A stretch of DNA of 37,992 nt, taken from Acidobacteriota bacterium (GTDB lineage Bacteria > Acidobacteriota > Vicinamibacteria > Vicinamibacterales > JAFNAJ01). The stretch spans positions 1 to 37,992 of the forward strand of contig JAHDVP010000048.1 of the NCBI GenBank assembly GCA_023384575.1, given 5' to 3'. Position numbers and translations under genes: made by a program. How positions within the stretch are numbered: the first letter of the stretch is position 1; each line of letters opens with the position of its first letter. The notes beneath the pieces were generated by a model. The model worked only from the letters and a program-made list of their open reading frames with translations. It was not told the origin of the DNA and did no database searches. Below are positions 1 to 37,992 of this stretch, in pieces.

Positions 1-971
1 CGGATGTACGCCACGATCGCCTGGCGCTGTTCGGGCGTCGTGAGGGTTTCGTAGCCCGGCATCACGCCGGCGGCGAAGCCGTTTGCGACGCGTGCATCCG
101 GCCGGACGATCGATTCCTCGAGGTAGGCGTCGTCGGCGGTCACGGCCGAGCCGTCGGCGAGCTTCGCCTGCGAACCGTACAGGCCACCCCAGCCGGGACC
201 CACCTTGCGTTCGCGATCGGTGGCATGGCAGGCGAGGCAGCCGAGGTCCTGCACCAGCTTCGCGCCCTGCGCCGCGGGATCGGCCGCGGGCGCTGCCGCG
301 TTACCGGCTGCGGCCGAAGACGTGCTCGTTGCCGAAGGCACGACCGTTGCGGAGGCGGCCGCGGGCACCGCGGCGGCCGACGGCGCGCCCGTGGCGGTAG
401 CGGCCGCCGCCGCGCGCGCGGCCGGCCACGGTGTCGGCGGCCAGTGTTCGGTGTTCATCGCCGAGGTGTACTTCAGGAATGCGATCAACTGGCCGATCTC
501 GTCGCGCGTGAACGGCAGGTTCGGCATGAAGGTGCTGCGCCCGCCGCGGTGCTCGATGCGTTCGCGCGCGGCCGGATAGCGCTCGAGATAGGCGTCGAAC
601 GAATCGGTGCCGGCCGCCTCGGCGATGGCCGGGTTCTGCAACTGCACGCGGATCGCGGCCGCCGTGGGCCACGCGCCAGCCGACGGCAGGAAGGCGGCCA
701 GCCACGCCGGACCTGCGCGCCGGTACAGGTCGGTCAGGTCGGGACCGAAATAGGCACCATTGCCGACGATCGTGTGGCAACCCATGCAGTTGTATGCCTG
801 GAAGACGCGCTTGCCGTCGACGGCCGAGAAGCGCTCGAAAGTCACGTCCTGTGGCAGCGCCTGCTTGCGCGAGCCGGTGAACGAGAACACCGACAGTGCG
901 GCGAACACGATCATCATCAGGCCGAGCACCGCCAGTGCGATGCGCCGCCGACGCGGCTCGTCGTGGCACAC
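1..971 (-). CDS. NorC-like membrane cytochrome c with a second haem c domain (3' end outside window)
   Basis: Read on the minus strand from a GTG at 971-969, two bases after the stop of the small membrane gene upstream; the frame stays open to the window edge, so the C-terminus is missing. The N-terminus has one membrane anchor (about residues 11-28). It is followed by a haem site CMGCH with the NorC-like context GNGAYFGPDL and a closing segment FLKYTSAMNTEHWPP that matches the end of NorC, the cytochrome c subunit of nitric oxide reductase. An Ala/Pro-rich linker then leads to a second haem motif CLACH followed by KVGPGWGGLYG, typical of class I cytochrome c. Ordinary NorC is about 150 residues with one haem, so this is an extended or fused form. 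It probably passes electrons to a haem-copper NO or oxygen reductase encoded just outside the window. The GTG start is inferred because no in-frame ATG precedes the membrane segment. Confidence 0.8.
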   Translation of the reverse strand, partial: MCHDEPRRRRIALAVLGLMMIVFAALSVFSFTGSRKQALPQDVTFERFSAVDGKRVFQAYNCMGCHTIVGNGAYFGPDLTDLYRRAGPAWLAAFLPSAGAWPTAAAIRVQLQNPAIAEAAGTDSFDAYLERYPAARERIEHRGGRSTFMPNLPFTRDEIGQLIAFLKYTSAMNTEHWPPTPWPAARAAAAATATGAPSAAAVPAAASATVVPSATSTSSAAAGNAAAPAADPAAQGAKLVQDLGCLACHATDRERKVGPGWGGLYGSQAKLADGSAVTADDAYLEESIVRPDARVANGFAAGVMPGYETLTTPEQRQAIVAYI

Positions 972-973
972 GA

Positions 974-1216
974 TCAGGCCTCCTCGTCGAATTCGTGCCC
1001 GGGCGCTTCGTGCTCGAACAACTCGCGCAGGCTGCCGATGAAGACCTGGAACACGTAGACCGCGAGCACGAAGCCGATCGCGAAGTACAGGTACCAGGCC
1101 AGCGGAGATTCAGGCCAGAACTCGAAGTCGCGCCACCAGGGCCACGACAACAGCATGCTGATCACGCTGGCCAGGACCGAGATCAGGAGATCGGACGAAC
1201 GCTGCGACATGTGCAC
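974..1216 (-). CDS. Small two-helix membrane protein upstream of the NorC-like cytochrome
   Basis: An 80-residue protein with two hydrophobic segments (about residues 8-26 and 41-59), an aromatic loop between them (PWWRDFEFWPESP) and an acidic C-terminal tail. Its stop codon lies two bases before the GTG of the diheme cytochrome, so the two are almost certainly co-transcribed and translationally coupled. I do not recognise a family. By position it may be a small accessory subunit of the respiratory complex that the cytochrome serves. Confidence 0.6.
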   Translation of the reverse strand: MHMSQRSSDLLISVLASVISMLLSWPWWRDFEFWPESPLAWYLYFAIGFVLAVYVFQVFIGSLRELFEHEAPGHEFDEEA

Positions 1217-1261
1217 GGTTCCCGACTGGCAAGGATGCGCCTGCGGACGGGGCGCACCAAG

Positions 1262-1300
1262 GTGAAGGTAAAAGATATATACAAAATATAGTAATTACAA
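1262..1300 (-). promoter_or_regulatory. AT-rich promoter region for the minus-strand cytochrome operon
   Basis: This is a sharp AT-rich island in otherwise GC-rich DNA, about 50-80 bases upstream of the ATG at 1216. On the minus strand TTGTAA (1300-1295) could be a -35 element with TATATC/TATCTT-like -10 candidates further on. No perfect FNR or NnrR/Dnr box (TTGAT-N4-ATCAA) is visible, although such a site would be expected for a NO reductase operon. The assignment is weak and rests on composition and position. Confidence 0.3.
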
Positions 1301-1302
1301 TG

Positions 1303-1503
1303 TTATGGGGATTTGGCTCCTAGCCGCAGAACTCGGCTCGGCGAAGGGGCGAAGGCGAGCGGGGCGGCAGCGCTCAGGGTGATCGGCCCCGGCATTCCCG
1401 GCTCAAGAGTGGCCATCCGGCAGTGGGGCAGCTGCCAGCGGGGCGTGTCAAATGGGCGTAAAACAGAAGCCCTGATGATAGAACTGGAACCGCTCTCATT
1501 ATA
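1303..1503. other. Intergenic stretch with no recognisable gene
   Basis: About 200 bases between the cytochrome promoter island and the hpsN-type promoter. Open frames of 60-70 codons exist on both strands but lack ribosome sites, recognisable domains or conserved context, so I call no gene. I see no clear terminator or RNA structure. Confidence 0.4.
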
Positions 1504-1513
1504 AATACTGTTT

Positions 1514-1544
1514 AAGATCAATATATTACAGATATATTGATCTT
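1514..1544. repeat. Perfect 13-bp inverted repeat upstream of the hpsN-type operon
   Basis: The arms AAGATCAATATAT (1514-1526) and ATATATTGATCTT (1532-1544) are exact inverted repeats around a 5-base spacer. A second, offset pair AATACTG (1504-1510) and CAGTATT (1554-1560) flanks them. The right arm contains the proposed -35 hexamer of the hpsN promoter. An AT-rich dyad at a promoter is most simply a regulator binding site, perhaps for a second regulator besides the LacI-type one. Confidence 0.6.
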
Positions 1545-1574
1545 TGTAGAATTCAGTATTAGAATCCGGTTTCA
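1537..1574 (+). promoter_or_regulatory. Promoter of the hpsN-type operon with overlapping LacI-type operator
   Basis: TTGATC (1537-1542), a 17-base spacer and TAGAAT (1560-1565) form a good sigma70-like promoter. The 14-mer at 1561-1574 (AGAATCCGGTTTCA) differs at two positions from the palindrome TGAAACCGGTTTCA found elsewhere in this window, and overlaps the -10 element. A LacI-family repressor bound there would block initiation. The start codon is 64 bases downstream. Confidence 0.55.
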
Positions 1575-1628
1575 GTTGGCGCTAGTCTCCAGGAAAGCTA
1601 TCCGAGCGGCGTCGGTCAAGCCTGATGA

Positions 1629-2951
<1,323 letters not shown>

Positions 2952-2963
2952 ACGGAGAGGGTA

Positions 2964-3731
2964 ATGGGCATCGAGGGCTTGTTCCGGCTCGACGGCCGGC
3001 GTGCGTTGGTCACCGGGGGCAACTCCGGAATCGGGGAGGCCATGGCACGGGCCCTCGGCCTGGCCGGTGCGCGGATCACGCTGGCGGCCCGCCGCCAGCC
3101 TGACCTGCGGGAAGCGGCAGCACGCCTGTCCGGCGATGGCATAGACGCCGACTGGATCGCTTGTGACCTGAGTGAGGTACAGACGGCGCGCGGTGTCGCG
3201 GCGGAAATACTCGAGCGCCACGGCGCAATCGACATCCTCGTGAACGCCGCGGGAGTCAATCTCCGCCAGCCGTTCGAGCAGGTGACGCTGGAAGCGTGGC
3301 AACTCCAGATCGCGCTTCACCTCGGGGCACCATTCTTTCTCACGCAGGCGCTCGCACCGATGATGCGCGAGCGCGGATGGGGGCGCATCATCAATATCGC
3401 GTCGCTGCAGTCGCAGCGGGCGTTTCCGGACAGCGCGCCATACGGTGCGGCCAAGGGAGGCGTCGTTCAGCTCACACGGGCCATCGCCGAGGCCTGGTCG
3501 AGATACGGCATCACGTGCAATGCAATCGGCCCCGGCTTTTTCCACACCCCGTTGACGGCGGCCATCTTCGCCGATCCGGCGCGCGCGCAACGCAATGCCG
3601 CCAGCACGGCAGCCAACCGCAATGGCAATCTGCCGGATCTGTACGGCGCGACCGTCTTCCTGGCGAGCGAAGCTTCGGCCTACGTGACCGGCCAGACGCT
3701 TTACGTCGATGGCGGCTTCACTGCGCGCTGA
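2964..3731 (+). CDS. Short-chain dehydrogenase/reductase (possible HpsO/HpsP-type diol dehydrogenase)
   Basis: A 255-residue classical SDR: cofactor motif TGGNSGIG (residues 17-24), NAAG (94-97), and catalytic Ser147, Tyr160 and Lys164 in YGAAK. A strong GGAGAGGG ribosome site precedes the ATG. It lies between the HpsN-type gene and a zinc alcohol dehydrogenase. In known DHPS clusters two 2-dehydrogenases next to hpsN interconvert DHPS enantiomers through the 2-keto compound, and this gene and the next could fill those roles. The fold is certain; the substrate is inferred only from neighbours. Confidence 0.8.
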
Positions 3732-3747
3732 ACCCGCTGGAGTTGTG

Positions 3748-4746
3748 ATGAAGGCACTCGTTTATGTCGCCCCGAACGAGGTGAGGATCGCAGAGCGGCC
3801 TCACCCCGCCCTGCACGAAGGCGAAGTGGTGTTGCGGATCGATGCAGTGGGCATCTGCGGATCGGACATGCATGCCTATCACGGTCACGACCCACGGCGT
3901 AAACCGGGCCTGGTGCTTGGCCATGAGTTCGCAGGCGTGGTCGTCGAGGGCCCCGGCGCAGGGCGCCGAGTCACGGGCAATCCGTTGATCACCTGCGGTG
4001 CGTGCGACTACTGCCTGCAAGGACGAACGAATCTGTGCACTGATCGCACGATGGTCGGCATGACGCGACCTGGGGCGTTCGCCGAGTACATGTCCATTCC
4101 GGCGCGCTGTCTGATCGATCTTCCGCCAGGCTTGCAGGCGGAATCGGCGGCGCTGGCCGAGCCGGCTGCGACTGCCTTGCATGCCGTCGACCTTGCCGCA
4201 CGCGCACTGATCCGACCGCTTCCCGAGGCTCGCGCCCTCGTTATTGGCGGCGGCGCGGTCGGGATGTTCGCCGCACTGTTGCTTCGAAGCTATGGCTTGC
4301 GGCGGCTTTGGGTGGCCGAAACGAACGCGCTGCGGCGGCAGTCGGTGGCGCGACACGTTCACTGCGAGGTCTTCGACCCGCTCGAGGCCGACCCGGTCGG
4401 CGACGATGCCTGCGAGTTGGTGATCGACGCGGTCGGTGCGAAGTCGACGCGCCAGGCTGCACTCCGGGCGGTGCGTCCGGGCGGCGTGGTGATGCACATC
4501 GGTCTTCAGGACTGGGCGAGTGAGATCGACATGCGCAAGCTCACGCTGTCCGAGATCACGCTGATCGGCACCTACACCTATACGCAGTCGGACCTGAGGG
4601 CGACCGTCTCGGCGCTTCGCGACGGGGTCTTCGGAGACCTGTCCTGGGTCGAACAGCGGCCGCTCGACCGCGGCGCGGAGGCGTTTGCGGACCTGCACGC
4701 CGGCCGCACGCCAGCGGCCAAGATCGTCTTGCGACCGCACGGCTGA
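3748..4746 (+). CDS. Zinc-dependent medium-chain alcohol/polyol dehydrogenase
   Basis: A 332-residue MDR enzyme. Catalytic zinc residues are Cys37 (GICGSD) and His59-Glu60 (GHEFAG); structural zinc cysteines are Cys83, Cys86, Cys89 and Cys97. A Rossmann glycine motif GGGAVGM follows mid-protein. The start at 3748 is chosen because GGAG lies five bases upstream and the protein begins at the usual family N-terminus; a longer frame would overlap the SDR. It probably oxidises a secondary alcohol of a polyol or diol with NAD. As the third gene of the HpsN-type operon it may be the second DHPS 2-dehydrogenase. It ends 21 bases from the convergent regulator gene. Confidence 0.8.
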   Translation: MKALVYVAPNEVRIAERPHPALHEGEVVLRIDAVGICGSDMHAYHGHDPRRKPGLVLGHEFAGVVVEGPGAGRRVTGNPLITCGACDYCLQGRTNLCTDRTMVGMTRPGAFAEYMSIPARCLIDLPPGLQAESAALAEPAATALHAVDLAARALIRPLPEARALVIGGGAVGMFAALLLRSYGLRRLWVAETNALRRQSVARHVHCEVFDPLEADPVGDDACELVIDAVGAKSTRQAALRAVRPGGVVMHIGLQDWASEIDMRKLTLSEITLIGTYTYTQSDLRATVSALRDGVFGDLSWVEQRPLDRGAEAFADLHAGRTPAAKIVLRPHG

Positions 4747-4767
4747 CCCGGGTCGCACCGCCGCTCG

Positions 4768-5793
4768 TCAGCGCGGCGGTACGGTCGTGTCGCGAACGAT
4801 CAGGTCGGGGCGCAGGTAGACCGCCTCGGGCCGTCCGCCGCGTTCGCGGTGGGTCAACAGCAGCCGCGCCGCGTTGCGGCCGATCTCGTCGGCGTGCACG
4901 TGCATCGTCGTCAGCGGGGGAAAGAAGTTGGCGGCCAGTTCGAGATCGTCGAATCCGGTGATGGATATGTCCCGGGGGATCTGCAGGCCTTGGGACAGCG
5001 CCTCCAGCACCGCTGCGACAGCCAGCACGTCGTTGCCGCACATCACCGCGGTGGGGCGTGGCCTTCGCCGCAGCAGCTGGGCCATGCCGGCGCGCCCGGC
5101 CTCGATCGAGTAGCGGGCTTCGACGATGTCGCGAGGATCGATCGTCAATCCCCGGTCACGCGCCGCCTCCTGGGCGCCGATCACTCGATCGCGCGCGCGG
5201 TCGTTGTCTTTCGTGATGCCGGCGATCATTGCGAGATGCCGGTGATTCAGGTCGATCATGAAGTTCGCGACCTTCCTCATCTCGAGCCGATTGTTCCATC
5301 CGACCGAATTCACGGGCAACGCTTCATCACATACCATCCCGAGCACGCACGGAAGGTCCCGTGTCCTCAGGAGCTCATACATTCCGGGGTCGCGCGAGGT
5401 GCCGATCAGCGCGATTCCCTCCACTCCGCGCTCGACCAGTGCCCTGACTTCCGCCAGTTCGCGCTCGGGCTCGTACCAGCTGCTGGCAAGCAGGAGCAGC
5501 ATGCCGTGCTCGCTGAGTTCCGACTGAAGCGCATCCAGGAACCGGGCGAAGATCGCGTTGTCCACGGTGGGGACGATGGCGCCGATGGTGCGGGTGCGCT
5601 TGGTGGCCAGCGAGCGGGCAGCGCCTAGCGGCACGTAGGCGAGTTCGCGCATGGCCCGCTCGACCGCCTCGCGCAATTCCGGCTTCACCGTGTCGGGCCT
5701 GTTCAACACGCGAGACACGGTGGCCTTGGAGGTCCCGGCGCGTCGTGCCACGTCGGCAATGGTGGCCATGGCGTCGTTTGAAACGGGTTTCAT
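4768..5793 (-). CDS. LacI-family transcriptional repressor
   Basis: A LacI/GalR-type regulator. An N-terminal helix-turn-helix (IADVARRAGTSKATVSRVLN) precedes a periplasmic-binding-protein-like effector domain ending in the usual CGNDVLA...GFDDLE region. Two starts are possible. ATG at 5793 has AGGA about seven bases upstream and gives 341 residues; ATG at 5769 gives the canonical MATIADVA N-terminus (333 residues). A near-perfect LacI-type palindrome covers codons 1-5 of the longer version, suggesting autoregulation. The same palindrome occurs at the hpsN, orphan dctP and TRAP/transketolase promoters, so this is probably the local pathway repressor, released by an intermediate or substrate. 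Confidence 0.9.
   Translation of the reverse strand: MKPVSNDAMATIADVARRAGTSKATVSRVLNRPDTVKPELREAVERAMRELAYVPLGAARSLATKRTRTIGAIVPTVDNAIFARFLDALQSELSEHGMLLLLASSWYEPERELAEVRALVERGVEGIALIGTSRDPGMYELLRTRDLPCVLGMVCDEALPVNSVGWNNRLEMRKVANFMIDLNHRHLAMIAGITKDNDRARDRVIGAQEAARDRGLTIDPRDIVEARYSIEAGRAGMAQLLRRRPRPTAVMCGNDVLAVAAVLEALSQGLQIPRDISITGFDDLELAANFFPPLTTMHVHADEIGRNAARLLLTHRERGGRPEAVYLRPDLIVRDTTVPPR
5779..5792. promoter_or_regulatory. LacI-type operator at the regulator's own start
   Basis: TGAAACGGGTTTCA is a palindrome with 6-bp perfect half-sites (TGAAAC / GTTTCA) around a GG centre. It overlaps the first codons of the longer regulator frame, or lies 10 bases upstream of the shorter one. Binding here would give negative autoregulation. 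Confidence 0.65.
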
Positions 5794-5944
5794 CGCGGCA
5801 TCCTAGGTGCTTCCCTCGCAGGCTGCAACGCCACGCACGCCGGGTTCGGGATGCCGAGTCGCTCGCCTACGACAATTTCCGGAGATCGGTACCAACTCGC
5901 AACCCGCAGATGTGTAACGGGGTTCAGACTTCTGCAGACAGTAT

Positions 5945-5973
5945 TTGACTTCCAGGAAGAAACCGATCCCAAT
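5945..5973 (+). promoter_or_regulatory. Candidate dctP promoter with degenerate LacI-type operator
   Basis: TTGACT (5945-5950) resembles a -35 element. Eight bases later comes GAAACCGATCCC (5959-5970), matching GAAACCGGTTTC at 9 of 12 positions, then AAT at -10 spacing. The layout is position-for-position the same as the promoter at 12471-12499, which supports a shared origin or regulator. The -10 (CCCAAT) is poor, so the promoter may be weak or need help. It lies in the 261-base divergent region between the regulator and dctP. Confidence 0.4.
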
Positions 5974-6054
5974 TCGGCTGTCGGCCAAGCCGCCGCCGAG
6001 CGGTGGGCACACAGTGCGCTGCTTGGGTCGCCACTACAACCATCGAGGAGTCCC

Positions 6055-7224
6055 ATGATGAGACGGGTTTCGTCGCAGTCTCCGCTTGCCCATCCGGAGC
6101 GTCGCCGCTTCATGCAGGTCGCGAAAGCACACGGTTTCACGACTGCGGTGTTGCTTGCTTCGAAAGGGCTCCTTTGGTCGGATCAGGCTGTCGCCCAGAC
6201 GGCTGCCGACGAAGCGGCCCGCCAGAAGGCGGCTTCCGTCAGCATGATCCTGGCCACCGAGTACAAGCTCGGCAGTTACAAGGGCTACCCGATCATGCAG
6301 GAGGCGTTCAAGGAGAACCTGCAGAACGCGACCAAGGGAGCCCTTTGCGTACGCCTGCATCCGGCCGGCCAGTTGGGCGCAGGGCCGGCATTGGCCCAGA
6401 AGGTCCAGGCCGGAACCGTTCACGCTGCCGCAGTCTCGTTGTCGAACTTCTCGCCGTTCGCGCCGGTGGTCGACGTGATCAACATTCCCTTCTGGTGCGG
6501 CGACAGCCAGCGGTTCTCGAACCTGACGTCGTCATCGGTGTGGAACAAGGAGATCACGCCCAAGGTCAATGCACGCGGGTACAAGCCCGTCTTCTACTAC
6601 TCGGTCGGCCCTCGCACGATCTCGCGGGTTCGCAACTCGCGCACCGGACCCGAGATCTTCCGCATGCCCGCGGACCTCACGGGCGTCAAGGTGCGCGTGC
6701 CGGCCTCGGAGATGCTCGCCCAGATCTACCGGTTGGCCGGAGGCACGCCGACCGCGATCGCCTGGGGGGAGACGCCGGCCGCCCTCAAGCAGGGCGTGGC
6801 CGATGCGATCGACATCAGCATTGGCGGGTTCTGGGCATTCGGTTTCATGGACATCATGGGTTCGGTAACCCTGCTCTCGCAGGTGCCGGACGGCCAGATG
6901 TTCGCAGCGAACCTCGCGTGGTTCAACAGCTTGCCGAAGGCGATGCAGGCGCAATTCGACGAGGCGGGCGAACTGACCCTGAGGCAGACCTGGGAGCAGC
7001 TTCCGAAAGCGCTGGGCCAAGCGCGCAGTGAGATGACTGCGCTCGGAGCGAAGTTCCATCTGCCGACCGCCGCGGAAACCCAGGCATGGATCGAAGCGTG
7101 CGGCGAGCAGCGCCCCGAGTGGGCATCCTTCAAGGTCAAGCTTGCGGAGAGCACTGCCCGCTTCGACGAACTCAAGGCCGCCGCAAACACCGCGGGCAAG
7201 TACAAGGTCGTCGACTACCTCTGA
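6055..7224 (+). CDS. dctP: TRAP transporter solute-binding protein, DctP family, with Tat-like signal
   Basis: A 389-residue DctP/TAXI-like extracytoplasmic binding protein. The start at 6055 (or the adjacent ATG at 6058) follows GAGGAG; the frame extends further upstream but without support. The N-terminus has a twin-arginine motif (ERRRFMQ), a hydrophobic stretch and an AVAQ cleavage region, so Tat export is likely. The mature part has the family segments QKVQAGTV and GVKVRVPAS, the latter with the arginine that usually contacts the ligand's acid group. No DctQ/DctM genes follow. It is a clear paralogue of the dctP at 12954, so it may deliver a related ligand to that membrane pair. An SDR gene follows after 27 bases. 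Confidence 0.88.
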   Translation: MMRRVSSQSPLAHPERRRFMQVAKAHGFTTAVLLASKGLLWSDQAVAQTAADEAARQKAASVSMILATEYKLGSYKGYPIMQEAFKENLQNATKGALCVRLHPAGQLGAGPALAQKVQAGTVHAAAVSLSNFSPFAPVVDVINIPFWCGDSQRFSNLTSSSVWNKEITPKVNARGYKPVFYYSVGPRTISRVRNSRTGPEIFRMPADLTGVKVRVPASEMLAQIYRLAGGTPTAIAWGETPAALKQGVADAIDISIGGFWAFGFMDIMGSVTLLSQVPDGQMFAANLAWFNSLPKAMQAQFDEAGELTLRQTWEQLPKALGQARSEMTALGAKFHLPTAAETQAWIEACGEQRPEWASFKVKLAESTARFDELKAAANTAGKYKVVDYL

Positions 7225-7251
7225 CCGTGGCACGGACCGGGAAGACGCGAG

Positions 7252-8049
7252 ATGGTTGAGGCGGCGAACGCGTTGTCGGTCATCGTCACGGGCGGCGCAA
7301 GCGGCATCGGCGCGGCCACGGCGCGGCGGGTCGTGGCCGCGGGGGGCTCGGTCGGCATCATCGACCTCGACGGCGAGCGGGCCGAGGCGCTTGCCCGCGC
7401 GCTCGGACCTTCGGTGATCGCGCACGCCGGCAGCGTGCTCGACGAGGAAGCACTCGAGGCGGCGTGGCAGGCGCTCTCGGACCGCCTGCCGCCGGTCAAT
7501 GGACTCGTGAACTGCGCGGGCGTGCCGCCCGTGCCGCGCGCCATCGAGGACTACCCGGTCGCCGAGTGGAACCGGATCGTCGAATCGCACCTGACCGGCA
7601 CCTACATTCCGTGCCGCGTCATCGGGTCGGCGATTGCCGCTGGCGGTGCCGGCGGCGCGATCGTCAACCTCGCCTCGGTGTTGTCCTTTCGCAGCGGCCC
7701 GGTTCTCGCGTACGGTGCCGCGAAGTGCGGTGTCGTCAACCTGACCGAGGCATTGGCGGTGCACTGGGCTCGGCAGGGCGTGCGCGTGAATGCGGTCGCT
7801 CCCGGCTGGACCGACACCCCTTTCCTGCGGCCAAGGGAGCGCCAAGGCGAGCGCGACCTGACTCCGATCCTGAACGCCACGCCGCAGCGGCGCCTCATGC
7901 GGTCCGAAGAGATTGCCGAGGTAATCCATTTCCTGCTTTCGGCGGCGTCGAGCGCGATCACGGGAGCGACCATTCCCTGCGATGGCGGAGTGATCGCCGG
8001 CAGCGGCTGGGCGCCCTACGGCGGATTCGAGGGCGCACCGGCGCGCTGA
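7252..8049 (+). CDS. Short-chain dehydrogenase/reductase downstream of orphan dctP
   Basis: A 265-residue classical SDR with TGGASGIG (residues 13-20), NCAG (87-90), Ser142, Tyr154 and Lys158 (YGAAK). It probably oxidises a secondary alcohol of an imported polyol or hydroxy acid with NAD(P). It sits between a TRAP binding protein and a convergent block encoding an acetoin-dehydrogenase-like complex. One attractive role is making the alpha-hydroxyketone that complex would cleave, but this is inference from context. The ribosome site (GGGAAG) is modest. Confidence 0.8.
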   Translation: MVEAANALSVIVTGGASGIGAATARRVVAAGGSVGIIDLDGERAEALARALGPSVIAHAGSVLDEEALEAAWQALSDRLPPVNGLVNCAGVPPVPRAIEDYPVAEWNRIVESHLTGTYIPCRVIGSAIAAGGAGGAIVNLASVLSFRSGPVLAYGAAKCGVVNLTEALAVHWARQGVRVNAVAPGWTDTPFLRPRERQGERDLTPILNATPQRRLMRSEEIAEVIHFLLSAASSAITGATIPCDGGVIAGSGWAPYGGFEGAPAR

Positions 8050-8117
8050 ACCGGCCCCAGTGCTGCGCGCGCCACCGATGCTTCGGACCGGCGTGCACCG
8101 GGCTTGAAGACCTGACC

Positions 8118-8142
8118 GGGGCGCATGCTTCGCCAGCGCCCC
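8118..8142. terminator. GC-rich hairpin between convergent operons
   Basis: GGGGCGC (8118-8124) and GCGCCCC (8136-8142) form a 7-bp perfect stem with an 11-base loop, located between the convergent ends of the SDR and the E2-like gene. There is no T-run on either side, so intrinsic termination is uncertain. Confidence 0.3.
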
Positions 8143-8189
8143 GCAGCCTCGATCAGGAAAGTGCCGATCGCATTGGCGTCGTCATCGAT

Positions 8190-9512
8190 TCACCGCGTCG
8201 CGGATGCCCGAATGATGACTTCGGTGGTCAGCGCGGTCGCGTCCCATTGCGGCATGTGGCCCACGTGCGGTGCAAGATGCAGCGCCACCTTGGGCGGCGC
8301 GTTCAACGCATGCTGCCAAGGGATGATCTCGTCGGCCCGGCCATGGACGATCGACACCGGACAAGCCGCAGCGTCGAGCTGCCCGCGGATGAACAACTGC
8401 TGCACGCCGTTGACGGCGACGTCGTCGCAAACCGCCGCCAGCGTCACCCTGCGCGCAGCAATCCTGGCGCGCAGTTGCTCCAGGTATGCGGCGGAGGGGA
8501 CGGCGCCCGAGGTCGAGAGCTTCGCGAGCTCCCGGCCGAGCGCCTCGGAGGTGCCGCCATTGAGCACGCCGTCGACGAAGCGCTGCTCGATCTCCGTACC
8601 CAGCCCGAGCGGCGCGAGGAGGACGGCAGCTTGCACGGGCAAGCCCGGACGAGCCAGAAGGTGCGCCGTCACCGCCGCGCCGAAGGAATGACCGACCAGG
8701 ACGACCGGCCCTTCGGTCGCCGCGTCCACGGCGTCGCCGACCGACTCCACGAGCGAGGCGAAATCGGCAACAGCGGCATCGCTTTCGCCGTGCGCCGGAA
8801 GATCGAGCGCGACGACGCGCCGGCCCGCCCGGCTCAGGTGGAGCGCCGTTGCAGCCCACGCTTCGAGGTCGGCGAAGAGGCCGTGTATCAGGACCACAGT
8901 GGTCGACGCTCCGTGGCTTCCGGAAGGCTCCCACGTCTTCAGGCGGATGCTCCCGTGGCGCGTCGGCACCGATGACGCGCCCGCGCCCGCGATCCTGACG
9001 GGCTCTCCTCGTCCGGCCCGCTGCACGTCGCTCAAGGTCACGCGGCCGCCGGGGCCGCTGCCGGCGATCGCCGAGGCCTCCAATCCCCTTGCGCCCAATG
9101 CCACACGCGCGGCGGGCGTCATCGGAATCCGGCCGCGCGCCGGGCCCACGGCAGGGACCGTCGGCACGGCCGATGCCGGCGCGGCCGGTGCGGTCGGCGT
9201 TTCCGCCGGCTGCCGGTACACGTCGAGGGGCGGGCTCGAAGGCGCCGTGGCGTCCTGCGCCGCCTCTCCCTCCAGCATGAGGCGCGCGACTGGGGAGCCC
9301 ATCGGAATGCGCGCGTCGACCTCGATCAGGTGCTCGATCATCCGCCCCGCCCCGGGCGCCGCGATCTCGATGATGGACTTGTCGGTCTCGATCTCGAGCA
9401 GCACCTGGTCGGCCGCAAAAGACTCTCCCGGTTGAATCAGCCAACTCACCAGGCGGGCTTCGTCCATCTGCTCGCCGGTCGGCGGGATGCCAAATTCGAT
9501 TTCGTAAGCCAT
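8190..9512 (-). CDS. Lipoyl-domain E2-like protein with alpha/beta-hydrolase domain (AcoC type)
   Basis: 440 residues; the ATG at 9512 is chosen because GAGG lies eight bases upstream and the lipoyl domain starts at once. Residues 1-80 are a biotinyl/lipoyl domain with modifiable Lys45 (ETDKS). A Pro/Ala linker leads to a peripheral subunit-binding domain (about 127-165). Residues about 190-440 are an alpha/beta hydrolase with nucleophile Ser276 (GHSFG), Asp394 (GRADE) and His419 (VGHMP), in place of the usual acyltransferase domain with HxxxD. This matches the AcoC-type 'E2' of acetoin dehydrogenase clusters. It should accept an acyl group from the E1 encoded upstream; how the acyl reaches CoA or water is unclear for this architecture. 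No E3 gene is in the window. Confidence 0.85.
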   Translation of the reverse strand: MAYEIEFGIPPTGEQMDEARLVSWLIQPGESFAADQVLLEIETDKSIIEIAAPGAGRMIEHLIEVDARIPMGSPVARLMLEGEAAQDATAPSSPPLDVYRQPAETPTAPAAPASAVPTVPAVGPARGRIPMTPAARVALGARGLEASAIAGSGPGGRVTLSDVQRAGRGEPVRIAGAGASSVPTRHGSIRLKTWEPSGSHGASTTVVLIHGLFADLEAWAATALHLSRAGRRVVALDLPAHGESDAAVADFASLVESVGDAVDAATEGPVVLVGHSFGAAVTAHLLARPGLPVQAAVLLAPLGLGTEIEQRFVDGVLNGGTSEALGRELAKLSTSGAVPSAAYLEQLRARIAARRVTLAAVCDDVAVNGVQQLFIRGQLDAAACPVSIVHGRADEIIPWQHALNAPPKVALHLAPHVGHMPQWDATALTTEVIIRASATR

Positions 9513-9522
9513 GACGTTGGCC

Positions 9523-10026
9523 TCAGTCTGTCTTCGCAGGCGCGGCACCCTCAGCCGGCCGGAACTGGATGAACTCCGTGATCGCGCCTTCCGGCTCACA
9601 GAGGTAGAAAGCCCGGGTGCGCCCGCCGCGCAGGTCCCGGGGGGGCGACATGGCGCGGTATCCCGATGCCATGGCCTGCGCGTAGACGGCGTCGACGTCG
9701 GCCACCTCGAGTGCGAAGTGGCTGTACCCGAGGTCGCATTGCGGTCGCGCGTCGTCGCGGCCCTGCGGTTCGTAGTACTTGAACAACTCGATGCGGTGCG
9801 AACCTAGGCGCAGCATGGCCCAGCGAATGACCGCGCCGGGCAGCCCGACGACCTCTCCGAGTGCCGGTTCCGAGCGACGATCCATCTCGCCCTCCAGCTG
9901 GAAGGGCAGGAATTCGGTGTAGAAGCGCAGGGCTCGCTCGAAGTCCGTGACGCACACCGCCGTGTGGTGCGGCCGCAGCAGCGCGTCCCGAAGCGCTGCG
10001 CGAACCTGGGGTTGCGGTGCCGACAC
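9523..10026 (-). CDS. VOC-superfamily (glyoxalase/dioxygenase fold) protein
   Basis: About 167 residues starting at a GTG one base after the stop of the E1 gene, so translation is probably coupled; no in-frame ATG precedes the conserved N-terminus. Two beta-alpha-beta-beta-beta modules are visible with candidate metal ligands in HHTAVCV, HRIELFKYY, YSHFALEV and ITEFIQF. VOC proteins include glyoxalase I, epimerases and extradiol dioxygenases. Lying between E1 and E2 genes, it could epimerise or isomerise the complex's substrate or handle an aldehyde product. The specific reaction cannot be read from sequence. Confidence 0.75.
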   Translation of the reverse strand: MSAPQPQVRAALRDALLRPHHTAVCVTDFERALRFYTEFLPFQLEGEMDRRSEPALGEVVGLPGAVIRWAMLRLGSHRIELFKYYEPQGRDDARPQCDLGYSHFALEVADVDAVYAQAMASGYRAMSPPRDLRGGRTRAFYLCEPEGAITEFIQFRPAEGAAPAKTD

Positions 10027-10027
10027 C

Positions 10028-12214
10028 TCAGCCACGGCCCCGGCGGCCGTCGACGTGACGCAGCGCGGCCTCCACTTCGTCGACGCCCGCCAGCGCCGCC
10101 CTTTCGAGGACCTTCGACACCACCGGCGATGCCTCCGACCCGGTGACGTGGACGATCTCGTGGTCCAACGCATCGAAGAGCCGGCTCTGAGCATCGCTGA
10201 CGATCCGCGAACCGACCGAGGTGCCGCGCGTCGTCTGCTCGGCCACCAGCAGTGCGTGGGTGCGTCCCACGCTGGCGGCGATCGTGTCCCAGTCCAGGCC
10301 GAGAGGATCGATCGTCCGGAGATCGATGACCTCGGCATCCACGCCGCAGCGCTCCGCAGCCTCGCAAGCCGCCTCGACCATGGTGCCGTAGGCAAGGACG
10401 GTGCACCGCGAGCCGCGTCGCGCGAAGCGCGCCTTCCCGAACGGCACGATGTAGTTCCATTCCTTTGGAACGGGGCCGCTGTTGCGGAACAGTTCCGCGT
10501 ACTCGACGATCAGCACCGGGTCGTCGCACGCGAGCGCCGCATTGAGCAGCCCGATGTAGTCGTACGGACGAGACGGCGCGACGATGCGCCAGCCCGGATA
10601 CAGGGCGAACAGGCCCGCGGCGTCCATCGAGTGCTGGGAGCCGTAGCCCGTGCCCGCAGAGACGCGACTGCGCACCAGCACGCGCACCGGGAAGTCCCCG
10701 CCGAACATGTGACGGACCTTCGCGATCTGGTTGAAGAGCTGGTCCGCCGCGACCAGCGCGAAGTCGGGATACATGATCTCGACGACGGGCCGCATGCCGT
10801 TCAGTGCGGCCCCGAGCGCCATCCCGGTGAAACCATTCTCGCAGATCGGCGTACCGAGCAGGCGATCGGGAAAACGCTCGCCGATGTTCTTCGTTGCTCC
10901 GGCCGTGCCGCCGCGTAGGCGATGGACGTCCTCGCCCAGGATGAAGATCGAGTTGTCGCGCTCCATGTTCAGGAGCATCGCGGCCGACATGACGTCGAGG
11001 AGGCGGGCCGTTTCCAGCTGCTCTGGCGGATGATCCTCAAGTTCGCGGGCAGGAAGGGCCGCGAGCTCCGCGAGGCTCCCGCGAATGCCGCGATCGACTT
11101 CGCGCGGATCCGGCCACAGCTCCGGTCGCACCCGAATCGGCTTGCCCACCGCATCGTGATCGAGCAAGCGTTCGAGCGCGCCGTCGATCAGGCGCCGAGC
11201 ACGGGCCTCGAGTTCGGCGAGACCGGCGGCGTCGAGCACGCCCGACTTGGTCAGCCGCCCCTGGAACAGCGCCAGCGGGTCGCGCGCGTGCCACTTCTCC
11301 TCCTCGGCCTTGTCGCGATAGCCGAAGGCGCTGCCCTTGAGTGCACCGGACTGGTGGAAGAAGCGGTAGGTCTTCGCTTCGAGGAGGACCGGGCCGCGCT
11401 CGGCCTCGATCAGCCGCCGCGCCTCGAGCATCGCCCGGCGAGCCGCCAGGATGTCCATGCCGTCGAACTCGATCCCGGGCACGCCGAGCGAAAGCCCGCG
11501 CGCCGACAAGTTTGAGTCGCGCGTCTGCTCGGACACGTGCGTCGACACCGCGTACAGGTTGTTCTCGATGAAGAAGATCGTCGGGGTCGAGTACAGCGCG
11601 GCGAGATTCATCGCTTCGTAGGCAGCGCCCGTCTGCGTCGCGCCGTCTCCGAAGAAGGCCACCGACAGGTGCGGCCGCCCCTGCATCTTGTCGGCCAGCG
11701 CGTAACCGACCGCGTGCGAGGGATTGCCGCCGACGATCGCGTTGGAGCCGTAAACGCCCGCCTCCGGATAGCGCAGGTGCATCGAACCGCCGCGCCCCCC
11801 GCAATACCCGGGCGTCAGGCCCAGGATCTCGGCGTAGGTGCGGTAGACGACGTCGTGCATCTCGCCCGGCAATTCCTGCTCGAGCGGCGAGTAACCCCGC
11901 GGCCGGACATGGTTCAGCGTCTTGGCGAGAAACTGGTGGTGCATCCGGTGGGTGCCGTTGATCTTGTCGGCCGAGCCGAGGACCGACATCGCGCCGACCG
12001 CAGCCCCTTCCTGGCCGATGCTCGAGTGGGCCGGGCCATGGAGGATGCCGGCGACCGACAGCGTCAGCAGCCGCTCCTCGAAACGACGGATCAGGATCAG
12101 TTGCTCGAACATCGCCAGCAGCTCGGATGCGTCGAGCCCGTCGGCGACATCGGGGCCAGCATCCAGTCGCCACCACGGCGTCTTGGTCTTCAGGGCGATC
12201 AGTTTCGTGGACAT
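10028..12214 (-). CDS. Fused E1 alpha-beta thiamine-diphosphate dehydrogenase (acetoin/2-oxo-acid dehydrogenase type)
   Basis: 728 residues. Residues about 30-360 are an E1-alpha domain with the ThDP motif GDGATQTGAAYEAMN (from 189) ending at the ENN near 217-219. Residues about 405-720 are an E1-beta domain (LGEDV, ENGFTGMALG, the AAYP-like and C-terminal transketolase segments). Separate alpha and beta genes are the norm in acetoin dehydrogenase; here they are one chain. The partner E2-like gene lies in the same operon and is of AcoC type, so cleavage of an alpha-hydroxyketone to an acyl group plus an aldehyde is more likely than pyruvate oxidation, but this is inference. The divergent neighbour is the TRAP/transketolase operon. 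Confidence 0.85.
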   Translation of the reverse strand: MSTKLIALKTKTPWWRLDAGPDVADGLDASELLAMFEQLILIRRFEERLLTLSVAGILHGPAHSSIGQEGAAVGAMSVLGSADKINGTHRMHHQFLAKTLNHVRPRGYSPLEQELPGEMHDVVYRTYAEILGLTPGYCGGRGGSMHLRYPEAGVYGSNAIVGGNPSHAVGYALADKMQGRPHLSVAFFGDGATQTGAAYEAMNLAALYSTPTIFFIENNLYAVSTHVSEQTRDSNLSARGLSLGVPGIEFDGMDILAARRAMLEARRLIEAERGPVLLEAKTYRFFHQSGALKGSAFGYRDKAEEEKWHARDPLALFQGRLTKSGVLDAAGLAELEARARRLIDGALERLLDHDAVGKPIRVRPELWPDPREVDRGIRGSLAELAALPARELEDHPPEQLETARLLDVMSAAMLLNMERDNSIFILGEDVHRLRGGTAGATKNIGERFPDRLLGTPICENGFTGMALGAALNGMRPVVEIMYPDFALVAADQLFNQIAKVRHMFGGDFPVRVLVRSRVSAGTGYGSQHSMDAAGLFALYPGWRIVAPSRPYDYIGLLNAALACDDPVLIVEYAELFRNSGPVPKEWNYIVPFGKARFARRGSRCTVLAYGTMVEAACEAAERCGVDAEVIDLRTIDPLGLDWDTIAASVGRTHALLVAEQTTRGTSVGSRIVSDAQSRLFDALDHEIVHVTGSEASPVVSKVLERAALAGVDEVEAALRHVDGRRGRG

Positions 12215-12470
12215 GAAATGCCTATTTTCGAAAGAGAGGGAGTCGGTTGCCGGCCGGGTCCTGGTGCCGGATCGGCTCGCCGATCTCGCGCCCGGAAGCG
12301 GGAAAGGGACGCAGCGTTGGCCGCAAGAAGGAGCGGTAGATTGAGGTGGAATTCAGTCTTTGCGGCGACCGCACTCCGATGCATCTCGATGGTTCTCCAA
12401 CCTGTGAAAATAACGGTACCACAGACGTATTCTCAATATTTCAGTTGCTTAAAAGAATTATCGGCACATG

Positions 12471-12499
12471 TTGACAGAATAAACGAAACCGGTTTCAAT
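12471..12499 (+). promoter_or_regulatory. Promoter of the TRAP/transketolase operon with LacI-type operator in the spacer
   Basis: A perfect -35 TTGACA (12471-12476), a 17-base spacer and TTCAAT (12494-12499). The 12-bp palindrome GAAACCGGTTTC (12485-12496) occupies the spacer and the first bases of the -10, the classic position for steric repression. The 442-base divergent region 12215-12656 must also hold the minus-strand E1 promoter, which I could not place with confidence. Confidence 0.65.
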
Positions 12500-12656
12500 A
12501 CGAAATCATCTACGCTTGTTGGAGTACCCGCAGGTCCGCCCGCCGCGCCGGTGCATCCGGTGCCGGCCTTGAAGGCGCGCCCGCGTGGCGGTCATGAGTA
12601 TGGGAATGACAACCAGTTCTGGCGATCTCGCAAGACTGGCGGAGTGAGGGGCTTCC

Positions 12657-12893
12657 ATGAGTCTGGATCGCGATGCTGCGCGGCGGAGAGTCCGCTGGTG
12701 CATGCGAACGAGCGGCGCCTTGCTCGCCGTCTACGCCGCCAACGTATTTCTGGGTTTGTACGCGCAGCGGACCCACGCCTCGTGGCCCTGGCTGTTCGGC
12801 AACCTCGGCGAAGCTGTACTAGTCTTCGTGGCCATCGTCCTGTTCGTCTACGCTTTCATGGCCGTCGAGCGCGTCGAGGGGAACGGGTCATAG
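12657..12893 (+). CDS. Small two-helix membrane protein heading the TRAP operon
   Basis: A 78-residue protein preceded by GAGGGG at good spacing, with two hydrophobic segments (about 17-33 and 47-67) and charged ends. It is the first gene after the LacI-controlled promoter and 60 bases before dctP. It is too short for a DctQ subunit, and a complete DctQ follows downstream. I do not recognise a family; an accessory role in the TRAP system is a guess from position. Confidence 0.55.
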   Translation: MSLDRDAARRRVRWCMRTSGALLAVYAANVFLGLYAQRTHASWPWLFGNLGEAVLVFVAIVLFVYAFMAVERVEGNGS

Positions 12894-12953
12894 CCCGGCA
12901 GCAGGGTCGAATCCGCAGGGCGCACGCATTTCATCGGCAAGGGGAGAGTCATC

Positions 12954-14108
12954 ATGTCAAAGCTGGAAGGACGGGCGCCTTCGCTCGAACGTCGTCGTTT
13001 TCTGCACGTGTCGGCCCGCTACGGGTACTCGACCGCGGTGGTTGCTGCCGCGGGTGGGTACCTGTGGAATGACCGTGCGCTGGCGCAGACGGCTGCCGAC
13101 GAGGAAGCGAAGGAGCGCGGTGCGAAATACCGGATGATTTTCGCGACTGAGCAGCGCATCGAGGATTCGGTTCGCTACCCGGTGATGCAGGCCGAGTTGA
13201 AGCAGAACGTCGAGGCGGCGACGAAGAATCAGATCTTCGTCAAGCTGTTTCCGGCCGGCCAGCTTGGCATGGGCGCCCAGTTGGCCCAGAAGGTCCAGGC
13301 CGGTACGTTGCAGGGCTGCTCGACGTCGCTGTCGAACCTCTCGCCCTACGCTCCAGCGGTCGACCTGGTCAATATACCGTTCTGGTGCGGCCGCAATCAG
13401 CAATTCGCGAATCTCGTGACCAGCAAGGCGTGGAACGACGAGATCACGCCGAAGGTGGCCGAGCGCGGCTACAAGCCCATGTTCTACTTCACGGCCGACG
13501 CGCGGACGATCGCGGTGCGCAAGGGCTTCCCGCACGTCATCAAGACGCCGGCGGACATGAAGGGCATGAAGATGCGCGTGCCGCCTTCGCAGCTCCTGCA
13601 GACTTTCTACCGCCTGGCCGGCGCGAATCCGACCGTGGTGCCCTGGGGAGAGACGGCAACCGCCATGAAGCAGGGCGTCGCCGACGGGCTGGACCCGGCG
13701 GTCACCGCACTGTCAGTCTATGGATTTCACGACCTGCTCGCCTGGGTGACCTTTGTGCAAAGCGTACCGGACGCGCAGATGTTTGCGGCCAATTCGGGCT
13801 GGTACCGCTCGCTGTCGGCGGACGTACGTGCCGCGTTCGACGACGCCTGCGCGAAGACCGTTCAGCAGGCGTTCGCTCAACTCGAGGTGGCCCGCGGAAA
13901 TGCGGTGACCCGGATGCGCGAGAACGGCGCCCAGTTCTACGTACCGATGGCAGCCGAGTACCAGCAATGGATCGAAGCCTGCGGTCCGCAGCGCAAGGAG
14001 TGGGACGACTTCAAACTGAAGCTGGTCGGCTCGCCTGCGGCTTTCGACAAGCTGATGGAAGCCGCCAATACCCAAGGTCCGATCACGGTGGCCGATCCCA
14101 AGATCTGA
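12954..14108 (+). CDS. dctP: TRAP transporter solute-binding protein, DctP family, with Tat signal
   Basis: 384 residues; the ATG follows AGGGGAGAG. The N-terminus has a good twin-arginine motif (ERRRFLHV), a hydrophobic core and an ALAQ cleavage site, indicating Tat export of a folded protein. The mature chain shares segments with the paralogue at 6055 (QKVQAGT, NIPFWCG, GMKMRVPPS with the ligand-binding arginine, WIEACG). With DctQ and DctM next to it, it forms a complete TRAP transporter, a class that imports carboxylates and sulfonates using the sodium gradient. In this context a C3 sulfonate or related acid is a plausible ligand. Confidence 0.9.
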   Translation: MSKLEGRAPSLERRRFLHVSARYGYSTAVVAAAGGYLWNDRALAQTAADEEAKERGAKYRMIFATEQRIEDSVRYPVMQAELKQNVEAATKNQIFVKLFPAGQLGMGAQLAQKVQAGTLQGCSTSLSNLSPYAPAVDLVNIPFWCGRNQQFANLVTSKAWNDEITPKVAERGYKPMFYFTADARTIAVRKGFPHVIKTPADMKGMKMRVPPSQLLQTFYRLAGANPTVVPWGETATAMKQGVADGLDPAVTALSVYGFHDLLAWVTFVQSVPDAQMFAANSGWYRSLSADVRAAFDDACAKTVQQAFAQLEVARGNAVTRMRENGAQFYVPMAAEYQQWIEACGPQRKEWDDFKLKLVGSPAAFDKLMEAANTQGPITVADPKI

Positions 14109-14119
14109 TCCCAAGATCT
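14094..14119 (+). repeat. 13-bp tandem duplication over the dctP stop codon
   Basis: GATCCCAAGATCT occurs twice head-to-tail (14094-14106, 14107-14119), followed by a partial third copy (GATCC). The stop codon TGA begins at the last base of the first unit, so the duplication changes only the 3' untranslated part. It is probably replication slippage. Confidence 0.7.
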
Positions 14120-14189
14120 GATCCGTCAGCGGGGTCCGCGGCGGGAGTCGCCGGACCTCATTCCGAATTCCGGCCCGGGCATATCTCCA

Positions 14190-14708
14190 ATGAAGAGACT
14201 GCTGCACGCGCTCGACGATAACGCCGAGCGCTACCTGATGCTCACCTGCTACTGCTTCATCGTGTTCGTGATCGTGCAGGAAGTCATCCGGCGTTTCGTG
14301 CTGAACTACTCGAGCTCATGGGCGGAGGAGCTGGCCCGATACGCATTCATCTACATGGGATGGATCGGTGCATCGTCGGCGGTCAAGGAGCGCGCACACA
14401 TCCGTTTCGACGTGCTGTTCACGCGCCTGCCGGCGCGCCTGCATGGCTACCTCTACATCTTCATCGAGCTGTGCACCCTCGTCCTGGCCTGCATCGTGCT
14501 CTACTGGTCGATGCACACCATCGAGCAACTGCTGCGGTTCGGCGGCACGACACCGGTGTTGCGCGTCAACAAGGCGTGGTTCGAAATGGCAGTCCCGATC
14601 GGCTTCGTACTGATCATCGTCCGGATCATCCAGTCCCTGAAGCGTGACATCGCGGACATACGCGCGGGGCGCCCTGCCTTCGAGGGTAAGGCCATGTTCG
14701 AGGAATGA
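14190..14708 (+). CDS. dctQ: TRAP transporter small membrane subunit DctQ
   Basis: 172 residues with four hydrophobic helices (about 17-33, 49-65, 88-110, 132-150) and the DctQ signature WAEELARYAFIYMGWIGA followed by a charged KERAHIRFD loop. It sits 81 bases after dctP and 12 bases before dctM. It forms the inner-membrane complex with DctM and receives substrate from the DctP protein. A second, orphan DctP at 6055 may use the same pair. Confidence 0.92.
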   Translation: MKRLLHALDDNAERYLMLTCYCFIVFVIVQEVIRRFVLNYSSSWAEELARYAFIYMGWIGASSAVKERAHIRFDVLFTRLPARLHGYLYIFIELCTLVLACIVLYWSMHTIEQLLRFGGTTPVLRVNKAWFEMAVPIGFVLIIVRIIQSLKRDIADIRAGRPAFEGKAMFEE

Positions 14709-14720
14709 CGGAGTCCACAC

Positions 14721-15989
14721 ATGGCCGTGCCATTGTCGCTGCTGTTCATCGTCGTCCTGCTGGTCATCGGCGTGCCTTTCTGGGTCTCGCTGGGCCTCGG
14801 TACCGTTGTCTTGCTGACGTCGACGGATGCCCTCCCGTTGACCTTGGTCGGCGAGGCGCTGTTCGAGGGCGTCGACTCGTTCGCGTTGATCGCGATTCCG
14901 CTCTTCGTCCTGACCGGTGACATCATGGTGCGCTCCGGCTTGGCATACCGCCTGCTCGACTTCGCGGAGGCCAGTTTCGGAACCTGGCGCTCCGGATTCG
15001 GAACGTCGACCGTGGCCGGCTGCGGTCTGTTCGCGTGCATCTCGGGCTCGGACGCGGCCGACGCGGCCGCGATCGGCCGGATCACGATGGACCGGCTGGT
15101 GCTGAAGGGTTATCCGAAGGACTACGCCTGCGCTCTCGTCGCCTCGGGGGCCTGCACCGGCATCCTGATTCCCCCGTCGATTGCGTACATCATCATCGGT
15201 CTGGTCCTGGGCATCTCTTCGGCGACGCTCTTCATCGCTGCGTTCGTGCCGGGAATGATGGTGCTGGCTGCCGTCGTCCTGACCAACGTGATCGTGAACC
15301 GGTACAACCGGTTCGAGAACACACAGGGCAGTTTCTCCTGGGCCCGGTGGTTCAAGGCACTGAACGACGCGAAGTGGGCTCTGTCGATCCCGGTGCTCAT
15401 CCTCGGCGGTATTTATACCGGTGTCTTTACCCCGACGGAGTCTGCTGCCGTCGCCGTCGCGGTCTCATTGGGCATCGGCATGCTGCAGAAGCAGATCAGG
15501 CTGAAGGACTTCTCCAGCATGCTGGGTACCAGTGCCCGCGTGTGCGGCGTCGTGCTCCCGATCATCGCCGTCGCGCTGCTGTTCGCGCAGGCACTTACGG
15601 TGGTCGGCGTGCCGCAGCAATTCGTCGAATGGGTGCTGTCCTTCGGCACCGACCGCAATACGGTCATCTTCCTGATGCTCGTCGTCTGGGTGGTATCCGG
15701 AATGTTCATGGAGACCGGACCGAACATCGTCGTGCTCGGGCCGCTGATGTATCCGCTCTCGCAGCAGATCGGAATGGATCCGATCCACTTCTGTGTGTTC
15801 ATGATCACGACGCTCGGGCTCGGGTTCATCACTCCGCCGTTCGGCCTGAACCTGTTCGTCATGTCCGGCCTCACCCGCACCCCGCTCGGCGCGATCGCGC
15901 GGCGGGCATTTCCCTTCGTCATCGCGATGCTGGTCGTCTCGGCCGTCATCGGCTACGTTCCGATCCTGTCCACTTTCGCCGTACGTTGA
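14721..15989 (+). CDS. dctM: TRAP transporter large membrane subunit DctM
   Basis: 422 residues, a normal length for DctM, with about 12 membrane segments. Family segments include PLFVLTGDIM, GCGLFACISGSDAADAAAIG, GILIPPS, the second re-entrant region GMFMETGPNI and GFITPPFGLNLF. It catalyses sodium-driven uptake of the ligand delivered by DctP. The transketolase gene starts two bases after its stop, so transport and metabolism are tightly co-expressed. Confidence 0.93.
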   Translation: MAVPLSLLFIVVLLVIGVPFWVSLGLGTVVLLTSTDALPLTLVGEALFEGVDSFALIAIPLFVLTGDIMVRSGLAYRLLDFAEASFGTWRSGFGTSTVAGCGLFACISGSDAADAAAIGRITMDRLVLKGYPKDYACALVASGACTGILIPPSIAYIIIGLVLGISSATLFIAAFVPGMMVLAAVVLTNVIVNRYNRFENTQGSFSWARWFKALNDAKWALSIPVLILGGIYTGVFTPTESAAVAVAVSLGIGMLQKQIRLKDFSSMLGTSARVCGVVLPIIAVALLFAQALTVVGVPQQFVEWVLSFGTDRNTVIFLMLVVWVVSGMFMETGPNIVVLGPLMYPLSQQIGMDPIHFCVFMITTLGLGFITPPFGLNLFVMSGLTRTPLGAIARRAFPFVIAMLVVSAVIGYVPILSTFAVR

Positions 15990-15991
15990 CC

Positions 15992-16834
15992 ATGAACTTC
16001 CCCGCTACCGTAGATCGCTCCTCCCCGGACCTCGCGGCTGTCGAGGCTCTCGCAACACGGCTGCGCCGCCACGTGGTTCAGATGGTCGCGCGTCTGGGGC
16101 AGGGATATGTTGCCCAGGGACTGGGTGCCGCAGACGTGTTTGCGGCCCTTTTCGGCGGTGAACTGCGCCTGCGGGGCGGTAACCCCCGCTGGAACGGGCG
16201 CGACCGGTTCATTCTCTCCGCCTCGCACAATTCGGCGCTGTTTCACGCAGCCTTTGCCGAGGCCGGCCTCATGCCGATCGAGGCGCTCGCGAGTTACTGC
16301 GTCGACGGCTCTCCCTGCGAACTCAACGTGTCGGAGCGGCTTCCAGGGGTGGAGGGCACCTTCGGTTCGCTCGGCCAAGGACTTTCGGTGGCTGTCGGAA
16401 TGGCGCTCGCCGGAAAGCTCGACGGGTCGCCATGGCGCGTCTACGTGGTCCTGGGAGACGGCGAACTCCAGGAAGGTCAGGTCTGGGAGGCCACGATGTC
16501 CGCCGCGACGCATCGACTGGACAACCTCTGCATGATCATCGACTGGAACGAGATGCAGGTCGAAGGTCACGTCGACAAGGTGCATCGAATGGCGCCGGTG
16601 CTTGCAAAATTCGAAGCATTCGGCTGGCGCGGGATCGAAGTCGACGGGCATAACCTGTCCGAGATCTTTTCCGCGCTGGCGGCAGCACGCACGACGATGG
16701 ACCGGCCGACGGTCATTCTCGCGCATACGAAGGTCGGCATGGGTGTGCCGGCGCTGGAAGGCGTGCGTAGCCACAACATGCGATTGCCCCCAGACGTCGC
16801 CCAGCGGGCACTTGCAGAGCTGGGGGTGCAATGA
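15992..16834 (+). CDS. Transketolase N-terminal (ThDP-binding) subunit
   Basis: 280 residues forming only the N-terminal third of transketolase. The ATG at 15992 is two bases after the dctM stop. The diphosphate motif GDGELQEGQVWEA (155-167) with N186 (DWNEMQVEG) binds ThDP and Mg. The substrate-site segment usually written LSKGH is LSASH here (76-80), a noticeable change. The C-terminal subunit follows with an ATGA overlap, so the two form a split, heteromeric transketolase. Split transketolases occur in specialised catabolic pathways, including the SqwGH enzyme of sulfoquinovose breakdown. Substrates are unknown; a ketol transfer between the pathway compound and a sugar phosphate is expected. 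Confidence 0.88.
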   Translation: MNFPATVDRSSPDLAAVEALATRLRRHVVQMVARLGQGYVAQGLGAADVFAALFGGELRLRGGNPRWNGRDRFILSASHNSALFHAAFAEAGLMPIEALASYCVDGSPCELNVSERLPGVEGTFGSLGQGLSVAVGMALAGKLDGSPWRVYVVLGDGELQEGQVWEATMSAATHRLDNLCMIIDWNEMQVEGHVDKVHRMAPVLAKFEAFGWRGIEVDGHNLSEIFSALAAARTTMDRPTVILAHTKVGMGVPALEGVRSHNMRLPPDVAQRALAELGVQ

Positions 16835-17832
16835 GCACGCCATCGCTGGACGCCGATTTTACCGGCACAAACGTTCAGACTGCGCAGGGCCCCGGCGGAC
16901 CAGTGCCGCGCCTGTACGGCGAGGCGCTGCTCGGGCTCGCGCGTGACGACCCGCGAATTGTCTGCCTGGTCGCAGATCTTTCTCCTGCGACCGAGACGGA
17001 CCTGTTCAGGGACAGCCTGCCCGCTCGATTCTTCAATCTCGGGATTGCCGAGGCGAACATGATCGGCGTGGCCGGGGGGCTGGCGCGCTGCGGTCGCCGG
17101 CCATGGGTTCACACATTCGGGGTCTTCGCCACGCGCCGCTGTTATGACCAGGTTGCGATGCAGGTCGCCTACCCGCGGCTCGATGTGAAGATCGTCGGAT
17201 TCCTCCCCGGCCTCACGACGCTGCTCGGCGTCAGCCACCAGGCCATCGACGACGTCGCATTGATGAGAGCGCTTCCGAACATGACGATTCTCGAGCCCGG
17301 GAGCGCCGATGGGATCGGAGAGTGCCTGCGCGAGGCAAATGCGATCGGCGGCCCCGTCTATCTGAGGATGCGCCGGCTCGATCCGGGCGAGGACGGCTCA
17401 CCGTTACCCGTTGTCTCCACCGCAGGAGCGCTCTCCGTAATTCGTGAGGGTTCGGGCCCGGTGGTTTTCGCCTCGGGCATGATGGTTCGAACTGCCCTGG
17501 ATGCAGCGGAACGAATCGCCGCGCAGGGTGTTTCAACGCGGGTGATCGACGTACGGCGAATCAAGCCGCTACCCGCCGAGCCGATTGTCGAGGCTGCGCG
17601 GCAGGCGGGTGCCGTGGTCGTCGCCGAGAATCATTCGATCGTTGGCGGCCTCGGCTCTGCCATTGCGGAAGTACTGATGGAAGCGGGTGTTCGCTGTGCG
17701 TTCGAGCGGATCGGGGTCCGAGACACGTTTGCCGAGGGCGGTTCCACGGCCTACCTGTTCGATCGCTACGGCCTGTCGGAAGAGGCGGTTGCGGCAGCCG
17801 TCCGGAGTGTTGCACGGAGGGCGGCCCGATGA
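16831..17832 (+). CDS. Transketolase C-terminal (pyrimidine-binding) subunit
   Basis: 333 residues with the ThDP pyrimidine domain (catalytic Glu74 in NLGIAEANM; GVSHQAIDDVALMRALPNM at about 133-151) and the C-terminal transketolase domain. It overlaps the N-terminal subunit gene by four bases (ATGA) and the next dehydrogenase gene by four bases. Together with the upstream subunit it makes one active enzyme. The HQAIDD segment is standard for this branch, so the altered LSASH in the partner is the main substrate-site clue. Confidence 0.9.
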   Translation: MSTPSLDADFTGTNVQTAQGPGGPVPRLYGEALLGLARDDPRIVCLVADLSPATETDLFRDSLPARFFNLGIAEANMIGVAGGLARCGRRPWVHTFGVFATRRCYDQVAMQVAYPRLDVKIVGFLPGLTTLLGVSHQAIDDVALMRALPNMTILEPGSADGIGECLREANAIGGPVYLRMRRLDPGEDGSPLPVVSTAGALSVIREGSGPVVFASGMMVRTALDAAERIAAQGVSTRVIDVRRIKPLPAEPIVEAARQAGAVVVAENHSIVGGLGSAIAEVLMEAGVRCAFERIGVRDTFAEGGSTAYLFDRYGLSEEAVAAAVRSVARRAAR

Positions 17833-18725
17833 ACGACCGAGTCGATACGATCGCGTTCATCGGGCTGGGAACAATGGGCGCGCCTATGGCTCGGAACCTG
17901 GTTCGTGCCGGCTTTCGCTTGCGGGTTTACGACGTGGTCCCTTCAGCCGCCGCAGCGTTCGCGGGTGAGGCACACGTCGCGGACAGTCCGGCCGACGCTG
18001 CAAGCGGCGCAGATGTGGTGATAACGATGTTGCCGACCGGACGCGAGGTGGCAGCGGCGCTGTTCGGACCCGGTGCCGCGTGCGCGACGCTGCGCACACG
18101 AGGGCTGGTGGTCGACATGAGCACGATCGCGCATGCTGATTGCGTGACGCACGGCGAAAGGCTGCGCAGTGCGGGTTTTCGCGCAGTCGATGCGCCAGTG
18201 GGTCGCTCCCCTCAGCACGCCATCGAAGGAAAGCTTCTGGTAATGGCCGGCGGTGACCCCGCGGATGTCAACGAGTTGCGCACTGTCTTCGATGCGATCG
18301 GAGACACCGTCCATCACGTCGGGCCTTACGGCAGCGGCATCCGGATCAAGCTGATCAACAACTACCTCTCCATGGTGAACATGGTGATCGCGGCCGAAGG
18401 GCTGACCTTCGCTGCCAAGGCGGGAATTCGTCGTGACATTGCCTTGTCGATCTTTGCCGAAACGCCGGCCGGTCGCGGGCAGATGTTCACCAACTACCCG
18501 AGAAAAGTACTCGCTGGCGATCTGAAGCCAGACTTCCCGTTGTCGATGGGGCTCAAGGACATCACATTGGCATTGGGGTTTGGCGCCGAGGTCGGGGCGC
18601 CGCTCTTCCTGGGCGCAGCCTCACGCGAGTTGTTCGCGTTGGCCAAGCCGTTCGGTCGAGAGCGGGACGACTGTACCGCAATGCTCCTTCTGCTCGAAGA
18701 GATCGCGCACGCTCGCGCAGTTTGA
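17829..18725 (+). CDS. Beta-hydroxyacid dehydrogenase family, sulfolactaldehyde reductase (YihU) type
   Basis: 298 residues, the same length as E. coli YihU. The NAD site is FIGLGTMGAPMARNL (10-24). Where ordinary 3-hydroxyisobutyrate dehydrogenases have PVSGG, this has PVGR with Arg126; the catalytic region is KLINNYLS with Lys174, Asn177 and Ser181, and Lys243 lies in GLKDI. Aligned from memory to YihU (Arg123, Lys171, Asn174, Ser178, Lys240) the offset is a constant +3, so these residues, including those I recall as lining the sulfonate pocket, are conserved. The likely reaction is interconversion of sulfolactaldehyde and 2,3-dihydroxypropane-1-sulfonate, which fits the HpsN-type gene in the same proposed regulon. 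It is the last gene of the TRAP/transketolase operon. Another small aldehyde acid is the alternative. Confidence 0.7.
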   Translation: MNDRVDTIAFIGLGTMGAPMARNLVRAGFRLRVYDVVPSAAAAFAGEAHVADSPADAASGADVVITMLPTGREVAAALFGPGAACATLRTRGLVVDMSTIAHADCVTHGERLRSAGFRAVDAPVGRSPQHAIEGKLLVMAGGDPADVNELRTVFDAIGDTVHHVGPYGSGIRIKLINNYLSMVNMVIAAEGLTFAAKAGIRRDIALSIFAETPAGRGQMFTNYPRKVLAGDLKPDFPLSMGLKDITLALGFGAEVGAPLFLGAASRELFALAKPFGRERDDCTAMLLLLEEIAHARAV

Positions 18726-18844
18726 GTGCGCCATTGCGCCAGAGACGAACGTATCTGGCATCACATCTCACGGCAATCAGCCGAAGCTGCGCGGTGATCC
18801 CGCGCGCTTGTGGCTCCCGGACGGCGCGTTCGTCATCCGGGCCC

Positions 18845-19006
18845 ATGACGGCCCCCATCAGCGAAGCGCTGAGTCCGAACGAAAGCCATGGCTACGACAA
18901 GCGTCATCCGCAAGGGCATGGCCTGGAAGGGTTGACGTCGGAATGGATCGGGAGGAAAGTGATTTCCTTTCCACCCGACCGTCCGATGGCGGCACAAAGA
19001 AGGTGA
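18845..19006 (+). CDS. Possible 53-residue protein before the DsrE-like gene
   Basis: A short frame starting at ATG 18845 and ending three bases before the GTG of the DsrE-like gene; the ribosome site of that gene lies inside its last codons. The predicted product is polar (contains SHGYDKRHPQGHGLEG) and matches nothing I know. It has no clear ribosome site of its own. It is listed because of the close coupling. Otherwise the 284 bases between 18726 and 19009 show no gene. Confidence 0.3.
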   Translation: MTAPISEALSPNESHGYDKRHPQGHGLEGLTSEWIGRKVISFPPDRPMAAQRR

Positions 19007-19009
19007 GGC

Positions 19010-19402
19010 GTGGCTGCGAAACCGCTCAGCATCATCGTCGTGTCAGGGTCGAGAGAGCGCCTTCAGATGGCCGCGATGGTCGCGGCAGTCGGGGCAGTGA
19101 GCGGCAGTCCGGTCACGGTGTTCCTGTCGATGAACGCGTTGCGGTACTTCGTGAAGGGCGACCAGACCGCGGCCCCCGCCGAGGGGCCGTTCGGCGAACT
19201 GCTCGCCACGAAGAACGCGCCGCCGTTCCGCGCCATGTTCGAGCAGGCCGTGTCGCTGGGCGATGCGAAGATCCATCCGTGCTCGATGGCCATGGACGTC
19301 ATGGGGCTGGAGCCCGCCGCGCTCGAATCGTGGCTGGCCGAACCTCTCGGCCTCACGAAGTTTCTCGGCGATGCGGCCGATGCGCAGGTCTGGTCGTTCT
19401 GA
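19010..19402 (+). CDS. DsrE/DsrE2-like sulfur-handling protein
   Basis: 130 residues starting at GTG with AAGGTGAG upstream. The fold pattern ([26 protein letters not shown], then [16 protein letters not shown]) and a single conserved-position Cys91 in [11 protein letters not shown] are typical of the DsrE/DrsE2 family, small cytoplasmic proteins that carry persulfide sulfur. A TusA-like gene and an SQR-like flavoprotein follow in the same direction, a combination used in sulfane sulfur trafficking. Confidence 0.8.
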
Positions 19403-19453
19403 CCTCCGCCGCCGGACAACGCCGAACAACGTCGAACACAGAAGGGAGCAGCC

Positions 19454-19684
19454 ATGGCCGGCAAGAAAGTGATCGACGCGCGCGGAAGCTTCTGTCCGGG
19501 CCCGTTGATGGAACTCATCGCCGGGATGAAGATGGCCGAGGTGGGCGACGAGCTCGAAGTGCTCTCCAGCGACAAGGGGTCGGCCAACGACATTCCCGAG
19601 TGGATCCACAAGGTCGGGCACGAGCACCTCGGCACGCGCGAGGAGGCCGGTGTCTGGCACATCGCAGTCAGGAAGGTGAAGTGA
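19454..19684 (+). CDS. tusA: TusA-family sulfurtransferase
   Basis: 76 residues with the CPGP motif (Cys14-Pro17) at the start of the first helix, the signature of TusA/SirA proteins. Cys14 carries sulfur as a persulfide. Being between DsrE-like and SQR-like genes, it is more likely a sulfur relay for oxidation or detoxification than the tRNA-thiolation TusA. A GGGAG ribosome site lies upstream of the ATG. Confidence 0.88.
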   Translation: MAGKKVIDARGSFCPGPLMELIAGMKMAEVGDELEVLSSDKGSANDIPEWIHKVGHEHLGTREEAGVWHIAVRKVK

Positions 19685-19735
19685 AAGAGGTGGGCTGAAG
19701 CGACGTTTCGATCACGCACAACAGGAGGACGAGAG

Positions 19736-20869
19736 ATGCGCATCCTGATCATCGGCGGCGGCATGGGCGGCACGATCCTGGCGAACAATCTCGCGCGGCG
19801 GCTGGCGCCCGAGCTGAAGGCGGGCAAGGCCCGGATCACGATGCTGTCGGCATCCGAGCGGCACTTCTACCAGCCGGGCCTTCTGTATCTGGCGTTCGGG
19901 CGCGTGACGCCCGACGAGCTGTACCGCGACCAGGCGAGCCTGCTCGAGCCCGGCATCGAGTTCCACGTCGACCCGGCCGAGCAGTTCCTGCTCGACCAGA
20001 ACCAGGTGAAGGCGAAGAGCGGGCGCACCTTCGATTACGACATCCTGGCGATCGCCACCGGGTCGCGCCCGGTGCCCGAACTGATCCCCGGCCTGGCCGA
20101 GAATTCGGAGACGTTCTACACCGAGGAGACGGCGCTGAAGATGTTCCGGCGCCTGCGCGAGTTCCAGGGCGGCCGGGTTGTCGTCGCGGTGGGCGTGCCG
20201 CACAAGTGCCCGATGGCGCCGCTCGAGATCACCTTCATGCTGTACGACTACTTCAAGGATCGCGGCATCCTCGACAAGGTGAAGCTGCACTACACCTACC
20301 CGATCGGTCGCGTGCACAGTCTCGAGAACGTCGCCAAGTGGGCGGCGCCCGAAATGGCGCGGCTCGGCATCAGCTACGAGACGCTGTTCAACATCAAGGA
20401 GGTCGACGGCAAGGCGAAGGTGGTGCGCAGCGAGGAGGGCACCGAAGCGCCGTTCGACCTGCTGGTGTCGATCCCCGCGCACCGCGGCATGGAGGTGATC
20501 GAGAAGAACAACCTCGGCACCGGCGGGTTCATCCCGACGCATCGGCACCAGCTCAACATGGAAGGGCGCAACAACGTCTACGTGCTGGGCGACACGACCA
20601 ACCTGCCGATCAGCAAGGCCGGTTCCACCGCGCACTTCGAGGCCGAGGCGCTCGGCGAGAACATCGCGGCGATCGTCAAGCTCGGCGCGCCGGTGCGCGA
20701 CTACGACGGCAAGGTGTTCTGCTTCATCGAGGCCGGAAAAGACCGCGCCACCTACGCGATGTTCGACTATCTCAATCCGCCCGACCCGAAGCCGCCGACC
20801 AAGGCCATCCACTGGTTCAAGATGGCCTACAACAAGCTGTACTGGACTTCCGCACGCGGCCTGCTCTGA
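19736..20869 (+). CDS. Sulfide:quinone oxidoreductase-like FAD flavoprotein
   Basis: 377 residues of the disulfide-reductase flavoprotein fold: FAD-binding GGGMGG (7-12), the YQPGLLYLAFG segment, ATGSRPVP (107-114) and a late VLGDTTNLPISKAGSTAHFEA segment. Cys158 in PHKCPMAP sits at a redox-cysteine position of sulfide:quinone oxidoreductases; Cys329 may be the partner. The C-terminal region (KAIHWFKMAYNKLYW) is amphipathic and could bind the membrane. It likely oxidises sulfide or a persulfide and reduces quinone, passing sulfur to TusA/DsrE. Quinone or another acceptor is not decided by sequence. Confidence 0.82.
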   Translation: MRILIIGGGMGGTILANNLARRLAPELKAGKARITMLSASERHFYQPGLLYLAFGRVTPDELYRDQASLLEPGIEFHVDPAEQFLLDQNQVKAKSGRTFDYDILAIATGSRPVPELIPGLAENSETFYTEETALKMFRRLREFQGGRVVVAVGVPHKCPMAPLEITFMLYDYFKDRGILDKVKLHYTYPIGRVHSLENVAKWAAPEMARLGISYETLFNIKEVDGKAKVVRSEEGTEAPFDLLVSIPAHRGMEVIEKNNLGTGGFIPTHRHQLNMEGRNNVYVLGDTTNLPISKAGSTAHFEAEALGENIAAIVKLGAPVRDYDGKVFCFIEAGKDRATYAMFDYLNPPDPKPPTKAIHWFKMAYNKLYWTSARGLL

Positions 20870-20887
20870 CCACCGGGAGGACCGAAG

Positions 20888-21685
20888 ATGGACACGCAGA
20901 CCGGTGAACCGCGCGCGCTCGACGGCGAGATCGAGCGCCTGGTGGCGGCGGCGGGCGACGCGCTCACCGACGAGATGGTCGGGCGCCTCGCGGGCACCGC
21001 GGCCGACGCGGCCGAACTGATGGACCAGATCGCCCGGGCAGGGCTCGCCCGGGCGATTCCGGCGCTCGCGCAGATGGCGCACAACGGCGACCTCGAGCGC
21101 CTGGGCCAGCTCGCGCGCGTCTACAGCTCGGCGCAGGACTCGCTCACCGACGAGATGGTCGGGCGTCTGTCGGCCACGATCGGCGACGGGCTGGCGCTGA
21201 TGGACCAGGTCAACCGCGCCGGCCTCGACCGCGCGATTCCCGCGCTGGCCGAGATGGTGCACAACGGCGACCTGCAGCGGCTGGTGAAGCTCGCGCGCGT
21301 CTACGGCTCGGCCGAGGACGCGCTCACCGACGAGATGGTCGGGCGGCTCACCGAGACCGTGGGCAATGGCCTGTCGCTGCTCGATCGCTTCGCGCGTGGC
21401 GGCGCCGACCGCGTGATCGGCATCCTCGAGCGGCTCGAGAGCTCGGGCGCGCTGCAAAAGCTCGCCGAGACGCTGCCCGACCTCGTCGAACGGATGACGC
21501 GCGTGCAGGCGATGCTCGCGGCGATCGAGTCGGCGGCGCAGCGCACCAGCCGGCTGCCGCCGGCGCGCGGCGGCTTGGGCGGGATGTGGGCGCTGATGCG
21601 CGAGCCCGAGGCGCAGGACACGCTGCGCTTCCTGCTGGCGGTGGGCAAGGAGTTGCGCGGCGCGATGACGTCGCCCGCGCGCTGA
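20888..21685 (+). CDS. DUF1641-like helical protein with three 60-residue repeats
   Basis: 265 residues, mostly alpha-helical. Residues 26-85, 86-145 and 146-205 are repeats, each opening with LTDEMVGRL and containing DQ/DR...RAG...AIPAL...NGDL/RLE. The C-terminal part (SGALQKLAETLPDLVERM) resembles DUF1641, a family often encoded beside SQR-like flavoproteins. It starts 18 bases after the flavoprotein gene with a GGGAGGA ribosome site, so the two probably work together, perhaps as a scaffold or membrane adaptor. The biochemical role is unknown. Confidence 0.75.
   Translation: MDTQTGEPRALDGEIERLVAAAGDALTDEMVGRLAGTAADAAELMDQIARAGLARAIPALAQMAHNGDLERLGQLARVYSSAQDSLTDEMVGRLSATIGDGLALMDQVNRAGLDRAIPALAEMVHNGDLQRLVKLARVYGSAEDALTDEMVGRLTETVGNGLSLLDRFARGGADRVIGILERLESSGALQKLAETLPDLVERMTRVQAMLAAIESAAQRTSRLPPARGGLGGMWALMREPEAQDTLRFLLAVGKELRGAMTSPAR
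20963..21502 (+). repeat. Three in-frame 180-bp tandem repeats in the DUF1641-like gene
   Basis: Units start at 20963, 21143 and 21323, each with CTCACCGACGAGATGGTCGG. Units 1 and 2 are alike through the full 180 bases; unit 3 diverges in its second half. The exact period and in-frame length indicate internal duplication of a 60-residue module. Confidence 0.85.
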
Positions 21686-21711
21686 TGGATCCGCGATGAA
21701 CGGTCTACACT

Positions 21712-21739
21712 GAGCGGGCGATACCGAGCGGGCGATACC
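21712..21739. repeat. 14-bp perfect tandem duplication between convergent genes
   Basis: GAGCGGGCGATACC occurs twice in tandem (21712-21725, 21726-21739) in the short gap between the convergent DUF1641-like and Uma2-like genes. No function is evident; it is most likely slippage. Confidence 0.7.
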
Positions 21740-21771
21740 GCTACGCAAGGCAACTCGCGCTGCCCGGCCTG

Positions 21772-22350
21772 TTACGGCGCGTACCAGATCTCTTCGGAGG
21801 CGAGCGCGAGCGCCGGCAGCGCTGCCGGCGCGATCTCGAACGGTGCCTCGAGCGTGCGCTCCGACGCGAACCTGCCCTCGGCGGGAAGCGGCGAGTGGAA
21901 CACGTGCACGCGCCGGGCCTCGACTTCGACGATCCAGTATTCGGCCACGCCGTGCGACGCGTACAGGCGCGCCCGGGTGCCGCGATCGTAGCGCAGCGAG
22001 GAATCGGCTACCTCGATGGCCAGCAGTACGTCGGCGGCACCGGGATGCTGCGTGGCGTAATCGTCGGCGCGCGGCCGCAGCAGCATGAAATCGGGCTGCG
22101 GCATCGACCATGGCGGCAGGCATATTGGCTGCGCCACCGAAACGATGGCATCGTCGCCGGCACGTCGCACCAGCAGACGGGTCAATCGGTGACTGACCGA
22201 CATGTGACCGGTGCCGATCGGCGGCATGTCGATCAGGTCTCCTTCGATCAACTCGATCCGACTGTCCTCGGCGAGGATGCCGGCCGTGCCGAGGCGCTCG
22301 AAGTCATCGATCGACAGCTTGTGGCGGGTGGGTTCGACGACGGCGCTCAT
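21772..22350 (-). CDS. Uma2-family (DUF820) PD-(D/E)XK nuclease-like protein
   Basis: 192 residues. The N-terminal segment LSIDDFERLGTAGILAEDSR is followed by RIELIEGDLIDMPPIG, then PQPDFMLLRP and LLAIEVADSSLRYDRGTRARLYASHGVAEYWIVE, the conserved core of Uma2/DUF820 proteins. The Asp in PDF and the E-x-A of IEVA are the nuclease-like acidic residues. The family is common in cyanobacteria and scattered elsewhere, often of unknown role. Its ATG overlaps the stop of the channel gene (ATGA), so it rides on that transcript. Confidence 0.8.
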   Translation of the reverse strand: MSAVVEPTRHKLSIDDFERLGTAGILAEDSRIELIEGDLIDMPPIGTGHMSVSHRLTRLLVRRAGDDAIVSVAQPICLPPWSMPQPDFMLLRPRADDYATQHPGAADVLLAIEVADSSLRYDRGTRARLYASHGVAEYWIVEVEARRVHVFHSPLPAEGRFASERTLEAPFEIAPAALPALALASEEIWYAP

Positions 22351-23183
22351 CGCTGGCTCGGGCGCGCCCGGTAGATCACCCAGTAGATCAGCGCCACCAG
22401 CACGCTGCCGCCCACCAGGTTGCCGGCGATCACCGGCACCAGGTTGCCGGCCATTGCCGTCCAGGTCACGGCGGCGGCCTGTGGCAGTGCCGCCAGCGCG
22501 GGGTCGGTTGCGAGCAGGCCGATCGCCAGCGGAAAGAAGAACATGTTGGCGATCGAGTGCTCGAAGCCGAGCGCGACGAACGCGGCGATCGGCGGCACGA
22601 TCGCCACCGTCTTGTCGACGACGCTGCGCCCCGCGGCGGCCATCCACACGGCGAGGCACACCAGCACGTTGCACAGCACGCCGCGAAAGAAGGCCGTCTC
22701 CCAGGACAGTGCGGCCTTGGCCGCGGCGACTTCGACCGCCTTTTTCGCGACCAGCCCCCCGTTGAGTGCCGCGGTGTCGGCCAGCAGCACCAGCACTGCG
22801 AGGCCGGCCGCGCCGACGAGGTTGCCCAGACCCACCACCACCCAGTTGCGCAGCACCTCGCGCGTGCCGAGCTTGCCCTCGGCCCAGGCCATCGCCAGCA
22901 GGTTGTTGCCGGTGAACAGTTCGGCGCCGGCCACCACGACCATGATCAGTCCGAGCGAGAACACCAGCCCACCGAGCACGCGCGAGCCTGCGAACGACAG
23001 CGACGGGTCGCTCGTGACCAGCAGGAATGCGATCGAACCGAGTCCGATGAAGGCGCCGGCCAGCAGTGCCAGCATCGACATCGAGTGCAGCGGCAGGCGC
23101 GCCTTGGCCACGCCGATGGTCTCCACGCGTGCGGCGACTTCGCGTGGCGCGAACGCGTCGGAGCCGAAGATCTCCCCGGCCAT
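22347..23183 (-). CDS. Formate/nitrite/hydrosulfide channel family (FNT) membrane protein
   Basis: About 278 residues with six membrane segments and FNT features: the short N-terminal helix ending VETIGVAKARLP, GAELFTGNN, the NWVVVGLGNLVGA segment, the FRGVLCNVLVCLAVW segment and GNLVGG near the end. The start at 23183 fits the usual FNT N-terminus and has AGGA nine bases upstream. A longer frame from ATG 23279 overlaps the LuxR stop as TAATG but adds a low-complexity leader. FNT channels pass formate, nitrite or hydrosulfide. The adjacent SQR/TusA/DsrE genes hint at hydrosulfide, and a denitrifying host at nitrite; sequence alone does not decide. Confidence 0.85.
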   Translation of the reverse strand: MAGEIFGSDAFAPREVAARVETIGVAKARLPLHSMSMLALLAGAFIGLGSIAFLLVTSDPSLSFAGSRVLGGLVFSLGLIMVVVAGAELFTGNNLLAMAWAEGKLGTREVLRNWVVVGLGNLVGAAGLAVLVLLADTAALNGGLVAKKAVEVAAAKAALSWETAFFRGVLCNVLVCLAVWMAAAGRSVVDKTVAIVPPIAAFVALGFEHSIANMFFFPLAIGLLATDPALAALPQAAAVTWTAMAGNLVPVIAGNLVGGSVLVALIYWVIYRARPSQR

Positions 23184-23278
23184 CAGTGCCGATCCTGGCG
23201 GGCGGGCGGGAGCGGCGGTGTCTGCGATCGCGGGTGCATCCGGCAAGCTTACGCGATCGCCGCACGCGTACCGCACCA

Positions 23279-24094
23279 TTACTTGCGCGATGCGAACAGC
23301 ATGGCCTCTGCTCGCGAGGAAAAGCCCAGTTTGGTGAAGATGTGACGCAAATGAACCTTCACGGTTTCGTGGCTGATATCCAGCGCCCGCGCGATCGACT
23401 TGTTGCTCAGGCCCAGAGCGATCTTGTCGAGCACTTCGCGCTCACGTTCGGTGAGCACGGGGGTGGGATCCTGCTCGCGGCCGGTCGATCCCGGGTCGGG
23501 GGGCGGTTCATCGCTGGAATCGGTGCACCGTGCGCTGTTGGCGGGCGGCGGTTCGGGCGTTTCGGGTGATACGAGGGCACGAAACAGGGTGCGCTGCAGG
23601 CTCGTGTCTCCGAGGAGCGGCATGTCCCTGTCGGCCAGGCTCGCGGGACTTGCAATGGCCAGCGCCAGCAGTTCGCCGACCGGGCGCAGCAGTGCGACCA
23701 GTTCCCTTGACAGCGGGCGTTCGTCCTCGAAGAACAGCGTGAGCACGCCGAGCGCACGCCGCTCCTGATTCAGCGAGACGGCGACCGTCGCCGGACACGA
23801 CTGCAGCTCGGGGAGGGCTGCGTGGATGGTGCCGCGGCGGACCTTGCGATCCGCGACGCGCACGCGATTGCGGCGCAAGGCTTCGCCGCAGATCCCGCAT
23901 GGATCGGAGATCGATCGTTCGTAGGCCAGTGCGCCGGTCGGCAGTCCGTACGCCGCGATCAACCTGGACTGGTCGGAACCGTTCATCCGCAGCCGCACGA
24001 TGCCACTGTGAGCGCCAACGAGGCCGACCAGTCCGGCCAGAAAGGTGTTGACCAGTGCCGAGGAACCAGAAACTGTCGAGCGGCGTGATCGCAT
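23279..24094 (-). CDS. GAF-LuxR transcriptional regulator
   Basis: 271 residues. Residues about 10-150 resemble a GAF sensor domain with a paired cysteine site [10 protein letters not shown] (Cys66, Cys69), a region of low complexity follows, and residues 214-265 are a LuxR/NarL-type helix-turn-helix ([22 protein letters not shown]...[14 protein letters not shown]). There is no receiver domain, so it probably senses a ligand or redox state directly. Its stop overlaps an in-frame ATG of the channel gene (TAATG), making control of that channel likely. No good ribosome site precedes the ATG, so the start is uncertain. Confidence 0.82.
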
Positions 24095-24129
24095 GTGCGG
24101 CCGACCCCATCAGGCACCCGGGACAGCGC

Positions 24130-25002
24130 TTACGCTACGCCGAGCTCCTCGCCGTTCGTGAGGGTGTCTGCCGCCGCGTGCCGGGCATGGCCGGCACGGC
24201 GCGACGGGCGGACCTCGCTGTCGGGCTGGCGTACTTTCACTAGCTGGGACAATACGCCAACCGCGATCTCGGCCGGCGTGTTGTTCCCCACCTTGTCACC
24301 GAGCGGACACGCGATGCGCTCGATGAAGCTTTGTGTCGCGCCCTCTTGCGCGAGTTCGCGGCGCATGATCGCAGCCTTGGTCTTGCTGCCGAGCACCCCC
24401 ACGTAGTGTAGCGGCGCCGATCGCCGTGCGAGCGCGGCGAGGATCGGCAGATCGGTGGCGTGTCCCATCGTCATCACCAGGACACTCGTGCCGTCGCGCA
24501 CTTCGTCCAGGCCCTCGGTGTAGCAAGCCACCAGGCGGCGTGCGAGCCGCTCGCTCTCCGGCAGGCGCGCGAGCCACTCCTCGCGGGTGTCGACGCACAC
24601 GGTGTGGCAGTCCAGTTCGACGAGGAAACGACACAACTTCTGCGCGACGTGACCGGCACCGAAAATCAGGACGTCCCAGCGATCGCGTGGGCGGTGGACT
24701 TCGTAGTAGAGCGCGACCTCTCCGGCACAGGTCATGCCGATGTCGCGATGCAGGTTCAGGCGTTCGAACCGGGTCCGTTCCGTGGCTGGCGCTGACAACA
24801 ATGCGCGGGCCGCTTCGGTGCATCGAAGCTCCACGCGTCCGCCCCCGATCGTGCCGAACAGCAACCCGTCTTCGCCGAAGACCGCGCTGGCGCCGACGAC
24901 TTGCGGGATGCTGCCTTTGGCATCGACGATGGTGACCGTGCAATAGGCCGTGCCCTCCTTCTGCAGCTTGCTCAGGAGAGTGATGAACGCGATGTCGTGC
25001 AT
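24130..25002 (-). CDS. xdhC: XdhC/CoxI-family molybdenum cofactor maturation protein
   Basis: 290 residues. The start at 25002 is preceded by AGGAGA eight bases upstream; the frame continues upstream but lacks support. The N-terminal XdhC_CoxI domain has DAKGSIPQVVGASAVF, GTIGGGRVE and MTCAGEVALYYEV; the C-terminal Rossmann domain has VLIFGAGHVAQKL and a late GSKTKAAIMR segment. XdhC binds Mo cofactor and helps install its terminal sulfido ligand in xanthine-dehydrogenase-family enzymes. It is divergent from the Mo hydroxylase genes that begin at 25358 and shares their control region. Confidence 0.9.
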   Translation of the reverse strand: MHDIAFITLLSKLQKEGTAYCTVTIVDAKGSIPQVVGASAVFGEDGLLFGTIGGGRVELRCTEAARALLSAPATERTRFERLNLHRDIGMTCAGEVALYYEVHRPRDRWDVLIFGAGHVAQKLCRFLVELDCHTVCVDTREEWLARLPESERLARRLVACYTEGLDEVRDGTSVLVMTMGHATDLPILAALARRSAPLHYVGVLGSKTKAAIMRRELAQEGATQSFIERIACPLGDKVGNNTPAEIAVGVLSQLVKVRQPDSEVRPSRRAGHARHAAADTLTNGEELGVA

Positions 25003-25067
25003 GCCTCGCTTCTCCTGTGAGGGCGCCTGCGAAGGATCGTCCGTTCGCACGGGAAATTCGGATCGAT

Positions 25068-25090
25068 AGTAGTTTGAACGCCAAACTACT
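25068..25090. promoter_or_regulatory. Inverted repeat, candidate operator near xdhC
   Basis: AGTAGTTTG and CAAACTACT are perfect 9-bp inverted arms around AACGC, 65 bases upstream of xdhC. The core TAGTTTG-N5-CAAACTA recurs at 25257-25279. Dyads of this size suit a dimeric MarR or TetR regulator; the MarR gene at the end of this cluster is the natural candidate. Confidence 0.6.
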
Positions 25091-25256
25091 TTCATCGCAG
25101 AGGCGTGTCAAGGCGCGCTTCGCTGTCGGCGAGATCGGTCGGAAGGACTCTTCGATTCATCACTGCCGCGCAGGTCATGCATCGGCTGCCGTATGCCCGC
25201 TGAACGGTGACGCTCGATAACACAAACGGGTTATTGCCGCTCACAAACCGGTCATC

Positions 25257-25279
25257 GATAGTTCGTTTACCAAACTATC
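25257..25279. promoter_or_regulatory. Second copy of the inverted repeat, near the Mo hydroxylase operon
   Basis: GATAGTTCG and CAAACTATC are 9-bp inverted arms with one mismatch around TTTAC. They lie 189 bases from the first copy and about 79 bases before the Mo hydroxylase start codon. CAAAC also appears at 25223 and 25244, 21 bases apart. The 355-base intergenic region holds no RNA gene that I can see. Confidence 0.55.
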
Positions 25280-25286
25280 TGGCGTC

Positions 25287-25361
25287 ATGGAGCAGTTCGA
25301 TCTCGTTCCCGACATCTGGCGCGTCAATCCACCGGTCCTGGTCGACGGAGACCCAGCATGA
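25287..25361 (+). CDS. Possible 24-codon leader frame overlapping the hydroxylase start
   Basis: ATG at 25287 opens a 24-codon frame whose TGA overlaps the ATG of the FAD subunit (ATGA at 25358-25361). It has no ribosome site and begins eight bases after the operator-like repeat, so if used it may be a leaderless message. The short peptide has no recognisable domain. It may be chance, or a translationally coupled leader. Confidence 0.3.
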   Translation: MEQFDLVPDIWRVNPPVLVDGDPA

Positions 25362-26362
25362 TCCTGTATGAATTCGACTACGAGCAGCCGACGACTCTCG
25401 AGGAGGCGGTCGTCCAACTGAGGGCACTTGGCTCGTCCGCAGCCATCGCCGCTGGCGGAACCGACTTGCTGCCGAACATGCGTATCGAGGTCGTCCGGCC
25501 CTCGACGGTCGTGAGCCTTGGCGCGATCGATCCGGTGGCACCGGCTCGCCAACCCGACGGCGCCATCAGGATCGACGCGCTCACTCGCCTCGCGGCCATC
25601 GAGGAGTCGGCGCTGCTGCGCGCAGCGTTGCCCATGCTGGTCCAGGCCGCCAGCGCCGTAGGCAGCAACCAGATCCGGCAGATGGGAACGCTGGGCGGCA
25701 ATCTGTGCCAGGACACGCGCTGCCTCTGGTTCAACCAGAAGCACGACTATCAGTTCAAGGTTCCGTGCTACAAGCGCGGCGGTGACCTTTGCTACCCGTT
25801 TCCGACCAATCGCCCCGGCGTGTGCTGGTCGGTTCACATGTCCGACACCGCGCCGGCATTGATGGCGCTGAACGCACAGGTCGACATCCTCGGCGAGTCG
25901 GGGGCGCGGCGGATCGATCTCGAGAACCTGTACACCGGTGACGGCATCACGCCGGTCAATCTGACCGACGGCGAGATCATCGTGGCGATCGTCGTTCCGT
26001 CGCCCGCGCAGCGCACCGGGTGGGGCTACTGCAAGTCCGCACGTCGTGGCGGACTGGAGTTCGGGATTTCGGTCATGGCGGTCTCGGTCACCGCTACCGT
26101 TGATGGCCGGTGCAGTGCCGCGCGCATCTTCGTCAATGCGATCCGGGAGCGGCCGACCCGGCTGGTAGAGACCGAGCAGGCGCTCCTGGGGGCCTCGCTG
26201 GACGAAGCGACAGAGGCGCGCATTGCGGCCGTGGCTGCCAAGGAGATCAATCCGCTGCCGCATCACGGTTTCACGAAGAGCCACATCCGCGACGATTTCC
26301 GGATCAAGATCCGTCGTGCCTTGGGTGCAGCGTTCGCACGCACGCGCGACAACGTCAATTGA
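25358..26362 (+). CDS. hcrB: FAD and [4Fe-4S] subunit of a 4-hydroxybenzoyl-CoA-reductase-type Mo hydroxylase
   Basis: 334 residues. The FAD-binding domain shows AIAAGGTDLLPNMR (29-42) and GSNQIRQMGTLGGNL (102-116). Unlike most CoxM/XDH flavin subunits it carries a cysteine-rich insertion with Cys122, Cys137, Cys145 and Cys156 (Cys117 nearby). This matches the extra [4Fe-4S] loop of HcrB in 4-hydroxybenzoyl-CoA reductase, where the cluster passes electrons inward so that the enzyme works as a reductase. GGAG precedes the ATG by eight bases. It is the first of three subunit genes. Substrate assignment rests on this insertion and the neighbouring CoA ligase. Confidence 0.8.
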   Translation: MILYEFDYEQPTTLEEAVVQLRALGSSAAIAAGGTDLLPNMRIEVVRPSTVVSLGAIDPVAPARQPDGAIRIDALTRLAAIEESALLRAALPMLVQAASAVGSNQIRQMGTLGGNLCQDTRCLWFNQKHDYQFKVPCYKRGGDLCYPFPTNRPGVCWSVHMSDTAPALMALNAQVDILGESGARRIDLENLYTGDGITPVNLTDGEIIVAIVVPSPAQRTGWGYCKSARRGGLEFGISVMAVSVTATVDGRCSAARIFVNAIRERPTRLVETEQALLGASLDEATEARIAAVAAKEINPLPHHGFTKSHIRDDFRIKIRRALGAAFARTRDNVN

Positions 26363-26375
26363 AGGAGCCGCTGCC

Positions 26376-26894
26376 ATGCTCAAGAGGGTGATGCAGAAGA
26401 TCAAGGTGGCACGACCGAGGATCGTCGAGCTGTGCGTCAACGGTGCCTCGCGTTACGTGTCGGTGCAGCCGCGCAATTTCCTCGTGGACGTGTTGCGGGA
26501 AACGCTGGGGTTGACTGGGACGAAGGCCGGTTGCGAGCAGGGAACCTGCGGCGCGTGCACGGTGCTGGTCGACGGGCGCCCCGTGTTGTCATGTCTCACC
26601 CTCGCGGCGGATTGCGAGGGCAAGGATATCCGCACGGTCGAGAGCCTGATGGAAGGCGGGAACATGAGCAGTATCCAGAAGGCGTTCCTCGACCAGGGAG
26701 CGGTGCAATGCGGCTTCTGCACCCCGGGAATGCTGATGTCGATCACTGCGCTGCTCGAGAGCAACCCCAAGCCGTCGGTCCCGGAAATCAAGAAGGCGCT
26801 CGAGGGCAATCTGTGCCGCTGTACCGGATACAACAAGATCATGGCCGCCGTGCTGCAGGCGTCCGACCAGGGCGTTACGCCCCTCATGAAATAG
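26376..26894 (+). CDS. hcrC: [2Fe-2S] small subunit of the Mo hydroxylase
   Basis: 172 residues; ATG preceded by GAAGGAG. The plant-ferredoxin-type cluster is bound by Cys53, Cys58, Cys61 and Cys73 (GCEQGTCGACTV, then LSC), the second by Cys112, Cys115, Cys147 and Cys149 (CGFCTPGM, NLCRCTGY). This is the standard electron-transfer subunit of the xanthine oxidase family. It lies 13 bases after the flavin subunit and 25 bases before the Mo subunit. Confidence 0.9.
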   Translation: MLKRVMQKIKVARPRIVELCVNGASRYVSVQPRNFLVDVLRETLGLTGTKAGCEQGTCGACTVLVDGRPVLSCLTLAADCEGKDIRTVESLMEGGNMSSIQKAFLDQGAVQCGFCTPGMLMSITALLESNPKPSVPEIKKALEGNLCRCTGYNKIMAAVLQASDQGVTPLMK

Positions 26895-26919
26895 CCATCT
26901 GGCTCTCGGAGTCGCTCTC

Positions 26920-29301
26920 ATGGATCAATTGAGGTACGTCGGCAAGAGCTACGCCCGCAGGGACGGCCCTGACAAGGTCACGGGCCGCGCCATGTATACG
27001 CAGGACGTCAAGCTGCCGGGAACCCTGGTCGGAAGGGTCCTGCGCAGCCCGCACGCTCACGCGCGCATCGTCCGTATCGACACGTCCAGGGCGCGGGCGC
27101 TCCCGGGCGTGAAAGGCGTCATCACGATCGACGACAGCAAGGGCATCAAGCACGGGTTCGTCGAGACGCCGCGCTATCCGCCCGACCAGGAGGTCCTGGC
27201 GCGCGAGCGGGTTCGTCATGTGGGCGAGGAGATTGCCGCAGTGGCGGCCACCGACGAAGTCATTGCCCAGCGGGCGATCGATCTGATCGAGATCGAGTAC
27301 GAAGTGCTGCCCGCCGTGTTCGACCCCTTCGAGGCGATGGCGCCCGGCGCGCCGGAAATCCATCCCAGCCATCCGAAAGTCAGGAGCGAGGTGCCCTACT
27401 CGAATATCGGTGGGCGCACGGCGACCGGTTGGGGTGACGTGAGCAAGGGCTTCGAGGAGGCGGACTACGTTCGGGAGGACCGCTTCGAGAGCCATCTGCG
27501 CACGCACGGCTATCTCGAACCCCAAGTGACGCTTGCCCATTGGGAGAGCGGCAAGCTGAACGTCTGGACCTCGTCGATGGGCGCCTTCGTCAAGCGCGCC
27601 AAACTGGCGCGGGTGCTGGATCTGCCCTATTCCGCGGTGCGCGTGCACAAGGCATATGTCGGCGGTACGTTCGGCGGCAAGATCGACCTGTATTCGCACG
27701 AATACTGTGCCGCTCGCCTTTCGATGCTCACCGGGTTGCCGGTGAGGATCGTTGCCACGCGTGAGGAGATCTTCTCGGCGTACCGGCACGGCCAACCGCT
27801 GGTGATGGAGGTCAAGACCGGGGTGCGCAAGGACGGGACGATCGTTGCCCAGCAGGTCCGGACGATCAACAACTCGGGCGCCTATCGGGGCAGTGGCGTC
27901 GTGGTGATCTTCCTCGGCTGGGGATTCACCATGCTTCCGTACCGGATACCGAATCTTGCCTACGAAGGGTTGTCGGTCTACACGAACAACCCGGTGCGCG
28001 CCCCGCAGCGTGGCCACGGTTGCCCGCAGATCCGCTTCGCGATCGAAGCGCAACTGGATCACATCGCCGAGGACCTCGGAATCGATCCGGTGACCATCCG
28101 ACTGCGCAATGCCCGTCGGCCATGGGAGGAGCTTCCCAACGGTGACAACGTCCACGAGGCGGGGTTGATCGAATGCATCAAGGTGGCCGCCGAGAAGTCC
28201 GGTTTTTCCGCCAAGTACGGGCGCGGCCGCAATGAAAAGCAGACGCTGCGCCGTGGCATCGGTATGGGAGTCAGCTCGTATTTCGGTGGCTCCCTGATCT
28301 ACCCGAACGGCTCCGGCGTGATCGTCAAGATGGCTGATGACGGTTCAGTGACGGTGCTCACCGGGGCGATCGACGTGGGGCAGGGTTCGGAGACCGTGAT
28401 CTCGCAGATCGTGGCTGAGGAGTTGTCCTTGCCGATGGAGGACGTGAAGATCATCTCGTCCGACACCGATACGACACCCCAGGACATCGGTGCGTGGATC
28501 AGCGGGATGACCTACGTGACCGGCAACGCGGCCCGGCAAGCCGCCGGGAACGCGCGCAACAAGATGCTGGAACTGGTGGCCGAGCGATTCGAGTGCCCGG
28601 TCGAGCATCTGCGTGTGAGCGACAAGGCCGTCTATCACTATCTGGATCGGGATCGCAGGATGTCCTACCAGGAGATCATTGCGCTCAGCGTGGCCACCAG
28701 GCGCGGCGACACCATCATCGGCGAGGGCTTCTGGCGGACCATGCGCGACGAGCCGGCCCATCCGAGCCTGGCCTCGACCAAGGGGCGTTGGAGCGAGAAC
28801 TACGCATTCAGTTGCCAGGTGGCCGAAGTCGAAGTCGATACCGAGACCGGCGAGGTGCGGCTCACCCGTGCCGTCACGGTTCACGACTGCGGCTTCCCGA
28901 TGAATCCGGCACTCGTGAGCGGACAGGTCGACGGGCAGGTTTCGATGGCGCTCGGACACGCGTTTCTCGAGGAAGTGATGATGAAGGACGGATACACGCT
29001 GAATCCGACCTGGCTCGACTACCGGATGCCGACCATCCACGAGATAGCCGAATCGGAAGACGCGGAAGTCATCACCGAGCAGTACACGGTTGGCAAGGCA
29101 TTTCGGGTGAAGGAGGTCGGCGAGGGGCTCGTCTCGGGGATTCTCGCCGCGATCGCCAATGCGGTATACGACGCGACCGGCGTGCGGATGTACTCGACGC
29201 CGTTCTCTCCAGAGAAGATCCTCAGGGGGTTGCGCCACCTGCAGCGTGAGTCTCGCGAGAAGGCGGCGACGAAGCAGGCCGGCGAGGGCGTGACAATCTA
29301 G
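26920..29301 (+). CDS. hcrA: Molybdopterin large subunit of the 4-hydroxybenzoyl-CoA-reductase-type hydroxylase
   Basis: 793 residues of the xanthine oxidase family Mo subunit. The N-terminal domain opens with GPDKVTGRAMYTQDV, the Mo-binding part has GGTFGGK (248-254) and RAPQRGHG, then DVGQGSET, and the catalytic glutamate is probably Glu735 in KEVGEGLVSG. Length and order fit HcrA/CoxL-type subunits. With its partners it should remove a phenolic hydroxyl from a hydroxybenzoyl-CoA, or hydroxylate a related ring. Cofactor maturation genes flank the operon (xdhC divergent, yqeB/yqeC downstream). The exact substrate is not readable. Confidence 0.88.
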   Translation: MDQLRYVGKSYARRDGPDKVTGRAMYTQDVKLPGTLVGRVLRSPHAHARIVRIDTSRARALPGVKGVITIDDSKGIKHGFVETPRYPPDQEVLARERVRHVGEEIAAVAATDEVIAQRAIDLIEIEYEVLPAVFDPFEAMAPGAPEIHPSHPKVRSEVPYSNIGGRTATGWGDVSKGFEEADYVREDRFESHLRTHGYLEPQVTLAHWESGKLNVWTSSMGAFVKRAKLARVLDLPYSAVRVHKAYVGGTFGGKIDLYSHEYCAARLSMLTGLPVRIVATREEIFSAYRHGQPLVMEVKTGVRKDGTIVAQQVRTINNSGAYRGSGVVVIFLGWGFTMLPYRIPNLAYEGLSVYTNNPVRAPQRGHGCPQIRFAIEAQLDHIAEDLGIDPVTIRLRNARRPWEELPNGDNVHEAGLIECIKVAAEKSGFSAKYGRGRNEKQTLRRGIGMGVSSYFGGSLIYPNGSGVIVKMADDGSVTVLTGAIDVGQGSETVISQIVAEELSLPMEDVKIISSDTDTTPQDIGAWISGMTYVTGNAARQAAGNARNKMLELVAERFECPVEHLRVSDKAVYHYLDRDRRMSYQEIIALSVATRRGDTIIGEGFWRTMRDEPAHPSLASTKGRWSENYAFSCQVAEVEVDTETGEVRLTRAVTVHDCGFPMNPALVSGQVDGQVSMALGHAFLEEVMMKDGYTLNPTWLDYRMPTIHEIAESEDAEVITEQYTVGKAFRVKEVGEGLVSGILAAIANAVYDATGVRMYSTPFSPEKILRGLRHLQRESREKAATKQAGEGVTI

Positions 29302-29329
29302 CGGAACCGGCGGATTGAAATCGGGCTTC

Positions 29330-30157
29330 GTGAGCAAGGTCACTCCCGCGATCGACCCGGTCGTGCTGATCCGCAGTGCCGGGGAGATGGCGAGCGGGAT
29401 CGCGTGGTGCCTGTACATGGCGAACCTGCGGCGTATCTGCATGGTCGACCTCGACATGCCGTTGTGCGTCCGACGCACGGTCGCGTTCTGTACGGCCCTC
29501 GGGAGCGGATCGGCGAGCGTCGAGGGCGTTCACGCGATCGCCGCCCGTTCCGGGGAGGACATTCTTGCGGCGTGGCGCGATGGGTACCTTGCCGTGATGC
29601 GGGTGAGCGACTGGCAGGCCGTGCAGCAGATCCGACCGGCGGTGGTCGTCGACGCGATCATCGCCAAGCGCAACATCGCGACGCGAATCGCCGACGCGCC
29701 GCTGGTGATCGGGCTGGGGCCGGGATTCGTCGCCGGCAGTGACTGCCACCTGGTCGTCGAGACCCATCGTGGCCATCATCTGGCGCGTATCCTCGAGCGA
29801 GGAAGTGCTCAGCCCAACACCGGCACGCCCGGAGACATCGCAGGATTCACCGCCGAGCGGGTATTGCGGGCGCCGCGCGACGGGTGCTTCGAAACCCGAC
29901 ACGTCATCGGCGATCGTGTCTCGAAGGGGGAGGTCGTCGGCTCGGTCGAGGGTGTCACGATTACTGCAGGCATCGATGGGATCGTCCGCGGCCTGATTGG
30001 ATCCGGAACGGTCGTCACGGCCAGGCTGAAACTCGGGGACATCGATCCTCGCGGCAGCATCGAGCATTGCCACACGATCTCCGACAAGGCGCGGGCCCTC
30101 GGTGGCGCCGTGCTCGAAGCCATCATGCGCCACGCCAACCGGGGCCTCGCCGCGTGA
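29330..30157 (+). CDS. yqeB: YqeB (EF2563-type) maturation protein for selenium-dependent Mo hydroxylases
   Basis: About 275 residues with the family N-terminus VVLIRSAGEMASGIAWCLYMANLRRICMVD-like pattern (Rossmann start), the DARI-like VVDAIIAKRN segment, GLGPGF, and a C-terminal biotinyl-like hammerhead (GVTITAGIDGIVRGLIGSG). YqeB is one of the marker proteins of selenium-dependent molybdenum hydroxylase systems. The start is uncertain: GTG 29330 is chosen, and a TTG at 29315 is also possible. Its stop overlaps the GTG of yqeC. Its presence beside an Hcr-type enzyme is unusual. Confidence 0.78.
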   Translation: MSKVTPAIDPVVLIRSAGEMASGIAWCLYMANLRRICMVDLDMPLCVRRTVAFCTALGSGSASVEGVHAIAARSGEDILAAWRDGYLAVMRVSDWQAVQQIRPAVVVDAIIAKRNIATRIADAPLVIGLGPGFVAGSDCHLVVETHRGHHLARILERGSAQPNTGTPGDIAGFTAERVLRAPRDGCFETRHVIGDRVSKGEVVGSVEGVTITAGIDGIVRGLIGSGTVVTARLKLGDIDPRGSIEHCHTISDKARALGGAVLEAIMRHANRGLAA

Positions 30158-30933
30158 ATCTGCCCTCGAACATGACCTTGGCGAGTTCCCGGGTCATCGC
30201 CCTTTGCGGGGGCGGTGGCAAGACGTCGTTGATGCTCGCGCTCGCCGCGGCGTTCGCGGCGCAGGGTGAGAAGGTTCTGGTGACCACTACGACACGGATG
30301 GCTGTCGACGAGATGGCCGATCTCCCGGCCTCGGCCGAAGTCGTGGACGCCTCGGGTGTCGGCGCGCTGGCGGGCCATTCGCGCACCCCGGTCATGGCGT
30401 ATCACCACGTCGATGCGGTTTCGGGCAAGGTGATCGGTTATCCGCCCGCGACCATCGACCAGTTGAGCGCGATGGGCGTCTTCGACCGGGTGCTCGTCGA
30501 GGCCGATGGTTCGGCTCGTCGGCCGCTCAAGGCACCCGCCTCCCACGAACCGGTATTCCCGGCAAGCGTTGACGCGGTGGTGATGGTGGCCGGGGCGAGC
30601 GGACTGGGCCGCCCGCTGGACGATCAGAGTGTGTTTCGTGCCGGGTTGTGGTCGCGACGGACCGGAGTCGCCATCGGCGATACGGTCACTCCAGAATCGC
30701 TGGCGGCAATGGTCGTGCATCCGCAGGGGCTCGCCCAGGGCGCGCCACAGGGTGTGCGGCGCGTGCTGTTCGTCAACCAGTGTGACGAAGTGGCGGACCT
30801 CGCGGCGGCGATGCGGGTGATCGCGAGCCTGCGCGAGCGGGTCGCCACACCGCCGCACTGCGCGGTTCTCGGTCGCCTGAAACCGGACACACAGGTTCTT
30901 CATCGCACCTGCTTCGAGGAGCTTGCCGAATGA
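30154..30933 (+). CDS. yqeC: YqeC-type putative selenium-hydroxylase accessory protein
   Basis: About 259 residues from a GTG overlapping the yqeB stop (GTGA); ATG 30172 is an alternative. It has a P-loop-like CGGGGKTS near the N-terminus, VTTTTRM, a conserved DRVLVEADGSARRPLKAPASHEPVFP-type region and a late FVNQ-like NKxD segment, typical of YqeC. The family is a presumed NTPase partner of YqeB in maturation of Mo hydroxylases with a labile selenium ligand. MocA is not in the window; XdhC is. Confidence 0.8.
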   Translation: MNLPSNMTLASSRVIALCGGGGKTSLMLALAAAFAAQGEKVLVTTTTRMAVDEMADLPASAEVVDASGVGALAGHSRTPVMAYHHVDAVSGKVIGYPPATIDQLSAMGVFDRVLVEADGSARRPLKAPASHEPVFPASVDAVVMVAGASGLGRPLDDQSVFRAGLWSRRTGVAIGDTVTPESLAAMVVHPQGLAQGAPQGVRRVLFVNQCDEVADLAAAMRVIASLRERVATPPHCAVLGRLKPDTQVLHRTCFEELAE

Positions 30934-30948
30934 TGCGAAGGAGCCCCG

Positions 30949-32541
30949 ATGCCCGGTGAAGCCATCGATTGCACCAGTCGGCTCAACGCGACGGACCTGA
31001 TTCTCGGGCCCGCCCTTGCGGACGGACGCCATCAGGACACCGCACTTGTGTGTGGCGAGACGGCGGTCGCGTTCGGCGAACTGGACAGTTGGTGCAATCG
31101 CGTCTCGAATGCGCTGGCCGCGCGAACCACGGTGGGCGATCGTGTCCTGATGCTGCTCAAGGACAGCCCGTTGTTCGTGGCCGCGTTTCTCGGCATCATG
31201 CGTGGCGGTCGCGTTGCCGTGCCGCTGAATACGCGACTCGCGCCGCGCGATCTGGCCTATGTTCTGCAGCACAGCGAAGCGGCGGCGGTGCTCGTCGACG
31301 CGGACTTCCTGCCCGTCTATCGGGAAGCGACCGCGATCGCGTCATGGTCGCCTGCGCACGTGGCCGTGCACCGACTGGCCGGCGCCGGGTTCGACTCGCT
31401 CGACCAATGGATCGATGGCGAGACGCCGCATGCCGAGAGTCGTGCGATGAGCGCCGACGAGATGGCTTTCTGGTTGTATTCCTCCGGAACGACCGGGACC
31501 CCGAAGGCGGTGATCCACACCCACGGTTGCGTGAGCGCAGGCGACGCCTACATGCGTGCATTGGGGCTGGCCCCCGGTGAACGCGTATTCGCCTCGTCGA
31601 AGCTGTTCTTTGCCTTCGCGCTTGGCCACACCGTCCTCGGAGGCTTGCGCGCCGGGGCCACGGTCATCCTGTGCCAGGACTGGCCCGATCCGGCCAGGGT
31701 CGCCGACATCGTGGAGCGTCATCGCCCGAGCGTCATGCTCAGTGTGCCCACGATGCTCAGGAACCTGCTGCGCGACGGTTTCGCCGACCGTGCCGGCTTT
31801 CGCTCGGTCCGGATCTATCTGTCGGCTGGGGAGGCGTTGCCGGCCGGACTGTACGAGCGATGGCTGGCACAGACCGGCGTTCCAGTCATCGAGGGAATCG
31901 GTGCCAGCGAGACGATCTTCATGTTCATTTCCGGGATGCTTGCGGACCACCGTCCGGGCGCGACCGGAAAGCCGGTCTCGTATGCGCAGGTCAGGCTTCT
32001 CGACCGCTTCGACCGGCCGATCACGGATCCCGATGTGCCCGGAACCGCGTGGGTGAAGATGCCTTCGCTGTGTCGGGGCTACTGGAAGGAACCCGAGAAG
32101 ACCCTGGCCGCGTTTCGTGATGAATGGTTCTGCACCGGCGACACGTTCAGCGTCGACTCCGACGGCTGGTGGTATCACCAGGGGCGCAGCGACGATCTGC
32201 TGAAGATCTCCGGTCAATGGGTGAGTCCAGCGGAGATCGAACAGGTCGCGACCGCAGTGCCGGGGGTTCTGGAAGCGGCTGTGGTCGGTGTCGAGAACAG
32301 CGACGGACTCGTCAGGATGACGCTGTTCGTGGTCACGGCCGCCGACATCCCGGAAGGTACGCTGGCGCGAACCCGGTTGAAGGAAGCCATCACACAGACC
32401 CTGAGTTCGACCCTGTCGATCTACAAGTGCCCGCGCGACATCCGGTTCATCGAGGAGGTTCCGCGCACGGCGACCGGAAAGGCGCAGCGCTTCCTGCTGC
32501 GACGCGTTGCGCTGCAGGAAAACGCGCGGTGCGAAACGTAA
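30949..32541 (+). CDS. Benzoate-CoA-ligase-type acyl-CoA synthetase
   Basis: 530 residues of the ANL superfamily, a length typical of benzoate- and hydroxybenzoate-CoA ligases. The P-loop is YSSGTTGTPKAV (about 177), followed by FFAFALGHT, SAGEALPAG, EGIGASE and the hinge GRSDDLLKISGQWVSPAEIE; the catalytic lysine is in RTATGKAQR near the C-terminus. It activates an aromatic acid with ATP and CoA. Placed between the Hcr-type hydroxylase and a Liv-type importer, it likely makes the CoA ester reduced by the hydroxylase. AAGGAG precedes the ATG. Confidence 0.87.
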   Translation: MPGEAIDCTSRLNATDLILGPALADGRHQDTALVCGETAVAFGELDSWCNRVSNALAARTTVGDRVLMLLKDSPLFVAAFLGIMRGGRVAVPLNTRLAPRDLAYVLQHSEAAAVLVDADFLPVYREATAIASWSPAHVAVHRLAGAGFDSLDQWIDGETPHAESRAMSADEMAFWLYSSGTTGTPKAVIHTHGCVSAGDAYMRALGLAPGERVFASSKLFFAFALGHTVLGGLRAGATVILCQDWPDPARVADIVERHRPSVMLSVPTMLRNLLRDGFADRAGFRSVRIYLSAGEALPAGLYERWLAQTGVPVIEGIGASETIFMFISGMLADHRPGATGKPVSYAQVRLLDRFDRPITDPDVPGTAWVKMPSLCRGYWKEPEKTLAAFRDEWFCTGDTFSVDSDGWWYHQGRSDDLLKISGQWVSPAEIEQVATAVPGVLEAAVVGVENSDGLVRMTLFVVTAADIPEGTLARTRLKEAITQTLSSTLSIYKCPRDIRFIEEVPRTATGKAQRFLLRRVALQENARCET

Positions 32542-32567
32542 TAGTCAACCAAAGAGAGGAGTGAGAC

Positions 32568-33740
32568 ATGGGCTTCATCAGGAGTCTTCTCGGATTGACC
32601 GCCGCGGGGGTTTCCGCGTTTGCTCTTGCGCAGGCCCCTCTGAAGATCGGGGTTATCGCGGAGATGACCGGGGCGCAGGCCGAATACGGTCTGCAGATAA
32701 CCAACGGCATCAAGCTGTATCTGAGCGAGCACGGCGACACCGTGGCCGGTCGCAAGATCGAACTCGTGATCAAGGACGTCGGCGGCCCGAATCCGGAAGT
32801 CGCCAAGCGGATCGCACGGGAGTTGATCGCGCGTGACAAGGTCGAGGTCCTGGCCGGGTTCGGATTCAGCCCGAATGCGCTGGCGGTCGCGCCGATCGCG
32901 ACCGAAGCGCAGGTGCCGATGGTCGTGATGAACGCTGCGACGTCGATTATCCCGTTGCGCTCGCCGTACATCATTCGCACTTCGTTCACGCTGGCGCAGG
33001 GCGCGATGGGCATCGCGAAATGGGCCGCGAAGAACGACCTCAAGCGCGTCTTCATCCTGTACGCCGACTACGCGCCGGGTAACGACGCGAAGAACCAGTT
33101 CCGCAAGACGTTCGTGGAGGCCGGTGGCGAGATCCTCGGCGAGATCGGGGTTCCGTTGAAGAACCCGGAGTTCGGTCCGTACATGGAGCGCGTGAAGGAC
33201 GCCAGGCCGGACGCGGTGTTCATGTGGTTCCCGTCGGGTGAACTGGCGACCGCCCTGGTCCGGGCCTTCCGCGAGCGTGGCCTGGAAAAGGCCGGCATCA
33301 AACCTTTGGGCACCGGCGATGCCGTCGACGACATGTTCGTCAATTCGATGGGAGAAGCGGCGCTCGGCCTGATCACGGCGTCGCATTATTCGATCGCACA
33401 TGACTCGCCGAAGAACAAGGCCTTCGTGGCCAGATACCAGAATCTGTTCGGTACGACCATTCGGCCGAACTTCATGGCGGTGGGTGGTTACGACGGCATG
33501 GCCGTGATTCACGGCGCGCTGAAGCAACTCGGCAACTCGTTCGGTGGCGAGCGCGCCGTTGCAGCCATGAAGGCGATGAAATTCGAGAGCCCGCGCGGCC
33601 CGATCTCATTCGACAACGACCGCGACGTGGTCCAGGACATCTACATCCGGAAGGTCGAGCGGCGTGGCGGCGAACTCTACAGCATCGAATTCGACAAGCT
33701 GCCGAACGTCAAGGATCCGGGCAAGGAGTCCTCGAAATAG
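32568..33740 (+). CDS. livK: ABC transporter substrate-binding protein, LivK/aromatic-acid type
   Basis: 390 residues with a Sec signal peptide cleaved near ALAQ (residues 20-23) and the type I periplasmic-binding fold (LKIGVIAEMTG, YGLQITNGIKLYL). The sequence NAATSIIPLRSPYIIRTSF is usual for HAAT-family proteins that bind aromatic acids as well as branched amino acids. It leads the transport genes livHMGF. Hydroxybenzoate-type ligands are inferred from neighbours. Confidence 0.88.
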   Translation: MGFIRSLLGLTAAGVSAFALAQAPLKIGVIAEMTGAQAEYGLQITNGIKLYLSEHGDTVAGRKIELVIKDVGGPNPEVAKRIARELIARDKVEVLAGFGFSPNALAVAPIATEAQVPMVVMNAATSIIPLRSPYIIRTSFTLAQGAMGIAKWAAKNDLKRVFILYADYAPGNDAKNQFRKTFVEAGGEILGEIGVPLKNPEFGPYMERVKDARPDAVFMWFPSGELATALVRAFRERGLEKAGIKPLGTGDAVDDMFVNSMGEAALGLITASHYSIAHDSPKNKAFVARYQNLFGTTIRPNFMAVGGYDGMAVIHGALKQLGNSFGGERAVAAMKAMKFESPRGPISFDNDRDVVQDIYIRKVERRGGELYSIEFDKLPNVKDPGKESSK

Positions 33741-33862
33741 GGCGAGACGGGGCTCGGATCGATCGTTGCTTGGCGAGGTCGCGATGCGTCGCCCGCCGCG
33801 TTCGGACGCTCGGTGACTGACGACTTGGCCGGATCGCGGCCGCAGGGGCAGGTGAAGCGCAA

Positions 33863-34732
33863 ATGGTGAGCGTACTGTTCGATGGGCTGGCCTACGGCAT
33901 GCTCCTGTTCCTGATGGCCGTCGGTCTTTCGATCACCATGGGCCTGATGAATTTCGTCAACCTGGCTCACGGCGTGTTCGCGATGGTCGGCGGTTACGTG
34001 GCGATCCTGGCCATGAACGGCGCCGGTCTGGGTTTCGGCGTGGCGCTGCTGCTCGCCTTTGCTGCTGCCGCGGCGGCCGGCGCGATCATGGAGATCCTGT
34101 TCTTTCGCCGGCTCTTCACTGCCCACGCCCTGGACCAGGTGTTGGTGACGGTCGGCGTGGTCTTCGTCGCGGTCGCGGTGGCGACCTATTTCTTCGGCCC
34201 GACGATGCAACTGTTCCAGCCGCCGGAATATCTGGAAGGCCGGTGGCGATTGGCGGGCTTCGAAGTGCCCCGCTATCGCCTCTTCCTGATCGTCGCTGGG
34301 CTGCTGGTACTCGGTGGCTTGGGGTTGATCCTCAACCGCACCCGCCTGGGTGCAATGGTGCGTGCCACGGTCGACAACCGGCGGGTTGCGCAGGGTACGG
34401 GGATCGACGTCCAGCGCCTGTTCTTCCTGGTCTTCTCGTTCGCCTGCGGGATCGCGGGGCTCGGAGGCGCATTGAGCCTGGGCATGCTCAGTCTCGAGCC
34501 GTCGTATCCATTGAAGTACATGGTCGAGTTCCTGATCGTTGTCAGCGTGGGTGGGGCGGGCACGATCATCGGGCCGTTCGTCGCCGCACTGATGGTGGGT
34601 CTGGTCGACGTGGCCGGAAAGTACTATCTCCCGGAGACCGGAACCTTTCTCGTCTACGTTGTCATGATCGTGGGACTGCTGCTGCGTCCGTACGGTCTGG
34701 TTCCGCGTCCGGGGCTGGTCGTATGGCGGTAG
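33863..34732 (+). CDS. livH: ABC transporter permease, LivH type
   Basis: 289 residues, about eight membrane helices, with the LivH start LFDGLAYGMLLFLMAVGLSITMGLMNFVNLAHG and a late VSVGGAGTIIGPFVAALMVG segment. It is separated from livK by 122 bases with no clear gene, and overlaps livM by 10 bases. With LivM it makes the transmembrane channel. Confidence 0.92.
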   Translation: MVSVLFDGLAYGMLLFLMAVGLSITMGLMNFVNLAHGVFAMVGGYVAILAMNGAGLGFGVALLLAFAAAAAAGAIMEILFFRRLFTAHALDQVLVTVGVVFVAVAVATYFFGPTMQLFQPPEYLEGRWRLAGFEVPRYRLFLIVAGLLVLGGLGLILNRTRLGAMVRATVDNRRVAQGTGIDVQRLFFLVFSFACGIAGLGGALSLGMLSLEPSYPLKYMVEFLIVVSVGGAGTIIGPFVAALMVGLVDVAGKYYLPETGTFLVYVVMIVGLLLRPYGLVPRPGLVVWR

Positions 34733-35682
34733 TGACCTTGTCCCGACGGCAGGCGCGCGCGCTGGAAGTGCTTTTCTGGCTGGCGATCGCGAGTTGCTTC
34801 TTCGTCCTGCCGTTACGGCTCTCGTTGCTCAGCCAGATACTGATCTTCGGCCTGTTCGCCGTCTCGCTCGACATCGCGTTGGGGTATGCCGGCATCCTGA
34901 CGGTCGGCCACGCCGCGTTCTTCGGTTCGGGCGCATATGCGGCCGGGCTGCTCGCACGGCACGGGTGGGGCGAGCCGTTCTCGGGTCTTCTTCTGGCGTT
35001 CGCCGTGTGCGCGCTGCTCGGTTGGCTGCTCAGCTTCCTGGTCGTGCGCGGAACGGATCTCACGCGGCTGATGATCACCGTCGGTATCTGCGTCCTGCTC
35101 GGCGAGTCGGCCAACCAGTTGACCGGCCTCACCGGCGGTGCGGACGGACTGCAAGGGGTCGAGATGTGGCCCGTGCTCGGCCTGTTCGGCTTTGATCTGT
35201 ATGGGAAGACCGCCTTCGTCTACAGCCTGGTGGTGGTGTTCGGCGTGTTCATGCTTGTACGGCGCATTCTGGGTTCACCTTTCGGTCTGGCGCTGAGAGG
35301 GATCCACGATAGCCCCAAGAGGATGCTCGCGATCGGATCACCGGTCGGCTCGCGCCTGCGCATGGCGTACACGATCTCGGCCGGAGGCGCCGGGATTGCG
35401 GGCGCGTTACTGGCCCAGACCTCGCAGTTCGTGGGCATCGGAACACTCAGCTTCGACCGCTCGGCCGAGGTGTTGATCATCCTCGTCCTGGGTGGAACCG
35501 GGCGCCTTTACGGAGGGCTCGTCGGCGCGCTGGTCTACATGCTCGTGCATGAAGTGTTTTCCGATCTCGACCCGAAATTCTGGATGTTCTGGCTCGGGGC
35601 GTTCCTGATTGCCGTGGTCACAATCGGGCGTGGCGGAATTCTGGGCTGGTGTTCGCGTCTCGTCATGGTGCAGCGCAGATGA
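34723..35682 (+). CDS. livM: ABC transporter permease, LivM type
   Basis: 319 residues; the ATG at 34723 lies inside the end of livH and gives the normal N-terminus. Family segments ALGYAGILTVGHAAFFGSGAY and LGGTGRLYGGLVGA are present, with about eight to ten helices. Its stop overlaps the livG ATG (ATGA), so translation is coupled. Confidence 0.92.
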   Translation: MAVVTLSRRQARALEVLFWLAIASCFFVLPLRLSLLSQILIFGLFAVSLDIALGYAGILTVGHAAFFGSGAYAAGLLARHGWGEPFSGLLLAFAVCALLGWLLSFLVVRGTDLTRLMITVGICVLLGESANQLTGLTGGADGLQGVEMWPVLGLFGFDLYGKTAFVYSLVVVFGVFMLVRRILGSPFGLALRGIHDSPKRMLAIGSPVGSRLRMAYTISAGGAGIAGALLAQTSQFVGIGTLSFDRSAEVLIILVLGGTGRLYGGLVGALVYMLVHEVFSDLDPKFWMFWLGAFLIAVVTIGRGGILGWCSRLVMVQRR

Positions 35683-36473
35683 GGCCGATGGAAGCTGTGG
35701 CGCTGTCGGCGCGCTCGCCGAGGTCGTTGCCGACCTTGAGGGCGGATGGCGTGTCGGTCCGCTTCGGAGCTTTCCTGCCTGTGAGCGACGTGACGCTTCA
35801 TCTCGACGTGGGTGCGCGGCAGGCACTGGTGGGGCCCAATGGGGCAGGCAAGACGACGCTGATCAACCTGCTGACCGGCGTGCTGCGGCCGACTTCGGGA
35901 ACCATTCACATCGGCGGCCAGAACGTCACGTCGTGGTCGTCCGATCGTCGGGCACGCCTGGGCCTGGCACGGACCTTCCAGATCAACACACTGTTTCCCA
36001 ACCTCACCGTGCTCGAGTCGACCGTGCTGGCGATTGCCGAACGGCGCGGCGACGGTCGTGTGTGGTGGCGCTCGATCGACAGCCAGACGGCGCTGCGCGA
36101 CGAGGCGTTCCAACTGCTGTCGGGACTCGGTCTGGATGTGCTCGCCAATACCTGCGTACGGGCGTTATCGTACGGAAAACAGCGATTGATGGAGATCACC
36201 CTCGCGCTTGCGGCACGACCCGCCATCCTGCTGCTCGACGAACCGGCCGCCGGAGTCCCGGAGGGCGAGCGCGAAGAACTGTTCGAGGCCATCGACTCGC
36301 TTCCCGCCGATATCAGCGTGCTGTTCATCGAACACGACATGGATCTCGTGTTCCGCTTCGCGCGCCGCATATCGGTTCTCGTCGGAGGCACGATGCTGAC
36401 CGAGGGCACTCCCGAGGAGGTCGCTGCCGACAGCCGTGTGCGCGAGGTCTATCTCGGGGACGGCGATGACTGA
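35679..36473 (+). CDS. livG: ABC transporter ATPase, LivG type
   Basis: 264 residues from ATG 35679 (ATGA overlap with livM). Walker A GPNGAGKTT, Q-loop in FQINTLFPNLTV, a signature region SYGKQRLMEIT (degenerate from LSGGQ), and Walker B ILLLDEPAAGV. The altered signature SYGKQ is normal in LivG. It powers uptake with LivF. Confidence 0.92.
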   Translation: MRPMEAVALSARSPRSLPTLRADGVSVRFGAFLPVSDVTLHLDVGARQALVGPNGAGKTTLINLLTGVLRPTSGTIHIGGQNVTSWSSDRRARLGLARTFQINTLFPNLTVLESTVLAIAERRGDGRVWWRSIDSQTALRDEAFQLLSGLGLDVLANTCVRALSYGKQRLMEITLALAARPAILLLDEPAAGVPEGEREELFEAIDSLPADISVLFIEHDMDLVFRFARRISVLVGGTMLTEGTPEEVAADSRVREVYLGDGDD

Positions 36474-37296
36474 TCTGCTCCAGGTCGAACACGTCACGGC
36501 CGGCTATGGCGACGCCGTGGTCCTGCGGGACCTGTGCGTCAGCGTGGGGCAGGGGCAGAGCCTGGCCGTTCTGGGCCGCAATGGCGTCGGCAAGACGACT
36601 CTGCTCGAGACCATCATGGGGAATGCACGGGTGGTGCGCGGGCGGATCGCCTTCAACGGACGGGACCTGACGCATTGGCCGCCACATCACCGCGTGCGCG
36701 CCGGGATCGGGTGGGTTCCACAGGAGCGCGAAGTCTTTCCGTCGCTGACCGTGATGGAAAACCTGTTGGTCGTTGCGCGCCCCGGCCCATGGGATGTGCG
36801 TCGCATCTTTTCGTTGTTTCCGCGCCTGTCCGAGCGCGCCGGGAACTACGGCAACCAGTTGTCCGGAGGCGAGCAGCAGATGCTCGCGATCGGGCGTGCC
36901 CTGATGACCAATCCCAGACTCCTGCTGCTCGACGAGCCGATGGAGGGTCTCGCGCCGATCATCGTTGCCGAGCTGGCAGCGGCAATCAATGTGATGCGCG
37001 AGCAGGAAGGATTGCCGTCGATCATCGTCGAGCAGCGACCGGTGGTCGCGCTGTCGATGGCCCGACAGGTGGCCATCCTCGAACGCGGTGCGGTCGTCCA
37101 CCATGGGCCGAGCGCGGAACTGGCGGCCGACGCGGAGTTGCTCGCCCGTCTGCTCGGGATCGGCAGCCGGCAACGCAGTCCGAGGCTGGCCCTGGTCAAG
37201 GCCTCGAAGGATTCGACAGCGCTCGACAGTGCCGGGCAAGAGGCCGGCGAACATGCACAATCCGATGATCCGCCCCGGGGCCGCATGGCCGGATGA
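36466..37296 (+). CDS. livF: ABC transporter ATPase, LivF type
   Basis: 276 residues from ATG 36466, overlapping the livG end by eight bases. Walker A GRNGVGKTT, Q-loop VPQEREVFPSLTV, signature LSGGEQQML, and Walker B LLLLDEPMEGLAP. The C-terminal tail is about 40 residues longer than usual and overlaps the MarR gene by 44 bases in another frame. Confidence 0.92.
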   Translation: MTDLLQVEHVTAGYGDAVVLRDLCVSVGQGQSLAVLGRNGVGKTTLLETIMGNARVVRGRIAFNGRDLTHWPPHHRVRAGIGWVPQEREVFPSLTVMENLLVVARPGPWDVRRIFSLFPRLSERAGNYGNQLSGGEQQMLAIGRALMTNPRLLLLDEPMEGLAPIIVAELAAAINVMREQEGLPSIIVEQRPVVALSMARQVAILERGAVVHHGPSAELAADAELLARLLGIGSRQRSPRLALVKASKDSTALDSAGQEAGEHAQSDDPPRGRMAG

Positions 37297-37798
37297 CGTG
37301 AACCTGGACGAGGCCGGAGCATCTGCGTCACTCCTCGAGGACGGCCCGATCCCGGCGCGGGAGGCCGCCATTGATCTGGACCTGTTGCCGGGTCTGCTCG
37401 GCTATCAGATCCGGCAGGCACAGGCCGCCCTGTTCCGCGACTTCGCGGTGATTACGGAGCGCCTGAATGTCACCCCCGGCGAGTTCAGCATCCTGACGCT
37501 TATCAAGGCCAATCCGGGGGTGAGCCAGAGCCGCTTCGCTTCCATGTATCGGGTGGACAAGTCGACCCTTTCCCTGAGCATCAGTGGACTGGTGAAGCGT
37601 TCCCTGGTCTATCGGACGCGAGTGCACGTCGACAATCGGTTCCACGCGCTGTGGCTCACGGAGGCCGGGGGCGAATTGCTGCTTCGGGTGACCGAACAGG
37701 TCAACGTCCAGGAACGCAAGATGGACGCGGTATTGCATCCCGGCGAACGGGATCAGCTCCTCGACATGTTGGCGCGCATCGCGCAGGCGCTGCACTGA
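37253..37798 (+). CDS. MarR-family transcriptional regulator
   Basis: 181 residues from ATG 37253, with AGAGG about nine bases upstream and overlapping livF. After a 40-residue leader, the MarR fold shows the winged helix FSILTLIKANPGVSQSRFASMYRVDKSTLSLSISGLVKRSLVYR and the wing RVHVDNRFHALWLTEAG. MarR proteins are frequent regulators of aromatic catabolism (for example BadR) and respond to CoA thioesters or acids. It is the last gene of the hydroxylase/ligase/importer cluster, and the paired inverted repeats near 25070 and 25260 are its likely targets. Confidence 0.9.
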   Translation: MHNPMIRPGAAWPDDVNLDEAGASASLLEDGPIPAREAAIDLDLLPGLLGYQIRQAQAALFRDFAVITERLNVTPGEFSILTLIKANPGVSQSRFASMYRVDKSTLSLSISGLVKRSLVYRTRVHVDNRFHALWLTEAGGELLLRVTEQVNVQERKMDAVLHPGERDQLLDMLARIAQALH

Positions 37799-37912
37799 GG
37801 CCGGCCTGGATCCGTGCGGCTGGCCACGGACCAGCAACGGGCGCTTCCTCGCGCGCCCGGGCAGGCCCCGGGGCGGCTTGGCCAGGAATAAAGATCGCTA
37901 AAAAATGAATCT

Positions 37913-37926
37913 TTGATCCAGATCAA
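37913..37926. promoter_or_regulatory. FNR/Anr-type box
   Basis: TTGAT-CCAG-ATCAA is a perfect match to the FNR/Anr/Dnr consensus (TTGAT-N4-ATCAA). It lies in the 194 bases after marR and probably controls a gene starting outside the window under low oxygen or nitric oxide. Confidence 0.7.
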
Positions 37927-37957
37927 GGATGCGGCGTCCCTTGCGGGTCAATTATGT

Positions 37958-37973
37958 ATTCCGGTACCGGAAT
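37958..37973. promoter_or_regulatory. 16-bp perfect palindrome near the window end
   Basis: ATTCCGGTACCGGAAT is a perfect 16-bp palindrome 31 bases after the FNR-type box. It is a likely operator for the next gene outside the window. It resembles no operator of the other regulators here. Confidence 0.5.
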
Positions 37974-37992
37974 GCGTATTTGACCCCGCGAG

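Follow-up and report, generated by a model that had tools for sequence, protein, structure and literature searches.

A candidate selenium-dependent aryl-CoA molybdoenzyme related to 4-hydroxybenzoyl-CoA reductase

An operon on contig JAHDVP010000048.1, filed in the assembly of an Acidobacteriota bacterium (GCA_023384575.1), encodes a three-subunit Mo enzyme of the xanthine-oxidase family together with the selenium-cofactor maturation proteins YqeB and YqeC, an aromatic acid-CoA ligase, an ABC transporter, and a MarR regulator. The reading that is somewhat favored here is a selenium-dependent, [4Fe-4S]-containing Mo enzyme that works reductively on aryl-CoA esters, is distinct from 4-hydroxybenzoyl-CoA reductase (Hcr), and is set in an operon for the uptake and activation of aromatic acids. 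Judged from gene content and linkage, the enzyme and its relatives probably form an undescribed family of selenium-dependent, 4Fe-4S-containing aryl-CoA molybdoenzymes, probably reductive. The original prediction had called the combination one not seen described, and a literature search covering few subscription journals, a weak negative, likewise returned no paper joining YqeB or a selenium cofactor to aromatic-CoA enzymes.

Operon layout and aromatic setting

The window is the whole 37,992-nt stretch, of which the original prediction concerned positions 24130–32541. Family-profile matches confirmed all of the genes in this part (XdhC, the three-subunit Mo enzyme, YqeB, YqeC, and the ligase) at the coordinates given here. 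From 25358 to the transporter, all genes run in one direction on the forward strand, with neighbors overlapping or 13–26 bases apart. Divergent from this operon, on the reverse strand, is an XdhC-family maturation factor (24130–25095), which passes PF13478 (XdhC_C) and PF02625 (XdhC_CoxI), scores slightly below the cut-off of TIGR02964 (156.1 bits; cut-off 161.6), and has a homolog in most orthologous loci. The FAD subunit (25358–26362; PF00941, PF03450) is followed by the subunit with two [2Fe-2S] clusters (26376–26894, ATG at 26376; PF01799, PF00111) and the Mo (molybdopterin) catalytic subunit (26920–29301; PF20256, PF02738, PF01315). Next are YqeB (29315–30157, TTG start as listed) and YqeC, a P-loop protein (30154–30933) whose GTG start overlaps the YqeB stop, then the ligase (30949–32541), the periplasmic substrate-binding protein of the ABC transporter (32568–33740; PF13458), ORFs for its LivHMGF-type permeases and ATPases (33863–37296; UrtB- and UrtE/LivF-like scores below the named cut-offs), and the MarR-family regulator (37262–37798, start approximate), with a homologous MarR ORF beside most orthologous loci.

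The ligase exceeds the cut-off of the benzoate-CoA ligase family (TIGR02262; 396.2 bits, cut-off 375.25), in agreement with its earlier description as a benzoate-CoA-ligase-type gene, and its best named relative is the 3-hydroxybenzoate-CoA ligase HbdA (NF053567; 641 bits, below the cut-off of 1000). Nearly all of the loci possess a CoA ligase of one of two types, PaaK or benzoate, and BcrB, from class I benzoyl-CoA reductase, is present in 11 of 12 relatives' genomes. The probable substrates are thus CoA esters of aromatic acids, and of the proposal that the locus encodes an aromatic CoA-ester reductase, the aromatic-CoA-ester part stands, while hydroxybenzoyl-CoA reductase in the family sense does not (see below). 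Neighboring genes were also tried as a substrate guide (L017, L020, L021, L057), with nothing consistent beyond the CoA ligases. Because the window ligase is nearest to the HbdA family, 3-hydroxybenzoyl-CoA may serve as the leading guess for the substrate.

Relationship to 4-hydroxybenzoyl-CoA reductase

The closest solved structures to the Mo and flavin subunits are HcrA (1rm6_A, E 1e-121) and HcrB (1rm6_B, E 1.6e-40), respectively. The HcrB-like four-cysteine insertion that had been predicted for the flavin subunit is present (25706–25825), and in the alignment Cys122, Cys137, Cys145, and Cys156, the presumed [4Fe-4S] ligands, are invariant in the clade and shared with authentic HcrB. In Hcr, this [4Fe-4S] insertion is associated with inverted electron flow. 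PaoB-type flavin subunits (L008, L009) carry a four-cysteine insertion as well, and because of this the insertion by itself was dropped as a marker of Hcr.

All three subunits missed the Hcr equivalog cut-offs, with the [2Fe-2S] subunit at 187.8 bits against TIGR03193 (cut-off 257.8), the Mo subunit at 628 bits against TIGR03194 (994.55), and the FAD subunit at 193 bits against TIGR03195 (404.55); an authentic Hcr in a relative's genome (L117) scores above all three. In a quick tree of catalytic subunits, the 17-member clade of the window enzyme and the Hcr clade each form one side of a branch with an SH-aLRT of 100, and the window Mo subunit does not fall inside the Hcr clade. Three changes at the Mo site set the enzyme apart from Hcr (Gln214 to Met, Arg524 to Gly, and Gly720 to Arg). 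The Gln at the HcrA Gln214 position is a widely conserved active-site residue, and in the alignment Met occupies it in 17 of 17 clade rows and in 0 of 83 other rows (Met220 in the window enzyme, codon 27577–27579). Glu735 (codon 29122–29124) aligns with the catalytic glutamate of HcrA, Glu726, which is thus kept in the window enzyme. Met220 was considered as a selenium marker and dropped, as the YqeB-linked enzymes L033, L043, L050, and L074 retain Gln.

A genuine Hcr occurs alongside the clade enzyme in eight of the 13 genomes examined. Because of the missed cut-offs, the separate clade, the Gln214-to-Met change, and this coexistence, the Hcr label must be narrowed to that of an enzyme that appears related to, yet distinct from, 4-hydroxybenzoyl-CoA reductase. 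Filing the enzyme as Hcr was rejected on the cut-offs and tree position, and the "Hcr-type" of the original prediction, read in the family sense, fails on the genuine Hcr elsewhere in the same genomes, the placement outside the Hcr clade, and the differing Mo site.

Selenium-related genes amongst the relatives

The placement of YqeB and YqeC beside the Mo enzyme, noted originally, is upheld by scores above the curated cut-offs for both YqeB (TIGR03309; 310.6 bits, cut-off 220) and YqeC (TIGR03172; 179.5 bits, cut-off 73.05), the latter also matching PF19842. The predicted structure of YqeB (pLDDT 90.9) consists of a Rossmann-like N-terminal part and a biotinyl-carrier-like barrel. The clade relatives are mostly Alpha- and Betaproteobacteria, and YqeB is linked in nearly all of them. 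Where 5 kb or more flanks each side of a clade locus, 7 of 7 have it, versus 4 of 29 other family loci. Downstream DNA was usable at 14 clade loci, of which 12 have YqeB and 12 have YqeC, and MocA/YgfJ homologs are found at eight loci. The survey of clade loci did not find YqeB at L017, which counts against a selenium-dependent family.

In the selenium-dependent Mo hydroxylase trait (defined in PMC2276186), YqeB and YqeC are linked to a Mo hydroxylase, a linkage seen in the window operon; selD is present in the same organism, as in nearly all of the relatives; and selD is explained by the trait alone, as in three of the relatives' genomes (G012, G014, and G015). Four relatives have selD within the orthologous locus itself (L026, L027, L028, and L029; the L027 SelD scores 412 bits, cut-off 125), and selD is above its cut-off in 16 of 17 relatives' genomes. 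G012, G014, and G015, a single lineage in which two of the three are metagenome bins, possess selD without selA, selB, or selU. Each carries just two or three xanthine-oxidase-family large subunits: the clade enzyme, an authentic Hcr, and, in G015, a further one. The surroundings of the genuine Hcr loci in these genomes contain no YqeB, YqeC, XdhC, or SelD. By the reasoning that Haft and Self applied to orphan SelD (PMC2276186), the occurrence of selD inside related clusters and in hosts without other visible selenium use suggests that the enzyme probably holds selenium in its active center, which lends weight to the selenium part of the original prediction. C. difficile with yqeB deleted resembles a selD mutant when tested with urate and xanthine (PMC11448449).

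The argument rests on relatives because the window contig (C48) is a compositional outlier in its bin, with a GC content of 65.6% versus 70.5% for the bin and a tetranucleotide correlation with the bin lower than that of the bin's own pieces, and it is probably not part of that bin. A profile search found selD in the bin (G000), the outcome sought by the originally proposed check on the genome, but this mismatch in composition invalidates the test. selD is also frequent in the bin's class (143 of 193 genomes), where its presence in seven of seven yqeB-positive genomes is not significant by itself, and own-bin selD was rejected as proof. A genome search found no BcrB in this bin, to which the contig is probably foreign.

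Proposed function, alternatives and known systems

Under the favored reading, the transporter (LivKHMGF type) would import an aromatic acid, which the ligase would convert to a CoA thioester. SelD would supply selenophosphate, and YqeB and YqeC, together with XdhC and a cytidylyltransferase, would place labile selenium onto Mo, where ordinary relatives have sulfur. Electrons would pass from the flavin subunit, with its additional [4Fe-4S] cluster, through two [2Fe-2S] clusters to Mo, and the enzyme would most likely strip a ring substituent, probably a hydroxyl, from the aryl-CoA, yielding a product that would enter the benzoyl-CoA route. A bolder version, tentative at best, is a selenium-dependent aryl-CoA reductase family with Mo-Se and Met beside the Mo, which would remove a substituent (e.g., a meta-hydroxyl) beyond the same cell's sulfur-type Hcr, and for which alone some hosts would keep SelD, YqeB, and YqeC.

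Because the Mo-site residues differ from those of Hcr, the reaction may not be dehydroxylation. A selenium-dependent hydroxylase that acts on an aromatic or heteroaromatic CoA thioester, placing oxygen into the ring and sending electrons out via the flavin subunit, is unlikely given the HcrB-type [4Fe-4S] insertion, with its tie to inverted electron flow, and the class I benzoyl-CoA reductase of the hosts, a sign that their aromatic metabolism is anaerobic and reductive. It would, however, suit the Mo-site residues, the clade's position outside Hcr, the hydroxylating activity of the known selenium-dependent members (nicotinate dehydrogenase and purine hydroxylase), and that of most of the xanthine-oxidase family (PMC10420851, PMC12771579).

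Selenium may instead play no part, with an ordinary sulfur-type Mo enzyme acting on aryl-CoA and YqeB and YqeC functioning in general maturation or serving another enzyme. The dispensability of yqeC in C. difficile (PMC11448449) counts against selenium dependence, and roles independent of selenium have been noted as possible for YqeB or YqeC when one occurs alone (PMC5029168), but this reading is rather improbable in view of selD within four relatives' loci, the three genomes with orphan selD, and the shortage of other family enzymes there for YqeB and YqeC to serve. A normal 4-hydroxybenzoyl-CoA reductase, altered by sequence drift and lying beside selenium genes by chance, would explain the closest solved structures, the four-cysteine insertion, and the CoA ligase, but is very improbable against three missed cut-offs, a separate clade, genuine Hcr in most of the genomes examined, and Mo-site changes that are clade-wide.

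If true, the selenium-dependent, reductive reading would bring a need for selenium into anaerobic aromatic degradation. Of all biological uses of selenium, its placement on Mo is the least understood (PMC11448449), and the enzymes characterized, from clostridia and their kin, act on purines or nicotinate. Here, an apparently selenium-dependent family occurs in environmental aromatic-acid-degrading Proteobacteria, where genuine Hcr in the same cell offers a built-in control. For the lineage with orphan SelD, loss of selD, yqeB, or yqeC should affect just the clade enzyme, and the roles of the selenium-cofactor genes should therefore be testable without selenocysteine or selenouridine side effects.

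Amongst known systems, the urolithin C dehydroxylase Ucdh of Enterocloster bolteae is likewise a xanthine-oxidase-family relative of Hcr and has been described as the family's second reductive dehydroxylase, but its substrate, urolithin C, is not a CoA ester, it shares 32.7% identity with 4-hydroxybenzoyl-CoA reductase, and its description mentions neither selenium nor YqeB (PMC12771579). The selenium-dependent Mo hydroxylases (nicotinate dehydrogenase of Eubacterium barkeri, and purine hydroxylase and xanthine dehydrogenase of purinolytic clostridia) share the superfamily, the accessory set of YqeB, YqeC, YgfJ, XdhC, and SelD, and in some genomes an orphan SelD; they act on purines or nicotinate and are mostly from Firmicutes, whereas the window clade has an aromatic acid-CoA setting, proteobacterial hosts, and a [4Fe-4S]-bearing flavin subunit. 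HcrABC of Thauera aromatica (1rm6) shares the three-subunit architecture, the [4Fe-4S] cysteines of the flavin subunit, the catalytic Glu726, a nearby CoA ligase and MarR gene, and hosts with class I benzoyl-CoA reductase. Unlike the FeS-Mo-FAD order of the Hcr loci examined, the window order is FAD-FeS-Mo, and beyond its scores, clade, Met substitution, and coexistence with genuine Hcr, the window clade differs in its linkage to YqeB, YqeC, XdhC, and sometimes SelD.

Operon and orthologous loci

From 25358, the plus-strand operon encodes, in order, flavin (25358-26362), 2Fe-2S (26376-26894) and Mo (26920-29301) subunits of a xanthine-oxidase-family enzyme, YqeB (29315-30157), YqeC (30154-30933), a CoA ligase (30949-32541), a LivKHMGF-type transporter and, last, MarR, with spacings of 13-26 bases or overlaps as far as the transporter; XdhC (24130-25095) is divergent from the operon. 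Curated cut-offs are passed by YqeB (310.6 versus 220) and YqeC (179.5 versus 73.05), and the ligase exceeds the benzoate-CoA-ligase family cut-off (396 versus 375). The nearest solved structures for the window subunits are HcrB and HcrA of 4-hydroxybenzoyl-CoA reductase (Hcr; PDB 1rm6), and the four insertion cysteines of the flavin subunit match those of HcrB. Gene positions, profile scores and these cysteines bear out the gene set reported in the original prediction. PaoB-type flavin subunits elsewhere in the bin (L008 on G000:C4 and L009 on G000:C14) have a four-cysteine insertion of their own (CQRPRCW), which means that the feature is not confined to HcrB.

Scanning genome contigs with the window Mo subunit recovered 17 loci (L016-L030, L047 and L057) at 65-83% identity, after which identity falls sharply to 44% and below. 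The hosts are chiefly alpha- and betaproteobacterial metagenome bins. The order flavin, 2Fe-2S, Mo is kept across these loci, with YqeB, YqeC and XdhC alongside, MarR usually adjoining and a MocA/YgfJ homologue in eight. When only loci with 5 kb or more on each side are counted, YqeB occurs in 7/7 of the clade and in 4/29 others of the family (Fisher p 4e-5, indicative only since the rows are related). A CoA ligase of one of two types is present in nearly every clade locus: a PaaK-type directly 3' of the Mo gene in most, and a benzoate/HbdA-type after YqeC in the window, L016 and L017. Two ligase types in the same role argue for an aryl-CoA ester as the likely substrate. Immediately ahead of the clade enzyme in L022 lies a second, different xanthine-oxidase-family set (4476-8345).

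Relationship to 4-hydroxybenzoyl-CoA reductase

All three window subunits score below the Hcr cut-offs (2Fe-2S 187.8 of 257.8, Mo 628 of 994.55 and flavin 193 of 404.55). A quick-method tree of 100 Mo subunits, subject to a long-branch warning, separates a clade of the 17 members from an Hcr clade, both fully supported by SH-aLRT. Hcr exceeds its cut-off in 8/13 genomes examined, and genuine Hcr occurs in three clade hosts, G012 (Rhodospirillaceae LM-1), G014 and G015. All three Hcr subunits pass in L117, both tested subunits in L118 (each locus ordered ligase-MarR-HcrC-HcrA-HcrB) and HcrA in G015. No homologues of YqeB, YqeC, XdhC or SelD were found in 12.7-19.5 kb around these three Hcr loci. 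G012 and G014 have only two family large subunits, the clade enzyme and Hcr, and G015 has one more. Given this co-occurrence, the YqeB-linked enzyme is a paralogue beside Hcr, not Hcr itself, and the Hcr-type label of the original prediction needs a narrower reading.

At the position of HcrA Gln214, the counterpart of xanthine oxidase Gln767, which hydrogen-bonds the apical oxo ligand of Mo, Met is found in 17/17 clade rows and 0/83 others (67 Gln) of the 100-row alignment. The whole clade also carries Gly for Arg524, Arg for Gly720, Ala for Pro703 and Pro for Ala356 (HcrA numbering), substitutions seldom or never seen outside it; the catalytic Glu726 is retained as window Glu735. Judged from sequence, the Mo surroundings differ from those of Hcr and the reaction perhaps differs as well. 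Met as a general mark of selenium was rejected, as other YqeB-linked enzymes retain Gln.

Selenium genes and YqeB

Four clade loci contain selD (L026-L029), directly after XdhC in L027 and L029, and selD exceeds its cut-off in 16/17 relatives' genomes. The missing partners are more telling than its presence: searches of G012, G014 and G015 found no selA, selB or selU, leaving their selD an orphan, the argument used by Haft and Self to define selenium-dependent Mo hydroxylases (PMC2276186). These three assemblies are close kin in the Mo-subunit tree and thus count as one evolutionary case. G013 has a stand-alone selD in its clade locus and, elsewhere, a second in a longer and probably fused frame beside a selU fragment. 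The predicted selenium-containing Mo site gains from the conserved YqeB/YqeC linkage, selD in four loci and the orphan selD, from which we infer selenium on Mo itself.

In Clostridioides difficile, yqeB deletion resembles selD loss on urate and xanthine, and yqeC loss alone is silent (PMC11448449). The predicted YqeB fold (mean pLDDT 90.9) combines a Rossmann-like N-terminal part with a biotinyl-carrier-like barrel (Z about 10 versus biotin carrier domains over 62-73 residues), in agreement with the reported AccB likeness (PMC11448449); the barrel seems to be without the biotin lysine motif. The single invariant Cys of the family alignment, C252 of window YqeB, might speculatively be a selenium carrier. 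Enterocloster-type xanthine-oxidase-family operons (L043:1195-3913 and L050:2608-5258) also have SelD and YqeB, at 5-9 kb on the upstream side of the Mo gene; should any of them encode a urolithin dehydroxylase, that activity would become a selenium candidate.

Host context and proposed function

The proposed check, selD in the genome, was positive for bin G000 but is not usable, as the window contig is a compositional outlier there. Compared with 20 other contigs of the bin, its GC is 64.6-66.8% per 9.5 kb (minimum 67.3% for 37 pieces of the bin) and its tetranucleotide correlation 0.57-0.73 (bin minimum 0.69, median 0.84); it is probably mis-binned or foreign/recently acquired. Neither selD in G000 nor the class I benzoyl-CoA reductase subunit B not found in that bin therefore carries weight. 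This subunit exceeds its cut-off in 11/12 relatives' genomes, so a benzoyl-CoA-type product could be usable by the hosts. G000 has two selD genes (L001, G000:C14:89153-90079; L002, G000:C50:30820-31734), one with an in-frame TGA (likely a selenocysteine SelD, a form common in the bin's class) and the other probably a fusion, its frame running to 773 residues. Elsewhere in the window, 1638-20869 encodes a HisD-family dehydrogenase, a sulfolactaldehyde-reductase-like protein, a split transketolase, TRAP transporters, a DsrE-like protein and a type III sulfide:quinone-reductase-like protein, a set that suggests organosulfonate utilisation along with sulfide handling.

Alongside the gene content, linkage, orphan SelD, paralogy and altered Mo site seen at the sequence level, the best supported reading is that a substrate would be imported, activated with CoA and processed as an aryl-CoA by a Mo enzyme whose selenium would be placed on Mo by SelD, YqeB, YqeC and XdhC. 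Processing would probably be reductive, via the [4Fe-4S]-bearing flavin subunit, and 3-hydroxybenzoyl-CoA is a guess at the window enzyme's substrate. Among the rivals, most weight is given to a selenium-dependent hydroxylase acting on aryl- or heteroaryl-CoA. The component parts are of known kinds. In the literature searched, no description was found of their combination: a Mo enzyme that has the selenium trait and Hcr-type [4Fe-4S] architecture and is encoded in an aryl-CoA operon. The window system is rated as a variant within the selenium-dependent Mo hydroxylases.
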